A model generated the notes under the pieces. The model worked only from the letters and a program-made list of their open reading frames with translations. It searched no databases and was not told where the DNA came from. DNA of 50,362 bases from a bacterium (lineage in GTDB: Bacteria; Desulfobacterota; Binatia; UBA12015), in contig JAUIFY010000009.1 of assembly GCA_030430245.1 (NCBI GenBank), positions 1-50,362 on the forward strand, written 5' to 3'. Below are positions 1 to 50,362 of this stretch, piece after piece. The first letter of the stretch is position 1; the number at the start of each line of letters is the position of its first letter. The position numbers and the translations under genes were made by a program.

Positions 1-277
1 AGATCAGCTCGGGATCGATCTCCTTCAGCAGGGCATCGATCTGACCGACGAGCCTCCGGTTGTACTCGAACTCGTCGGACTCGATCTCGAGGAAGCGCAG
101 CTCGCCGCCGAGGATCTCGGCGCCCCTTCGCGCCTCTTCCTTGCGGCGCTCCTGCTGCGACGGCACCGTGCCGACGATCATGATCAGCTCGTCGCCGGCG
201 TCGACGTGCTTGGCAATGGTTCCGCCCATGCCGATCTCGAGATCGTCGGGATGCGCTCCGAAGACGAGCACCTTCAT
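1..277 (-). CDS. PIG-L (LmbE-like) family deacetylase, partial
   Basis: The first 92 codons of a gene that runs off the left edge of the window. The N-terminus reads MKVLVFGAHPDDLEIGMGG, carrying the AHPDD motif that binds the catalytic zinc in PIG-L/LmbE N-acetylglucosaminyl deacetylases, followed by GGTIAKH, typical of the first beta-alpha unit. Family members remove N-acetyl groups from GlcNAc-type sugars or glycoconjugates in the cytoplasm; the substrate here cannot be told. The ATG at 277 is the natural start because the motif lies at residues 8-12, its usual place. It begins 10 bases after the stop of the upstream ATP-grasp gene, so the two are probably co-transcribed and may serve one sugar-modification pathway. 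The C-terminal half is not visible. Confidence 0.9.
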   Translation of the reverse strand, partial: MKVLVFGAHPDDLEIGMGGTIAKHVDAGDELIMIVGTVPSQQERRKEEARRGAEILGGELRFLEIESDEFEYNRRLVGQIDALLKEIDPELI

Positions 278-287
278 TCGGGTTTCC

Positions 288-1244
288 TCACTTGGGTTCT
301 TGGTCCAGGACCACTTCGTCGTAGTAGCGAAGCACCGTGATTTCGCGGAACGGCTCGATCGTGACCTCACGCCCCTGAGCCAGCTCGAGCAAGAGCCATG
401 CGATGTTCACGCCGGCGAGCGTCGCGAAGATCGTGGCCCCGCCCATCCGCGGGTTGACCTCGACGAAACGAAGCCGCCCCTCCGCGTCGCGCTTCATCTG
501 CATGCAGGACGGCCCGCGAAGGCCGAGGAATGCGGCGAGATCGAGACAGGCCTGCTCCATCTCCGCGTCGTGCACCGTGCGTCCCTTGACGCAAATGCCC
601 TCCTTCACCGCGATGCGCTCTCGCGGCACCGCCACGAGCGGCCTCCCGTCGAGATCAGACAGGCAGTCGATCGAGTACTCCTCGCCGGGCAGGTAGTCCG
701 AGATGATCAGGTCGTCGCGCTGCGAGACCTCGTGTGCCAGCTCGGCCGCGTTCTCGCACTTGGCGATGCCCCGCGCCCCCTTGCCGCGCACGGGCTTCAC
801 GAAGCATGGGAACTCGGTACGGCTCTCGGGATCCAGCGTGGTGTGGGGCAATGGAAAGCGGTCGCGCGTCTTCTCGTAGAAGAGCCACTTGTCGATGCAT
901 GCCTCCACGGTGTCCCAGTCGCTCATGGCGACGACCACCCCGCGCTCCTCCAGCTCCCGCTTGCGCCGACTGTAGACGAGGGTGTCGAAGCCGGACGTCG
1001 GGAAGATGACGTCGATCTCTTCCCGCTCGATCACTTCGAGCGCGCGATCGAAGAAGGTCTCGTCCTTGATGGGCGGAAGCACGTGGTACGCATCGGCCAG
1101 ATAGAGGCCCGTCGACAGGGGGTTCGCGTCGGTCGAGACGATGCGGCCTTCGAAGCCGGCGCGCCGAAGCGAGCGCATGGCGCCGATCGCCGCGTCGCCG
1201 CCGCCGCCCGGCAGCAGTACGGTAGGGAGCGAGTCGTGACTCAT
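288..1244 (-). CDS. ATP-grasp ligase (carbamoyl-phosphate-synthase-large-chain-like fold)
   Basis: A 318-residue protein with an N-terminal Rossmann-type pre-ATP-grasp segment (LLPGGGGDAAIGAMRSL) and an ATP-grasp core. The core shows a nucleotide-contacting lysine in FPCFVKPVRGKGARG, the PGEEYSIDC strand, and the Mg-binding end motif FVEVNPRMGG. Such enzymes join a carboxylate (via acyl-phosphate) to an amine or thiol; the substrate is unknown. I place the start at ATG 1244, preceded by a GAGAAG-like ribosome site, rather than at a longer in-frame start near 1325 whose extra residues look non-coding. It is followed 10 bases later by the PIG-L deacetylase, suggesting a sugar or amino-sugar modification operon. 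Similar ATP-grasp genes often sit in surface-glycan loci, but that role is inference. Confidence 0.85.
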   Translation of the reverse strand: MSHDSLPTVLLPGGGGDAAIGAMRSLRRAGFEGRIVSTDANPLSTGLYLADAYHVLPPIKDETFFDRALEVIEREEIDVIFPTSGFDTLVYSRRKRELEERGVVVAMSDWDTVEACIDKWLFYEKTRDRFPLPHTTLDPESRTEFPCFVKPVRGKGARGIAKCENAAELAHEVSQRDDLIISDYLPGEEYSIDCLSDLDGRPLVAVPRERIAVKEGICVKGRTVHDAEMEQACLDLAAFLGLRGPSCMQMKRDAEGRLRFVEVNPRMGGATIFATLAGVNIAWLLLELAQGREVTIEPFREITVLRYYDEVVLDQEPK

Positions 1245-1450
1245 CGAACGTTCTTCTCGGGGAGGGTTTGCAGAGACGGGAGGCAGGGCCCGGTGGGAAA
1301 CCGCACGAAGTGTGCCCCAGGGCACATCAACCGCGGTGCTCGACGCGGGAAAACTTCGGTATACGACGGGGGCAGAGGCTGCACAAGACGGGACGTTCGG
1401 CGCGACCGGGCCCGCCGCCCCGCGAACGATCGGCCCGAGGCGGACGAGAC
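1245..1450. promoter_or_regulatory. Divergent intergenic region between the ATP-grasp and oxidoreductase operons
   Basis: About 205 bases separate two genes transcribed away from each other, so promoters for both operons must lie here. I see no clear sigma-70 -35/-10 pair and no operator palindrome. Reading frames across it are Arg/Pro-rich and look non-coding. Confidence 0.4.
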
Positions 1451-2029
1451 ATGGATCGTGAGGTTCTACTGACGGGGATCGGAGGCCAGGGGGTCCAGCT
1501 CGCAGCGAAGATGATCGCGCAGGCCGGAATGGCGGCCGGACGCGAGGTCATGCAGTTCAGCATGTTCTCGGGCGTGATGCGCGGAGGAGCGAGCGAGTGC
1601 ACGGTGGTCGTGGCGGATGGGCCGGTGGAGGCCCCGCCCATCGTGCCGCACGCCTGGGCCGCGATCGCGATGCACCCTACGGCGCTCGCGATGATCGAGG
1701 CGAAGCTCCGCCCGGGCAGCGCGATCCTCTACAACGCGTCGATCTTCGACGAGCCACCGAGTCGACCCGACTGCACCTGGTATGGCATCGACGCGACCGG
1801 CATTGCCGCCGCACACGAGAACCACCAGGCCCAGAGCCTCGTCGCGCTCGGCGCGTTCGCCCGTCTCACCGAGCTGGTGGATCTCGAGGCTCTCGCGGCT
1901 TCGCTCGCCGAGCTCCTCCCCGCGTACCGGCACCAGACCATCCCGGCCAACGCCGAGTGCCTTCGCGCCGGCGCCGCGGCCGCCGCGTCGATCGCCGGCC
2001 GGTTTCCGGCCTGGAACGGAGCCGACTGA
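1451..2029 (+). CDS. 2-oxoacid:ferredoxin oxidoreductase, gamma subunit
   Basis: A 192-residue gamma subunit. It opens with REVLLTGIGGQGVQLAAKM, the GxGGQG signature of the gamma domain that contacts CoA and stabilises the alpha-beta catalytic core. The next strand, FSMFSGVMRGGASECTVVV, matches the conserved MRGG segment. The complex oxidatively decarboxylates a 2-oxoacid to acyl-CoA while reducing ferredoxin, reversibly. The ATG at 1451 is chosen because the motif begins within ten residues; the long upstream extension in this frame lacks coding character. It is the first gene of a tightly coupled operon: its TGA overlaps the ATG of the ferredoxin subunit in a TGATG arrangement. The gamma-delta-alpha-beta order and separate subunits resemble Kor/Vor enzymes rather than fused pyruvate enzymes; substrate cannot be assigned from this subunit. 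Confidence 0.92.
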   Translation: MDREVLLTGIGGQGVQLAAKMIAQAGMAAGREVMQFSMFSGVMRGGASECTVVVADGPVEAPPIVPHAWAAIAMHPTALAMIEAKLRPGSAILYNASIFDEPPSRPDCTWYGIDATGIAAAHENHQAQSLVALGAFARLTELVDLEALAASLAELLPAYRHQTIPANAECLRAGAAAAASIAGRFPAWNGAD

Positions 2030-2271
2030 TGGCGAAGTCGATCGGCACCGTGGACATCCTCGTCGACAGCTGCAAAGGCTGCGAGCTCTGCATCCCCGTC
2101 TGCCCGCCGAAGGTCCTCGTCATGTCGAAGGCCGTGAACGCGATCGGGTTCCGGTATCCCGAGCTTCGGGACGGCTGCACGGGCTGCGAGCTCTGCGCCG
2201 AGATCTGCCCGGACTACTGCTTCGAGGTGTTTCGGGGCCGAGCGGCCGAGGCCGGGGAGGTCTCCGCATGA
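2029..2271 (+). CDS. 2-oxoacid:ferredoxin oxidoreductase, delta subunit (2[4Fe-4S] ferredoxin)
   Basis: An 80-residue ferredoxin-like subunit with two clusters of four cysteines: CKGCELCIPVCPP near residues 15-27 and CTGCELCAEICPD near residues 49-61. Each is the CxxCxxCxxxCP pattern that binds a [4Fe-4S] cluster, so the subunit passes electrons from the thiamine site to external ferredoxin. The start ATG overlaps the gamma-subunit stop, and its own stop overlaps the alpha-subunit start (ATGA), so translation is coupled on both sides. Confidence 0.93.
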   Translation: MAKSIGTVDILVDSCKGCELCIPVCPPKVLVMSKAVNAIGFRYPELRDGCTGCELCAEICPDYCFEVFRGRAAEAGEVSA

Positions 2272-3386
2272 CGAATCCGACTCGCGCGTTCCTGGAGGGT
2301 GGCCACGCGCTCGCGGAGGCCGCGATCCAGGCCGGGTGCCGTTTCTACTGCGGATATCCGATGACACCGTCGACCGAGGTTCTCGAGTACATGGCGAGGC
2401 GGATGCCCGAGGTGGGCGGGGTCTGCGTCAACGTCGAGGCCGAGCTCGAGGGGATCAACATGGTGTGGGGGGCCACCGGAGCAGGGGTCCGCTCGATGAT
2501 CGCGTCGACGACCAACGGCATGGCGCTCATGCAGGAGAGCCTCTCCGAGATGGTCGTCGGTCGGATCCCGGCCGTGATCGTCAACATGGGCCGCGGCCAG
2601 GGTGACTACTTCATGTGCACTCGAGGTGGCGGCCACGGTTCGAATCGCTGCATCGTGCTGGCACCGTGGACGGCCCAGGAGGCCGTCGGGACCGCGTACC
2701 GCGCCTTCTACCTCGCCGAGAAGTGGCGTCACCCCGTCATGATCTTCGGGGACTTCATCCTGAGCCACACGTCCGAGACCGTGACGTTCGGAGCGCCCGC
2801 GGACGCGACGGGCCCTCTCCCGGAGAAGGATTGGGCGACGGACGGAGCGCGCGGCCGCGCCCCGCGGCTTCTGACGTCGCTCGGCATGAAGATTCCGGAG
2901 GCACCGGACGGCACTCCGCTTCCCGACGGCCAGACGCGCACCGACGTGACGGCTCCGATGCGGATGGCCGTTCGACGCCACGAGGCGATCGCCGCGGAGG
3001 AGGTCCGGGTCGAGTCCGAGGGGCTGGACGACGCCGAGCTCGTCGTGACCGCGTTCGGCGTTCCGGCGCGCTTCGCGCGCTACGCCGCCAAGCTCGCGCG
3101 CGAGGACGGGATGAAGATCGGCTTCGTCCGCCCGTACACCCTCGTGCCCTTCCCGGAGGGCCGATTCCGCGAGGTCGCCGCGCGTGGCGTCCCCATCGCG
3201 GTGTTCGAGAACAACGCGGGACAGATGGTGCAGGACGTACGCCTCGCGGTGGAGGGGCGCACGCCCGTCCACTTCATCGGCGGAATCTCGATGGACAGCT
3301 CCGGCTTCGGAGTGGGACCCGAGATCGACGCCCTCCACATCCTCCAGCGACTGCGAGAGGTCTACGCGGCGCGATCCGCCGCCTGA
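2268..3386 (+). CDS. 2-oxoacid:ferredoxin oxidoreductase, alpha subunit (KorA/VorB-like)
   Basis: A 372-residue alpha subunit. Near residue 24 it has YCGYPMTPSTEVLEYMA, the GYPxTPSTE hallmark of this family, with the pyrimidine-binding VNVEAELEGINMVWGATGAG region around residues 57-75, and RGQGDYFMCTRGGGHG further on. The C-terminal third (from about residue 240) is the transketolase-C-like domain ending in FVRPYTLVPFPE and IAVFENNAGQM. The sequence resembles alpha subunits specific for 2-oxoglutarate or branched 2-oxoacids more than pyruvate, but this is motif-level judgement. The start overlaps the ferredoxin stop by four bases. With the beta subunit 9 bases downstream it forms the catalytic core. 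The enzyme implies a low-potential ferredoxin pool. Confidence 0.92.
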   Translation: MTNPTRAFLEGGHALAEAAIQAGCRFYCGYPMTPSTEVLEYMARRMPEVGGVCVNVEAELEGINMVWGATGAGVRSMIASTTNGMALMQESLSEMVVGRIPAVIVNMGRGQGDYFMCTRGGGHGSNRCIVLAPWTAQEAVGTAYRAFYLAEKWRHPVMIFGDFILSHTSETVTFGAPADATGPLPEKDWATDGARGRAPRLLTSLGMKIPEAPDGTPLPDGQTRTDVTAPMRMAVRRHEAIAAEEVRVESEGLDDAELVVTAFGVPARFARYAAKLAREDGMKIGFVRPYTLVPFPEGRFREVAARGVPIAVFENNAGQMVQDVRLAVEGRTPVHFIGGISMDSSGFGVGPEIDALHILQRLREVYAARSAA

Positions 3387-3395
3387 GGAGCCGCG

Positions 3396-4151
3396 ATGGC
3401 CAACGAACTGCAGAAAGTGTTCACCCGCTCCCCGCTTCTCGGCACGGACACCCACTCGCTCTGCCCGGGCTGCGGCGAGCCGACGGCGATCCGGGTCCTG
3501 ATGGAGAACGTGGAGGAGATGGAGGAACGCGAGAACGCGATCTGCGTCCTCGGAATCGGCTGCTACACCGCGTTCGCCTCGCTGATGGAGGTCGACTGTC
3601 AGCAGGCGATGCACGGGCGCGCGCCGGCTCAGGCGACCGGAGTGAAACGCGTCCTGCCCGATCGGCTGGTCTTCACGCTGCAAGGCGATGGCGACATGGT
3701 CACCGAGGGAATCCAGGAGATCATCCACGCGGCGGCGCGCGGAGAGAAGATCACCGCGATCTGCCTGAACAACGCCACCTTCGGCGAGACGGGCGGGCAC
3801 ATGACCGCGACGTCCGTGGTCGGTCAGAAATCGAAGAGCACGCTCGACGGCCGCGACCCCGACGTCCACGGCCACCCCATCCGGCTCCCCGAGATGTTGC
3901 GCGACCTCGACGGGGTCGCGTACGTCGCACGAGGCACGGTGCACACGCCCGTCGGCGCGAAGAAGACGAAGAAGCTTCTGCGGGCTGCGCTCGAGACCCA
4001 GCGTCGCGGGCTCGGCTTCTCCCTCGTCGAGATCCTCACGATGTGCCCGACGGGATGGTTCGTGCCGACCGCCGACGGACCGCGCTTCCAGGAGGAGAAC
4101 ATCCTGCCCGTCTTCGGGGTGGGCGAGCTCAAGCGCCCGGCCGAGCTGTGA
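3396..4151 (+). CDS. 2-oxoacid:ferredoxin oxidoreductase, beta (TPP-binding) subunit
   Basis: A 251-residue beta subunit carrying the thiamine diphosphate site. SLCPGCGEPTAIR near residue 22 is the family's N-terminal CPGCGH-like motif. LQGDGDMVTEG near residue 95 is the GDGD Mg/TPP motif, and NNATFGETGGHM near residue 125 supplies the rest of the diphosphate-binding loop. TGWFVPT near the end is also typical. There are no extra cysteine clusters, so electrons leave through the separate ferredoxin subunit. Its TGA overlaps the GTG of the next small gene, extending the operon. Confidence 0.92.
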   Translation: MANELQKVFTRSPLLGTDTHSLCPGCGEPTAIRVLMENVEEMEERENAICVLGIGCYTAFASLMEVDCQQAMHGRAPAQATGVKRVLPDRLVFTLQGDGDMVTEGIQEIIHAAARGEKITAICLNNATFGETGGHMTATSVVGQKSKSTLDGRDPDVHGHPIRLPEMLRDLDGVAYVARGTVHTPVGAKKTKKLLRAALETQRRGLGFSLVEILTMCPTGWFVPTADGPRFQEENILPVFGVGELKRPAEL

Positions 4152-4567
4152 CCCGGCCCGGCTGGGCCGCGGCGATCCGCGCCCGCGCCGCCGAGGCACC
4201 CGCGTGGATGCGGGAGCGCGCGAGCGCCGAGCTCCACATCGGCGGCTTCACCCAAGCGCGGCTGGAGACGCCCGTCCTGGAGGCGAGCGGACTCGACGAG
4301 CGGGCCGGAGGAGACGCGGTCGTGTTCTTTCTCGTGGCCGCCTCGGCGGCCGCCGCCCCGGTCGCGCGGATCCAGTGCTCCCGCTCCCAGATCGCCGCGC
4401 TCACCGCGGCCGCCCGCGACCGGGTCGCGACCGCGATCGAACGCGTCGACGACGAGAACGCCCATCTGATGCGGTACTTCGACGTCCATCTGCGACCGCC
4501 CGCGTCGATCGCGGTGGCGGACGCCGATCGACTCCGCCGAGCGCTCGAGGACGCCCTGGCCGGGTGA
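4148..4567 (+). CDS. Unknown 139-residue protein coupled to the oxidoreductase operon
   Basis: I do not recognise this family. The GTG start overlaps the beta-subunit stop (GTGA), the same coupling seen between other genes of the operon, which is the main reason to believe it. The protein starts VTRPGWAAAIRARAAEAPAW, has a hydrophobic patch VVFFLVAASAAAAPVARI near residues 58-75, and a charged helical C-terminus. No signal peptide, cysteine cluster or membrane span is evident, so it looks cytoplasmic. It may be an accessory or assembly factor for the oxidoreductase, but only position supports that. Confidence 0.5.
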   Translation: MTRPGWAAAIRARAAEAPAWMRERASAELHIGGFTQARLETPVLEASGLDERAGGDAVVFFLVAASAAAAPVARIQCSRSQIAALTAAARDRVATAIERVDDENAHLMRYFDVHLRPPASIAVADADRLRRALEDALAG

Positions 4568-4625
4568 GCGGAGCGGCCCCGGCGACTCGCACCCTACGAG
4601 CCGCGGGAGCACGTCCGGAGAGAGC

Positions 4626-7019
4626 CTACTTCGCCTTGAAGACGACGCTCTCCTGCTTCTTGATCTCGGTGAGAGTGGCTTCGAAGCAAGCCCCGGCTTC
4701 GCTCACGAGCTGCATCTGCACGCTCGTGGTCCCGGTCAGAGACGCGGCGATCCCCGTGGCGAGCGCCGTCTCCCCGTTGGCCGCATCGTTGCCCGCCTTT
4801 ACCAGCACCTTCGACTTGCCCGGCGTGCCGCCCTTCAACAGCATCTTCGTCACGCCCGCGGCGGCGGCCTGCTTGTCCGAGTACTTGTAGCCCTTGCCCG
4901 CCGGAGGAACGCCCCCCGTGCTCCTCCAGCAGGGCGCGGTGGGACAGGTCTCGCCGGCCCGGGCGACGACGAGATCCGCGACCCGGACCCCGACGTCGTC
5001 GTAGAGGCACAGAGCCAGACCGGTGCAGCCCGCCACGGTCGGATCGCCCAGCTCGGACTGCGGCATCGCCGGCCCCTTGGTGAGCTTGGCGATCAGACGC
5101 TCCTTGCCCGGCTTCGTCTCCAACACGGTCAGCGCCGCCTTGGAGAAGCCCGACGTGCACGACGGCATGGGCGCCGCGGGGCACCCGAACGACGGGAGCT
5201 CCTTCGCGATCGCGGTGCGGTCTCCGGTCACCGGATCGATGCGCGTCAAGCCGGGCGCGTCCGGTTGGTTGCTCGACACCAGGATGTCGCCACTCGCTTC
5301 CACCGCCACTGCGAAGGGGTGGGCCAGCACGGGCCCGACACCATGGCTCGCGTCGGACACGATCGTCCGATCCCCCGTGACGGGGTCGACGCGGAAGACC
5401 GCGTCGAGATCGAGGTCCGTGACGAGCAGGTCGCCGCTCGCTTCGAGGGCGACGTCTCGCGGGCGGTCGAAGCCCGGCCCGGTCCCGGTCGAGTCGTCCG
5501 AGAGAACGGTCCGGTCGCCGGTCGCCGGGTCCACGCGCAAAACGGCGCGAAGGTTGGAGTCGACGACGAGCAGGTCCGCACCCCCGTCGACGGCGATCCC
5601 CACCGGCGACGAAAGCAGCGGCCCGGACCCGGTGCCCGCGTCCGACACGATCGTGCGGTCTCCGGTCCCCGGGTCGATCCGAAACACCGCGTCCACGTTG
5701 GAGGAGTCCACGACGATCACGTCGCCGGCCGCCTCCACCGCGACATCGCTCACTTGGTCCATGATCGGGCCCGCACCCGTCACGTCGTCCGAAAGCACGG
5801 TTCGATCTCCGGTCGAGAGATCGACGCGCACCACCGCGTCGGGGACCGAGAACCCACCGACGGCGACGAGGAGATCGCCGCTCGCCTCCAGAACGACCTG
5901 GCCCGCACCGACCAGCTCCGGCCCCGAACCGAGCCCCACCCCCGACAGGTAATCGAGATCCGCCGTCTGCGCACCCACCCGAGCCACCGCGGTCGCGAAC
6001 GAGTCGGCCACGACGAGGTCTCCGCCCGACTCGACGGCGATGCCCGTCGGCCGCAGCGCCCGCGACAGGATCACACGGTCGCCGGTCACCGGATCGACCC
6101 GGTAGACCACCCCACCGAGCGTCGGAGCCGCCACGACCACGAGGTCGCCGCTCGACTCGACCGCGATCCCGTTGACCCACGGCCAGATCGGCCCGGCTCC
6201 CGTCGCCGCGTCCGAGACGATCGTCCGGTCGCCCGTCACGGGGTCGACGCGCACGATCGCCTCCCCGTGGACGGAACCATCCAGAACGAGGAGATCGCCA
6301 CCGGGCTCGAGGGCGAGCTGGAAGGGGCCGACGAGCGCAGGCCCGGCACCGGTCCCGGCATCGGACACGATCGAGCGATCGCCGGTCACGGGGTCCACCC
6401 GAAGGAGCGCCTTCAGAACGGAGTCGGTCACGATCAGGGCGCCGCTGGCCTCGACCGCGATGTCGATCGGATTCAGGGCCGGACCGGCGCCGGTCCCCGC
6501 GTCCGCGACGACGGTGCGATCGCCCGTCACCGGATCCACGCGAAGCACGGCCGCGAGTCCGGCGTCGACCAGGACGAGATCGCCGGTCGCCTCGACGTCG
6601 AGCCCGATCGGGGTCGCCAGCGCGGGGCCCGCTCCCGTCCCGGCGCCCGACAGGAGGCTGCGGTCGCCCGACGTACCGTCGACGCGCACGAGGATGTCCT
6701 GCTGGTGATCGATGACGACCAGATCGCCCGACGACTCGATCGCGACGTCGGTCGGTCTCCCATAGGGCAGCCCCGGGCAGAGCCCCGCCTCGCGCACCAC
6801 GACGCGATTCCCATCGACCGGGTCGACGCGAGCGAGAACGGCCCGGTCGCTGTCGACCACGATCAGGTTTCCGTCGTCTTCGACGGCGACGTCCGCCGCG
6901 ATGTTGAAGACCGGGCCCGCCCCCTGCGCGAAGGCAACCGACGGCCCCCACAGGCACGCCGCAACCACGATGCTCGCGGTCGTGACGCCGAATCTGCGCG
7001 GGATCTTCACGGGAGTCAT
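4626..7019 (-). CDS. Secreted 12-repeat beta-propeller protein with conserved Cys-rich C-terminal domain
   Basis: A 797-residue exported protein. Residues 1-31 form a signal peptide (basic start, hydrophobic ACLWGPSVAFA, likely cut after AFA). Residues about 33-610 hold twelve similar units of about 45-50 residues built on the pattern PxxIAVExSGDLxVxDS...VxRVDPVTGDRTIVSDAGTGAGP, like NHL/SMP-30-type propeller blades. Twelve blades suggest two six-bladed propellers. From Cys613 to the end is a separate domain with LCLYDD, CWRSTGG, GKGYKYSDK, a Gly/Lys-rich stretch and a final FKAK just before the stop. That domain recurs in the proteins at 9489-11345 and 25814-29239. It is probably a periplasmic or surface binding protein; ligand unknown. 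It converges on the oxidoreductase operon with 58 bases between. Confidence 0.8.
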   Translation of the reverse strand: MTPVKIPRRFGVTTASIVVAACLWGPSVAFAQGAGPVFNIAADVAVEDDGNLIVVDSDRAVLARVDPVDGNRVVVREAGLCPGLPYGRPTDVAIESSGDLVVIDHQQDILVRVDGTSGDRSLLSGAGTGAGPALATPIGLDVEATGDLVLVDAGLAAVLRVDPVTGDRTVVADAGTGAGPALNPIDIAVEASGALIVTDSVLKALLRVDPVTGDRSIVSDAGTGAGPALVGPFQLALEPGGDLLVLDGSVHGEAIVRVDPVTGDRTIVSDAATGAGPIWPWVNGIAVESSGDLVVVAAPTLGGVVYRVDPVTGDRVILSRALRPTGIAVESGGDLVVADSFATAVARVGAQTADLDYLSGVGLGSGPELVGAGQVVLEASGDLLVAVGGFSVPDAVVRVDLSTGDRTVLSDDVTGAGPIMDQVSDVAVEAAGDVIVVDSSNVDAVFRIDPGTGDRTIVSDAGTGSGPLLSSPVGIAVDGGADLLVVDSNLRAVLRVDPATGDRTVLSDDSTGTGPGFDRPRDVALEASGDLLVTDLDLDAVFRVDPVTGDRTIVSDASHGVGPVLAHPFAVAVEASGDILVSSNQPDAPGLTRIDPVTGDRTAIAKELPSFGCPAAPMPSCTSGFSKAALTVLETKPGKERLIAKLTKGPAMPQSELGDPTVAGCTGLALCLYDDVGVRVADLVVARAGETCPTAPCWRSTGGVPPAGKGYKYSDKQAAAAGVTKMLLKGGTPGKSKVLVKAGNDAANGETALATGIAASLTGTTSVQMQLVSEAGACFEATLTEIKKQESVVFKAK
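4629..5183 (-). other. Shared C-terminal domain, copy A
   Basis: Residues 613-797 of the 12-repeat protein. Landmarks in order: two Cys about nine residues apart; PGKERLIAKL; LCLYDD; a Cys followed by PCWRSTGGVPP; GKGYKYSD; GKSKVLVKAG; VQMQLVSEAGACFEA; terminal FKAK. The same order appears in copies B and C, so this is one mobile domain family. Function is not known to me. Confidence 0.75.
5184..6923 (-). repeat. Twelve tandem propeller-blade repeats within the secreted protein
   Basis: Repeat units of roughly 140-150 bases encode blades with recurring words such as RVDPVTGDRT, VSDAGTGAGP and AVEASGDLLV. Adjacent copies are similar at the DNA level too (cgatcgcccgtcaccggatc-like words recur), which suggests past unequal crossing-over within the gene. 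One unit, at about residues 315-360, lacks the RVDP...TGDR consensus and is the most diverged. Confidence 0.75.
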
Positions 7020-7202
7020 GGGGGTTCCTCTCTCGGCGGTGATCGTCCGACCCGAATCACATCAGACCGCTCCGCGCACGGTCAACCGACCGCGCGCCCG
7101 AACGCGGGCGCCTTACCCACACCGCATCCATCTCTCGCAGATACGCACTCGGGGAGGCGACGGGCGCCCCGCATGCCGCTCGCGGCGGACGACCGATCCC
7201 CG

Positions 7203-8180
7203 CTACCCGCGCCCGGCGCCGCTCCGGGCGGCCCCGGCCGGCGTGGCTCGCCTGCGGAACACGCACGAGTGTGGGGCGCACCTCGCGCCCTGCTCCTCCA
7301 ACCGGGCGAGGACCGCGCGGGCCGATCGGGGGCGAAACGCCGGCGTCTTCGCCAGGAGCTCGTGGATCAACTCCGCAAGCCAACCCGGGACGTCCCCGCG
7401 CCGCTCGCGGACCGGAGCCGGATCTCTGCCGAGGAGGCCACGCAGGACCGCGACCGTGCTGTCGCCCGGAAACGGAGGCGCCCCGGTACACGTCGCGTAC
7501 AACACCGCTCCGAGAGAGTAGAGGTCGCTCGCTGGTCCGAGTGGAAACGACTGCGCCTGCTCCGGCGAGACGTAGCTCGGCGTTCCGAATGCCGGAATCG
7601 CGCGCGTCGCTCGGCCATGCGCCTCGAGAACCCGGGCGAGACCGAGGTCGCCGACCGCGAGTCGACCGCGCGTGTCGTCCACGAGGACGTTCGCGGGCTT
7701 GAGGTCGGTGTGAACCAAACCGCGGGCGTGGATCGCGCCCAGACCGCGCGCGACGTCGATGCCGACGTGGACCGCCTCCTCGATGGGCAGCGGCCCGGTC
7801 GCGGCGATGCGGTCCTCGAGCGAGCCCCCGGGCAGGTATTCCATTACGATCAACGGCGGGTCCTCCCCGGCGAGGACGGCGTACGTCGCCACGACGTGAT
7901 CGTCGCGGATCGCCCTGGCGACCCGCCCCTCGTGCAGGAAACGACGACGGGCCCCGGGACTCGAGCGCAGGTCGGGGTGCAGACGCTTCACGGCGACGAC
8001 TCGACCACGATGCACGTCGTAGCACCGATAGACCGTGCCGGATCCGCCGGCGCCGATACGCCCGACGACGCGGTACGGACCGAGCACCCGGGGAAGCTCG
8101 AGGGGCGTCGCCCGTCGGGGGAAGACGCGGGCTTCCAGCCAATCACGAACGCGGCGCCCGATCGACGCGAGGCTCGGCAC
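7203..8180 (-). CDS. Serine/threonine protein kinase, soluble, variant HTD/DLG motifs
   Basis: A 325-residue Hanks-type kinase. The Gly-rich loop is GRIGAGGSGTVY near residue 40, the ATP-anchoring Lys is in VAVKRLHP, the catalytic loop is HTDLKPANVLV (HTD in place of HRD), and the metal motif is DLG in place of DFG (VGDLGLAR). GTPSYVSPEQ gives the activation/P+1 segment and SDLYSLGAVLY the F-helix Asp. The catalytic Lys, Asp and Asn remain, so activity is likely. The protein ends soon after the kinase fold, with no transmembrane helix or sensor domain, so it is probably cytosolic. Downstream on the same strand, 183 bases away, is the propeller protein; upstream are two small exported proteins. 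A shared pathway is possible but unproven. Confidence 0.88.
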   Translation of the reverse strand: MPSLASIGRRVRDWLEARVFPRRATPLELPRVLGPYRVVGRIGAGGSGTVYRCYDVHRGRVVAVKRLHPDLRSSPGARRRFLHEGRVARAIRDDHVVATYAVLAGEDPPLIVMEYLPGGSLEDRIAATGPLPIEEAVHVGIDVARGLGAIHARGLVHTDLKPANVLVDDTRGRLAVGDLGLARVLEAHGRATRAIPAFGTPSYVSPEQAQSFPLGPASDLYSLGAVLYATCTGAPPFPGDSTVAVLRGLLGRDPAPVRERRGDVPGWLAELIHELLAKTPAFRPRSARAVLARLEEQGARCAPHSCVFRRRATPAGAARSGAGRG

Positions 8181-8383
8181 GACGAGAGACTACACCGGAC
8201 GCGCTCCGTGCTGGAGGACGAAAGGGAGACCGCCGTCCCCGTGCGCCCACGCCGACGCTCGCCCCATCGCGCTCCACGCTCGGCTGGGAAGGAGAGCGGC
8301 GCCGCGCCCCCGCCTGGAGGATCGCCGAGCCGTAAGTCACGGGCCGCACCGGACGTCGGAGAGTACCGTCGGCGACGGCGAGG

Positions 8384-8674
8384 TCACCGCGACTCCGCCC
8401 TTCCCGACGGCGCCGGCGACGGCACGTCCGGAGCGGGCCGCGCACCCGTCTTCGATCGAGTCTGGTAGCGGGCTTCGGGATTCGCCACCCACGACGGCAC
8501 GGGGTGGGGCCGCTTCTCGGGCTCCGCGAGCCATTCCGGACGGTCGCTCGGAGCCTCGGCGGCGATCGCCGCCGGCCCCGGGCCGTGCAGCAACGTGACG
8601 AGGCAGCCGACGACCGCGCGCCTCCTCCGCGTCCCGGTCCACGCTCGATGTGCGGCGCTCGCGTTCCCTCGCAC
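8384..8674 (-). CDS. Small putative exported protein, unknown
   Basis: A 96-residue frame 15 bases after the stop of the STN-like gene and on the same strand. The N-terminus has a basic stretch (RRRR), a hydrophobic segment AVVGCLVTLLHGPGPAAIA and a possible AXA-type cleavage site before EAPSDRPEW. The mature part is short, Pro/Arg-rich and shows a loose internal repeat (PEWLAEPE, PSWVANPE). No family is recognised. The signal-peptide-like start and position argue for a real gene, but length and composition leave doubt. Confidence 0.4.
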   Translation of the reverse strand: MRGNASAAHRAWTGTRRRRAVVGCLVTLLHGPGPAAIAAEAPSDRPEWLAEPEKRPHPVPSWVANPEARYQTRSKTGARPAPDVPSPAPSGRAESR

Positions 8675-8689
8675 GACTCGTCCGCCCTT

Positions 8690-9211
8690 CTACCGTCGTC
8701 GAGCCGCGCGACGGCGACGTACGCGCTCTCGCCTCTTCTTCAGAAGCTCGGCCTGCACCTGCCGACGCCGGTCGACCCGCGACTGCGCCGCCTCGGCCCG
8801 GGGAACCCAGCGCTGGTCCGGCGGTGGGGACAGGAGCAGGACCTCCGAGAGCTGCTGCCGATCCGCCGACTCCTCGTAGACCAGCGCGTAGTTCCGGTCG
8901 CGCAGGACCTTCTTCAGAACGTCCGAGGCAGTGAGGCCCGAGATCGTCCCACTGATCGGGGGCCGCTCCACGCCCGTGAGGACGCGGACGTCGAATCCGA
9001 GCTGCTCCCCCAGCCCGACGATCAGATCCTCGACGTCGGCCTGGTTCGCCTCGACGACGAGCGCCCCGGCCTCGCGCTCGATCGTGAACGGAGCCTCCGC
9101 CGACCACGCGGGCGTCGTCCCCGACGCACCGAGGCCGACGGCCAGGGCCACGAGCGCGACGACGCGCCCGAGCCGGCCCTCGCCTCCCGACGAGCCGGCC
9201 ATCAGACCCAT
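8690..9211 (-). CDS. Exported protein with STN-like (secretin/TonB short N-terminal) domain
   Basis: About 173 residues from ATG 9211 (ATG 9202 also possible). An N-terminal hydrophobic stretch, VVALVALAVGLGASG, followed by PAWSAEAP, looks like a cleavable signal peptide. Residues about 45-115 resemble the STN domain of secretins and TonB receptors: FTIEREAGALVVEANQADVE, then GVERPPISGTISGLTASDVL and KKVLRDRNYALVYEE, the usual 'effective domain then next level' order. The C-terminus is a very basic tail ([16 protein letters not shown]). No secretin or TonB barrel follows, so this is an orphan STN protein that may bind a partner or peptidoglycan. The two downstream same-strand genes are the small exported protein and the kinase. 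Confidence 0.6.
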   Translation of the reverse strand: MGLMAGSSGGEGRLGRVVALVALAVGLGASGTTPAWSAEAPFTIEREAGALVVEANQADVEDLIVGLGEQLGFDVRVLTGVERPPISGTISGLTASDVLKKVLRDRNYALVYEESADRQQLSEVLLLSPPPDQRWVPRAEAAQSRVDRRRQVQAELLKKRRERVRRRRAARRR

Positions 9212-9488
9212 AGAACTCGATGGTGAAAGGGCCCGACCAGTCGGTACCCGAAGCCCCCCATAGGAGGTAGATGAGGAACAAGAGTCAGCAAATTCAGACA
9301 TTTATAAGAGCGCAATCATTGAGGTGGCGTGCCTGATCGTCCTTCAGATATGGATACTTGTCAATGAAACGTGTGCCCAACCGCCGTCGCGGAGGCGGTG
9401 GGGGCGCTCGCGCACCCGTGGGAGGCGGCAGGATCCACGCGCCGTCGGATGGGCCCACACACCGACTTGCGAACGAAAGGCTGCCACG
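9212..9488. promoter_or_regulatory. Divergent region with AT-rich core, hairpin and a micro-ORF
   Basis: This 277-base gap separates the STN gene (minus) from the PQQ protein (plus). Positions about 9270-9370 are clearly less GC-rich than the surroundings and are the best promoter candidate. A stem of ACCGCC with GGCGGT (8-base loop, about 9378-9397) lies upstream of the PQQ gene. A 21-codon frame, 9271-9336, starts MRNKSQQIQ after an AGGAGG ribosome site (spacing slightly short); it could be a leader peptide but may be chance. Confidence 0.35.
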
Positions 9489-11345
9489 ATGCGGATCTGC
9501 AGATCGACCTCCTCCGGCCTGCTCGCCGGACTGTCCACCCTGATCGCAGCCTCGGCCGCGTCCGCCGGCCTCGACCCGGGCGCGTGGCCCATGTTCCAGC
9601 ACGACGCGCAACACTCGGGTCGCTCGACCGTCGACGGTCCGCAGGGACCCGCGCCGGTCGTGATCTGGGAGTACAACGGCGACTCACGGTTCCGCGCCTC
9701 GCCCGTGGTGGACGCGAACGGCGTCGTCTACGTGCCCAACGGCAAACGGCCGCTGACCGCCCTGGCCCCCGACACCGGGCTCGAGATCTGGTCTTCGAAC
9801 GTCGCACCCGTCGCCGGCAAGCCGAAGGTGGGACTGGCCGATCGATCGCAACCCGCGGTGTCCGACGACGGCCGCGTCCATCAGGGCGCACGCGACAACA
9901 ACCTCTGGGTCACCGAGACCGGGTCGGCCCCGGGCGACGTGGGCGGCGAGATCCACTGCACCTTTCACGTGCCACACGACGGCGATGTCACGACGTCCCC
10001 GACCATCGCCTCCGACGGGACCGTCTACATGGGATCGGAGGCGCTCGGAGCGGGCTGGTTCTACGCCATGACGCCGGACTGCGTACCGAAATGGCCCGAC
10101 GGATCGAACGTGGAGGACGGCCGGGTGGTTCTGGGCGGCAGCTTCAAGAACGTGTCGCCCGCGCTGACGCCGGATGAATCCATCGTCTTCGTTTCGATCA
10201 AGACCGAAGCCATCGCCTTCGACACGGCCGACGGGAGCGAACGCTGGCGCGTGGAGATCGCGTCGGCCGGCTTCGGCAGCCGCGGACCGAACTACAGCCC
10301 CGTCGTGTCCGCGGACGGATCCACCGTCTACCTCGTCTCGAAGGACGGGCTCTGGGCGCTCGACACCGACACCGGCGCTCCGGTCTGGCCCGCGCCGTTC
10401 GTGCCGCCGTTTCCCGTCGGAGACGACAAGAAGGAGGAGATGAAGTCCCCGCCGGCCCTGGGAGCCGATGGGACGCTCTACGTGGGGGCATCCAAGAAGA
10501 CGTCGAGCCACTTCTACGCGCTCGACCCCACCGACGGCAGCGTTCGGTGGGCCCACGAGCACGAGGAGAAGGGGGAGTACGTCAATCTCCAGGCGGCGAT
10601 CGGCGCCGACGGCATCGCCTACGTCGCGTTCGGAGAGACCCTGTACGCGTTCGAACCGTCCGGGGACGGTCTCGGCGGGAGCCTCGTCCGATGGCAGCTC
10701 CGGCTGCCGGGGGACTTCGACTCGGGCCCGATCGTCGGCGGGCCCGGCGTCCTCTACGTCGGTGCGGGCAAGAAGGTCTACAAGGTCGCCGACCCCGATC
10801 CCGCCGACGCGCTGTGCAACCCGACGCCGGAAGTCGGCTGCCGCTCGAGCGAGCCCTTCGGTGCGTCTCTGGTGCTCACCGATTCCAAGAAGACCACTCT
10901 CAAGTGGCGCATGCGCCGGGGGGATGCGGCGACGGTCGCCGACTTCCTCGAACCGACCTCCTTCGACACGCGATTGAGTCTTTGCGTCTACGACGGCTCG
11001 GGCGCGTCCCAACCTTTGCGGGAGATGAACTTCTCCGGTGGCGGACAGTGCAACGGGCGGGAGTGCTGGCGGGTCCTTTCGGGCAAGGGCTACAAGCTCA
11101 AGAACAAGAGCGGCGCGACCTCGAGAGGGATCGGCTCGATCACGGTCAAGGCGGGCGCGCAGGGGCGCGGGCAGGTGCGCATCAAGGGCAAGGGCGACTT
11201 CCTGGACGTGCCCGCCCTGCCCCTGACACTCCCGGTCGTCGTCCAGCTCGTCGTCGACGACGGCCTCTCGAGCAACTGCTGGCAATCGACCTTCGCGGCA
11301 ACTCTGGTCAACGAGAGCGATCGATTCCAGGCGATCGGCCCCTGA
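9489..11345 (+). CDS. Secreted PQQ-like (BamB-type) beta-propeller protein with shared C-terminal domain
   Basis: 618 residues. ATG 9489 is chosen because it follows GAAAGG by a good spacing and opens a clean signal peptide (MRICRSTSSGLLAGLSTLIAASAASA), whereas the longer frame upstream is Arg-rich. Residues about 30-430 are PQQ-type propeller blades: WPMFQHDAQHSGRS at the start, then repeating V(D/S)ADGxVYxxS...LWALDTDTGAPVW words. This is the fold of quinoproteins and BamB, but no PQQ-dehydrogenase active site is evident, so a binding or scaffold role is likelier. Residues 443-618 are the Cys-containing C-terminal domain shared with two other secreted proteins here (LCVYDGSG, CWRVLSGKGYKLKNKS). 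It is convergent with the SUMF1 gene, 35 bases apart. Confidence 0.82.
   Translation: MRICRSTSSGLLAGLSTLIAASAASAGLDPGAWPMFQHDAQHSGRSTVDGPQGPAPVVIWEYNGDSRFRASPVVDANGVVYVPNGKRPLTALAPDTGLEIWSSNVAPVAGKPKVGLADRSQPAVSDDGRVHQGARDNNLWVTETGSAPGDVGGEIHCTFHVPHDGDVTTSPTIASDGTVYMGSEALGAGWFYAMTPDCVPKWPDGSNVEDGRVVLGGSFKNVSPALTPDESIVFVSIKTEAIAFDTADGSERWRVEIASAGFGSRGPNYSPVVSADGSTVYLVSKDGLWALDTDTGAPVWPAPFVPPFPVGDDKKEEMKSPPALGADGTLYVGASKKTSSHFYALDPTDGSVRWAHEHEEKGEYVNLQAAIGADGIAYVAFGETLYAFEPSGDGLGGSLVRWQLRLPGDFDSGPIVGGPGVLYVGAGKKVYKVADPDPADALCNPTPEVGCRSSEPFGASLVLTDSKKTTLKWRMRRGDAATVADFLEPTSFDTRLSLCVYDGSGASQPLREMNFSGGGQCNGRECWRVLSGKGYKLKNKSGATSRGIGSITVKAGAQGRGQVRIKGKGDFLDVPALPLTLPVVVQLVVDDGLSSNCWQSTFAATLVNESDRFQAIGP
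10815..11342 (+). other. Shared C-terminal domain, copy C
   Basis: Residues 443-618 of the PQQ-like protein. It matches copies A and B in order: paired Cys at the start (CNPTPEVGC), LCVYDGSG for LCLYDD, ECWRVLSGKGYKLKNKS for CWRxxGGxPPxGKGYxYxDK (the GGxPP piece is missing), GIGSITVKAG, then VVQLVVDDG and a late Cys. It ends FQAIGP instead of FKAK and is the most diverged of the three. Confidence 0.65.
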
Positions 11346-11380
11346 GGCATCCGGCCGACGCCCGCCACCGCGGGGACCCC

Positions 11381-12241
11381 TCAGACCGACGGGGGCTCCG
11401 GCCGATCGATCGGCACGCAAACCCGAAACCCCGTTCCCTGTGCGCGATAGCGCCGGCTCGGCGTGGTGACGCTGCACGCGCTACGCACGTTCGCCTTGGT
11501 GTGATGCACCGAGTAGCCCCACGAGCCACCCTTCACCGTATGGAACTCGGAGAGCGCGGGGTCGCGGTCGTTGTACGGGCTGCTCGTCCATTCCCAGACG
11601 CCCCCGGACATGTCCACGCAGCCATACGGCGAGACGTTCCCGGGATGGTGACCGACCGCCGTGGGGTGGCCGTTGCGCCAGTACCAACCCGAGCGCGCAT
11701 ACTCTCGCGACACCGGCACGACGAGGGAGAACAGGAACGTGTCGAGCCCGACGGCGCCACGGCCTTGCCACTGGAGCTCGGGACGGGGCGGCTCGTTCCC
11801 CCACGGGTAGGTGCGGCCGTCGGTGCCTCGCGCCGCCTTCTCCCACTGCTCCTCGGTGGGAAGCGAGCACGGTACACCGATCCGATCGCTCAACCAGCGA
11901 CAGTAGGCCCATGCGTCGTCTTGCGAGACGTCCACGATCGCCAGCTCGGCGTGACGTGCCGGATAGGCCGCACAGGGCGCGTACGCGCGAACGAGCCTTC
12001 CTCGCCACCCGCCGACGACCTCGTACCACGAACCTTCCCAGGGGTAGCCGGTCGACACCAGGAAGCTCTGCCACTGCGCGTACGTCACCGGGACGCGACC
12101 CAACCAGAACCCCGGGAGCTCGAGCGACTGTACGGGCCGCAGCTCGCGGCACTGCGGCAACCGCTCGTAGCATTCCTCGGGGCCATAGAGGAACGCGCCG
12201 GCCGGCACGTAGCAGAAGTCCGCGGGCCAGTCGGGCACCAT
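11381..12241 (-). CDS. SUMF1/FGE-fold protein lacking the FGE active-site cysteines
   Basis: A 286-residue single-domain protein of the formylglycine-generating-enzyme/SUMF1 fold. Signature pieces are PVTYAQWQSFL, VSQDDAWAYCRWLSD, LPTEEQWEKAARG, TYPWGN, NVSPYGCVDMSGGVWEWTSS, VKGGSWGY and a C-terminal GTGFRVCV. In true FGE the copper-binding cysteine pair lies just after the GGSW segment in an SxLCHxSYC-like stretch. Here that stretch is SVHHTKANVRSAC, with neither cysteine in register. The protein is therefore probably not a sulfatase activator but one of the many SUMF1 proteins with binding or iron-dependent roles. It has no signal peptide. It is divergent from the flippase gene with 82 bases between. 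Confidence 0.85.
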   Translation of the reverse strand: MVPDWPADFCYVPAGAFLYGPEECYERLPQCRELRPVQSLELPGFWLGRVPVTYAQWQSFLVSTGYPWEGSWYEVVGGWRGRLVRAYAPCAAYPARHAELAIVDVSQDDAWAYCRWLSDRIGVPCSLPTEEQWEKAARGTDGRTYPWGNEPPRPELQWQGRGAVGLDTFLFSLVVPVSREYARSGWYWRNGHPTAVGHHPGNVSPYGCVDMSGGVWEWTSSPYNDRDPALSEFHTVKGGSWGYSVHHTKANVRSACSVTTPSRRYRAQGTGFRVCVPIDRPEPPSV

Positions 12242-12323
12242 GCAGCGTCCCTACCACCGCGCGGCATCGGCAAGAAGCCGGCTCCCGGTTCACTGCGAAG
12301 CCCGCATCGGGGTATGAGGCCGC

Positions 12324-13778
12324 ATGCGGCCCACCCTCGGCACCCAGATGACCGCCGGGATCGGCTGGATGCTGGCCAACCAGGCGATCTCGCGGCTCTT
12401 CGACATCGTGGGCCTGGTGATCTTCGCGCGCTTGCTCCCGCCCGCCGACTTCGGACTCTTCGCGATGGCGGTGCTCGTGAGCACGATCGTCGACATGCTG
12501 GCATCGTTCGATTTCGACCTCGGCCTCATCCAGAAGACCGACGCCGACACCCGCCATTGGAACGCGGCCTTCACCCTCACGTTGTTGCAGCGCCTCTGCG
12601 CCGCGGCTCTCACGGCGGCCGTGGCCAGGCCCGCCGCCATGGGATTGGACATGCCGCACCTGGAGAGCCTGCTGTACGCGATGGCGGCCAGCTCGGCGTT
12701 GCTGGGGCTGCAGAACATCGGAGTCGTGGATTTTCGACGACGCCTCGAGATCCGACGAGAGTTCTGGTTCCAGGTCGGCGGACGAGCAGCCGGCTTCGGC
12801 GCGACGCTGGGCTGCGCGCTTCTTTGGGCCAACGCGTGGGCCCTCGTCGCCGGATGGCTCGCCAACCGTGTGGCCTCGGTCGTCCTGAGCTATGCGCTCC
12901 ACCGGTTCCGTCCGCGCCTGCGACTGGACGCCGCGGCCGATCTTCTGCACTTCTCCAAGTGGCTGTTCGTCAAGAACGCGCTGTCCTACCTCAACCACAA
13001 GCTCGACGACCTCGTCGTCGCGCGGGCGGCGGGAGCCGCCATGGTCGGCCAGTACAGCGTGTCCTACGACATCGCCAGCATGGGAAGTACCGAGCTGGTC
13101 TTCCCGATCAACCGAGTGGCGTTCCCGGGGTACGCGCGCGCCAGCCACGATCGCGAAACGTTGCGCCGGTACTTCCTCAACGTGGTGTCCCATGTGGCGA
13201 TCCTGACCCTGCCGATCGGTGCCGGCACGGTCGTGTTGGCCGAGCCGCTGGTCACGGTCCTGCTCGGGGAACCCTGGCGTCCCGCCATTCCTTTGCTCCG
13301 GGTGTTCGGCCTGGCCGGAATGATCCACGGAGTGGTCGCCAACGCGGGGCCCGTGTACCTGGCCCTCGGCAAGCCCCAGATCAGCGCAACCTTCGCCGCC
13401 GCGCGCGTCCTGTCGTTGGCCGGCCCTCTCGTCTGGGCCACGACGACCTTCGGCGCGATCGGCGCCGCGTGGACACAACTCTGCTGCAACGTGGTCTTCG
13501 CCCCGATCACGTACGCGACGGTGGCGAACCTGCTCGACCTACGGCTACCCCAAGCGATCGCCGCGCTGTGGCGCCCTGCGGTGGCCGCAACCACGATGGC
13601 TGTCGTGATCTCGGGCTTCTCGGACTCGGTTGCCACGGTGATGGGATTGGCGCTGGTCATGGCCGGCGGGGCCGTGGCGTACGCCGTCCTTCTGATCGGG
13701 CTCTGGCTGCTGGCCGGCCGACCCGCCTCCGCCGAGCGCGAGATCCTGCGGTTCGTGACCACGCGACGAAGGAGGTAG
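12324..13778 (+). CDS. Wzx-like lipopolysaccharide/oligosaccharide flippase (MOP superfamily)
   Basis: A 484-residue polytopic membrane protein with about 12-14 hydrophobic segments. The start GIGWMLANQAISRLFDIVGLVIFARLLPPADFGLFAMA is characteristic of polysaccharide flippases of the WzxC/RfbX type, and KWLFVKNALSYLNHKLDDLVV marks the middle repeat. These proteins move undecaprenyl-linked glycans across the inner membrane. It lies upstream of the GT2 gene and the peptide-modification cluster, with only a HupE-like gene on the opposite strand between. It could serve a surface-glycan pathway or export a lipid-linked or peptide-conjugated product; no dedicated lasso ABC exporter is present in the window. 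Confidence 0.87.
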   Translation: MRPTLGTQMTAGIGWMLANQAISRLFDIVGLVIFARLLPPADFGLFAMAVLVSTIVDMLASFDFDLGLIQKTDADTRHWNAAFTLTLLQRLCAAALTAAVARPAAMGLDMPHLESLLYAMAASSALLGLQNIGVVDFRRRLEIRREFWFQVGGRAAGFGATLGCALLWANAWALVAGWLANRVASVVLSYALHRFRPRLRLDAAADLLHFSKWLFVKNALSYLNHKLDDLVVARAAGAAMVGQYSVSYDIASMGSTELVFPINRVAFPGYARASHDRETLRRYFLNVVSHVAILTLPIGAGTVVLAEPLVTVLLGEPWRPAIPLLRVFGLAGMIHGVVANAGPVYLALGKPQISATFAAARVLSLAGPLVWATTTFGAIGAAWTQLCCNVVFAPITYATVANLLDLRLPQAIAALWRPAVAATTMAVVISGFSDSVATVMGLALVMAGGAVAYAVLLIGLWLLAGRPASAEREILRFVTTRRRR

Positions 13779-13807
13779 GAGTCGGCCCCGCCGCGACCCG
13801 AGCCCGA

Positions 13808-15058
13808 CTAGAGGAGGTGCATCGCCAGGAACACCAGTCCCCCGGCGACGACCACCCCGCTGGTGACGCGCACCATCCACCGATCGCGTGTCGGCTCGCG
13901 TGCCAGCCACACGACGATCGGGAACACCGCGGCTGCGATCATCACCTGGCCGACCTCGACACCGGCGTTGAAGGACAGGAGCGAGAGCACGCGGCGAGCG
14001 CTCGGCAGGTGCAGCTGGGACAGCACGCTGGCGAACCCGAACCCGTGCACCGCGCCGAAGGCAGCCACCAGCAGCCAGCGACGTCGCCGCGGATCGAAGA
14101 AGAAGTTCTCCACACCGACGAATACGACGCTGATCGCAATCAACATCTCGACTCGAGACGTCGGCCGCGCCAGGTGTCCCGCCGCAACGAAAGCGAGCAC
14201 GATCACGACTCCCAGCCCTGCCGCCGCCGCCAACCTCCAGGGCAACCTCCAACGCGGCCCGTACTCGAAGACGATCACGCCCGCAGCCACAGCGATGGTC
14301 ACCTCGACCGCCACCGCCGCCGCTTCAGGGGTCTCGAGAACCGTGGCCAACACGAGAGTGAGCGAGTGGCCCACCGTGAACGCCGTGACCAGGGCCAGGA
14401 CTTGCCGCAGACGTCGCGTGAGCACGATCAGACCGATGAGGAAGAAGATGTGATCGTAGCCGATCAGGATGTGCTCGATGCCGGTGACCAGGAAATCGAA
14501 CGCCGTCGACGACGCCCCGGGCGGCAACGCCGGCACCTCGACGACGTAGTCGTTCCCCGTCAGCACCGCCTGCTGGATCTCGCCATCGGTTCGATCGATC
14601 TTGGCGAAGTGACGGTGCCAACCGGGCATTCGGCGGAGCAGGCCGACCGAGAGGACCAACTCGGTCGGCGCGGCCGGGCAGGTGTAGACGGATCGGACCT
14701 GGAGGCGCGCCCCCTCCTCGTCGACCACCATTCGCTCGAGCCGCGGGATGCACCCTCGACCATCCGCGTCGATCCGGATGGAAGAGCTCACGGCTTCGAA
14801 GATGGCCGCACGCTGCGATGCGACTTCGTCACCATCGAGCGCCCCGTTTCCATCGCGGTCGAACCCGCCCAGCGCCTCGGCGGCGTCGTTGGGGTCGAGA
14901 TCGAGGTGATGACTGACCTCGCGGCCGAAGATGGCGACGTCGGAGGTCGACTGACCCCGATCATGACCACGCGCGCCCTCGGGTGCGCCGAGCACCGAGA
15001 GGAGGACGAGCGCCGCGACGAGACTCCTCCGAAGTGAGGACGATTCGAATCCAGGCAC
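13808..15058 (-). CDS. HupE/UreJ-family membrane protein with N-terminal EF-hand
   Basis: About 416 residues from a GTG at 15058, chosen because it places a normal signal-like segment (RRSLVAALVLLSVLGAPEGARG) at the N-terminus. Longer in-frame starts (15190, 15217) would run into the divergent glycosyltransferase. Residues about 50-70 contain an EF-hand loop, DRDGNGALDGDE, after a short HHLDLDPND stretch. The C-terminal half has seven or so membrane spans with HILIGYDHIFFLIGLIVL, FTVGHSLTLVLA, VENFFF and FGAVHGFGFAS, the His/Asp motifs of HupE/UreJ_2 proteins, which are thought to move metal ions such as nickel. Neither hydrogenase nor urease genes are nearby, so the substrate is open. It is tail-to-tail with the flippase. 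Confidence 0.82.
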   Translation of the reverse strand: MPGFESSSLRRSLVAALVLLSVLGAPEGARGHDRGQSTSDVAIFGREVSHHLDLDPNDAAEALGGFDRDGNGALDGDEVASQRAAIFEAVSSSIRIDADGRGCIPRLERMVVDEEGARLQVRSVYTCPAAPTELVLSVGLLRRMPGWHRHFAKIDRTDGEIQQAVLTGNDYVVEVPALPPGASSTAFDFLVTGIEHILIGYDHIFFLIGLIVLTRRLRQVLALVTAFTVGHSLTLVLATVLETPEAAAVAVEVTIAVAAGVIVFEYGPRWRLPWRLAAAAGLGVVIVLAFVAAGHLARPTSRVEMLIAISVVFVGVENFFFDPRRRRWLLVAAFGAVHGFGFASVLSQLHLPSARRVLSLLSFNAGVEVGQVMIAAAVFPIVVWLAREPTRDRWMVRVTSGVVVAGGLVFLAMHLL

Positions 15059-15188
15059 GGCAGCGACGGCTTCGCCGGTGTGGAGATCGTCTTCGGCGAT
15101 CACTCGCTCCCGGCCGGCGCGTACGCTATCACGCTCTCCGGGCACGCTCAAAAGAGACACGGCGACGTGCCCATCCAGAGCGGCGGAC

Positions 15189-16109
15189 ATGACCGACAGT
15201 GCCGGGCCTTCTTTCACCGTCGTGATCCCGACCTACGAACGCCCGGCGAGCCTCGCCCGCTGCCTTTCCGCGCTGTCGCGGGCCTCCATGGCACGATCTC
15301 GGTTCGAAGTGATCGTGATCGACGACACCGGCCGGGCCACCCTGGATCACCTCACCTCCGACTTCCAGGAGATCGATCTGATGGTCCTGCGTCAGGACGA
15401 GCGTGGTCCGGCCGCTGCGCGCAACGCTGGGGTCGCAGCAGCCCGCGGAACGTTCGTCGCGTTCACCGACGACGACTGCGAGCCCTCCCCCGACTGGCTG
15501 CACGCCCTCGAACGACATCTGAAGGGAGACCCGACCCAAGTGATCGGAGGGCGCACCTACAACGCCGTGGTCGACGATCCCTTCGCCGAAGCCAGCCACC
15601 TTCTGGTGGAGTTCGTCTCCGCACGCCCTGACCGCACCGGAGCCCGGTTCTTCGCAAGCAACAACTTGGCGATGGCACGATCGACCTTCGAATCCGTCGG
15701 CGGCTTCGATGTCGACTACCGCCGCGCGGCCGGCGAGGACCGCGATCTCTGCGATCGCCTGCACCGCGCCGGCCACCGGATGCGCTACGCGCCCCGAGCG
15801 GTGGTTGCGCATCACCACTCGCTGGGACTGGTCGGCTTCGTCCGCCAGCACTTCGACTACGGCCGAGGGGCGCACCGTTTTCGATCCGGTCGGGCCCGGA
15901 GCCGCGCCGGCCGCCTCGAGTTCGAAGGCGCCTCGTTCTATGCCCGGCTGCTCACCGCGCCCGTCGGACGGGTGAGCCCGTGGCGTGCAGGCCCGCTGAT
16001 GGCGCTCATGGCCCTCTCGCAAGTGGCTGTTTTCGCTGGCTTCTCGTGGCAGGCGGTCGAGAGTCGCCGGGGAGGACGAGCAAGACGAGCGGACGGCGGC
16101 GGAGCGTAG
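15189..16109 (+). CDS. Family 2 glycosyltransferase
   Basis: A 306-residue GT-A enzyme. It opens SFTVVIPTYERPASLARCL, the nucleotide-binding start of GT2. The metal-binding Asp cluster is TDDDCEPSPDW near residue 97, preceded by RGPAAARNAGVAAARGTFV. The acceptor/base region is GGFDVDYRRAAGEDRDLCDRL with the GED motif. A hydrophobic stretch near the C-terminus (LMALMALSQVAVFAGFSW) suggests membrane association. The ATG at 15189 puts the first strand at residue 7; the 37 extra upstream residues do not look coding. It ends 91 bases before the lasso-leader peptide gene on the same strand, so it may be the first gene of that transcription unit. Donor and acceptor are unknown. Confidence 0.9.
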   Translation: MTDSAGPSFTVVIPTYERPASLARCLSALSRASMARSRFEVIVIDDTGRATLDHLTSDFQEIDLMVLRQDERGPAAARNAGVAAARGTFVAFTDDDCEPSPDWLHALERHLKGDPTQVIGGRTYNAVVDDPFAEASHLLVEFVSARPDRTGARFFASNNLAMARSTFESVGGFDVDYRRAAGEDRDLCDRLHRAGHRMRYAPRAVVAHHHSLGLVGFVRQHFDYGRGAHRFRSGRARSRAGRLEFEGASFYARLLTAPVGRVSPWRAGPLMALMALSQVAVFAGFSWQAVESRRGGRARRADGGGA

Positions 16110-16200
16110 CCTCGGCTTTCCTGATGTGGCATACTCCAGCGCCCTCGCGTCGAGCACCAGGACGCGGCGGACTTTCTGCTCAGACCGCTCGGAGGACGAC

Positions 16201-16290
16201 ATGAAGAAGCAGGAGAAGAAGAAGCCGTACGCGAAGCCGGAAGTGACGAAGCACGACCAGCTGTCCCAGATGACCTTCAGCTCTCACTGA
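16201..16290 (+). CDS. 29-residue lasso-type leader peptide with almost no core
   Basis: Too short for most gene finders but strongly supported: a perfect GGAGG ribosome site at 16191-16195, five bases before the ATG, and a flanking lasso-type gene set. The peptide is Lys-rich at first (MKKQEKKK), then PYAKPEV, which fits the YxxPxL/V motif that lasso B1/PqqD proteins bind, then a helical KHDQLSQM, then Thr24, which corresponds to the near-invariant Thr at the penultimate leader position. After the Thr only FSSH remains before TGA. A lasso core needs about 15 residues and an Asp/Glu at core position 7-9 to close the ring; neither exists here. The two Ser residues could be acceptors for the neighbouring kinase. 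No frameshift restores a longer convincing core. Confidence 0.75.
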   Translation: MKKQEKKKPYAKPEVTKHDQLSQMTFSSH

Positions 16291-16304
16291 AGTTCGGTTT
16301 CCTC

Positions 16305-16342
16305 GATCGACGGTCCCCCTACCGCGGAGCGGACCGTCGATC
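16305..16342 (+). promoter_or_regulatory. Perfect 12-bp hairpin between the leader peptide and nucleotidyltransferase genes
   Basis: The arms 16305-16316 (gatcgacggtcc) and 16331-16342 (ggaccgtcgatc) are exact reverse complements around a 14-base loop that contains accgcggagc. The hairpin starts 14 bases after the peptide stop and ends one base before the GTG of the next gene. There is no T-run after it, so it is not a standard terminator. It may protect the short upstream mRNA and lower translation of the downstream enzyme; the GGAG in the loop is the likely ribosome site for the GTG. Stem-loops between precursor and enzyme genes are known in proteobacterial lasso loci. Confidence 0.75.
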
Positions 16343-16343
16343 C

Positions 16344-17549
16344 GTGGACGACTCCTCCATGGACACCACGCGCCAGCTGGTGCGCGCGGTGGCTGCCGCG
16401 GACGAGCCCGAGGCGTTCGTCCACCAGTTCGAGGCGGCTGGCGGTGACTGGAACGACCTCACCGTGCGCGCCATGGTCATGGGACTGGCGCCCCTGTTGT
16501 TCGCACGGCTCGGCGAGCACGCCCCGGAGCGGATCCGCGCGCGGCTGGAGGCCAACCACCACGCGCACGCGAAGCGGTACGCGACCATCCGCGGGCAGCT
16601 GACCGAGCTGCTCACGGGTTGGAATGCGGCCGGATTGCGGCCGATCGCGCTCAAGGGCGTTCACCTCGCCGAACGAGTCTACGGCGATCCGGCCCTGCGT
16701 CCGATGAACGACATCGACGTCCTGTTCGCACCGAGCGAGCTCGCGACGGCCGAGCGGGTGCTCGCCGATCTGGGCTACCACGGAAAGCACCGTTCCCCCG
16801 AACGTGGTCCCGGCGTCGTCAAGCACACCAGCACCTGGAGGCGGGGAGACGCCGAGGCCGCATCCCCGAACCCCTACCTCTCGGGGGACGGAGAGCGAAT
16901 GGTCGAACCACACGGCTCTCTGAAGGAGCGTTGGTTTGGGCTCGAAGTCGACATCACACCCGGAGTGCGAGATCGAGCTCTGCCGATCGAGATCGGCGGG
17001 CAGCCATGCAGCGTCCTGTCCGCGGAAGATGCTTTGCTGCACCTTTGCGTGCACCTCTCCTTCAACCTGATCATGGGCCAGCCCTCGATGGTGCAGCTGA
17101 TCGACCTCGGCACGTTCACCGCGCGCCAATCGGTCGATTGGGAGACAATGGTGGCGCGCACCACGGCGCGCGGCGCGGCGGCGCACGTCCTGGCCAGTCT
17201 CGAGCTGGCCGCCGATCTATTGGCGGCTCCCGTACCGCAAGCCGCACGCTGGGGGTTGTGGGCCGCCGTGCCCCGTTCCCTGCATCGGACCGTCCGATCG
17301 GTGGGATTGCAGCACGTGCTACGCCGAACGCAGCAAGGCGCGATTCCCAATCTGCGCACGCGTCTCCGTCGCGGCCTCACCGATCGAGCCGCCGCTGCCG
17401 CGTGGGCCCCCGACCCGAGCACTCGCTGGAAAGTATGGCGCACGGCCTTCGCGTTCGTGCGCACGGACACCTGGCAGCAGCTATCGGCCATCCCGCAGAG
17501 CGGACGCGACGGCGGCCGGAACCGTCGAGACGTCGTCGGCGAGCCGTAG
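16344..17549 (+). CDS. Nucleotidyltransferase-fold protein (NTP_transf_5 type), lasso-tailoring-like
   Basis: 401 residues from a GTG at 16344 (an ATG at 16359 is the alternative). Features are LTGWNAAGLRPIALKGVHLAERVYGDPALRPMNDIDVLF, where GxxLAxxxYxDPxxRPMxDxD is the metal-binding pattern of this family, and EVDITPG further on, supplying another acidic strand. A helical all-alpha C-terminus follows. Family members occur with HprK-like kinases in lasso loci such as those of paeninodin and pseudomycoidin and in exopolysaccharide loci, where they are proposed to act on phosphorylated products. The 3' end overlaps the 3' end of the opposing kinase gene by 69 bases. It is probably co-transcribed with the leader peptide through the hairpin. 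Confidence 0.82.
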   Translation: MDDSSMDTTRQLVRAVAAADEPEAFVHQFEAAGGDWNDLTVRAMVMGLAPLLFARLGEHAPERIRARLEANHHAHAKRYATIRGQLTELLTGWNAAGLRPIALKGVHLAERVYGDPALRPMNDIDVLFAPSELATAERVLADLGYHGKHRSPERGPGVVKHTSTWRRGDAEAASPNPYLSGDGERMVEPHGSLKERWFGLEVDITPGVRDRALPIEIGGQPCSVLSAEDALLHLCVHLSFNLIMGQPSMVQLIDLGTFTARQSVDWETMVARTTARGAAAHVLASLELAADLLAAPVPQAARWGLWAAVPRSLHRTVRSVGLQHVLRRTQQGAIPNLRTRLRRGLTDRAAAAAWAPDPSTRWKVWRTAFAFVRTDTWQQLSAIPQSGRDGGRNRRDVVGEP

Positions 17550-18425
17550 CGCAAACCCAGGAGCGGCGGCGGCGAGCTGGCCCAGCACCGCGAGGTGGGG
17601 CGAGATCATGGACTTGTCCCACCCTTCGACGGCATGCGGAAGCATTCTTCGAATCGTGTCGGCTGCTCCGAGCGGTTCGAGGCGGTGGTCGGGACGCCTC
17701 TCGATCTCGGGGAAGAGAATCGCGCCCAAGGATGCGCTGTTCGCCCATACCTCCGGCCACACCGACTCCGCGGCGACGACGATCTTCCCGCGGCCGTCGG
17801 CGGCGGTCCCCGCAGCCAGGTGCCGGGTGCTCGCGAAGCGCGCGAGCGTGTCCGGAAACGCCGAAAGGCGTCCCGGATAGCTGAGGATCGACCCGGCTTC
17901 GGCGACGAGAGGAGAATCGTTCGAGAGCAGCTTCCAGCCGGCGTCGAGCAGGCTCATGCCCGTGGTGGTCTTCCCGGCCCCCACCCCCCCGACGATCAGC
18001 GCCGCGCGCCCCTCGCGGCACGCAGCGAACGCATGGATCAGGAAGCGACGACGACGTCGCAGGTGAGGGGAAAGGGAAACGGCCACGAGGTCCTCGAGAA
18101 CGCCGTACGTTCGGAGCGCGGCCGGAACGATCCGGAGAACACTCGTGGCCCCAGCCAGATCGATCTCGATCTGCCCGAACCGGGGAAAGTGAGCACGCAC
18201 GAAGTCGCTGTCGACGTAGTAGTGCAACAGCGCCCCCTGCGAGAAGTCTGGAGCCCGATCGGGGGCCGCCGGCGCTCGGTCCACGATTCGCATGCGACAA
18301 CGGATGCCGACACCGTCGCTCGGTGCCCGCGGCGCGGACGCGAAGATCGATTGCCAGGCCGCACACCCCGCGTCGTCTCCCTCGACCGACACACGCAGGC
18401 CGTGCAGATCCCAGCTCGACACCAT
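17481..18425 (-). CDS. HprK-like (HPr kinase/phosphorylase-related) kinase
   Basis: 314 residues from ATG 18425. The P-loop is VGGVGAGKTTTGMSLLDAGW near residue 144, followed by LSNDSPLV, matching the HprK C-terminal kinase domain (Walker A, then the metal-binding Asp). The N-terminal half, with HYYVDSDFVRAHFPRFGQIEIDL, is typical of HprK-related proteins in peptide-modification and exopolysaccharide loci rather than true HPr kinases. Related enzymes in paeninodin-type lasso clusters phosphorylate the C-terminal Ser of the precursor. Here the precursor tail is FSSH, so Ser phosphorylation is a plausible function. The gene is divergent from PqqD (60 bases; a ctcgcgcgag palindrome at 18455-18464) and overlaps the nucleotidyltransferase tail-to-tail. 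Confidence 0.85.
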   Translation of the reverse strand: MVSSWDLHGLRVSVEGDDAGCAAWQSIFASAPRAPSDGVGIRCRMRIVDRAPAAPDRAPDFSQGALLHYYVDSDFVRAHFPRFGQIEIDLAGATSVLRIVPAALRTYGVLEDLVAVSLSPHLRRRRRFLIHAFAACREGRAALIVGGVGAGKTTTGMSLLDAGWKLLSNDSPLVAEAGSILSYPGRLSAFPDTLARFASTRHLAAGTAADGRGKIVVAAESVWPEVWANSASLGAILFPEIERRPDHRLEPLGAADTIRRMLPHAVEGWDKSMISPHLAVLGQLAAAAPGFALRLADDVSTVPAAVASALRDGR

Positions 18426-18485
18426 GGCGCGTTCTTCGTACACCGACCTGGTCCCTCGCGCGAGGAGCTGTGCTAGAGAGCAACG

Positions 18486-18764
18486 ATGGAGGTGAACGAT
18501 CAGACGGTATTGCGGCGGTCGGACGGTACGACGTTCGAAGTCGCCGCCGGGGAAGCGATCGTGATCGACCTGGACAGCGGCACGTACTTTTCGCTCAACG
18601 AGGTGGGAACGGTCTTCTGGCAGCGCCTCGACGGCCGACAGACGCTTCGGGAACACGCCGAGGCCATCGCGACGGACTACGATGTGGACGTCTCCGTGGC
18701 CGTCGCCGACCTCATCGAGCTCACGGCGCGACTTCGCGCAGAGCGACTGGTGGACGTCGGTTGA
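18486..18764 (+). CDS. PqqD-like RiPP leader-recognition protein (lasso B1)
   Basis: A 92-residue stand-alone PqqD/RRE domain. It contains VVxDLDSGTYFSLNEVGTVFWQ in slightly varied form (residues about 20-42), the beta strands and helix that bind leader peptides, and ends in a winged-helix-like DLIELTARLRAERLVDV. In lasso pathways this B1 protein grips the YxxP motif of the leader and presents it to B2 and the cyclase. The leader peptide at 16201 carries such a motif. The gene sits directly before B2 (TGA to GTG, 4 bases), giving the usual B1-B2-C order. Confidence 0.9.
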   Translation: MEVNDQTVLRRSDGTTFEVAAGEAIVIDLDSGTYFSLNEVGTVFWQRLDGRQTLREHAEAIATDYDVDVSVAVADLIELTARLRAERLVDVG

Positions 18765-18768
18765 TCGA

Positions 18769-19254
18769 GTGACGCGGCTGCGACACGTCATCCAGGCGCT
18801 GAGGTTGTTGCCGCGGCTCGCGTTCGCTCGGCAACGTGCGCTGCTCGTGGAGCTGAGGACGTTCTGTCGACGACTCCCCGACCTCCTGGAGCAGCCCCTT
18901 CCCGAGGCGATGGCCGAGATCACGCCGGAGGTCGGCCCGAGTGAATGGTCGGCCGACGAGCTGCGAGACCTCGCCGACGTCGCGGCCTTGATGGTTCGCG
19001 ACTCGCCACTCGCGCTGTGCCTGCGGCGCTCCTTGACCCGATACAGGGTCTTGCGACGAGCGGGGATCCCGGTGGTCGTGCAGTTCGGCGCCAAGCGGGC
19101 GGGGACACCGCGACCCGACACGCTGACCGGTCACGCCTGGCTGACCCTGGACGGCGCTCCCTACCACGAGCCGGACGACCGGTGGGCCGCATTCACCCCG
19201 ACGTACCGCTACCCGCCGAGCGGCGACGTCCCCGGGACGGATCACGCGGGGTGA
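18769..19254 (+). CDS. Lasso peptide biosynthesis B2 protein (transglutaminase-like leader peptidase)
   Basis: 161 residues from GTG 18769, the only start that gives a compact protein beginning after the PqqD stop. Residues about 92-100 read SPLALCLRRSL with the catalytic Cys, followed by RVLRRAGIPVVVQFGAKR and then LTGHAWLTLDG with the catalytic His and a downstream Asp, the transglutaminase-like triad of B2 proteases. Family members cut the leader after the conserved Thr-X pair. In this locus the cut would release only about three residues, so either cleavage happens elsewhere or the substrate is unusual. It ends four bases before the AsnB-like gene. Confidence 0.88.
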   Translation: MTRLRHVIQALRLLPRLAFARQRALLVELRTFCRRLPDLLEQPLPEAMAEITPEVGPSEWSADELRDLADVAALMVRDSPLALCLRRSLTRYRVLRRAGIPVVVQFGAKRAGTPRPDTLTGHAWLTLDGAPYHEPDDRWAAFTPTYRYPPSGDVPGTDHAG

Positions 19255-19257
19255 GTC

Positions 19258-21108
19258 GTGTGCGGCTTGGCGGGCGTCGTGGGAGATCGGGAGGTCGCGT
19301 GCCGCTTGCCGACCGCCGTCGAGGCCCTCCGCCATCGCGGGCCGGATGACGAAGGTGTGTGGGCGGCCGATGGCGTGGGACTCGCCGCGACCCGATTGAG
19401 CGTCATCGATCTCGAGCACGGCCAACAGCCCATGACGGATGCAGCGGGCACATCGGCCGTGGTCTTCAACGGCGAGATCGTCAACGCATCGGCGTTGCGC
19501 GCGGAGCTCGAGGCCGCCGGACGGGTCCTGCGCACCCGCTGCGATACCGAGGTGGTCCTGCATGCCTACCTCCACTGGGGCGACGACTTCGTCACTCGCC
19601 TGCATGGGATGTTCTCGCTGGCACTCTGGGACGGCGAGCGTCGCCGCCTCGTCCTGGCCGTCGACCGGTTCGGGATCAAGCCGCTCTTTTGGACCCGCCG
19701 GGGGAACCGACTCGCCTTCGCTTCGGAGCCGGCTGCGCTGCTCGCTCTCGTACCGGATCTCTCGCACGGCACGGATGTCGCGGCCTTGTCCACCCTTCTG
19801 GAGATCGGCTTCTGCCTACCTCCGTCGACGCCGTGGGCAGGTGTGCGACAGCTCGCCCCCGGTCACCGACTCGTATGGCAGGACGGGGCGCTCGAGCACG
19901 CCCGTTGGTGGGAGCTCTCGCCGCCACCCGACGGAACCCCGACCGTTTCCCGCCGCGAGGCGGCGCGGGCTCTTCGTGACGAGCTGTGGAAGACGGTTGC
20001 GGCCTGGCGGACCAGCGATGTCCCGGTGGGCTCCCTGTTGTCGGGAGGCCTCGACTCGAGCACCGTCGCCCGCCTGCTCACCGACCAGACGGAGCACCCC
20101 CTTCACACCTTCACCATCGGTTTCACGAACCCGCGCTACGACGAGACCCAGCATGCCGACCGAGTCGCCCGCGCGCTCGGGACTCGACACCATCGCGTGA
20201 CGTTCGACGATCGCAGCTTCGACTCCCTACCCGAGGTCGTTCGCCACCTCGGAACACCGCAGTGCGCGGCCACGGCAGTGCCGATCTACCACCTCTATCG
20301 CACGTGTCGCGAAGCCGGCATCAAGGTGGTGATGACGGGAGAAGGGGCGGACGAGCTGTTCGGCGGGTACCACTGGTTCACGGGCGACGGGTTGGCCCGG
20401 GGACTCCTGCGGGCGCCCCGCGCGCTGCGGCGCGTCGCGCGGCTCGGTCCGATGTCCGCTGCAGCGCGGCGCGTCTTGACCGCCGACCCGGGTGACGCGG
20501 TCGACCGGTACGTCGAGTGGATCCGGGTGGGCTCCCCCGCCGTCGTCTCCAGGTTGCTCGGCCGCACCTCGGACCCCGTCCCCGACCTCTTTCGGGATGC
20601 GCTCGGCCGCCGTCTCGACGGACGGGCACCCGTGGATCAGTTCACCCTCCTGGAGCTGACGGGTCGTCTCCCCGCGTTCATCAACCTCACCGTCGACCGC
20701 ATGAGCATGGCCCACGGCGTCGAGGCCCGTCCGCCGTTCCTGGACCACCGGCTGTGGACTCACGTGACCTCGCTGCCGACCAGGCTCCGCCCGGGCAAGG
20801 CGCTGCTGCGAGACGCGATGACGGGCTCGCTACCGCGACCGACCCTGCACCGCGCCAAACGAGGGTTGGCCACTCCCCATGCCACATGGTGGCGACAGGG
20901 ATCCCTCCCGGAATGGGCCGAGGACGTGCTCACCCCGCGCGCATTCGCCGGCGTGGGGCTGATCGACGGGGAGCGGTTCGCCGCGCTGCGGCGCGAACAC
21001 GTCGCCGGAACCGATCGCAGCGGATTGCTCACCGGCGTCCTGACGACGCAGCTGTGGGCGGCGGCGGGCGGAGAAGCAGGTCTTTGCGGATGTGGGCCGG
21101 ATTGCTAG
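19258..21108 (+). CDS. Asparagine synthase-like enzyme (lasso cyclase C type)
   Basis: 616 residues from a GTG that puts Cys at position 2 (MCGLAGVVG), as needed for the N-terminal nucleophile of class II glutaminase domains. The glutaminase part has RHRGPDDEGVW, RLSVIDLEHGQQPM and FNGEIVN. The synthetase part has the ATP-pyrophosphatase loop SLLSGGLDSSTVA near residue 260 and GEGADELFGGYHWF near residue 360. True AsnB makes asparagine; homologues beside B1/B2 genes are lasso cyclases that adenylate an Asp/Glu side chain. Gene order here favours the latter. With no acidic core residue in the neighbouring peptide the acceptor is unclear. Sulfated or glycan loci also carry AsnB paralogues, an alternative. 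Confidence 0.88.
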   Translation: MCGLAGVVGDREVACRLPTAVEALRHRGPDDEGVWAADGVGLAATRLSVIDLEHGQQPMTDAAGTSAVVFNGEIVNASALRAELEAAGRVLRTRCDTEVVLHAYLHWGDDFVTRLHGMFSLALWDGERRRLVLAVDRFGIKPLFWTRRGNRLAFASEPAALLALVPDLSHGTDVAALSTLLEIGFCLPPSTPWAGVRQLAPGHRLVWQDGALEHARWWELSPPPDGTPTVSRREAARALRDELWKTVAAWRTSDVPVGSLLSGGLDSSTVARLLTDQTEHPLHTFTIGFTNPRYDETQHADRVARALGTRHHRVTFDDRSFDSLPEVVRHLGTPQCAATAVPIYHLYRTCREAGIKVVMTGEGADELFGGYHWFTGDGLARGLLRAPRALRRVARLGPMSAAARRVLTADPGDAVDRYVEWIRVGSPAVVSRLLGRTSDPVPDLFRDALGRRLDGRAPVDQFTLLELTGRLPAFINLTVDRMSMAHGVEARPPFLDHRLWTHVTSLPTRLRPGKALLRDAMTGSLPRPTLHRAKRGLATPHATWWRQGSLPEWAEDVLTPRAFAGVGLIDGERFAALRREHVAGTDRSGLLTGVLTTQLWAAAGGEAGLCGCGPDC

Positions 21109-21124
21109 TCGAGGCGCGTACGGC

Positions 21125-22618
21125 ATGGGCGAAACCGTCTTCCTCGTGAATTTCCGCAACAGGTCGGAGTTCTATCCGCCGTTCGGGATCATGTATGTGG
21201 CCGACGCGCTCGAGCAGGCGGGCTTCGCGACCGAGTTGGTGCACGACACCGCCGAAGGCATCGACGCGCTGGTCGAACGGGTGGCGGCCGAACGTCCGCT
21301 CTTCGTCGGGTTCTCGACCATCACGGGCCCGCAGCTGCGACCGACCATCGAAGCGTCCGAACGAGTTCACGCGCTCGGAGTGCCCGTGGTGTGGGGCGGT
21401 GTGCACGCGAGCATCATGCCGGCCGAGATCCTCCGCGAGCCGTACGTCGATCACGTCGTCGTCGGCGAAGGAGAGGAGACCGTTCAGGAGCTGGCTCGCA
21501 CCCTGGCGGCGCAGGACACGAGCGGCATCCCGATCGATCGCGACGAGCCCATCCTCGGGCTGGCCAGCAAGCGCGGGGACGGATCGACGACGCTTGGGGG
21601 TACCCGCCCGTTCATCGACGACCTCGACCGCTTCCGCCCCCGTTGGGACAAGGTGGACGTCGAGCGCTACCTGATCCCGAGCGGCCCGTATCGCCGCGCC
21701 ATCCCGGTCTACATCTCGCGCGGCTGCCCGTTCCGATGCGGCTTTTGCTACAACGAAGTCGTCATGAAGCGCACGTGGCGTCAGCACAGCGACGCCTTCA
21801 TCGTCGATCAGATCCAGATGCTCCGAGACCGACACGGCATCGACGCGGTCGACTATGCGGACGACTACCTCTTCGGGCGCCCCAAGCCGATGAGGCGTCT
21901 GGTGGAAATCGTCGGGATGCCGTGGAGTGGTCAGGTCCGCGTTCAACTCCTCTCGAAGGAGTTCGTCGGATGGATGAGGCAGACCCGCTGCCAGTGGGTC
22001 AACGTCGGCGCCGAGTCCGTCTCCCAGCGGATGCTCGACCTGATGAGCAAGGATCAGAAGGACTGGCAGGTGCCGTGGGGGATCCGAAATCTGGTCGAGG
22101 GAGCGCCAGACATCGAAGCGAACGTTTCTTTCATCGTCGGGTTGCCACACGAGCGCCCCGAGGACGCTCGGGCGAATCTCGACGGCATCGAGTACCTCTG
22201 CGGTCTCAGCAGGAACGTTCGCTGCTCGGTCAGCATGTACATGCCCTACCCGGGGACGCCCCTGTGGCAACGAGCCCTCGAAGCCGGATACGAGCCGCCG
22301 TCGACCCAATCGGGTTGGGCCGAGCTCGATCTCGACCGGAGCAACACACCGTGGATGGACGACGCCGAAGCCCGTGCGATGTCCTCCATCAACGACGTCC
22401 TGTTCGTGGGTCGATCCGAGGGGCACTGGGTGCTGTGGCCCTATTACGCGCTGCTTCGCCGGCGATGGCGCACGGGGAACTTCCGGCACTACTGGGAAGG
22501 GTGGATGAAGGAGCGCCTGCTGCAGTCACCAGCACGTCCGCTTCTGCAGTGGGCCATCGACCACCTCGTGCGGTTCAACGCGGCGACTCACAAAGGGCCG
22601 ACGTCCGAGGCCGGCTGA
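21125..22618 (+). CDS. B12-binding-domain radical SAM protein
   Basis: 497 residues from ATG 21125, 16 bases after the AsnB-like gene. Residues about 1-130 look like a cobalamin-binding Rossmann domain (PPFGIMYVADALEQAGF, then VVWGGVHASIMPAE and VVVGEGEETVQELA), although the His-on-cobalt DxHxxG motif is not obvious. The radical SAM core starts YISRGCPFRCGFCYNEV, with the CxxxCxxC iron-sulfur motif, and continues VNVGAESVSQRMLDLM and FIVGLPHE. Such enzymes methylate or rearrange unactivated carbons in natural products, lipids and cofactors. Position makes it a likely tailoring enzyme of the leader-peptide locus. The last 31 bases overlap the opposing SGNH gene. Confidence 0.87.
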   Translation: MGETVFLVNFRNRSEFYPPFGIMYVADALEQAGFATELVHDTAEGIDALVERVAAERPLFVGFSTITGPQLRPTIEASERVHALGVPVVWGGVHASIMPAEILREPYVDHVVVGEGEETVQELARTLAAQDTSGIPIDRDEPILGLASKRGDGSTTLGGTRPFIDDLDRFRPRWDKVDVERYLIPSGPYRRAIPVYISRGCPFRCGFCYNEVVMKRTWRQHSDAFIVDQIQMLRDRHGIDAVDYADDYLFGRPKPMRRLVEIVGMPWSGQVRVQLLSKEFVGWMRQTRCQWVNVGAESVSQRMLDLMSKDQKDWQVPWGIRNLVEGAPDIEANVSFIVGLPHERPEDARANLDGIEYLCGLSRNVRCSVSMYMPYPGTPLWQRALEAGYEPPSTQSGWAELDLDRSNTPWMDDAEARAMSSINDVLFVGRSEGHWVLWPYYALLRRRWRTGNFRHYWEGWMKERLLQSPARPLLQWAIDHLVRFNAATHKGPTSEAG

Positions 22619-23595
22619 GCGGATGTTTCGTCGGTCGGCACCCGTTCCGCGATGGTCGCGGCGACCCAGGCGCCGAGGCGCTCGTGGGCCGTCGGGGTCA
22701 GGTGGCAGATGTCTCGGAACGTCGAACCGTCGCGCGGCAGGACCGAGGTCGGATCGGCGATCGGCACCGACTCGTCGCGCGCCAGAGCGGCGAGAATCTC
22801 CTGGTGCGCTCGGGCACCACGCACCGTCGACGCGAGATTGCCCCAGTTGTGCTCGAGGTCTCGGTGGTGCGCCTCCGTACGGGCCTGCAATCGGGCGTCG
22901 TCCGTGGGCTGGGAGATGGCCACCGGGAGCAGCAGGATCTCGCCCCCGTTCCCGCGGATCAATCGGACCATCTCCCGTACGTTGGCCTCGAAGATCGGCG
23001 CGCTGGGTAGCTCCCCGCGAGTGAAATCCGTCGTGCGTCGCGGCCGTTCGAAGAACCGATAGAGACCCATCCGGAGCGCCACACTCCCCAGCGCTCGCGA
23101 GTCGAAGATTCCCGGGTTGGCGTGCCGATCGCCCTCGCTGGTGTTGAACAGGTTGTCGTTGATGCCGACGTACATCACGACCAGATCCGGCTCCAGCTCC
23201 AACAAGGCGCTGCGTAGAAGATCGAGATTGTGGGTCGTCGTGTAGCGGGGCGGCGAAACCAGGTTGACCTCGACGGTTCGGTGCGGGATTCGCTGCGCGA
23301 GCTCGTGCTGGATGATCCGCGGCAACGAGATCGCAAGGGACGTGGAGTCGCTCATCAGCAGAACACGATACGCATCGGCTGGCTTGGGCACGGCGAGATC
23401 GTCGCCGAAGAACCCCAGGGCGTTCGTCGGATGACCGCCCCACACCGCGGCATGCGGCGGGAAGCGGTAGAGCCCCGAGGCATCGGTCACGGTCCCACGC
23501 GTCCTCTCGTGCGCGACCCGAGAGCCCACTTCCACCGATACCCCGAGGAGCACCGCCGTGACGGCCAGCCATCCCATCGTGCGCCGCATGGGCAT
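22588..23595 (-). CDS. Secreted or membrane-anchored SGNH/GDSL-type hydrolase
   Basis: 335 residues from ATG 23595; the much longer open frame upstream is Arg-rich. An N-terminal hydrophobic segment (GWLAVTAVLLGVSVEVGS) looks like a signal or anchor. Block I is VLLMSDSTSLAISLP (SDST in place of GDS), block III is MYVGINDNLFN, and block V is DICHLTPTAHERL with the Asp-x-x-His pair. SGNH enzymes hydrolyse or transfer acyl groups on sugars, lipids or peptides. It converges on the radical SAM gene with a 31-base overlap, which may bind the two in antisense control. Its role in the locus is not known. Confidence 0.78.
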   Translation of the reverse strand: MPMRRTMGWLAVTAVLLGVSVEVGSRVAHERTRGTVTDASGLYRFPPHAAVWGGHPTNALGFFGDDLAVPKPADAYRVLLMSDSTSLAISLPRIIQHELAQRIPHRTVEVNLVSPPRYTTTHNLDLLRSALLELEPDLVVMYVGINDNLFNTSEGDRHANPGIFDSRALGSVALRMGLYRFFERPRRTTDFTRGELPSAPIFEANVREMVRLIRGNGGEILLLPVAISQPTDDARLQARTEAHHRDLEHNWGNLASTVRGARAHQEILAALARDESVPIADPTSVLPRDGSTFRDICHLTPTAHERLGAWVAATIAERVPTDETSAQPASDVGPL

Positions 23596-23983
23596 TGTCC
23601 CGCGGGTACCAGCCAGCCGACGTTCCCGCCATTCCCGCCCCGCACGGCCCCGCGCCGAGTCACGAGAAGCGCTTCGAGCTCGACCGCGGCGACCGCGCGG
23701 TGGGCTCTCTCGAGGCATCGCCCTGCGCCACGTGACTTCGAGCGCGGAGGCCGGTACGCCGGACACGTGACGTTGCGGCCGTATCGCGAGAATCCGTCGA
23801 GCGGAGTACGGGCGGGGGCCGGCAGCGTCCGCCCTCGTACGAGCCTCCCCACGGTGGATCGAAGACGTCGTGCCGTGCGTCTTCGCGACGAACGAAGGAA
23901 GAATCGAAGGTCGCGCGGCGCGTGGGGCGCCTGCATCGCGGTGCATGCCATGGAGGACGCGTCCCCCGCGTGATCCGGAGCTC
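23596..23983. promoter_or_regulatory. 388-base divergent gap between the SGNH and GT-C-like genes
   Basis: Both flanking genes are transcribed outward. Open frames through this stretch extend each gene upstream but are rich in Arg, Gly and Pro and lack conserved words, so I read them as non-coding. I see no tRNA, no second leader peptide with a YxxP motif and no strong palindrome. A GGAG ribosome site precedes ATG 23984. Confidence 0.4.
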
Positions 23984-25789
23984 ATGCCCTCCCCGTCCTC
24001 CGCCGATCGCAGACGAGATCGACTCGTCGCGTGCGGACTGATCCTCGTCTCGCTCCTCGTCTACGACGCGAACCTGCGCGTGATCTCGACGGGCGATTCG
24101 CTCTCGAGTCGCTACGTGCCTCTGTCGGTCTGGGGATGGGGCACGACCGATCTCGACCCGCTCAGCGAGCTCGCTCGAGACGGACATGCGGATCCGTATT
24201 GGATGGCGCGCTCGACGGACGGGCGACTCGTCTCCACGTACTCGCTCGTCACGCCTCTCGTCGTGACTCCTCTGTATGCGCCGGCGGCGCTCTACCTCTC
24301 GCGCGTCGGCTGGCGAGACGAGGCCGTCCGCGGGGTCGCGAAGCTGATGGAGAAGCTCGCGGCGTCCATCGTCGCCGCCCTCGGCGTCGGACTCGCGTTC
24401 GTCGTGCTGCGACGCCGCGTTCCCGCGTGGCCGGCCTTCCTGCTGACGGTAGCGTACGCCTTCGGAACGACGACGTGGCTCGTCAGCAGCCAGGCGCTCT
24501 GGCAGCACGGGGTCGCGCAGATTCTCGTTCTCCTCGGACTGCTCGTGATCACCCGGGTGCGAGACGGCCTCCGACGGAGCGACGTCGTGAAGATCGCCGT
24601 GCTCGGCTCGCTCCTCGCCTTGAATCGTCCGCCCGACGCACCGCTCGCCCTCGGGCTCGGGCTCGTCGCCCTGGATGCACGACGGACCGCATCGACCTTC
24701 GCGATTCTCGCCGGTGCGGCGATCTCGACGACGACCTATCTGGCGCTCTCGAACTGGTGGGCGTACGGATCGGCGCTCGGGGGATACGAACAGCTGGGCG
24801 TGTCCGCGCAAACGTTCGATTTCCCGCTCCCGGAGGGCTTGGTCGGCCTCTTGGCCAGCCCCGGACGCGGCCTCCTCGCCTACTCCCCGTTCTTCGCGTT
24901 TCTCGCACTCCGACTCCGGCGCGGAAACGACGACGGCTTCGGTCGTTCGGATCTCTGGCTGACCGTCGGCGTCGCCTTGCAGGTCCTCCTCTATGCCAAC
25001 ACGAACGTCTGGAAGAATTCGCACGTGTACGGCCCCCGGATGCTGGTGGGTGCATTCCCGATCCTCGTCTGGATGCTCGCACCCGTGGTCCCGGGGCTTC
25101 GTCGCCCGGGGCGGGTGCTCCTCGCCGCCACGATCGCGTTCTCGGTGCTGATCCAGACCGTGGGCGCGTTCTACTTCCCCGCCCGTCTTCGGCGGTTCGA
25201 CGAGAGCGTCTGGCTGCCACAGCACTATCCGCCGATTCTGCAGCTCGGCTCGGGACCGTCTCACTTCGATCTGCCGGGCGTGACTCGGCCGCTCTGGGAG
25301 CTCGAGCCGTTCGAGGTCTCTCTGTCCGCGGTCGCACGCTCGGTGGCGCCGGCACACGTGCTCGCGGAGATCGAGGTGACGCCCGTCGGGTCGCGGAGGA
25401 TCGCCTGGCCGATCGCGGTGTCCATCGACGTCGTCGACGTGGAGGACGGTGCGGCCGGGAGATCGTTCGGCTCCTGGCTGGCCCGCCTTCCGGGTCTCGA
25501 TGGACCCGCGCACCTCGCGTTCGACCTCGACCTCGCGACGAAGTTCGTCGCCGTGACTCTCGACGGGGCCCCTGCCGAATCTCAGGGCGTCGCGCTCGGC
25601 GCGGCCCCCGGCCATGCTCGCGAGGGACGGTTTCGGGCGACGGTCTCGATCCGACGCGAGGACAGCCCGCGCTTCCACCCGAGTCGCCCGCTCTTCGACG
25701 TCGACGCGGTGAACGGTGAATGGCTCGTGACACCGGCGCCGCCGGTTCGACAGCCGCACGTGACCCTACGCGTGCGCGAGGGGCGATGA
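23984..25789 (+). CDS. Polytopic membrane protein, GT-C (PMT/ArnT-like) candidate
   Basis: 601 residues from ATG 23984, preceded by CCGGAG. The first helix is VACGLILVSLLVYDANL. About ten to eleven hydrophobic spans fill residues 15-430, including ALGVGLAFVVL, AQILVLLGLLVI and ILVWMLAPVVPG. Loop residues such as STGDSLSSRYVPLSVWGW after the first helix resemble the first periplasmic loop of GT-C enzymes, where an acidic residue is catalytic, though here that residue cannot be fixed. The C-terminal 170 residues form a soluble domain with beta-like texture. Likely a dolichol/undecaprenyl-phosphate-sugar-dependent transferase in surface glycan assembly. Family-level evidence is weak. Confidence 0.6.
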   Translation: MPSPSSADRRRDRLVACGLILVSLLVYDANLRVISTGDSLSSRYVPLSVWGWGTTDLDPLSELARDGHADPYWMARSTDGRLVSTYSLVTPLVVTPLYAPAALYLSRVGWRDEAVRGVAKLMEKLAASIVAALGVGLAFVVLRRRVPAWPAFLLTVAYAFGTTTWLVSSQALWQHGVAQILVLLGLLVITRVRDGLRRSDVVKIAVLGSLLALNRPPDAPLALGLGLVALDARRTASTFAILAGAAISTTTYLALSNWWAYGSALGGYEQLGVSAQTFDFPLPEGLVGLLASPGRGLLAYSPFFAFLALRLRRGNDDGFGRSDLWLTVGVALQVLLYANTNVWKNSHVYGPRMLVGAFPILVWMLAPVVPGLRRPGRVLLAATIAFSVLIQTVGAFYFPARLRRFDESVWLPQHYPPILQLGSGPSHFDLPGVTRPLWELEPFEVSLSAVARSVAPAHVLAEIEVTPVGSRRIAWPIAVSIDVVDVEDGAAGRSFGSWLARLPGLDGPAHLAFDLDLATKFVAVTLDGAPAESQGVALGAAPGHAREGRFRATVSIRREDSPRFHPSRPLFDVDAVNGEWLVTPAPPVRQPHVTLRVREGR

Positions 25790-25813
25790 GGCCGGAGAGA
25801 TTCGCCGAACGCC

Positions 25814-28800
25814 CTACTCCTTCGCCTTGAACAGGGTCGGGGTGCGCCGCACGACCTCGTCGAGCTCGATCGAGAAGCAACCGGCGTTCGAGGTCAAGAG
25901 CTGCATGGTCACGCCGTCGTAGCTGGTCATCAGCGCCCCGGCCAAGCCCGTCGGGAGCTCGCTCTGCCCCTTCGTGTCGAGGTTCTGGGCCTTCAGGATC
26001 AGCTTGGTCTTCCCATCGCCGCCGGCGTTGACCTTGATGGAATCCACACCGTCCGAAGACCGCTCGCGGTCCTTGTACACGTAGCCCTTACCGTCGGGCG
26101 GCGCGCCCCCCCGGGAGCGCCAGCAGGGACGCGTTCCGCACGCGTCACCTGCGCGGTCGACGGCGAGGGCGGCCACGAGCTCGGAGGTGTCGTCGTAGAG
26201 GCAGAAGAGGTACGCCGTGCCGCCCGCGTCGAGCGGGGAGCCGAAGTCGGCCTGCGTCGTCGGGAGACCATTCGCCCACGTGGCGACGAGCTTCTCCCGC
26301 CCCGGACGGACCTCGTTGATCAGGATCTTTCCGCGCGGGAAGCCCGTCGTGCAGACCTCCGCCGGTGTCGACCGACACCCGAAGATCTCGATGGCGGCCG
26401 TGGACGAGTCGTTCGAGGCGTCGGGGTCGGCCGCCAGAGGCGGATGGATGGGGCTGACGCGCGCGGTGTTCGAGATGGCCTGTCCCGCCGTGCCAGCGAG
26501 CACCGTCGCCCGGATCGTGAGCGTCTCGGTCTGCCCGGGCGCCAACGCGAAGCCCACGCCATCGCCGTCCCCATCGGCACTCCACTCGCCGAGGAGCGGA
26601 TCGTAGCTGCCCAGCGTCTCGGTCACCGCCGCCGTGGTCAGATCGAGCAGCGACGGATCCAGAAGGTCCTCGATGGTGACGTCCTCGGCCGAGGCCGGCC
26701 CATGGTTCGTGACGGCGACGACGATGGTCAGCTCGTCCCCGGGATCGACGACGCCACCGGTTCCCGCGTCGTCGGTCAGCTCGATCGTCTTCTCCACCCG
26801 AAGGTCGCTCACCGCGTCGACGATGGTCACGGTGTGCACCGGCACAGAGCCCAGCTGCGCTGGTCCGACGATGCCGCCGGCCGTGATCTCGAGGCGGATG
26901 GTCTCGGCCCCTTCGAGCTCGAAGTCCCGAAGGACGTCGAGCGAGATCGGCAAGGACGCCCCCGTGCCCGGCGCCGGCCAGCCGGTACCTGCAAAGACCA
27001 GGGGCGGCAACGTGAGGAGGTCGAAGTCGGAGCCATCCGCGGCGGTTCCCGAGACGCCGACGTGGACCTCGAGCATACCGTCCTCGACGTCACCGAGCCG
27101 GTTGTCCACGAGGACGCTCGCGTCGTGAATCCCGCCCGGCTCCTCCGCCACGGAGGACGACGACGTAGTGAACCGGACGAGCGGCACCGTGACGTCTCCT
27201 TCGTACGCGCCGGAGTCGCAGAGGGAATCGCGCGGGACACCGCGCTGGTCGGCGGACTCCCCACAACCGGGAACGACGTCGATGGCGACGCTCCCCGGGA
27301 GCAACGCTCGCGTCTGCGTCGCCCCGCCGTTGTCCGCCAGAGCCGCCAGGAGCACGTTCTGGCTGACCGTGAAGCCGGCAGGGCAGACTCCGTTCGCGTC
27401 GTTCGTGAAGTTCCCACCCTGGTCCACGATGTACTGCGTGAAGCCCCCGCAGTTGTGCTGCTGGGTCGCATGGGTGGACGTGTTCCCCACGACCAACGAG
27501 TTCCGCAGGAACGTCGACGGCGTGAGCGCCATGAAGCCGCCGCCGTGCGACCCGGCGACGTTGTCCGCGAGCGTTACGTTTTCGAGCGTCATCGTGCTCG
27601 CATTCGTATTCTTCACACCGCCACCATGGCCGGACACGGAGTTGCCGGTGATGGTCGAGTTCACGATGGCCACCATCGCGAACGTGCTGTTGCTGAAGAC
27701 GCCTCCGCCTCCTTCGCCGACGGCGGCCACGCCCGTCGTCTCGTTGTCGACGATCGTGCTGCCGCGGATCGTGATGATCCCCTGGTTGTCGTTCGAGATG
27801 CCGCCGCCGTCGCCGGTCACCAATCGGTTTCGTGCAATCGTGCTGTCGGTGATCGTGACCCCGTCCGGCGGTGTGCTGCTGAAGGTCCCGTCGACGGCAA
27901 TGCCGCCGCCGTTGAAGCCGTCGTTCACGTTGTCGGAGACGGAGCTGGCATGGATCGTCAAGGCGCTCGCGCCCGCCTTGTAGATGCCGCCCCCTTCCCC
28001 GGACGCCGCATTGAAGTCGATCGAGCTCGCCACGATCGAGCTCGCGCCGCTCGACGAGCCCAGGTAGATCCCGCCTGCGTCGTCCGAAGCCGAGTTCTGG
28101 CTCACGACCGAGTTCCTCAGCTCGAGGCTGCCCCCGCCCCCTCCCGGAGGACCGCAGAGGATGCCACCACCGTCCGAGGTGAACCCCGAAGCGTCGTTCA
28201 GGGTGATGCGGCTGTCGCGGATGATCAACGCGCCGCCCGCGTTCCAGAGCCCCGCGCCCCCACCGAAGCCGACCGTACGGTTCAGCGTGACGTGGCTGTT
28301 CGAGAGCATCATCTCGGCCGCATTCTCGTTCGCGAGGGCGCCGCCGGAGACCGCTTCGTTCTCGGCGAACGTCGTATCGACGAAGCGTGCGAACCCGTTG
28401 AACGAGCTGCTGTGAACGGCCCCACCCGACCCCGGGGCGCCCGTGGTCCGGTTCTTCGAGAACATCGACCCGGACACGAGCAGCTCGCCTTGATTCTCGA
28501 TGGCGCCACCGGCTTCCTCGGTCGAGCAGTCCTCGAACAGGGAGCTCTCGACGACGACCGTCGCCGGATCTCCGAGCGACGAGCCCGCGTTGTAGAGCGC
28601 GCCGCCGCGGACGGCTTCGTCGTCGAGGAAGGTCGTGTCGCGGAGGCGGACGTTCCCGCCGAGATTCGCGAGTCCGCCACCGCCGTAGGCACCGTTCTCC
28701 TCGAAGCGCGTGCCGTTGCGCGCCACGACTCGTCCGAAGTAGTTGAGCAGCCCACCCCCACAGGCGTCGACGGCCGTGACGCAGCTCGCGGGAGCCACAC

Positions 28801-29239
28801 CGGACACGTCTCCGCCTTCGAGGACCACGTCGTCTAGAGTGAGGTCGCCCTCGTCGGAAGAGCTCCCGCTCACGTGGAGCAACCGGAACTCCGGAGCGGC
28901 CGTGGGACGGGAGATCCGGAAGCCGTTTCCCAACAGGGCGATCGTCGAGGTGATCTTCGGTGTGCCCGTCGGCCCTCGCTCCGTGTCGTGGACCGCCGTC
29001 AGGAACACGTCGGCCTGAAGCTCGATCGTGTCCGCGCCCGGCGTCTGGTTCGCCCCATCGATCGCCGCGACCAGCCCGGGCGCGTCCGAGACGTGGAAGA
29101 CCGCGGCGGACGTCGCGGACGGAGCCACGAGCAGGACCGCGACGCCGAGGGCGACGTACGTGCCCCACCGACGGAGACCGGAGACGGAAGCGAAGCTGCG
29201 CCGACTCCCATCGCTCGCGAAGATGTCGTTCGATGCCAT
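25814..29239 (-). CDS. Secreted beta-helix protein with Calx-beta-like, DUF11-like and shared C-terminal domains
   Basis: 1141 residues. A long N-terminal region precedes a hydrophobic signal segment (YVALGVAVLLVAPSATSAA, about residues 28-46). Residues about 47-640 are right-handed beta-helix coils with many N-N-A/GGG turns (GGGLLNYFG, GGAIENQGELLVSGS, SGGGIYKAGASALTI). They end in the NxFxxDANGVCPAGF and LLAALADNGGATQTRALLPGS words of 'choice-of-anchor' beta-helix proteins. About 650-790 resembles a Calx-beta module, and about 790-945 a DUF11 repeat (VEKTIELTDDAG...VTNHGPASAEDV). Residues 955-1141 are the shared Cys domain ending FKAKE. It is probably a surface-exposed adhesin-like or polysaccharide-binding protein. 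Confidence 0.82.
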   Translation of the reverse strand: MASNDIFASDGSRRSFASVSGLRRWGTYVALGVAVLLVAPSATSAAVFHVSDAPGLVAAIDGANQTPGADTIELQADVFLTAVHDTERGPTGTPKITSTIALLGNGFRISRPTAAPEFRLLHVSGSSSDEGDLTLDDVVLEGGDVSGVAPASCVTAVDACGGGLLNYFGRVVARNGTRFEENGAYGGGGLANLGGNVRLRDTTFLDDEAVRGGALYNAGSSLGDPATVVVESSLFEDCSTEEAGGAIENQGELLVSGSMFSKNRTTGAPGSGGAVHSSSFNGFARFVDTTFAENEAVSGGALANENAAEMMLSNSHVTLNRTVGFGGGAGLWNAGGALIIRDSRITLNDASGFTSDGGGILCGPPGGGGGSLELRNSVVSQNSASDDAGGIYLGSSSGASSIVASSIDFNAASGEGGGIYKAGASALTIHASSVSDNVNDGFNGGGIAVDGTFSSTPPDGVTITDSTIARNRLVTGDGGGISNDNQGIITIRGSTIVDNETTGVAAVGEGGGGVFSNSTFAMVAIVNSTITGNSVSGHGGGVKNTNASTMTLENVTLADNVAGSHGGGFMALTPSTFLRNSLVVGNTSTHATQQHNCGGFTQYIVDQGGNFTNDANGVCPAGFTVSQNVLLAALADNGGATQTRALLPGSVAIDVVPGCGESADQRGVPRDSLCDSGAYEGDVTVPLVRFTTSSSSVAEEPGGIHDASVLVDNRLGDVEDGMLEVHVGVSGTAADGSDFDLLTLPPLVFAGTGWPAPGTGASLPISLDVLRDFELEGAETIRLEITAGGIVGPAQLGSVPVHTVTIVDAVSDLRVEKTIELTDDAGTGGVVDPGDELTIVVAVTNHGPASAEDVTIEDLLDPSLLDLTTAAVTETLGSYDPLLGEWSADGDGDGVGFALAPGQTETLTIRATVLAGTAGQAISNTARVSPIHPPLAADPDASNDSSTAAIEIFGCRSTPAEVCTTGFPRGKILINEVRPGREKLVATWANGLPTTQADFGSPLDAGGTAYLFCLYDDTSELVAALAVDRAGDACGTRPCWRSRGGAPPDGKGYVYKDRERSSDGVDSIKVNAGGDGKTKLILKAQNLDTKGQSELPTGLAGALMTSYDGVTMQLLTSNAGCFSIELDEVVRRTPTLFKAKE
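25817..26377 (-). other. Shared C-terminal domain, copy B
   Basis: Residues 955-1141 of the beta-helix protein. Landmarks in order: CRSTPAEVC; PGREKLVATWANGLP; FCLYDD; CGTRPCWRSRGGAPP; GKGYVYKD; SIKVNAGGDGKTKLILKAQ; VTMQLLTSNAGCFS; terminal FKAKE. It aligns with copy A over its entire length, so the two are clearly homologous although the preceding domains (propeller, beta-helix) are unrelated. Confidence 0.75.
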
Positions 29240-29403
29240 GTTCCCCTCCTGCGACTACCGATAGGCAGGACTCGAACGAGAAGGCATCGCGTGAACATGC
29301 GATGGGGACCGGATCGAAGGCGGCGCTCGGGGCCGCGAGCGGGCCAGGGGGCGCGACGATTTGCCGCATCGACGGCCCATCCGGCCGTGCTTAGCCTTCT
29401 TCC

Positions 29404-29925
29404 ATGGGGTCGAGCCGCAGGGAGCTGCTCCGGGGTGTGCTCGCGGGGAGCGCATTCTTCTTCGCCCACGGCCGGCTCGCCGTCGGACTCGCGGCCACGC
29501 CGGACGCCTCGGACGCGCCGGAGGTCGAGCGGGCGGCGCGCTCGCTCGAATCCCGGCTCATCGCACCGTGCTGCTTCAGCCAGGTCCTCGGACAGCACCA
29601 CAGCCCGCAGGCGTCCGAGATGAAGCGCGAGATTCGCGCCCGGCTCCGGGCCGGGTGGTCCGAGGAGCGGATTCTCGAGGACTACACCGAACGTCTGGGA
29701 GAGCGCGTGCTGGCGGCGCCGCGGCTCGCGGGCTTCAACTGGCTCGTGTACCTCGCGCCGCCCCTTTTCGTCATCGCCGGCACCTTCGCCACCGCGGGCT
29801 GGCTCCTGCGACACCGTCGCCGACGCTCCCCGGAGAGCCCGACACCTCCGGATTCACCGACTCCGAATCTCGCCGAAGAGGGACGTCGCGCGCGGCTCGA
29901 GGCGCTCGTCGCCGGGCGGGAATGA
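29404..29925 (+). CDS. ccmH: CcmH-family cytochrome c biogenesis protein, adjacent-Cys variant
   Basis: 173 residues. The N-terminus has a Tat-like RRELLRG before a hydrophobic segment. The CcmH/CycL domain follows: SLESRLIAPCCFSQVLGQHHS, then SEMKREIRARLRAGWSEERILEDY and YTERLGERVLAAPRL, the standard helical hairpin. A membrane helix (WLVYLAPPLFVIAGTFATAGWLL) and a charged cytoplasmic tail end it. In textbook CcmH the redox motif is LRCxxCQN; here it is PCCFSQ with two adjacent cysteines, a variant I have seen described only as family variation. Family members reduce apocytochrome thiols before heme attachment. No other ccm genes are nearby. Confidence 0.8.
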   Translation: MGSSRRELLRGVLAGSAFFFAHGRLAVGLAATPDASDAPEVERAARSLESRLIAPCCFSQVLGQHHSPQASEMKREIRARLRAGWSEERILEDYTERLGERVLAAPRLAGFNWLVYLAPPLFVIAGTFATAGWLLRHRRRRSPESPTPPDSPTPNLAEEGRRARLEALVAGRE

Positions 29926-29949
29926 TCGGGCCGGATCCGGACTTCGTTC

Positions 29950-31047
29950 TCACCGATCCGGGTCGGCCGCGTAGCGATTGACCTCGGGGTCGATCGTGGT
30001 CGCGAGGACCTCGTCGTACTCGGAGATCCCCTTGACGTAGCGGCCGAAGAGCGCCGCCGAGTACGTATTGACGATGTCCCAGACCCGAAGGTCGGAGATG
30101 AAGGTCACGGGCGAGCCGTCGAACCGCGTGCCGGTCCCGCAGCCGTCGCCGTCGCCGATTCCGAGTCCCGTCTGGCACGCGAAGCTGAAGCTGTAGTGTC
30201 CGGCGTCGACGAGCTCCGCGAGGAAACGAGGACCGGGAACGGCGTCGAACGCGGCGCGCACCCCGTCGTTGCCGGCGGGGCCGATCGTCACGTCGACGGT
30301 CGCGAGCATGAGGAGCGTCGCCGCCGAGTAGGTGTCCGAGACCGGTCCGCCGAGGGCCATCGGAAGCGCGGCGACGATCCGGGAATCCTGGCTCGCGACC
30401 GCGAGCGACGTGAAGGCGCCGAAGGAGTGGCCCGTGACGCCGAACCCTCGATCGAGATCGACCCACCCCTCGAAGCGATGGCCCGACTCCTCGGTGAAGC
30501 GACTGAACTCGTCGAGCAGGTGTAGGACGTCCAGAGGGCGCGCCTCCTGGAGCTCCGCCGTCGATCCCGAGCCGTCGAAGAAGGTGTTGCCCTGATGATC
30601 CGGCGCGACGACGACGTAGCCGTGGCTCGCCAGGTGCTCGCACTGGAACGAGTTCTGGAACCGAATCCCGCCGGACCCATGCGAGAAGGCGATCAGTGGA
30701 TACGGACCGTCGGCGGCCAACGGGACGTCTCGGACGGCGACCAGCGGAATGGTCGCGTCGTCTGCGAGAAAGGCGAGCTCGGGCGGAAGGTAGCTGGTCG
30801 CCGGTGCCGGTGCGGCCCCTCGTGCGGACTCGTCGGCCGGATACCAGACCTCGGTCAGCAGCGTGCGGTCGCGGACCTCGTCGCGAAGCTCGATCCGGGT
30901 GACGCCGACCGGGTACGGCCCGGGGAGTGCCGGATCGGGTGCCCCGGAAATGCCCGCGGCGGTTGTCGAGCCATCGCCGCACGCGGAAATCCACAGGAGG
31001 GCCGAAACCAGGAGAAAGCGGAGAGCCAAACGGGACCCGTGTCTCAT
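29950..31047 (-). CDS. Lipoprotein alpha/beta hydrolase (dienelactone-hydrolase/PAF-acetylhydrolase-like)
   Basis: 365 residues from ATG 31047, which opens a lipoprotein signal ending VSALLWISAC (lipobox Cys at residue 21). PYPLIAFSHGSGG gives the oxyanion region. The nucleophile elbow is GVTGHSFGAFTSL (GHSFG, Ser). DRGFG and the late AGHYSFSFAC supply the usual Asp and His positions, the latter less certain. It resembles bacterial PAF-acetylhydrolase-like or carboxyl-ester hydrolases attached to the outer membrane or periplasm. It converges with the ccmH-like gene, 24 bases apart. An in-frame extension upstream (to 31344 and beyond) is treated separately as a possible fragment. Confidence 0.8.
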   Translation of the reverse strand: MRHGSRLALRFLLVSALLWISACGDGSTTAAGISGAPDPALPGPYPVGVTRIELRDEVRDRTLLTEVWYPADESARGAAPAPATSYLPPELAFLADDATIPLVAVRDVPLAADGPYPLIAFSHGSGGIRFQNSFQCEHLASHGYVVVAPDHQGNTFFDGSGSTAELQEARPLDVLHLLDEFSRFTEESGHRFEGWVDLDRGFGVTGHSFGAFTSLAVASQDSRIVAALPMALGGPVSDTYSAATLLMLATVDVTIGPAGNDGVRAAFDAVPGPRFLAELVDAGHYSFSFACQTGLGIGDGDGCGTGTRFDGSPVTFISDLRVWDIVNTYSAALFGRYVKGISEYDEVLATTIDPEVNRYAADPDR

Positions 31048-31429
31048 CGGCGGAACATCGCACTCTCCGCGGCGCCGCGCTACCGCCTCCGCGACGGGAT
31101 CGAGAACGAGCTCGGGAGACCGCGAACGGTGCGCGCCGCCCTGGTCCGGCGGCGGACCGTTGAACGTGATCCGCCCATGGCTCGTCTGGCTCCGGATGCG
31201 ACCGTTCTCGACCGCGAAGGTGTCGACGCCCTCCTCGATCTCGACCCAACCGGCGTCCAGGCGGCGGAGGAGTCGCACCGACGATTCGAACACCGTGGTG
31301 GCAACGACGTGCGGATGGACGCCGCGGGTGTCGCCGTAGCCCACGAGGATGCCCTGATCGGTGCAGACGTGCGCGAGCGGATGGCGCTCCGGTCGTTCTT
31401 GCCCGGCCGTTCCGATAGGGTGGCTTCCG
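31048..31429 (-). pseudogene. Possible remnant of a small (SnoaL/NTF2-like?) gene
   Basis: In the same frame as the hydrolase, upstream of its start, the translation has coding-like character: HVCTDQGILVGYGDTRG, then FESSVRLLRRLDAGWVEIEE and VDTFAVENGRIRSQTSH. The pattern DTFAVENGRIxSQ is reminiscent of the C-terminal strand of SnoaL/NTF2-like proteins. No proper start codon precedes it except a GTG at 31344, and the N-terminal part would fall under the divergent MutS gene. It may be a 5'-truncated remnant, or noise. Confidence 0.25.
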
Positions 31430-33162
31430 ATGAGCGCACCCGACCCACGGGCCGAGTACGAGCGTCGCCGCGATGCGCGGCGAGCCGCGCTCGCCGACGC
31501 CGACGAGCAGCACCGTCGGATCGGCCGCTATCGACTCGCCACCGCCGTCGGCGGGCTCCTCCTCGCCTGGGCCGCATTCGATCGCGGCCTCCTCGCGGCC
31601 GCATGGCTGTGGCTGCCCGTCGTCGCGTTCGCGGGCCTCGTCGCCTGGCACGAGAGCGTGAAGAAGGCTCGCGACCGCGCCCAGCGCGGCGCGGCGCTGT
31701 ACGAAGCGGGCCTGGCGCGGCTCGACGGTCGGTGGGAGGGACACGGCGCCCGCGGGGAGGACTTCCTACCCGACGGCCACCTGTACGCGGTCGACCTGGA
31801 CCTCTTCGGAGAGGGCTCGCTCTTCCAGCTCCTCAGCCGTGCGCGCACCCGCCACGGCGAACGGCGACTCGCCGATTGGCTCGCCTCGCCGTCCGAGCCC
31901 GCGGCGATCGCGGCCCGGCAAGAGGCCATCGAGGAGCTGCGCCCGCGTCTCGACCTCCGGGAAGACATCGCCCTGGCGGGGGAAGACCTCCGCGACGCCG
32001 TCGACGCCGACCGCCTCGCCGGGTGGGGCCAATCGAAGCCGGCGTTGGACGCGGCGATCGTTCCGGCGCTCGCCGCCGTCGCGTCGCTCGGCACCATCGT
32101 CACCTTCTCGGCATACTCCGCGGGCCTCGCGAACGGCTGGCCACTCGTCGGGGCCGTCGTCGTTCAAGCCGGCCTCTACTACCTCGTGCGCGATCGTGTG
32201 TCGGAGGCGCTGCGGGGCGTCGATCGTGCCGCGAGCGATCTCGGCCTGCTCGCCGAGCTCGTCGCGAGGCTCGAACGCGAGCGGCTGTCGTCCCGACGGG
32301 GAGCCGAGCTCCAGCAGATGTTGCGCACGGGGGGAAGTCCCGCGAGCGCGGCGATCCGCTCCCTGCGCCGACGTGTCGAGATCCACGACTCGGGCCGAAA
32401 TCTGCTCTTCATGCCGATCGCAATCCTCCTCCTCTGGCCGGTGCACGGCGCGTACTGGATCGACCGTTGGCGAGAGCGCTTCGGCGACGCGGTGGGCACC
32501 TGGCTCGAGGCCGCAGGGGAAATCGAAGCCCTGTCCTCCCTCGCGAGCCACGCGTACGAGCATCCGGAAGATGCCTTTGCGGAGATCGTGCCGTCGGGAG
32601 CGTCGTTCGAGGCGCAAGCCCTCGGGCATCCCCTCCTTCCGGTCTCCCAATGCGTACGCAACGACGTGCGCTTCGGGGACGTGACTCCGGCCCTGATCGT
32701 CTCGGGGTCGAACATGTCGGGGAAGACGACGCTCCTGCGCGCCGTCGGCTCGCTCCCATGTCGATCGGCGCGTCGATCCGCACGCAGGACTCTCTGTTGG
32801 AGGGGCGATCGCGCTTCCAGGCCGAGATCGATCGCATCCGCGACGTGATGGACCGTGCGACGACGGAACCCCCTCTTCTGTTTCTGCTCGACGAGGTGCT
32901 CGCGGGAACGAACTCCCACGACCGACGCATCGGTGCCGCCGCCATCGTGAGGGGACTGCTGTCGCACGGCGCCATCGGGCTGGTCACGACGCACGACCTG
33001 GCGCTCGCGGAGATCGAGACCGACGGCGGCCTCATCGGGAACGTCCACTTCGAGGACCACCTGGAGAACGGCCGGATGACGTTCGACTACCGCATGCGTC
33101 CGGGCGTCGTACGTCGCTCCAACGCGATCGAGCTGATGCGCTCGGTCGGAATCCCCGTCTGA
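31430..33162 (+). pseudogene. MutS-related ATPase, broken by a deletion/frameshift after the Walker A motif
   Basis: The first part (about 440 residues in frame with ATG 31430) has two N-terminal membrane helices (LATAVGGLLLAWAAF and LPVVAFAGLVAW) and a helical core, and ends IVSGSNMSGKTTLLRAVGS, the Walker A loop. At about 32745-32758 the frame is lost. The next frame continues PMSIGASIRTQDSLLEGRSRF, FLLDEVLAGTNSHDRRIG and LVTTHDLALAEIE, the signature, Walker B and H-loop of the same MutS family V domain. Compared with intact relatives about 15-20 residues (the strand and helix after Walker A) are also missing, so this is a deletion with frameshift, not a single-base slip. These membrane-tethered MutS homologues are not classical mismatch-repair MutS. 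The gene is probably inactive unless the assembly is wrong. Confidence 0.8.
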
Positions 33163-33173
33163 GCGACTCGGGC

Positions 33174-33845
33174 TCAGGACGGCGGGGCCGCGTCGGGGCG
33201 AAAGAGGCGCCGCCGAAGCCCGGGATGAGCCAGGGGCACGACGAACGTCAGCAGGAGGAACGCAGCGGCGGCCCAAAACAGGGGCGAGCCCACGTCGGTG
33301 AGCGTCGCTCCGAAGAACGAATACGCACCGGCACGCACGAAGCCCCCTCCCGCGACCGCGACCATCAACGCGGCGAGTCGCACGGACGAGAACCCGGCGG
33401 CCCAGAAGATCGCGGTCATCGGCCCCGCCGGATAGGCGATGCTCAGAAAGACGAGAAGCGGGCCGGCCGACTCGACGTAGCGATCGAAGGTCGGGAACCG
33501 GCCGGCGATGCGATTCCGCACGCGATCGCCGCCGAGTCCACGAGCGAGAACGAACGTCAGGACGGCCGAGAGCACGAGTCCGATCGTCCCGAGGAGCGTC
33601 CCGACGAAGATCCCGAAGAGGAGGCCTCCAGCCGCGAGGAGGAACCCCGAGGGGATCAGGATGAACTGCCGCCCGGCGATCATCAGGACGAACAGGATCG
33701 GTGCCAGCCAACCCTGGCCCTCCACCCAGAGACGGATCGAGTCGGCATCGAGCTCGAGCCCCGCGCGGGCGCGTAGCCACTGCCCGGCGAGGAGCAGACC
33801 GGCGGCGACCACCAGAACCCCGATCGGGCGCGCACTCGGTTTCAT
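33174..33845 (-). CDS. TVP38/TMEM64-family (DedA-like, SNARE-associated) membrane protein
   Basis: 223 residues from ATG 33845, preceded by GGGGGAG at a good distance; an upstream start at 33929 would add a Pro/Arg-rich extension. Residues include LVVAAGLLLAGQWL, GWLAPILFVLMIAGRQFILIP and SGFLLAAGGLLFGIFVGTLLG, matching the conserved re-entrant GxxLFG motif, then LLVFLSIAYPAGPMTAIFWAAG. About five to six membrane spans. Homologues take part in membrane lipid or undecaprenyl-phosphate handling, unconfirmed here. It is convergent with the broken MutS gene (11 bases). Confidence 0.85.
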   Translation of the reverse strand: MKPSARPIGVLVVAAGLLLAGQWLRARAGLELDADSIRLWVEGQGWLAPILFVLMIAGRQFILIPSGFLLAAGGLLFGIFVGTLLGTIGLVLSAVLTFVLARGLGGDRVRNRIAGRFPTFDRYVESAGPLLVFLSIAYPAGPMTAIFWAAGFSSVRLAALMVAVAGGGFVRAGAYSFFGATLTDVGSPLFWAAAAFLLLTFVVPLAHPGLRRRLFRPDAAPPS

Positions 33846-33975
33846 GCCGCGCGCCGTCTCCCCCGGCGCACCGTGCGGTTCCTCTCCCGGGGCATGCCCC
33901 CGTGTACGCCGCGCGCCCGGATTCGACAAATCTCACCCGCGCCCCGCCGGCACCGGGCCGGGAATCCCGACCGAC

Positions 33976-35268
33976 CTACGCCGCTTCGGTCTCCGCCCGT
34001 GGCGCGCCGGCGCCCGAGCGCCCGGCGCGCGGCGCCGTCGCTCGGAGCTGCCGCACCTCCGGTACGCAGAGAACGACCAACGTCGGGACGACGATCATCG
34101 CGGCCGCCGCGAGCAGCGTCGGTCGCGCGCCGACGGACTCGAGGATCCACCCCGTCGCGGCGATGCCCATCGGGGCCAGAGCGATCGAACCGACGTGGTC
34201 GTAGGCAGCCACGCGCGAGAGGGCATCGGGAGCCACACGCGTCTGAACGGTGGTGTTCCAGAGGACGCCGAACATCTGCCCGAAGAGGCCGGCCACGAAC
34301 CCGCCGAGCGCGATGACCACCAGAGGCGCGGGCCCCAGAAGCAGAAGCGGCGGCAGCGCGAAGGTGAACACGAAGCAGGTCGCGATCAGCATCGGACGCT
34401 CGACCCGAACGCGCAACGCCACGACGGCCCCCGCAAGCGTGCCGAGCCCGACCGCGCCCATGATCCACCCCCAGTCGGTCGCGCCGGCCAGAGCGCGCTT
34501 CGCGACGGTCGGTCCGGCGACCGCGACGACGCCCTCCCACGCGGCGACCACCAGCGAGAACTGGACGACGATCGTCCAGAGCCAACGATGACGGGTGAAC
34601 TCGGCCCACCCCCCGGCCAGGTCCGTCCACAGGCTGGCCGGCTCGATCCGCGTCTGAGGCCGCGGGCGCAGCCCTGCCACGAGCGCGGCACTGACGCCGA
34701 AGGTGGCCGCGTCGATCGCGATGGCCACTCCGGCCCCCACCGCGGCCACGAGCACGCCAGCCACCGCGGCGCCGAGCGCCATCGCGCCGCTCTGCGCCAT
34801 GCCGAGCAGCGCGTTCGCGGACTGGAGCTTCTCCTCTGGAACGATTTGCGGAACGATTCCCATCAGCGACGGGAGGATCAACGAAACGGCGATCCCGTTC
34901 ACGGCCATGAGGGCGCACAGGATCGGGACCTCGGCGCGCCCGGTCAGAAACGAGGCGGCGATGACTCCCTGGCTGGCCATCCCGAGCAGATCGCCTCCGA
35001 GGATCATCCGCTTCCGCGACCCGCGGTCGGCCAGCGCCCCCGCGAACAGCTGGAACAGAACCTGGGCGGTCGCCATCGACGCCACGACGATGCCGACCGA
35101 GCCGGCCGAGCCCGTGATCTCCAACACGCCGAAGGCGATCGCGATCGGCGCCATGGCGCTCCCGAACATCGACACGAGTCGCGCGCCGAACAGGCGCGCG
35201 ATGTTCGGATCGCGCAGCAGCGCGACGCCGTCCGGGCCTCGAGCTTGTCCTGTCGCCTCGCGCTCCAT
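33976..35268 (-). CDS. MFS transporter (MFS_3/EntS-like exporter)
   Basis: 430 residues with about 12 membrane helices. The start FGARLVSMFGSAMAPIAIAFGV and ALADRGSRKRMILGGDLLGM (the loop 2-3 motif G-x-L-x-D-R-x-x-R-K) are typical of the family that includes the enterobactin exporter. The middle segment ANALLGMAQSGAMALGAAVAG and the second-half loop ALRVRVERPMLI support a 6+6 layout. The substrate is unknown; relatives export siderophores, macrolides or other small molecules. It is separated from the TVP38 gene by about 130 bases and from the CoA-transferase by 147, so it is probably transcribed alone. Confidence 0.88.
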   Translation of the reverse strand: MEREATGQARGPDGVALLRDPNIARLFGARLVSMFGSAMAPIAIAFGVLEITGSAGSVGIVVASMATAQVLFQLFAGALADRGSRKRMILGGDLLGMASQGVIAASFLTGRAEVPILCALMAVNGIAVSLILPSLMGIVPQIVPEEKLQSANALLGMAQSGAMALGAAVAGVLVAAVGAGVAIAIDAATFGVSAALVAGLRPRPQTRIEPASLWTDLAGGWAEFTRHRWLWTIVVQFSLVVAAWEGVVAVAGPTVAKRALAGATDWGWIMGAVGLGTLAGAVVALRVRVERPMLIATCFVFTFALPPLLLLGPAPLVVIALGGFVAGLFGQMFGVLWNTTVQTRVAPDALSRVAAYDHVGSIALAPMGIAATGWILESVGARPTLLAAAAMIVVPTLVVLCVPEVRQLRATAPRAGRSGAGAPRAETEAA

Positions 35269-35415
35269 CGCGGCAGTGTAGCGCGCCTCGCCCGCCCCCT
35301 CCTAGAACCTCGTGTCCATGGACGTGGAGGAGACGGAGGTGGGACGAGTCCCGACCGCGAACCGGCCGCGACGTGGCGGAGATGCGCCCGGTGCGCGGAG
35401 CCCGGTCGCCTCGGA

Positions 35416-36624
35416 TCAGATGACGTTCGCGGCCTCGAGTCGGGCGATCTCGTCTGCCGAGAGGCCGAGCAGCCCCTCGTAGACCTCGCGATTGTGCTCT
35501 CCGAGCCGCGGCGCGCCGCTGCGGATCTCTCCCGGGGTGCGCGACAGCCGGGGATAGACGCCCTGCATCCGCACCGGGCCGAGCTCCGGGTCGTCGACCG
35601 TCTCGAGGTCGCCGCGCGCCTCGATGTGGGGGTCGGCGCAGATGTCGGCGACGCTCATCGTGCGCGCGAAGGGGACGTCGTGCTCGATCGCGAGAGCCTC
35701 GATCTCACCCGAGGTCTTCGTCGCGCACCAATCCGCAACGATCTGGTTGATCTCGTCCGAGTTCTCGGCGCGCGCGCGCAGCGTCGAGAACCGCTCGTCG
35801 TCCAGGAGGTCCTTGCGGCCGATCAGCCCCGCGAGCTTGGGGAAGAGCCCGTCACCGGCCGCGATCAGGCTCACGTACTCTCCGTCCTCGGTCTCCCAGT
35901 TGTCGAGCGGCGCGGAGTTCCGGAGACGATTGCCTTCGCGTCCCCGGACGACGCCGAGTCGATCGTAGGCGGCGACCGTGTGCTCCATGATCCGGAGCAC
36001 CGATGCGTACAGGGCGAGATCGACGACCTGCCCCCTTCCCTCCTCGCGTCCGGCACCCGCGTCGCGGTGGTAGAGGGCGATCAAGAGCGAGAAGGCATTG
36101 AAGAGGCCGGTCAAGTAGTCGGAGATGATGATGCCGGGGCGCACCGGGGGGCGATCCTTGTAGCCGGTCACGTGAAGAAGGCCGCCCATCGCGATCCCAT
36201 TCCGGTCGAGGCCGGGACGCGGCGCGTAGGGGCCGGTCTGGCCGTAGACGCTCACCCGCGAGAGCACCAGGCGGGGGTTCACCTCCTCCAATACGTCCGG
36301 ACCGAGCCCCCACTTCTCGAGCGTGCCCGGCTTGAAGTTCTCGACCATCGCGTCGGCGTGCACGACGAGCTTCTTCAGGAGCTCACGGCCTTCGGGCCTT
36401 CGCAGATCGCAGGTGATCGACTTCTTGTTCCGCCCTTCGACCGCCCACCAGAGCGAATACCCGTCTTCGAAGGGCCCGATCGTTCGCATGAAGTCTCCGC
36501 GGCCGGGCTGCTCGACCTTGATGATCTCGGCCCCGAAGTCCCCGAGAAGCGTCGCCGCGAAGGGCGCACCGATCCGCGTGCCGATGTCGATGATGCGAAG
36601 GCCCTCGAGCGGCAGTCCGGCCAT
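35416..36624 (-). CDS. CaiB/BaiF (family III) CoA-transferase
   Basis: 402 residues. LEGLRIIDIGTRIGAPFAATLLGDFGAEIIKVEQPGRGD is the family III N-terminal signature in nearly ideal form. Residues near 165-170, IIISDYLTGLFNAF, place the catalytic Asp of the covalent acyl-enzyme. AMVENFKPGTLEKWGLG and YGQTGPYAPRPGLD are also conserved. The enzyme moves CoA between an acyl-CoA and a free acid, for example carnitine, bile acid, oxalate/formate or benzylsuccinate, but the substrate cannot be named from sequence. It is 8 bases downstream of the acyl-CoA dehydrogenase stop on the same strand, so the two form an operon for activating and oxidising an unknown acid. Confidence 0.92.
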   Translation of the reverse strand: MAGLPLEGLRIIDIGTRIGAPFAATLLGDFGAEIIKVEQPGRGDFMRTIGPFEDGYSLWWAVEGRNKKSITCDLRRPEGRELLKKLVVHADAMVENFKPGTLEKWGLGPDVLEEVNPRLVLSRVSVYGQTGPYAPRPGLDRNGIAMGGLLHVTGYKDRPPVRPGIIISDYLTGLFNAFSLLIALYHRDAGAGREEGRGQVVDLALYASVLRIMEHTVAAYDRLGVVRGREGNRLRNSAPLDNWETEDGEYVSLIAAGDGLFPKLAGLIGRKDLLDDERFSTLRARAENSDEINQIVADWCATKTSGEIEALAIEHDVPFARTMSVADICADPHIEARGDLETVDDPELGPVRMQGVYPRLSRTPGEIRSGAPRLGEHNREVYEGLLGLSADEIARLEAANVI

Positions 36625-36632
36625 GTCGTCCC

Positions 36633-37796
36633 TCAGCGAGGCAGGCCCAGCACGCGCTGAGCGATGATGTTGCGCTGGACCTCGTTGGTCCCGGCGAAGA
36701 TCGACGCCGCTCGATAGTAGAGATACGAGCGCAGGAGTCGTCCGCGCGCGATCGCGTGCGGACCCCCGTCGAGGACGCCCGCGGGGCCCAGGACGTCCAT
36801 CAGCGTATCGTGCATGCGCTGACTCATCTCACTCCAGTAGAGCTTGATGAACGAGCTCTCCGGCCCAAGCGGCTCGCCGCGGACGCGCCGCGTGAGCGTG
36901 CGCCAATTGTTCAGCTTGGCGATCTCGACCTCGATCGCCGCCTGCGCGATTCGGTCGCGGCGCGGGTCGTCCGTGGGAAGCGTCTCGGCGAGACGGATCA
37001 GATCGTCGAGAAGCATCCGATGGATGACCAGCTGCCGCGGCGACGTTCCCCGCTCGTGTGCGAGAGTCGTCTGCGCGATCGACCATCCCTGATGGAGCTC
37101 GCCCACCAGGTTCTCTCGCGGAACGCGGACCTCGTTCAGGAAGACCTCGTTGAACTCGGAGCTCCCGGTGAGCTGCTTGAGCGGCCGCACTTCGACGCCG
37201 TCGCTCCGCATGTCGACGATCATGTACGAGATGCCGCGTGCGCGCCTCGCGCCCGGATCGGTGCGCGCGAGCAGGATGCCGAAATCAGAGTACTGGGCCC
37301 AACTCGTCCAGACCTTCTGTCCGGTCACGACGAAGTGGTCACCGTCGGGCTCGGCCTTGGTCGAGAGCGCGGTCAGATCCGACCCGGCACCGGGCTCGGA
37401 GAAGAGCTGGCACCAGATCTCGTCGGCCGAGAGGATTCGCGCCAGATGGCGGCGCCGCTGCTCTTGGGTGCCGTGCGTCATGAGCGATGGACCCACGAGG
37501 TTCACGCCGATTCGATTGATGACCTCGGGCGCTCGCGCGGCGGCCATCTCCTCTTGCAGCAGGTAGTTCTCCTCCGGCCCGGCCCCGCGCCCGCCGTACT
37601 CCTCGGGCCAGTGAACCCCCACCCAGCGCGCCTCGGCCAGAGTGCCTTGCCACCTGCGCAGGAAGCCGAACTCGTCGTCGAGCGTCGCGAACTCTTCGAA
37701 CGCATCGGTGCCGTAGCCGGTCGGCACGTGGGCGGAGAGCCAATTCCGCAGCTCGGCGCGAAACGCCTCGGCCTCGGGCGAGAACGTGAGATCCAT
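36633..37796 (-). CDS. Acyl-CoA dehydrogenase
   Basis: 387 residues from ATG 37796; the longer open frame upstream has no coding character. Conserved pieces are WPEEYGGRGAGPEENYLLQEEM, LFSEPGAGSDLTAL (FAD site), KVWTSWAQYSDFGILLART, AHERGTSPRQL and a C-terminal ASIFAGTNEVQRNIIAQRVLGL. The usual catalytic Glu of medium/short-chain enzymes, the E in YEGTSEIQ, is Ala here (FAGTNEVQ). That is typical of the LCAD/steroid-type FadE subgroup, whose base lies elsewhere, so activity is still likely. It donates electrons to ETF. It forms an operon with the CoA-transferase downstream. Confidence 0.92.
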   Translation of the reverse strand: MDLTFSPEAEAFRAELRNWLSAHVPTGYGTDAFEEFATLDDEFGFLRRWQGTLAEARWVGVHWPEEYGGRGAGPEENYLLQEEMAAARAPEVINRIGVNLVGPSLMTHGTQEQRRRHLARILSADEIWCQLFSEPGAGSDLTALSTKAEPDGDHFVVTGQKVWTSWAQYSDFGILLARTDPGARRARGISYMIVDMRSDGVEVRPLKQLTGSSEFNEVFLNEVRVPRENLVGELHQGWSIAQTTLAHERGTSPRQLVIHRMLLDDLIRLAETLPTDDPRRDRIAQAAIEVEIAKLNNWRTLTRRVRGEPLGPESSFIKLYWSEMSQRMHDTLMDVLGPAGVLDGGPHAIARGRLLRSYLYYRAASIFAGTNEVQRNIIAQRVLGLPR

Positions 37797-37968
37797 CGCC
37801 TCGACTCTATCGAGGGGCCCCAGCGCCCCGCAATCGAGAGCGCCTCCGGTGGGCTTTTTCAGGGGCGCTTTCTCGTTTGCGATGGTGTAGGCATATTGGT
37901 CGACAGTCGGCTCCGGCATCTGCCGTGAACGGCTCGCAACCGGGGGAAACGAGAAAGGAACCGACCCA

Positions 37969-38682
37969 GTGAAGAGCATTCTGCGCACACGAACGATCGC
38001 GCTCGCCGCGGCCGCTCTCGCCACGTTGGGCGTGGCGTCGCGAGCCGACGCACAGATCCAGCTCACGCCCGACTCGGGGCGCTATCTGATCCAGCGGACC
38101 GTCGGGGTCGAGGAGTGGGCGATCTCGTACAACTTCGAGGACGGCACCCTGACGGGGAACGTCTTCAAGACGGATGGCTCCCCGCCGTCCTTCATCTTCT
38201 GCGAGTTCACCGACATCCAATACGCGGACGATCCGGCCGACAACCAGTACTTCCTCGACTGCTTTGGCTCGGACGCCTGCACGCAGGCGCCGTGTGATCC
38301 GAGTGCGTGGACCGACATCGGCCAGAACATCCCTCTTCCCGCGAGCTTCGTGCTGCCGCCCGAGACCAAGGCCACGTACGGCGGCAACGTCGAGCCGATC
38401 TTCACGGCCAGCTGCGCGCTGGGCGCGTGCCACGACTCGGTCACCGCGTCGGCGGGTCTCGACCTCTCGCCGGGCGTCGCCTACGGCAACATCGTCGACG
38501 TGATGTCGACCCAGATGCCCATGCTCAGCCTGGTCGAGCCGTTCGATTCCGACGACAGCTACCTCTTCCGGAAGCTGCTCGGTACCGGGATGGGCTCGCA
38601 GATGCCACTCGGCGGGATGCTCTCGCAGGACCAGCTGGACGACGTGATGAACTGGATCGTCGAGGGCGGCGTCCAGAACTGA
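37969..38682 (+). CDS. Exported protein with CX4CH cytochrome-like motif
   Basis: 237 residues with a clean signal peptide (TIALAAAALATLGVASRADA). The middle has PSFIFCEFTDIQY and CFGSDACTQAPC. From about residue 140 a domain reads YGGNVEPIFTASCALGACHDSVT, then SAGLDLSPGVAYGNIVDV, DDSYLFRKLLGTGMGSQMPLGG and LDDVMNWIVEGG. This is the layout of the small cytochrome c-like domains seen in planctomycete and deltaproteobacterial exported proteins. The heme-type motif is CALGACH, four residues between the cysteines rather than two. Whether heme is bound is uncertain; CX4CH sites occur in some multiheme cytochromes. It is divergent from the acyl-CoA dehydrogenase with 172 bases between. Confidence 0.7.
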   Translation: MKSILRTRTIALAAAALATLGVASRADAQIQLTPDSGRYLIQRTVGVEEWAISYNFEDGTLTGNVFKTDGSPPSFIFCEFTDIQYADDPADNQYFLDCFGSDACTQAPCDPSAWTDIGQNIPLPASFVLPPETKATYGGNVEPIFTASCALGACHDSVTASAGLDLSPGVAYGNIVDVMSTQMPMLSLVEPFDSDDSYLFRKLLGTGMGSQMPLGGMLSQDQLDDVMNWIVEGGVQN

Positions 38683-38744
38683 GGCCGACCGCGCGCGGGG
38701 CCGGAGCCGAGACGCTCCGCCTTCGCGCGGCCTCTCCGACCACC

Positions 38745-39659
38745 ATGACGCTCCCACGCCTCCTCCTCACATTCGCCCTCGCGACCGCGCTCGCGAGCTG
38801 CGGCGACTCGGCCAGCGGGCCGACCGGCCCGCAGTCTCGGTCCGGAGAGCTCGACGCGCTCTCGTACAACGTCGCGGGCCTCCCCGAGGGCCTCTCGGGA
38901 TCGATGCCGGCCACCTTCATGCCGCTCATCGGACCACGCTTGAACGCCTACGATCTGGTCCTCGTCCAAGAGAGCTGGAAGACCCCCGACCCGAATCCGT
39001 TCGCGCCGTCGCGCACGTACCACGAGGAGCTCGTGGCGCGCGTGGATCATCCGTACCGGTCGACCCCGGCCGAACCACCGCTCGGGAACGACCCCCGCCG
39101 TCCCGAGGCGCTGCTCGCGGACGGGTTGAACCGCTTCTCGCGCTTTCCCTTCGCTCCCGTCACCCGCGTGGCCTGGGAGGGATGCAATCTCACCGCGGCC
39201 GACTGCCTGGCGTTCAAGGGCTTCAGCTACGCGCGCACCGAGCTCGCACCCGGCGTCCAGGTGGACGTCTACAACCTCCACATGGAGGCGGGGAACTCCG
39301 AGGACGATCAGCGGCTGCGCGACGAAGGCATCGATCAGATGCTCGACGCGATCGACAGCGCATCGGCCGGCCGCGCTCTGATCGTCGGCGGCGACTTCAA
39401 CCTCCATGGCGACGAGGAGCCCGATGCGAGCCAGTATGCGCGGTTCCTCCGCGAGGCGGGACTGACGGACGTGTGCGCCTCCCTCGACTGCCCGGAGCCG
39501 GACCGGATCGACAAGATGGCGTTTCGTTCCGGGGGCGGCGTCGAGATCGAGGCCCTCAGCTGGCGGTTCGCGACCGACGAGTTCGCGGCGCCCGACGGAA
39601 CGCCTCTGAGCGACCACGACGCTCTGGCCGTGCGGTTCGCCTGGCGCACCGTCGACTGA
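38745..39659 (+). CDS. Endonuclease/exonuclease/phosphatase-superfamily lipoprotein
   Basis: 304 residues from ATG 38745, which gives a lipoprotein signal ending ALASC. The fold's sequence marks are LDALSYNVAGLPEGL (first strand), LVLVQESW (metal-binding Glu), DVYNLHMEAGNS (catalytic His), LIVGGDFNLHGDEE (GDFN) and PLSDHDALAVRF (SDH). All catalytic positions of DNase I-like phosphodiesterases are present. Extracellular relatives include sphingomyelinase C-type enzymes, DNases and inositol phosphatases; this one is outer-membrane or periplasmic and could act on phospholipids or DNA. It lies 62 bases after the cytochrome-like protein gene on the same strand. Confidence 0.85.
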   Translation: MTLPRLLLTFALATALASCGDSASGPTGPQSRSGELDALSYNVAGLPEGLSGSMPATFMPLIGPRLNAYDLVLVQESWKTPDPNPFAPSRTYHEELVARVDHPYRSTPAEPPLGNDPRRPEALLADGLNRFSRFPFAPVTRVAWEGCNLTAADCLAFKGFSYARTELAPGVQVDVYNLHMEAGNSEDDQRLRDEGIDQMLDAIDSASAGRALIVGGDFNLHGDEEPDASQYARFLREAGLTDVCASLDCPEPDRIDKMAFRSGGGVEIEALSWRFATDEFAAPDGTPLSDHDALAVRFAWRTVD

Positions 39660-39739
39660 GACGAGCGCTCGAACCGCGCCGCGGGATGTGCGCCGTTGGC
39701 GTTCCCACTCTTGCGAAAATGCCCGACATGGCGGTTTCG

Positions 39740-39756
39740 CGGGACTTCGGGTCCCG
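39740..39756 (+). terminator. Weak stem-loop after the phosphodiesterase gene
   Basis: CGGGAC and GTCCCG flank a five-base loop (ttcgg), 81 bases after the stop at 39659. The T-run that follows is weak (gatttccagtcgtttt). The 186-base gap before the Big_2 gene holds nothing else I can support. Confidence 0.3.
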
Positions 39757-39845
39757 GATTTCCAGTCGTTTTCGGCCACCCAGGTGGCATCGGGCTTGCT
39801 GCGTCCTCTCCCCTGGAACCATCCCCATGAAACGACCGAGACTGC

Positions 39846-42800
39846 ATGAACCCGGGACCTCGTAGTCCAGGGCGACGGGCCCGAGCGCGCTCGGGCCTCC
39901 GCGCCGCACGGCTCTTCCTCCCTCTCTCCACTCTCCTCCTCCTCCTGAGCAACGTCTCCACCGCCCCGGCGGCGACGCTGACGTCCATCCGCGTCACTCC
40001 GGCGGGCCTCACGATGGCTCCCGACGAGACGCGCCAGTTCTTCGCGACGGCCGTCTACAGCGATGGATCCGTGCAGGACATCACCGCGGTCGCCGAGTGG
40101 ACGACGGGCGACTCCCGCACGGCCAAGGTCTCGCAGGAGCATGGATCGCGGGGCCTCGTCCTGGCGCGGGATCCGGGGTCCGTGGAGATTCGCGCCGCGC
40201 TCGAACATGGAGGCAGCAAGACGAAGGGCGAAACGGTCCTCACGGTCTTCGCGGGAGCCATCGTCGAGATCACGACCCGCCCGAGCAGCAAGAACCTCGA
40301 CGTGGGCTTCGCCGAACCGTTCAAGGCGCGCGCACGCTACACCTTGAACGACTACGTCGGTGACGTGACGGACCAGGTCACGTGGTCCTCGAGCGACCCC
40401 TCCAAAGCGTCGGTGGACCAGAGCGGGCTGGTGACCCCGCATCAGTCCACGGGAGAGGGCTTCATCACCATCACCGCGCACCACGGCGCAAGTGGACTCT
40501 CGAACTCGCCGGACGATGGCCAGACCAGGATCAAGGCGGCGATCACCCATCTCGAGTTCGACGAGGACCTTCGCAACGAGAACGGCGCCCTCCTGCTCAA
40601 CATGGGCGCCGGCATGGTGACCGGCGTGGACGTGTACGCGCACCGCACCGACCTCACGACATCCCGCATCACGCGAGACATCACGTTCGAGGTGCTGGGC
40701 GCGGCGGGCGTCGTGAAGGTCTACGGCGACGGAGAGATCGAAGGCCGGGAGGCCGGCGACACCGAAGCTCTTTCGGACGGCCTGGTCGCGATCCGCGCCG
40801 TCGACGAGACGCGCGGGAACCTCACGGCGACGCAGAACTTGGTCGTGTTCGTCTCGGGCGCCCTGTCCGAGCTCGTCTTCGATTCCGATCCCCTCACGAC
40901 GACGGTCGGAGAACGCAAGACCGCGAAGGTGAAGGGTCGCACGACGACCGGGCTCGAGACCGTCGACCTGCGCAAGGTCCTGCACTGGACGACGGGCAAC
41001 GGCTCGATCGCCGAGGTGGGCGAGGATTCCGAGATCGACTCCGAGAACGTCGGCAAGGTCCTCGGCAAGAAGGCCGGCTCGACGACACTCACGGCCACGG
41101 AGCCCAACACGGGTGTCTCCAAGACGATCGACGTGGACGTGCGCGGGGCCTTCACCGACGTCGAGATCGACGCGGAAGAGATCGTCCTCGGCGTGGGCAT
41201 GTACCTCCCGCTGCGCGCGAACGGCATCCGGTCGGACGGCTCGAAGAGCACCGTGACCTCGCAGGTCGACTGGGAGATCACCGGCGGAGGCGTCGCCGCC
41301 ATCGACCCTCTGGGCTTCGACCTCGGGGACGGAACGCTCACCAAGGGCGTGCTCGAGACGACGGGCGCCGGCAACGCCTCCGTCCGCGCCCTCCTGAACG
41401 CGGGCACGCCGGACGAGATCGCCTCGGAGAGCGTCCCGATCACGGTCGAGGGCACGCTGGTCGCGATTCGCGTCAAGCCGACGAGCTTCAAGGTCGTTCG
41501 AGATCAGCGCCGCAAGGCGTCCCTCGAAGGCGAGCTCTCGACCGGCGCGCTCACGAGCGATCTTGCGGCGATCGCCTCGTGGGCCGTCGCCGACACGTCG
41601 ATCGCTCTGGTGGGCAACGGCGTCGACGTCCCCGATGTCGACGACCCGCTCGACGTGGGCGAGGTCCTGGGCGTCGACAGCGGCGTGACGACACTTTCCG
41701 CAACCGAGCCGATCAGCGGTCTGACCTCCGCCGAAGTCGACAACCTGCAGGTTCAGGGCGACGTCGTCGAGGTCGAGGTCGACGAAGCGAACGGCGGCGT
41801 CGTGCAGGTCGGCACGCCCGGCGAGTACAAGGCGCGCGCGACCTTCGTCGACGGCTCGAAGGCGGTGATCAGCGACCGCTGCGAGTGGAGCAGCGACGAC
41901 GAGTCCATCGCCACGGTCGACAACGTGTCGGACAAGGGCATGGTCTCGGGCCATCGAATCGGCGGCCGCACCACCATCCGAATCGTCTGTGATGGACAGA
42001 ACGCATCCGGCGTCGTCGAGGTCGCGGGCGCCATCCTCGGCCTCGAGATCTCGCCGGACAAGTTCAACGGCAAGGCTCTTCAGGAGAGGCGGTTCCGGGC
42101 GGCCGCGAACTACGAGGGAGGCCCGCGCGGCGACGCCACCGATCTCGTGGACTGGAGCACCGACAATCCCACCGTGGTGATGGTCGACAACCTGAACGAG
42201 AAGGGCCTCGTCCGATTCATCGGCGACGGCACGGCTCTGATCATCGCCGTCGCGCCGAGCGGCCACGTCGCCACCGCCAACGTAACCGTGACGGGCGGCG
42301 TGACTCACCTCCGCGTCGTCCCGAAGGACAAGACGATCCGGGGCAGCACGGGCCGCAAGCTCAAGGTCATCGCGGAACTCAGCGACGGCGACCAGACGAC
42401 CGTCACCAACCAGGTCTCCTGGAACTCGACCGACCCGGACATCGCGCGGATGAGCGAGCGCGAAGGCGAGGAACGCATCGTCCTGGGAGGCTCGAAGCTC
42501 GGTACGGCCATCCTGACGGCCTCCCTGCCCTCCGGAGAGACGGGGACGACGGAGATCACCGTCGACTCGCTCCTCACCGGGCTATCGATGCGCCCCGAGA
42601 CCCGCCGGATCGACGTGGGCAAGCATCGCCGCGTACGCGCTCGCGGTCATTTCGACGACGGCAAGAGCAAATCCGTCACGCGCTACGTCGAGTTCATCAG
42701 CGAGGACCCGGCCATCGCGATCGTAGAGAGCTTCGGATCCAAACCGGGCCGCGTCTACGGCATCTCTCCCGGAACGACGACGATTCGCGCCGTCGATCCG

Positions 42801-42854
42801 ACCACGGGCATCGCAAGCGACGACACCACGACCATCGAAGTCGTGCTCCCGTAG
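39846..42854 (+). CDS. Secreted Big_2 (bacterial Ig-like) repeat protein
   Basis: 1002 residues. The signal-like segment LFLPLSTLLLLLSNVSTAPAA (about residues 24-43) lies behind an Arg-rich start. The rest is about ten tandem domains of around 90 residues. Each opens like LTSIRVTPAGLTMAPDETRQF and carries the Big_2 core words 'WxSSDPSKASVDQSGLVTP' and 'GxTTLTATEPNTG' in variant form (VTWSSSDPSKASVD, VSWNSTDPDIARMS, CEWSSDDESIATVD). The last unit ends IVESFGSKPGRVYGISPGTTTIRAVDPTTG. Such proteins act as adhesins or spacers on the cell surface. It lacks the Cys-rich C-terminal domain of the three neighbours described above. Confidence 0.82.
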   Translation: MNPGPRSPGRRARARSGLRAARLFLPLSTLLLLLSNVSTAPAATLTSIRVTPAGLTMAPDETRQFFATAVYSDGSVQDITAVAEWTTGDSRTAKVSQEHGSRGLVLARDPGSVEIRAALEHGGSKTKGETVLTVFAGAIVEITTRPSSKNLDVGFAEPFKARARYTLNDYVGDVTDQVTWSSSDPSKASVDQSGLVTPHQSTGEGFITITAHHGASGLSNSPDDGQTRIKAAITHLEFDEDLRNENGALLLNMGAGMVTGVDVYAHRTDLTTSRITRDITFEVLGAAGVVKVYGDGEIEGREAGDTEALSDGLVAIRAVDETRGNLTATQNLVVFVSGALSELVFDSDPLTTTVGERKTAKVKGRTTTGLETVDLRKVLHWTTGNGSIAEVGEDSEIDSENVGKVLGKKAGSTTLTATEPNTGVSKTIDVDVRGAFTDVEIDAEEIVLGVGMYLPLRANGIRSDGSKSTVTSQVDWEITGGGVAAIDPLGFDLGDGTLTKGVLETTGAGNASVRALLNAGTPDEIASESVPITVEGTLVAIRVKPTSFKVVRDQRRKASLEGELSTGALTSDLAAIASWAVADTSIALVGNGVDVPDVDDPLDVGEVLGVDSGVTTLSATEPISGLTSAEVDNLQVQGDVVEVEVDEANGGVVQVGTPGEYKARATFVDGSKAVISDRCEWSSDDESIATVDNVSDKGMVSGHRIGGRTTIRIVCDGQNASGVVEVAGAILGLEISPDKFNGKALQERRFRAAANYEGGPRGDATDLVDWSTDNPTVVMVDNLNEKGLVRFIGDGTALIIAVAPSGHVATANVTVTGGVTHLRVVPKDKTIRGSTGRKLKVIAELSDGDQTTVTNQVSWNSTDPDIARMSEREGEERIVLGGSKLGTAILTASLPSGETGTTEITVDSLLTGLSMRPETRRIDVGKHRRVRARGHFDDGKSKSVTRYVEFISEDPAIAIVESFGSKPGRVYGISPGTTTIRAVDPTTGIASDDTTTIEVVLP

Positions 42855-42886
42855 GTTCGGCGCGCCGCTCGACACGCGAAGGACGC

Positions 42887-44980
42887 GTGGCTAACCTCCC
42901 GCGCGTTCCTCCCATGTCGTACGCTCCCTCCTCGCGGCGCCTTTCGAGGCCCCTCCTCACGATCCTGGCCCTCGTGGCGGCGTCGACGGTCGGCTGCCGC
43001 CGCGGCGAGCCGAGCGCGCTTCAGCCGGCGGTCCGGCTGACGCAGATCATCGCGTCGAAACATCCCCCGAAGATGCCGGCGCGATGCGCCGTCGCCGACG
43101 AGTCGCGGCCCGCACTCGGCTGCCCGATTCGAAGGAACGTCCTGAGCGCGACGATGCCCTTCCCCGAGGGACCGACGATCGACGTGAAGGCGCAGCTCCC
43201 GAAGGCGCTCAAGCGGGGTCGGATCGTTCTCGAGCCGAGCGTCTCGAGCGACGAGGTGGAGGGCTGGAAGGACCTCCCGCCGATCGTTCTGGAGGGCGCC
43301 CACCCGGGCGTCACGCTCTCGCTTCCCATCCCGCGCGATCTCGAGAGGACGAAGGAGCTCCGGGTCCGCGTGGTCGGCCAGGCCATCCCCTACGTACTGC
43401 GCACCTACGAAACGGACGGGGTGGAGATCGGGCGGCGGTCCCAGCTCCACGTCGGTCTCGCGATCGACCCGGTGGCCGCCGACGTCGGGGCGGCTCCGGT
43501 CGCGTTCGTGATCGAGACGCACGGCCGGACGGGGACGCGGGAGCTGCTGCGCGAGATCGTCGACCCGGCCGAGACGCGCGACCGGTGGCTCGACCGCCGC
43601 ATCGACCTCGCGAGCCTCGCCGGCGAGACGGTCCGCTTCACGCTGCGCACGGAGGTCCAGGCGCCCCCGGACGGATCCGCGGTCTCGGATTGGAGCGTGC
43701 CCATCTGGGGCAACCCGCAGATCCTCGAGAGACGGCCCCGCCACGCGCATCGCAACGTCGTGCTCGTCTCCCTGGACACGATGCGTGGCGACTTCGTGGG
43801 CACGGAGTACGAGGGGCGCCGCCTCACCCCACGGCTGGACGAGAAGGCGGCCGAGGGCGCGAGCTTCTCCGAGGTGCTCGCCCCCTATCCTTCGACGAGC
43901 GCGTCGCACATGAGTCTGTTCACGAGCACGTACCCCGCGGAGCACAAGGTCCTCCACGCGAAGCACGTGCTGCCCGGCTCCATGCCCACTCTCGCCGAGA
44001 TCTTCGCGGCGAACGGATACGAGACCGCCGCGTTCACCGAGAACGCGATGCTCGCTGCGGAGGCCGGCTTCGAACGCGGCTTCGACGACTACTACGAGAA
44101 CCGCGGCCTCAGCATGTGGGATGCGCGCGGCGACATCGAACAGACCCTGGACCGCGGGCTACGCTGGCTGGGACACCACCGCGACGAGAAGTTCTTCCTC
44201 TTCCTCCACAGCTACCAGGTGCACTCCCCGTACGAGCCGCCGCTCGAGCACGACGTCTTCACGACGGCGCCGCAGCCCGGCGAGAAGAAGCGCTGGCGTC
44301 GCATGCGCAATCGGTACGCGGGCGAGGTCGTCTACACGGACCGTGTGCTGCGGCGCCTGTTCGACACGCTCGATCGGCTGGGCCTCGCGGACGAGACGGT
44401 CGTGGTCGTGACCGCGGACCACGGGGACGAGTTCGGCGAGCATGGAAGCATCGGCCACTCGCGAACGGTGTACGACGAGGTCTTGCGAGTGCCCCTCGTG
44501 ATGTGGGCGCCCGGCTTGATCCCCGCGGGCGCCCGGATCGACGCGCAGGTGTCCCTCGTCGACCTCGCGCCGACGCTCCTCGACCTCGTGGGTATCGGGC
44601 CCATCGACGCGCTCCGCGGCGAGAGCCTCGTGCCCACGATCTACGACGGCGCGCCCCCTCACGGCACGGTGCGCTTCGCGGAAGGACCGTCGCTGCAGCA
44701 CGAGGACGGCCGCCTGTTCTCCGCCCGCACCGCCGACCACAAGTGGATCGGCCGCGAGGGCAAACCCGAACCCGTCGAGATCTACGACCTCCGTGCGGAC
44801 CCGGGCGAGCAACGAAACCTCGCCGAAGACCCGGAGCTCCGCGCCCGCGGCCGCGAGCTCCTCCAGGTCTACCGCGACCTCGACGCCGCCGCCTCCGCCC
44901 GCGCCGGCGACACGCCGACCGAACGCGAAGTCGACACCCGCACCCAGGACAAGCTCCGAGCCCTCGGATACGTCGAGTAG
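42887..44980 (+). CDS. Sulfatase-superfamily lipoprotein lacking the formylglycine Cys/Ser
   Basis: 697 residues from GTG 42887, chosen over ATG 42914 because AAGGA lies just upstream of the GTG. The lipobox is LAASTVGC. Residues about 60-275 form an N-terminal beta-rich domain. The sulfatase/alkaline-phosphatase fold follows: HRNVVLVSLDTMRGDF (first metal Asp), YPSTSASHMSLFTSTYP, VVVVTADHGDEFGEHG (metal Asp-His), and NLAEDPEL near the end. The activation site that is C/SxPxR in true sulfatases is TSASHMS here, as in many deltaproteobacterial sulfatase-like proteins. The enzyme is therefore unlikely to need formylglycine and may be a phosphodiesterase or phosphotransferase. It is 32 bases downstream of the Big_2 gene. 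Confidence 0.85.
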   Translation: MANLPRVPPMSYAPSSRRLSRPLLTILALVAASTVGCRRGEPSALQPAVRLTQIIASKHPPKMPARCAVADESRPALGCPIRRNVLSATMPFPEGPTIDVKAQLPKALKRGRIVLEPSVSSDEVEGWKDLPPIVLEGAHPGVTLSLPIPRDLERTKELRVRVVGQAIPYVLRTYETDGVEIGRRSQLHVGLAIDPVAADVGAAPVAFVIETHGRTGTRELLREIVDPAETRDRWLDRRIDLASLAGETVRFTLRTEVQAPPDGSAVSDWSVPIWGNPQILERRPRHAHRNVVLVSLDTMRGDFVGTEYEGRRLTPRLDEKAAEGASFSEVLAPYPSTSASHMSLFTSTYPAEHKVLHAKHVLPGSMPTLAEIFAANGYETAAFTENAMLAAEAGFERGFDDYYENRGLSMWDARGDIEQTLDRGLRWLGHHRDEKFFLFLHSYQVHSPYEPPLEHDVFTTAPQPGEKKRWRRMRNRYAGEVVYTDRVLRRLFDTLDRLGLADETVVVVTADHGDEFGEHGSIGHSRTVYDEVLRVPLVMWAPGLIPAGARIDAQVSLVDLAPTLLDLVGIGPIDALRGESLVPTIYDGAPPHGTVRFAEGPSLQHEDGRLFSARTADHKWIGREGKPEPVEIYDLRADPGEQRNLAEDPELRARGRELLQVYRDLDAAASARAGDTPTEREVDTRTQDKLRALGYVE

Positions 44981-44985
44981 TCTCG

Positions 44986-45071
44986 GAGGGGACGTTCGTT
45001 ACCTTTTCGCGAACGTTACCTTTTCGCAGCCGAAAGGTAACAACTGCGGAAAAGGTAACGAACGTCCCCTC
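44986..45071. repeat. REP-like palindrome with 23-bp perfect outer arms
   Basis: Outer arms 44986-45008 and 45049-45071 are exact reverse complements over 23 bases, starting gaggggacgttcgtta. The centre repeats the theme: gttaccttttcgc occurs at 44998 and again at 45015 on the left, and cgaaaggtaac and gaaaaggtaac on the right. The element fills almost all of the 94-base gap between two converging genes. It has no ORF. This arrangement fits REP/RAYT-type repeats; no RAYT transposase is in the window. It could also act as a two-way transcription stop. Confidence 0.8.
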
Positions 45072-45074
45072 GGG

Positions 45075-46457
45075 TCAGGGCGTGGCGCGCTTGCGTTTGC
45101 GGGACGAGTTCCAGACGATCTCGGTCGGCATCGAGCGGAGGTAGCCCACGTTGCGGCCGATCTCCTGCTGCGTCTGGAACTCGCCCGCGATCGAGAAGTG
45201 GTAGCCGATCGCGTCGTCGCTCAAGCGGTACTCGTCGGGCGTGTCGAGCAAGGCGCCGTGCACGATCAGCTTCTCGAGGGAGGTTTCCTGCTGCGGCGTC
45301 AGCGGCGCACGCAGCAACGACTTCGGCACCGACCAGAGCTGACCCAGGCCGAGAACGAAGTCGCGCTCCTGCCACGTCTCGTCGCTCACGTGATGCGCGC
45401 AGGACCAGACGGGACCGCCCGCATTCGCCTTCTCGGCGTACGCCGCGATGTCGCGTTCGTTCATGTACGCCCAGTCACACGTGATACCCATGGCACCGGG
45501 TCCCAGCGCGAGCATGTCGTGGGACGACCGGTAGTAGTAGCGTCCGTAGTGCGACACGGCGCTCGGCACGTCGGCCCGATTGAACTGCTGGAACGTGTTG
45601 AACTCGTAGCCCGCGTCGATGAGGGAGCGGTACGCCTGCCGGTATTGAGCGAGCGCCTCGGCCTGGCTGGGCAGCTGCAGCTTGCCCTCGCGCACCAGGT
45701 GATAGAGCGGAGCCGGTGGCACGAGATCCGTCCGGTGGATGTCGACACATGCGACGCCGAGCTCGATCGAACGGTCCAGATCGTACTGCCAGTCCTCGGT
45801 CGTCTGACTGGGGAGCGCGTACATGATGTCCCAGATCACGGGGTACCCGAGCCGCTCGAGGTCGCTCAGACGATCCGCGAGCGTCTCCTCCGACGGCACG
45901 AGGGCCAGGAACTTCCGAAGCCGCGGCACGGACGTCTGCCAGCCGAAGCTCACGCGATTCACGCCGAGCTCGTGACAGATCTCGAGATTCGACGGCGTCA
46001 TCGTCTCGAGGTTCATCTCGATCGTGAAGTCCTCGACCCGGCTCAGGTCGAAGTGGTCGCGCAGTCCTTGGAGAACGCGTCGAAGCTGAGCATCAGGGAG
46101 GCGCGTCGGCGTCCCCCCTCCGATGAAGACGTGCTCGATCGAGAGCCCACGCGCGTACGCCTGCGCCCCGTAGTACTGCATCTCCCGCAGAATGGCGTCC
46201 GCATAGGCGCGCATCACGGGATCGTCCTCCTGGACGACGTTGATGTTGTAGAAGCAGAACGAGCAGTGGGTGCGACAGAACGGCACGTGCAGGTAGAGGA
46301 TCGCCTTGCGCCCGCCCGCGTCGCGCCGGGCCAAGCCCTCCGCGAACGCCGCGCGGGACTCCTCGATGAGCGGATCGGTGTCGGTGTTGACGGTCGGGTA
46401 GTAGAAGAACGGCATGTGGCGCACCCGATCGACCGGGTAGAGGTCTTCGACCGACAT
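45075..46457 (-). CDS. HemN-like radical SAM protein
   Basis: 460 residues. The radical SAM motif is LHVPFCRTHCSFCFYNINV (CxxxCxxC) near residue 55, in the same context as HemN/HemW/HutW enzymes (usual wording CPFCxxxCxYC). HVFIGGGTPTRL, IEMNLETMTPSNLE and VNRVSFGWQTSVPRL follow in the HemN order, and IWDIMYALPSQTTEDWQYDL is the GLPGQT-like segment. The C-terminal 150 residues are a HemN-type C-domain. HemN proper oxidises coproporphyrinogen III; HutW/ChuW-type relatives open heme anaerobically, and HemW inserts heme. None is certain here. The start at 46457 lies 6 bases after the stop of the acyltransferase-like gene. Confidence 0.85.
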   Translation of the reverse strand: MSVEDLYPVDRVRHMPFFYYPTVNTDTDPLIEESRAAFAEGLARRDAGGRKAILYLHVPFCRTHCSFCFYNINVVQEDDPVMRAYADAILREMQYYGAQAYARGLSIEHVFIGGGTPTRLPDAQLRRVLQGLRDHFDLSRVEDFTIEMNLETMTPSNLEICHELGVNRVSFGWQTSVPRLRKFLALVPSEETLADRLSDLERLGYPVIWDIMYALPSQTTEDWQYDLDRSIELGVACVDIHRTDLVPPAPLYHLVREGKLQLPSQAEALAQYRQAYRSLIDAGYEFNTFQQFNRADVPSAVSHYGRYYYRSSHDMLALGPGAMGITCDWAYMNERDIAAYAEKANAGGPVWSCAHHVSDETWQERDFVLGLGQLWSVPKSLLRAPLTPQQETSLEKLIVHGALLDTPDEYRLSDDAIGYHFSIAGEFQTQQEIGRNVGYLRSMPTEIVWNSSRKRKRATP

Positions 46458-46463
46458 GGAGCC

Positions 46464-47414
46464 TCAGGCTACCTCTCCGTGGCGGGGAGTTCCACGCGCC
46501 TCGGGATCGCCTCCGGCCCGCTCCACGAAGGGCCAGAGCCACCACTCCTGAGGGAAGCGCCGGATGAATCGAGCGAGCTCCGCGAACACCTCGGCGAACG
46601 GGTCGGAGACGGCCGCGGAGACGGGACGCCCGAACTCGACGATCATCTTCCTGCGACCGCTTCGCGCGACCATCGGAACGATCGTGGCGCGCGTCATCTG
46701 CGCGAGTGCGACGACGCCCGTCGAAAAGCGCAGGCGCTCACCCGCAACGTCGACGACGCTCGTGCGGTCGGACACGTCGCCCGGCACGTCGAGAGCCGCG
46801 AAGACCGCCTCCCCCGCGAGCAGGTGCTCCCTCGCCCTCACGGCCGAGACGCCGTCGACGCCGAAGACCGCTCCATCGAGGAGCTCCCGAACCCACGCGA
46901 CCTTCTTCTGGCCCCAGGCGCGCTTCGGATCCGCCATCGGGTTCGCGTCGTCGAGACCGCGGATGATCGGACGCACGTCGATCCCCGCCCTCCGGCGGAG
47001 GAATACGCAGCTCAGCACCGGGTGCCCGAAGTGCAGGGTCGCGTAGACGACCGGCCCGGTCGGCCGCGGAACGTCCCCGCCATCGGGGAGCCAGCATTCG
47101 AACGCCGCCCGGTGGCGACGAAAGTACGCGCTGTCCGCTTCCTCCTGTGCCTCCGAGAGGATCGCACCCCGGTAGGCCTCGCGTGCGTCCCGCTTCTCGA
47201 GCCCCGTCCACCGCATGATGCGATCGACCGCCACACGCATCCGCTCGGGGTCCGAGCGTCGTTCGAGCGACGCACACGCTTCGGCGTACGCCTGGCCGAG
47301 CCCCCGTCCCCAGCCCGCCATCGGCAGCAGGAGCTCGTAGCGAAGGCGCGCGCGCGATCCGTCCCGGGAGAGCATCTCCGGGGTGGTACTCGCATGTGCG
47401 GCGTACGAAGTCAT
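46464..47414 (-). CDS. LpxL-like lysophospholipid acyltransferase-family protein, degenerate HX4D motif
   Basis: 316 residues from ATG 47414 (the longer frame to 47540 is Arg/Gly-rich and overlaps the MaoC start). The family marks are YATLHFGHPVLSCVFLRR, FAALDVPGDVSD, VALAQMTRATIVPMVARSG and FIRRFPQEWWLWPFVE near the end, matching the lauroyl/myristoyl acyltransferase layout (helix before the active site, then LDVP and a late WxWxP). In active LpxL enzymes the first motif is H-x4-D/E; here HFGHPVL has no acidic residue, so catalysis may be lost. It sits 6 bases upstream of the HemN-like gene in one transcription unit. A lipid-acyl role for both is inference. Confidence 0.75.
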   Translation of the reverse strand: MTSYAAHASTTPEMLSRDGSRARLRYELLLPMAGWGRGLGQAYAEACASLERRSDPERMRVAVDRIMRWTGLEKRDAREAYRGAILSEAQEEADSAYFRRHRAAFECWLPDGGDVPRPTGPVVYATLHFGHPVLSCVFLRRRAGIDVRPIIRGLDDANPMADPKRAWGQKKVAWVRELLDGAVFGVDGVSAVRAREHLLAGEAVFAALDVPGDVSDRTSVVDVAGERLRFSTGVVALAQMTRATIVPMVARSGRRKMIVEFGRPVSAAVSDPFAEVFAELARFIRRFPQEWWLWPFVERAGGDPEARGTPRHGEVA

Positions 47415-47538
47415 TTCTGGCGATCCGCCGCGGCTGCCGCCGCCCACTTGACGCCGATCTCGGTTTCGACCAGACCTGCGGCAGGAAGAGACGCCCCCAC
47501 GTCTCCACTCCTTTCGTCCCACGGGCGGCCCACCGCGC

Positions 47539-47958
47539 ATGTCCTCCTACCCCGAAAAGCCCTTCGAAGCGTTCCGGGTCGGCGACCGCGCGTCCTTCCG
47601 CAAGACCTTCACCGAAGACGACGTTCGCGCCTTCGCCGCGCTCACGGGCGACCACCACCCCGCGCACTTCGACGGCGCGTACGCGCGGGCGAGTCGCTAC
47701 GGGCGTCCCGTGGTGCACGGGCTCCTCACCGCGTCCCTGCTCTCGACCGCGAACGCCCTCCTCCTCGGGACACCCGGCGCGGTGTCGATCGAGCAGAACG
47801 TTCGATTCCTGCGTCCGGTGTTCCTCGGAGACACGATCACGGCGACGTCGGAGGTCGTGAAGCTCGTGCCGGAGCGGCGCTGGATCCGATGCAAGGTGAC
47901 GTGCACGAACCAGCACGGAGACGAGGTCCTCACCGGCGACGTCGTGGAAGGGAAGTAG
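47539..47958 (+). CDS. MaoC-family (R)-specific enoyl-CoA hydratase
   Basis: 139 residues, one hot-dog domain. FTEDDVRAFAALTGDHHPAHFD is the MaoC/PhaJ active-site stretch with the Asp and His separated as usual (D-x4-H). RYGRPVVHGLLTASLLSTA and FLRPVFLGDTITATSEVV are also conserved. It hydrates trans-2-enoyl-CoA to (R)-3-hydroxyacyl-CoA, a step in peripheral fatty-acid or PHA metabolism. Divergent from the acyltransferase (124 bases) and convergent with the VOC gene (3 bases between stops). Confidence 0.9.
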   Translation: MSSYPEKPFEAFRVGDRASFRKTFTEDDVRAFAALTGDHHPAHFDGAYARASRYGRPVVHGLLTASLLSTANALLLGTPGAVSIEQNVRFLRPVFLGDTITATSEVVKLVPERRWIRCKVTCTNQHGDEVLTGDVVEGK

Positions 47959-47961
47959 GCC

Positions 47962-48396
47962 CTACCTCTCTCGCTCCGCCGGCCCCGGCCGCAGGCGCTC
48001 GACCAGCTCGATCATGACCCCCTGGCTCGCGCCGTCCGGCGACGCGAACTGAACGCGCATGCCCTCCCCCTCGCGCGGCTCCGAATCGAGCGGACGGAGA
48101 CCGGCCGCGTGGAGACGCTTCATCGCTTCGGCGACGTCGTCCGTACGCAACCCGACGTGGTAGATCCCCGGTCCGCGGTGCGCCATGTGCCGGAGCTGCG
48201 TCTTCTCGACGGGGGCCTCGATCAGCTCCAGCTCGACGCCGTTCACGCAGACGTGCGCGAGGCGGATGCCGTGCTCGGGAACGTCTTCGGGCCCCACCAC
48301 GTCGAGGCCGACGACGTCGCGCCAGAACACCACGGCGGCGTCCATGTCCGCCACGTAGATGCCGACGTGATCGATCTGCGAGACCCGGCCCTTCAT
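47962..48396 (-). CDS. VOC-superfamily protein, methylmalonyl-CoA epimerase-like
   Basis: 144 residues from ATG 48396. ISQIDHVGIYVADMDAAVVFW-like N-terminus (VSQIDHVGIYVADMD), VNGVELELIEAP, GIYHVGLRTDDV and SQGVMIELVE place the four metal ligands (His, Glu, His, Glu) in the order of methylmalonyl-CoA epimerase. The fit to the epimerase subfamily is good but other VOC enzymes share it. With MaoC, acyl-CoA dehydrogenase and CoA-transferase genes elsewhere in the window it fits an acyl-CoA-degrading lifestyle. The next gene (DUF3604) begins 107 bases upstream on the same strand. Confidence 0.82.
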   Translation of the reverse strand: MKGRVSQIDHVGIYVADMDAAVVFWRDVVGLDVVGPEDVPEHGIRLAHVCVNGVELELIEAPVEKTQLRHMAHRGPGIYHVGLRTDDVAEAMKRLHAAGLRPLDSEPREGEGMRVQFASPDGASQGVMIELVERLRPGPAERER

Positions 48397-48503
48397 GGGC
48401 GAGCCATATCGCCGCCCGGCAGGCGAATCCAGACCTCCGCCGTCGCCGCCGGACCGGGCGACGGCCCCGCGACCCCCGGCCGCGACGCCACCTCCGATCT
48501 CGA

Positions 48504-50362
48504 CTACGCTCCCGGATCGGCCGGCGGGACCCAGATCGCGGAGGTCACGGCACGCTCCTGGATGCTCGTCGGCTCCGGCGCATCGACGCCCAGGGTCTTC
48601 GCCGCGTACGTGGTGTGCCGCGGCGTCGGGATCTCGATGGCGCGCGCGTAGTACAGCGCATCCTGCGCCGGATCGAACTCCGGATCCCGCCACAGCCCCG
48701 TCAGCTCGGCCGCACCGATCGAGTTGGCGTAGCTCGCGTCCTCCACGTCCACGGTGTTGCCCACCGCTACCAGCGCGCCACCAGCCGAAGCCGCCACGCG
48801 ATCGCCGGAAGCGGCCACGTCGAAGACCTTCTCGTGGCTCTCGCCGCTCGCATCGACCCAGGCTTTGATGATCTGGACCCGGTCGAGGTTCGCACCGATC
48901 GGATCCTTCAACGCCGACGCGATGAAGACCGGGGACGCGCCCGCTCCGCCCTCGAGCGTAGCGCCCATCGGCACGCCTCCCTCGTACGCGGCCTCGAGCC
49001 AATCGCGCTCGAGCAGGTCGGCCGGATACCCCCACCCCGCGAAGAAGCGGAGCTGGATGCGGGGGCCCGACGACGCGTACGTCTCCTTCCGCTGCATCGC
49101 CTCGAAGATCGAGTCGCGCGTGTTCTCCTCCGCCCACACGGCGACCAGCCCGGCGGCGCCGTAGGTCCGTATCGGGAGGCGCTCGAACGGTATGTAGAGC
49201 GCTTTCCCCAGCCGCTGAGCCGGTGTCCCGTCGAGGAGCGGCAGCTTTCCGTGATGGTTGTCCTCCTCTACCGAGGAGCTCGAGTTGTGGCTGTCGCTGC
49301 TCCCGATCACGCCGAAGCGATACGGATTGAAGTCCTCGCGGTGCGCCAGCTCCAACCCGGTGCGAAGAGCGTCTCGCGCATAGCTGCCGGCCGGCTCGCT
49401 CGGCGGCGCGGACGCGATCATGACGGTGTCCATCAGCTCGAAGTCGGCGAACTCGTCCTCGGGCGAGAGACTCGGATGGGTCTCCGAGGTTCCTTTGATC
49501 TGGAAGATCTCCACGAGTGGCTCGTTGCGCATGCGCGTTCTCGCATACTCGGGCGTCAGCGGCCGTCCGTCGAACGTCGTGGTGTCGAACATGCGCCCGT
49601 CGCTCGCGTTGGAGTTGTGGGGGATCGCGAGAACCTCCATTCCATGCGCGCGCTGCTCGTCGAGAGCGGCCCAGAGGTCTTCGGGGTTCTCGGAGTCCCG
49701 AGACGAGAACGGCTCGTCCGGAACGTCTCGAGACTTGTAGATCACGTTTCGATGGAGATTCCGATCACCGGGCATCGACGAGTACTCGTACGCGATGAAC
49801 GTGGTGAAGCGGCCCGGGTCGTCGTGCCGCTCGGCGGCGTCGATGATCTCCTGCCAGGCGGACCGGGACACGGCCTCCATGCCATCGACGCCGAAGGTCT
49901 CCTCCCGCGTATCGCGGCTTCCCATCTCCAAGAAGGCCGTCCGCAGGAAGATCCAGGTCGCACGAAGTCGGTCGCCGGACCCGATCGCCGCACGCAGCTC
50001 GGCGAGCTGCTCGTCATCGCCACCCGAGAGATGGCGCGGCACCCCCAGGAACTCGGCGTGGTCGGTCACGGCGCCGAAGTCCAGCGGGCGCTTCGCCCGG
50101 ATCGGATAGCCGAGCGCATGCTCGATCTCTCCGCCCTTCAGGAACGTATAGGCGTCGTCGGGCAGAGTGCGCGTTCCCATCGTGAAGGCGTCGTACGAGA
50201 GGCTCGTGTGCACGTGGAGAATCTCCTCTCCGAGCAATCGGACGCTCGTGTACCCGGCTCCGTCAACCTTGCGATTGGAGTTGCGCAACGACGTGAAACT
50301 ACTCGCCGTTGCCTGGTCGTCTGCATCGACCAGCAGAACTTCGCGCCCTTCTGCTGAGCGCA
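48504..50362 (-). CDS. DUF3604 protein fused in frame to a ParA-type ATPase fragment, partial
   Basis: From about position 50227 to the stop this is a typical DUF3604 protein: [57 protein letters not shown] and RRxxTYAxSGPRI-like segments, with metal-ligand His/Asp residues of a PHP-like phosphoesterase fold. A TTG at 50288 could serve as a start. Upstream of it, in the same frame and open to the window edge, reads [19 protein letters not shown], then SFTSLRNSN and [13 protein letters not shown]. That is the Walker A-distal region (VLLVDADDQ) of ParA/Soj ATPases. The signal peptide or lipobox usual in DUF3604 proteins is absent. The junction lies at [12 protein letters not shown]. The fusion may be a real recombination product or an assembly join. 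Confidence 0.75.

Follow-up and report, generated by a model that had tools for sequence, protein, structure and literature searches.

The window analyzed here, a 50,362-nucleotide stretch of contig JAUIFY010000009.1 (GenBank assembly GCA_030430245.1) from a bacterium of the Desulfobacterota class Binatia, encodes a 29-residue precursor peptide and a set of enzyme genes around it (Table 1). The peptide gene is followed after 53 bases by the gene for an NTP_transf_5 enzyme, then by an HprK-like gene on the opposite strand, and finally by genes for PqqD, B2, AsnB, and a B12-binding radical SAM enzyme in one run. Profile searches confirmed the PqqD, B2, AsnB, HprK-like, and NTP_transf_5 families that a first-pass annotation had called from the sequence; the genes on that list were right, but those for the B12-radical SAM enzyme and an FGE-like protein had been missed. 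Equivalents of the Shine-Dalgarno sequence precede nearly all related peptide genes among the aligned relatives.

Table 1. Features of the peptide locus and its neighborhood in the window.
Feature	Position	Strand	Remarks
FGE-sulfatase-fold protein (PF03781)	11381..12241	-	Nearest NCBIfam models SenA/EgtB, far under cut-off
MOP/Wzx-type flippase	12324..13778	+	Glycan neighbor; system membership uncertain
HupE/UreJ-like permease (HupE_UreJ_2 membrane protein)	13808-15217	-	Between flippase and GT2
GT2 glycosyltransferase, likely accessory	15078..16109	+	MftF model TIGR03965 165 bits, cut-off 280
Shine-Dalgarno GGAGG of the peptide gene	16191..16195	+	Five bases before the start
Precursor peptide, 29 aa, MKKQEKKKPYAKPEVTKHDQLSQMTFSSH	16201..16290	+	ORF list, leader-pattern scan, alignment of relatives
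Predicted core Ser-Ser-His	16279..16287	+	Lasso-register cut Phe26/Ser27, the cut itself inferred
NTP_transf_5 nucleotidyltransferase-fold enzyme	16344..17549	+	PF14907 E 2e-46; usual gene after the peptide
HprK-like P-loop protein, peptide-system clade	17481..18425	-	GAGKTTTG; LLSNDSP replaces the usual xxDD
PqqD / B1-type RiPP recognition element	18486..18764	+	PF05402 3e-16
B2 transglutaminase-like leader peptidase	18769..19254	+	NF033537 41 bits (cut-off 33); Transglut_core3
AsnB-type amidotransferase, N-terminal Cys glutaminase site intact	19258..21108	+	
B12-binding radical SAM enzyme (CPFRCGFC)	21125..22618	+	Alternative GTG start 21092

The precursor ends in Thr-Phe-Ser-Ser-His-stop, with no Asp or Glu past the leader. 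Counted back from the Phe26/Ser27 bond, Tyr occupies position -17, with Pro, Val, and Thr at -14, -12, and -2, respectively, both in the window and in every aligned relative. The YxxPxL motif of characterized lasso leaders spans -17 to -12, with Thr at -2 (PMC10368454), and the YxxPxV leader with a conserved Thr described in the first-pass annotation matches this register (Y-17xxP-14x[LVI]-12 plus Thr-2) exactly. The Tyr-17/Pro-14/Thr-2 register, together with the catalytic residues kept in B2, leads to the predicted core Ser-Ser-His, before which B2 should cut. A ring-forming N-terminal residue, an Asp or Glu at position 7-9, and a threading tail, all expected of a lasso precursor, are missing. 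The peptide is not a chance open reading frame: in the 6.3 Mb window genome, the leader pattern without the tail matches once and its reversed control not at all, and the same search found no other leader-bearing precursor there.

We scanned 84,980 species genomes for the pattern Y..P..[V/I/L]..H..L...TFSSH-stop and found 19 loci in 18 genomes, exclusively Chloroflexota (Anaerolineae, Caldilineae, and unplaced members), although the query demanded the tail and relatives with other tails could be under-sampled. The chance expectation, estimated from the information content of the pattern, is ~0.1 loci. Viral contigs gave no matches. The Chloroflexota peptides are mostly 21-25 residues long (e.g., MYKKPAITKHEELTQVTFSSH), within a range of 21-29 residues over all copies; they frequently occur as tandem pairs, and their genes typically lie directly 5' of the NTP_transf_5 gene. 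A leader scan with the tail left free, covering 21 genomes (those 18 of Chloroflexota, that of the window, and two further NTP_transf_5-positive ones), returned 25 matches, 25/25 ending in TFSSH-stop, versus a single match for the reversed control. Each of the 19 peptide genomes contributed one or two matches and the two further NTP_transf_5-positive genomes none. The ending without a ring-closing Asp or Glu, which had already drawn attention in the window, recurs in the relatives: FSSH-stop follows Thr in all 24 distinct DNA copies, the window's included, with F, S, S, and H invariant, while at six other positions of the leader between three and six different residues occur. The second Ser is encoded by both AGY and TCN codons, indicating that selection acts on the protein. 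Alignment of the peptides, suggested earlier as a check on the tail, found TFSSH constant in all copies, and no relative found has a core of 15-20 residues.

Independently of the tail, we used the NTP_transf_5 clade as the query in one family and one order. Its members occur in 13 genomes, with a TFSSH peptide in 11/11 that have intact upstream sequence; in the remaining two (G972 and G1177), which would have been independent tests, the contigs are broken at the peptide position. In a genome with a more distant NTP_transf_5 match (G1056; 1.6e-44), the TFSSH peptide was not found. In several metagenome-assembled genomes (L243, L246, and L240), the contig reaches no farther than the peptide gene or breaks off just short of it; tandem peptide copies may be what disrupts the short-read assembly.

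The enzymes directly around the peptide belong to familiar families. The NTP_transf_5 enzyme has a predicted nucleotidyltransferase-type fold (pLDDT 87), for which a fold search returned only weak nucleotidyltransferase matches (ANT(2'')-Ia best, E 3e-3; LnuA). A PDB sequence search with this enzyme and the HprK-like protein gave no matches. The HprK-like proteins of the system form one clade (SH-aLRT 100) that keeps the P-loop but has Asn replacing the first of the two Asp (DD) present in most relatives; kinase activity is doubtful because of this substitution. Both the B2 leader peptidase and the PqqD-type B1 expected of a lasso locus are present (NF033537 and PF05402), yet the B2s of the system, in which Cys84, His122, and Glu134 are invariant, constitute a clade of their own (98), separate from 24 B2s that belong to lasso loci.

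AsnB departs from the lasso scheme. The window protein scores 197 bits against the lasso cyclase model NF033535 (cut-off 525) and 391 bits, under cut-off, against TIGR03108. All full-length AsnBs of the system, that of the window among them, have an intact N-terminal Cys, NGE, and GEGADE/SDE synthetase motif (GEGADEL.GGY), whereas AsnBs adjoining ordinary lasso B2s have Ser or a different residue at the Cys position and lack NGE. Because the glutaminase site is kept in the former and lost in the latter, the system AsnB is probably a glutamine-dependent amidotransferase. The NF033535 score and the intact glutaminase active site led us to reject it as a lasso cyclase, the AsnB homologue that acts as macrolactam synthetase in lasso loci. 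The ‘complete lasso-peptide gene set’ of the first-pass annotation accordingly did not hold up, with AsnB failing on both score and active site, and HprK and B2 falling in their own clades. Ordinary lasso clusters occur separately in some TFSSH-system genomes; one, at L179:4771-5760(-) in a Chloroflexota genome, has five tandem precursors.

Two further enzymes travel with the peptide. The window B12-radical SAM enzyme is 59-69% identical to its orthologues in the system, which are found in 17/19 peptide genomes versus 3/33 other genomes searched; these three contain other system genes on contigs that end before the peptide position. The FGE-like protein shares 53-68% identity with proteins encoded next to this peptide system in Chloroflexota. 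It carries HH near the C-terminal GGSWGY motif, which we take to replace the cysteine pair of FGE, and its structure model is mediocre (pLDDT 70). SenA and EgtB, its nearest models, are enzymes acting on histidine. The HupE/UreJ-like protein, used as a query for a recurring metal-transport gene, had no homologue in the other fetched loci. DUF5693 proteins neighboring the Chloroflexota loci have strongly His-rich stretches in 10/14 full-length members and lack them in four; the loops (L119, L240, L245, and L246 among them) reach 28 His in 60 residues. Searching the literature for DUF5693 gave no matches.

The neighborhood comparison proposed in the first-pass annotation recovered the same peptide with the HprK-like/PqqD/B2/AsnB/NTP_transf_5 set in Chloroflexota. 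A B2-family protein is present in 18/18 Chloroflexota genomes and the divergent window type in 16/18, typically in the arrangement HprK(-) followed by PqqD-B2-AsnB. The fullest loci, given here as a composite of L161, L165, and L240, run from the peptide through NTP_transf_5, DUF5693, and FGE-like genes (with a second NTP_transf_5 and a DrrAB-like ABC pair) to B12-radical SAM, HprK(-), PqqD, B2, AsnB, and Exo_endo_phos. DUF5693, the ABC pair, and Exo_endo_phos are absent from the window. The window HprK-like protein nests inside the Chloroflexota HprK clade, although the contig comes from another phylum. At its left end, the contig encodes a ferredoxin-oxidoreductase-type protein that is 72-85% identical to proteins of same-genus genomes, 70-85% when same-family genomes are included, and at most 42% identical to those of Chloroflexota, making a misassembled or contaminating contig unlikely. 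Among the 147 other genomes searched in the window's class, none yielded a close HprK orthologue. The placement of HprK in a Chloroflexota clade, on a host-type contig and without a close orthologue in the class, suggests horizontal transfer between phyla as the simplest explanation.

What these loci share, at the level of sequence, is an invariant-TFSSH peptide beside NTP_transf_5 and a dedicated HprK-like/PqqD/B2/AsnB/B12-radical SAM/FGE-like clade. We favor, with moderate confidence, a RiPP-type pathway whose three-residue core is constant, in place of a broken lasso cluster; the pathway would be a previously unnamed one that probably yields one fixed small molecule from Ser-Ser-His. In the proposed scheme, PqqD would bind the Y..P.[VIL] leader and offer the tail for tailoring; Ser-Ser-His (or Phe-Ser-Ser-His) would be modified by the radical SAM, FGE-like, and NTP_transf_5/HprK-like enzymes; and the glutamine-dependent AsnB would convert a carboxylate into a carboxamide, most simply at the C-terminal His, since the predicted core has no other carboxylate. 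B2 would cleave after Phe26, freeing a small modified Ser-Ser-His product that, in Chloroflexota, may be exported through the DrrAB-like ABC pair of the fullest loci. As the core does not vary, a molecule of fixed function (a cofactor, metal ligand, or cell-surface component) seems more likely than a diversified antibiotic. The evidence thus favors the short constant core of the ‘new, very short modified peptide’ over the other options listed in the first-pass annotation, and the modification is predicted. Free Ser-Ser-His is an ATCUN (X-X-His) motif that binds Cu and Ni. A more specific and distinctly tentative proposal, unlikely as it stands, is that H2N-Ser-Ser-His freed by B2, amidated by AsnB, and further tailored would act as a Cu(II)/Ni(II) ligand, either exported or bound to the surface, i.e., a ribosomal three-residue metallophore; the cleavage register, the invariant His, the His-rich DUF5693 loops, and the HupE/UreJ-like permease of the window are hints in this direction.

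In its logic, the pathway is comparable to that of mycofactocin, which has as its core the two C-terminal residues (Val-Tyr) of a 31-residue precursor (PMC7491314). Mycofactocin, like PQQ, combines a short precursor and an invariant C-terminal core with a PqqD-like chaperone, a radical SAM enzyme, a dedicated peptidase, a glycosyltransferase, and one fixed product; the TFSSH system differs from it in the peptidase, the B12-type radical SAM enzyme, and the core. The locus is not a mycofactocin cluster, with no MftA-F family above cut-off and the GT2 short of the MftF threshold. The phosphorylated or glycosylated lasso peptides paeninodin, pseudomycoidin, and Bsf share with the TFSSH system the leader motif and register and the PqqD/B1, B2, HprK-like, and NTP_transf_5 families, but the latter lacks the acceptor Asp/Glu and the 15-20-residue core, its AsnB is not a cyclase, and its HprK-like and B2 proteins form separate clades. 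HPr-rel-A systems (TIGR04352) pair HprK-like proteins with PqqD in glycan loci, but their HprK belongs to a different clade, and the link to them raised in the first-pass annotation was not borne out (30.3 bits versus a cut-off of 200).

Closer relatives are the linear polyphosphorylated peptides (LPPs) of Bacillota (PMC13381572), which likewise have a discrete RRE, an HprK-like kinase, an NTP transferase, a Y..P.V..H leader, often no cyclase, and a polysaccharide-locus setting. To these LPPs add an SpI-type peptidase and long variable cores, whereas the TFSSH system, found in Chloroflexota and one other phylum, has a B2 peptidase, a constant three-residue core, a glutaminase-competent AsnB, and the B12-radical SAM and FGE-like enzymes. 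Judged by family assignments, the HprK-like, NTP transferase, and RRE components of an LPP appear to be in place; the variable C-terminal core in a 35-200-residue precursor is not (21-29 residues, constant tail), and no signal-peptidase family was found among the ORFs scanned around the cluster for an SpI-like leader peptidase. Since LPPs rely on an SpI peptidase and have long variable cores, the TFSSH system is a distinct relative of LPPs rather than a member. That it could nonetheless be a short, ringless LPP-type peptide, with the HprK-like kinase phosphorylating a core Ser for decoration by NTP_transf_5, is improbable: the shared components and the two Ser of the predicted core agree with it, but the B2 and constant tail, the lost Asp of the DD pair, and the additional AsnB, B12-radical SAM, and FGE-like genes do not.

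A somewhat unlikely alternative to the freed Ser-Ser-His product is an uncut carrier or primer, in which constant SSH would be the attachment point for, e.g., a glycan built by NTP_transf_5 and glycosyltransferases, with later trimming. A constant tail would suit a carrier; many loci have GT2s, flippases, and many-TM proteins close by; and PsmN, an NTP_transf_5 homologue, adds hexoses to phospho-Ser in pseudomycoidin (PMC9266682). Yet a B2 with its catalytic residues is kept in nearly every genome, the leader sits in the lasso cleavage register, and glycosyltransferase content varies by locus, with GT2 in only 8 genomes. The ‘leader as cofactor’ and ‘glycan-linked’ readings of the first-pass annotation are possible because glycosyltransferases and flippases are often nearby. 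AsnB-type amidotransferases are also found in EPS loci, and the sub-cut-off TIGR03108 score of the window AsnB points the same way. These observations, with glycan genes close by, are compatible with a leader that only activates or scaffolds enzymes acting on another substrate, e.g., a surface glycan, but such a role requires the leader, and the strictest conservation falls on the C-terminal TFSSH, which renders it very improbable. To a degraded lasso cluster whose precursor has lost its core we give almost no credence: genes of the B2, PqqD, and AsnB families are all there, but the same tail and intact enzymes recur in 18 Chloroflexota genomes, AsnB is not cyclase-like, and some of these genomes have their ordinary lasso clusters elsewhere.

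Other peptide families were seen alongside. In three genomes of the window's class, peptides ending in FDP[T/Q]LPLAE-stop, apparently a constant tail, occur at L037:6708-6872(+), L104:8550-8669(-), and L102:6611-6772(+), adjoining PqqD, HprK-like, and GT2 genes, and also B2 in L037 and L104. Tandem arrays of five and six lasso-type leaders of ~30 residues with short variable Ser-rich tails, at L095:10334-11228(+) and L097:9587-10860(+), respectively, adjoin PqqD, B2, B12-type radical SAM, and HprK-like genes without AsnB; they are likely a multi-substrate cousin of the TFSSH system.

Genome mining would probably label TFSSH loci as lasso clusters whose precursor is missing or broken, because a gene of 21 residues is easily overlooked. 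The system is suited to testing the so far unexplained connection of HprK-like/NTP_transf_5 proteins with RREs and surface glycans. If the constant-core pathway is correct, it would represent a RiPP class that uses lasso-type leader recognition and proteolysis to make a single tiny, fixed molecule in place of variable peptides.

Follow-up and report, generated by a model that had tools for sequence, protein, structure and literature searches.

In the paeninodin system, an HprK-like kinase (PadeK) with an Asp-Asp motif acts on a lasso-type precursor, its substrate being the C-terminal serine of a threaded core. For pseudomycoidin (PsmK, PsmN), the pertinent passages of two reviews describe a kinase and a nucleotidyltransferase that act on a serine of a lasso-leader precursor, which has a full lasso core and a C-terminal serine (PMC9266682, PMC8498205). 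The bsf cluster of Bradymonas sediminis (BsfA/B1/B2/C/K/N) is described in sections of a further paper (PMC10368454), according to which the kinase BsfK phosphorylates an internal serine near the start of the core (Ser3), while the precursor BsfA has a full core with a ring from Gly1 to Asp8 and an Ile at position −2. The same sections give the published numbering of lasso leaders, in which YxxPxL occupies −17 to −12 and Thr stands at −2 (PMC10368454).

The locus analysed here lies on contig JAUIFY010000009.1 of assembly GCA_030430245.1 (Desulfobacterota, Binatia), of which a stretch of 50,362 nucleotides, the window, was analysed as a whole. Its precursor peptide, A, and the genes around it have in common with the bsf cluster the YxxPxL register, a split B1/B2, an HprK-like kinase, a nucleotidyltransferase and an AsnB-like C protein, and the internal serine used by BsfK resembles the first Ser proposed below as the site of modification in A (sections cited, PMC10368454). 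However, the full core, the Ile at −2 and the Asp-Asp kinase of the bsf system are all missing from the A system, which does contain an FGE-like protein and a B12 radical-SAM enzyme, neither of which is named for the bsf cluster in those sections. The likeness to pseudomycoidin is one of enzyme type, and A differs from that precursor in ending with His and in having no lasso core. With paeninodin the A system shares an HprK-like kinase and a lasso-type precursor, but it differs in the C-terminal residue, in the kinase motif and in the lack of a threaded core.

Precursor A and its homologues

A is encoded on the forward strand at 16201–16290 as a peptide of 29 residues (MKKQEKKKPYAKPEVTKHDQLSQMTFSSH), in an ORF with a GGAGG ribosome-binding site upstream. 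In the frame of this ORF, positions 16273–16290 read T-F-S-S-H-stop, with the tail FSSH at 16276–16287 (forward strand), and a scan of all six frames found FSxH-stop at this single place in the window. Residues Y10, P13, V15 and T25 of the 29 correspond to Y−17, P−14, V−12 and T−2 and are followed by Phe−1, an exact and gapless lasso register whose spacing is identical across 14 aligned sequences; the leader of A therefore has both the lasso YxxPxL feature at −17 to −12 and the Thr at −2. The core that follows consists of three residues, Ser-Ser-His. An Asp or Glu at core position 7–9, required for the macrolactam of a lasso peptide, is absent from the A family, as is the C-terminal Ser of paeninodin, because every A homologue ends in His. 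The initial annotation had drawn its comparison from paeninodin; this was not upheld, given the C-terminal His and the Asn found in place of the first Asp of the kinase motif (below), and BsfK is a better precedent than the paeninodin kinase.

Homologues of A were collected by two routes. An alignment of window N with the L051 nucleotidyltransferase, used to scan public genomes, gave 80 loci; 15 of these, all from Chloroflexota and mostly from Anaerolineae, encode N at 42–57 % identity. The sequence upstream of N was searched with a leader pattern that set no condition on the tail. An A homologue of 21–23 residues, counted from the nearest ATG, precedes N in 14 of the 14 loci with upstream sequence, with the tail FSSH in 13 and FSAH in one (L096), a recurrence beyond what chance would give; the remaining locus (L092) offers just 18 bases ahead of N and was excluded from the count. 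A precursor profile of 14 sequences found 15 of 396 genomes of the Chloroflexota class at E<1e-10, seven of them new, with tails of FSSH (five genomes), FSAH (G590) and FSMH (G778). The tail was part of the precursor HMM (A5), so these seven genomes are biased towards FSxH, whereas the 14 loci derived from the nucleotidyltransferase are unbiased. Profile matches with E>0.01 (L230–L237, L239 and L240) were taken as chance, and a leader match in G706 (L229), where the contig stops before the tail, was not counted.

The two routes together yielded 24 distinct A coding sequences from 21 genomes, including that of the window (FSSH 21, FSAH two, FSMH one). Two copies of A are present in each of L086 and L090, identical as peptides and different as DNA. 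Ser-x-His followed by a stop codon was found in 24 of 24 genes, gathered with a tail-containing pattern, and likewise in all 14 loci that were collected with no condition on the tail, in agreement with the initial proposal that the FSSH tail may be the entire core. Conservation of Ser in homologous tails, which that proposal had named as a check, was borne out for one serine and not for the other: the first Ser (16279–16281) and the C-terminal His (16285–16287) are invariant, while the second Ser is replaced in three of the 24 sequences, by Ala (L096, L227) or Met (L228). Since the C-terminal residue is His throughout and the second Ser is variable, the target of the kinase, if it has one here, should be the first Ser. 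The invariant columns in the first 17 A sequences were Tyr, Lys, Pro, Lys, Leu, Thr, Phe, the first Ser and the last His. For the 24 distinct coding sequences, which were collected with a pattern that itself demanded T-F-S-x-H, pN and pS were 0.25 and 0.77 in the leader and 0.14 and 0.62 in the tail. Judged from this variation, the A genes are under purifying selection.

Beyond the Chloroflexota, a pairwise-similarity search with the 29-residue A in 58 relatives gave nothing convincing except lasso-like leaders. Among 395 genomes of the window's own phylum, the precursor profile matched the window A and, at E 2e-5 or weaker, one other genome (G419), whose tails differ. Five tandem leader-like peptides are encoded in that genome at 9150–9990 of L258 (tails TALEPPSAVG, TGGLRASEEF, TGGAPASDQT, TGGLLSSRED and TSGDLSSQDT), adjoining B12 radical-SAM, PqqD, B2 and HprK-like genes, and two more are encoded at 9055–9275 of L259 (tails TAGRDGSQVID and TAGRDGSER); these peptides form another short-core lasso-leader family. 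The L258 array is like the A system in placing short-tailed lasso-leader peptides with B1, B2, kinase-like and B12 radical-SAM genes, but its five tails all differ from one another, have about ten residues and do not include FSSH. Ordinary lasso-like precursors with longer tails after the same type of leader were seen in the window's class near K, N and C homologues (L075, L077). Among the other nucleotidyltransferase loci, L106, L113, L114, L115 and L120 encode leader-like peptides with Cys-containing tails, such as AGCKS, and represent another RiPP-like group. HprK-like genes also occur with glycosyltransferases, and mostly with PqqD-like or nucleotidyltransferase genes, in L078, L080, L083 and L084, where no precursor was recognised and where ultra-short precursors might be hidden too. 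Searches of the open-licence literature in PubMed Central yielded nothing on the A peptide family, which, given that scope, is weak evidence of absence.

The gene set around A and its active sites

A is followed by N, a PF14907 nucleotidyltransferase (16344–17549, forward), which lies tail to tail with K, an HPrK/PEPCK-fold kinase-like protein (17481–18425, reverse), confirming that a kinase gene and a nucleotidyltransferase gene lie beside the peptide. The link of the kinase to A was strengthened by the homologues, as K orthologues travel with A and N in 13 of 14 Chloroflexota genomes. The description of these two enzymes as a tailoring pair was too narrow, since K, B1, B2, the AsnB-like protein, the B12 radical-SAM enzyme and the FGE-like protein all recur with A as a conserved set.

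B1 (18486–18764, forward) is a predicted PqqD-like leader-binding protein (PF05402, 3.2e-16) and is 53 % identical to the B1 of L092. B2 (approximately 18760–19254, forward, with the start inferred) belongs to the lasso leader-peptidase family (NF033537, 40.3 bits, cut-off 33) and has the conserved Cys and His of the lasso B2 peptidases, with C87 and H125 invariant in six of six sequences. It is followed by C, an AsnB-like amidotransferase (19258–21108, forward), and by the B12-binding radical SAM enzyme (21092–22618, forward), for which orthologues with 60–70 % identity were found in 12 of the 14 Chloroflexota genomes. That K was not found in one of these genomes and the radical-SAM enzyme not in two could be due to incomplete MAGs. 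An FGE-sulfatase-domain protein is encoded at 11381–12241 on the reverse strand (PF03781, 140 bits); it is 64–67 % identical to the Chloroflexota copies beside A and N in L088, L089, L091 and L093, and related copies are present in L197, L199, L207, L209, L246 and L250. One Cys (C256) is invariant in the C-terminal part of eight sequences of this protein; formylglycine-generating enzyme has an active-site Cys pair. Membership of the set is less sure for a family-2 glycosyltransferase just upstream of A (15078–16109, forward), a type common in the Chloroflexota loci, and a MOP flippase (12324–13778, forward), a possible exporter, is a candidate member.

The order of the genes varies among loci. 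A, N, DUF5693, FGE-like, radical-SAM, K and C genes lie in one stretch in L246 and L250, with B2 also detected in L250, and C, B2, B1, K and the radical-SAM gene lie together in L196, while in L247, L248, L249 and L252 A stands beside the radical-SAM gene and N comes after that. A DUF5693 gene follows N in many Chloroflexota loci; none is present in the window, and none was found in its genome, which is 87.5 % complete. A scan of genome contigs with the kinase alone returned no match, nor did plasmid searches for the kinase and for the radical-SAM protein.

Two of the enzymes have active sites that depart from those of lasso peptide systems. The C protein starts with MCG in nine of nine cases (the window and eight Chloroflexota clusters), so that the glutaminase Cys2 is kept, whereas the Cys was found in none of the 15 lasso-type C proteins of the window's class with a readable N-terminus, which start with MSG, MSA, MGG or similar. 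The loss of this Cys in the lasso-type proteins compared here is therefore not shared by C, which has instead the N-terminal Cys and the TIGR01536 score (413.4 bits, curated cut-off 267.1) of a glutamine-hydrolysing asparagine synthetase; among solved structures, a hydroxyamidotransferase and AsnB are closest to it. Because C keeps the Cys and passes this cut-off, it should deliver ammonia and not close a ring.

The AlphaFold2 model of K (pLDDT 90) has the HPrK/PEPCK fold, with PEPCK as the best Foldseek match (6.9e-10) and HPrK at 2.3e-5. Its motif, H131-G146-G149-G151-K152-T153-N169-D170, has the same spacing as H148-G163-G166-G168-K169-S170-D186-D187 of BsfK, with Asn for the first Asp of the Asp-Asp, and thus departs from the H-G-G-G-K-S-D-D of lasso-peptide kinases. 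This Asn was present in 16 of 16 K kinases and Asp-Asp in six of six comparison kinases from other cluster types, counts that refer to P-loops of the form seen by the motif pattern, with the kinases of L024, L027 and L033 not read and with ABC-type ATPases, recognised by motif in L020 and L041 of the comparison set and once in L201, excluded. A second kinase in G438 (L180) has Asn-Asp too, and in a profile alignment of K with HPrK/P the Asn falls on the first Asp (E 0.02). Alanine at D186 or D187 impairs BsfK, as given in the sections cited of PMC10368454. With Asn-Asp at this place, kinase activity of K cannot be assumed, and K may not phosphorylate Ser at all. For N, the model (pLDDT 89) gave a weak match to ANT(2'')-type nucleotidyltransferases (best E 2e-3), and its DxD (D123, D125) is invariant in 17 of 17 orthologues. 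By the features tested, the A system is not a lasso peptide system, though much of the machinery is common to both.

Origin of the cluster

Positions 1–4494 of the window and the sequence from 31432 onward lie approximately 130 to 1300 bases apart in three of the three same-genus genomes examined. As the flanks are adjacent in these genomes, a segment of approximately 27 kb with the cluster (approximately 4490–31430) is extra in the window. No integrase, tRNA or long end repeats were found at the ends of this segment. Misbinning was rejected as an explanation for the contig, because 30.5–50.4 kb is approximately 67–81 % identical (longest matches) to same-genus genomes and 1–4.5 kb matches them too. 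No orthologue of the radical-SAM enzyme was found in any other of the 395 genomes of the window's phylum. In a tree of this enzyme, the window copy grouped with Chloroflexota G436 (97/97) and was nested in other Chloroflexota, on a long branch and with a remote outgroup. The cluster was probably acquired from Chloroflexota, which is the likely, though not proven, direction of transfer.

Proposed pathway and rival readings

The reading we favour, and consider rather probable, is that A gives rise to a RiPP with Ser-x-His (or Phe-Ser-x-His) as its entire core, the tail being modified by the recurring enzymes. The data show that the peptide is conserved, in which register its leader lies, which genes accompany it and how two active sites have changed; the chemical steps and the product proposed here are inferred from the protein families. 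B1 would bind the YxKPxV leader of A, and K and N would act at the invariant first Ser by phosphorylation followed by nucleotidyl or sugar transfer, by analogy with BsfK and PsmN. Action somewhere on the tail is also predicted for the B12 radical-SAM enzyme and the FGE-like protein. B2 would cut after Phe−1, as the register suggests, and C would use ammonia from glutamine to form an amide, in the simplest case at the carboxyl of the C-terminal His, instead of closing a lasso ring. The nearby glycosyltransferases and flippase may decorate and export the product.

A more far-reaching proposal, which we put forward tentatively and as somewhat doubtful, is that these loci constitute a separate RiPP class, found mainly in Chloroflexota, in which the lasso leader and leader peptidase are kept, the kinase-fold enzyme has altered chemistry and the product, derived from a tripeptide, hardly varies in structure (Ser-x-His with a modified Ser and, probably, a C-terminal amide made by the glutamine-dependent AsnB-like enzyme). 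Under that proposal, so constant a tail would suit a cofactor or signal better than an antibiotic. PQQ and mycofactocin are RiPP-derived small molecules with fixed cores of a few residues, and their pathways use a PqqD-like protein and radical SAM chemistry. The A system resembles them in its invariant short core, PqqD-like protein and radical-SAM enzyme, and the window GT2 scored 165 bits against MftF, below the cut-off of 280; the leader, protease and enzyme set differ.

One rival is retained alongside the main reading, namely that the FSSH end anchors a phosphate-linked glycan or small molecule that is built on it and then cut off, so that A is a carrier and never the product. The nearly invariant tail, the glycosyltransferases and nucleotidyltransferases of many loci and the flippase in the window are all consistent with such a role, for which PsmN, as described in the pertinent passages of PMC9266682, provides a precedent of sugar transfer to phosphorylated Ser. 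However, conservation of a lasso-type leader peptidase with intact Cys and His implies cleavage after T−2/F−1, and some A loci (e.g. L086, L094 and L098) have no window-related glycosyltransferase in the stretch read; we regard a carrier role as unlikely. The paeninodin or pseudomycoidin pathway proper, acting on a shortened core to make a lasso peptide with phosphate or, as in pseudomycoidin, a hexose installed on phosphoserine by the nucleotidyltransferase, would account for the leader register, B1, B2 and the types of kinase and nucleotidyltransferase, but is very improbable with no residue 7–9 for a ring, a C-terminal His and not Ser, an intact C glutaminase in nine of nine proteins and Asn for Asp in 16 of 16 kinases.

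Little credence is likewise given to A being a regulatory leader ORF or attenuator for N that encodes an inert peptide. The 53 bases that separate A from N downstream contain a perfect 12-bp inverted repeat on the forward strand (16305–16342, arms 16305–16316 and 16331–16342; fold z=−2.49), which is a possible attenuator, and CAC encodes the His in each of the first 17 sequences. The hairpin is not conserved as such, however, being present after two of the 24 A genes (the second case is L089), and A precedes the radical-SAM gene and not N in four loci. Moreover, selection acts on the amino acids, the sequence is that of a lasso leader, and in the two genomes with two A copies the same peptide is encoded by different DNA. 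That A is a degenerate lasso precursor which lost its core in this one genome has almost no probability: although the ORF is short and the class holds lasso-like precursors of the ordinary, longer-tailed kind (L075, L077), the short form is kept in 20 other genomes, and the homologues refute this explanation.

The A loci demonstrate that lasso leader machinery can accompany a precursor without a lasso core. Such precursors will probably escape both gene finders and lasso miners, since A genes have 21–29 codons. HprK-like kinases and PF14907 nucleotidyltransferases are two puzzling families, for which A is a minimal and directly testable substrate. With A read as a RiPP precursor, the cluster raises the possibility of a RiPP metabolite of fixed structure in uncultured bacteria, and the FSSH tail, almost the same in two bacterial phyla, suggests a so far unstudied route to a very small modified peptide.

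Follow-up and report, generated by a model that had tools for sequence, protein, structure and literature searches.

The window that we analyzed is one complete contig of 50,362 bp (C318, positions 1-50362), and it likely ends in a chimeric tail: a piece of a ParA-type partition ATPase gene (50220..50362, minus strand) stands in frame before a DUF3604 gene that lacks its N-terminus (48504..50219, minus strand). The contig belongs to a MAG (G000) of 445 contigs and 6.34 Mb, with a completeness of 87.5% and a contamination of 3.3%. The minus-strand frame 50360..48504 encodes 618 aa and is free of stop codons up to the contig edge. Its residues 1-46/47 are of the ParA type, and it then passes directly into DUF3604 at the motif LHVHT (from 50219). 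A sequence-only reading of this stretch had proposed that a ParA piece is fused in frame to a DUF3604 gene; the profile and homology searches bear this out, on the minus strand and with the switch at 50219/50220. The resemblance is not due to chance.

The ParA part consists of the last 143 bases of the contig and runs off its end. Since the contig stops there, the frame cannot be traced past 50362, and the position of the Walker A motif falls beyond the contig end. The fragment was delimited by a profile match and by tblastn. The first 46 residues match the NCBIfam profile NF041546 (ParA_partition) with E=2.6e-4 over profile positions 26-57 of 203, and tblastn of the piece against plasmid AAA/ParA ATPases gave a best E of 2e-8, with identities mostly of 50-60%; the majority of these alignments end at query residue 45-47. 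The resemblance to ParA is weak but specific. The piece corresponds approximately to residues 27-72 of a ParA of ~210 aa, i.e., about one fifth of the protein, and ends in LLGEEI. It contains the segment VLL[IV]DADDQ, which aligns with four homologues (L059, L060, L068, L069). These and a fifth one (L061) continue into a Walker B region of the form IIIDxGGRDTTSQRA. Here, DUF3604 begins before that point, and the Walker B region ([IV][IV]IDxGGRDTTSQRA) and the C-terminal half are absent. With neither Walker B nor the remaining fold present, we predict that the piece cannot work as an ATPase. Its best described relatives are the ParA of small plasmids of Leptolyngbya (sp. BL0902), Methylobacterium, and Deinococcus, which belong to NF041546, and also a protein from a Cytophagales MAG. 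The likeness to the small-plasmid proteins (~55-60% aa identity, as for the Cytophagales one) extends across the 46 residues present, whereas DUF3604 stands in place of Walker B and all that follows.

The DUF3604 part is nearly complete. The profile PF12228 matches residues 48-613 (E=6.5e-204, 679.1 bits for a cut-off of 20.4) over its positions 11-591 of 591. The gene is metal-hydrolase-like and unrelated to ParA, and our search of the literature on DUF3604 returned nothing beyond incidental mention. In homologues, LHVHT is preceded by a lipoprotein-like leader and by a conserved stretch (R-N/x-x-x-WGD or FGD). The leader is intact in L062-L067 and in L030-L032, whereas the copy in C318 lacks the leader (signal peptide/lipobox) as well as the stretch through WGD, and has the ParA tail in their place. 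The usual exported N-terminus is therefore gone, as had been noticed from the sequence. The presence of DUF3604 paralogues, suggested at the time as something to look for, was also confirmed: the MAG shows a large expansion of the family, with 23 matches that include about a dozen substantial paralogues. The C318 copy is closer to the homologue of Parahaliea maris (L062, 65.7% aa identity) than to any homologue of its own family of genomes (59%).

The position of the junction (ParA ...LLGEEI / LHVHTS... DUF3604, 50219..50220, minus strand) is uncertain by a few bases, and was approached from both sides. The closest DUF3604 relatives (L062, L064, L030, L031, L066) all share DNA homology only from base 143-144 inward, counted from the contig end. 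At the protein level, close DUF3604 matches start at residue 46-48 of the query in the 98 relatives, in the 148 class genomes, and in genome_contigs. Some more distant DUF3604 matches start earlier, and these probably reflect leader sequences aligned by chance rather than ParA. Conversely, nearly every ParA homologue ceases to match at residue 44-47, with one weak run to residue 51 (L068). No homologue spanning the junction was found in the family and class genomes, in plasmids, in viral contigs, or in genome_contigs. There are no long direct or inverted repeats bridging the junction, nor do its two sides visibly share a word of more than a few bases. The sequence GGAGATTCTCC at the junction forms a short palindrome, which we judged to be due to chance.

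We searched for the origin of the ParA tail within the MAG, among related genomes, and in mobile elements. There is no second copy of the piece in the MAG, even at E=10. A ParA of this kind is absent from the 13 genomes of the same family, and among the 98 relatives it occurs only in three class-level genomes, with identities of 55-59%. The 395 genomes of the phylum gave no further ParA match at E<=1e-8. When the ParA of a relative was used as a query for the parent ParA, only distant ParA were retrieved, and an exact-word search of viral contigs for the parent ParA or for the junction gave no match. At the DNA level, the tail resembles plasmid sequences only over 49 bp, in Deinococcus radiophilus, and there was no match in phages. 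No solved structure matches either the ParA half or the DUF3604 half by sequence. The tail is also atypical for the genome, since its GC content and its fourth-order composition score both lie near the 1st-2nd percentile of internal segments. A position near a contig end and a change of composition, as expected of a chimeric end, are both seen: the junction lies 143 bp from the end, and the GC content of the tail is 59% vs 69% for the MAG (precisely, 59.4% vs a mean of 68.8% over sampled contigs totaling ~1 Mb).

The chimeric nature of the ParA tail is argued most strongly by the other contig ends of the MAG, where short alien tails are a recurrent feature of the assembly. We surveyed the 176 ends of 99 usable contigs. 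The fraction of ends scoring below the 1st percentile of internal segments is 5.1%, and that below the 5th percentile is 13.6%. Atypical tails are thus enriched ~fivefold at contig ends, and the mean composition score is lowest in their last ~210 bp. We examined three of the most atypical ends in detail, all of them 3' ends. In C378 (L133), the match to the crcB loci of the congeners G001 and G002 (74% identity at the DNA level) sets in only 203-204 bp from the end, and unrelated sequence stands where G002 has the normal N-terminus of CrcB. In C209 (L157), a GDPD gene appears to be truncated: only the C-terminal ~33 residues of the domain are left (a weak Pfam match, E=0.07), next to an unrelated tail of ~107 bp. 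The end of C28 (L101) has a tail of ~130 bp and ~49% GC adjoining a transporter gene, on a contig of ~70% GC. The tails of C209 and C28 are no continuation of the genes beside them and look like further chimeric ends. None of the three tails matches plasmids, and that of C28 was found in 297 genomes of the phylum only as itself. A single pair of contigs (C19/C380, 170 bp, 99.4% identity) overlaps end to end among the 176 ends. It is possible that some of the odd ends have another cause, namely contigs that break at mobile elements.

Assemblers occasionally, if rarely, join sequences of two organisms, and such joins are recognized by missing paired-read support and by different coverage (PMC7111523). 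The end of C318 resembles these joins in the abrupt union of unrelated sequences of differing composition, here at a contig end. Such joins are normally proven by read support and coverage; the one in C318 is proposed from its sequence. A chimeric join, either physical or computational (a library chimera or a wrong path in the graph), would have extended C318 from inside the DUF3604 gene with ~143 bp of ParA sequence derived from a different replicon in the same metagenome, after which the contig would have stopped. In the organism itself, the DUF3604 gene would most likely continue upstream as an ordinary gene for an exported lipoprotein. We infer this route of chimera formation, as well as the absence of a genomic junction supported by reads. 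A physically chimeric molecule seems preferable to a repeat-driven misjoin because no longer shared word is evident at the break. Several observations count against a chimera, besides the rarity of joins between two organisms (PMC7111523). The frame is open across the junction, which is expected by chance in about 1 case in 3. There is no long shared word to account for a repeat-driven misjoin, which leaves a physical chimera or a genuine junction. The assembler chose the ParA path over the expected path upstream of DUF3604. Finally, DUF3604 lies where the gene order differs from that of congeners, so there is a real rearrangement nearby.

This rearrangement is visible in the comparison with G001 and G002. 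Between 40 and 48.4 kb of the window, synteny with G001:C88 and G002:C387 is kept at ~72-78% DNA identity; the last genes of this segment are those for radical SAM, acyltransferase-like, MaoC, and VOC proteins. The VOC/glyoxalase-fold gene (47962..48396, minus strand) is the last syntenic gene before DUF3604; it is 81% identical to that of both congeners, and its order relative to the MaoC, acyltransferase-like, and radical SAM genes is kept. The gene that adjoins it in G001 and G002 is TamB-like, a name we assign presumptively from its sequence, while in C318 the adjoining gene is DUF3604. The MAG has its own TamB orthologue on contig C364, with other neighbors (an aldehyde dehydrogenase/HIBADH-like pair). 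Since TamB abuts VOC in the congeners and sits on C364 here, gene order changes between the species at the DUF3604 gene. This speaks for a genuine junction, but the change lies 1.8 kb from the join with ParA. The breakpoint of gene order falls at 48396-48504 of the window.

These observations bear on the main alternative, namely that the junction is genuine. According to this reading, a plasmid or an integrative element bearing ParA, or a remnant of one, integrated into or recombined with the DUF3604 gene and both genes were truncated; the contig would have broken there because ParA is also present elsewhere in the sample, e.g., on a free element. The ParA is indeed of the small-plasmid type, the region just downstream is the rearrangement point described above, and the join lacks the long repeat that a misjoin through a shared word would need. 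However, the rest of the MAG contains neither an intact nor a second ParA of this kind, and none of the genes examined near the ParA end of C318 looks element-borne. Moreover, similar short alien tails cut unrelated genes on other contigs, and the edge of an element would leave them unexplained. Hence, we regard a real genomic junction as unlikely. The more specific proposition, that a plasmid-derived ParA recombined into DUF3604 reveals an unrecognized integrated or mobile element beside a rearrangement breakpoint of the lineage, is improbable too. Were the junction real, it would only show that an element insertion or a rearrangement of an ordinary kind had disrupted both genes.

A genuine fusion protein, e.g., a DUF3604 domain localized by a ParA domain, is suggested by the open frame, and we reject it as extremely improbable on its architecture and on the absence of homologues: the ParA part breaks off ahead of Walker B and of the C-terminal half of the fold, the relatives of DUF3604 have leaders for export, and no homologue with a ParA-DUF3604 architecture exists among relatives, genome_contigs, viral contigs, or plasmids, which makes a working fusion protein very unlikely. 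Among the explanations that the sequence-only reading had offered (the edge of an integrated element, a gene fusion, or a chimeric join of contigs), the chimeric join is the best supported, given that the alien tail is terminal, that genome and family lack any other ParA of this kind, and that other ends have similar tails, while the gene fusion is not supported.

The probable chimeric tail has consequences for the use of this genome. An automatic annotation would list an in-frame ParA-DUF3604 protein, probably a nonexistent one, and users should be warned that alien tails of ~100-200 bp are present at several contig ends of the MAG. We also observed other peculiarities of this assembly. The terminal ~200 bases of the 3' end of C20 (L091) are C/A-rich and of low complexity, unlike the adjoining sulfatase-like gene. 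Two further contigs, C218 (L160) and C242 (L168), consist entirely of N, over 2376 and 2200 bases, respectively.
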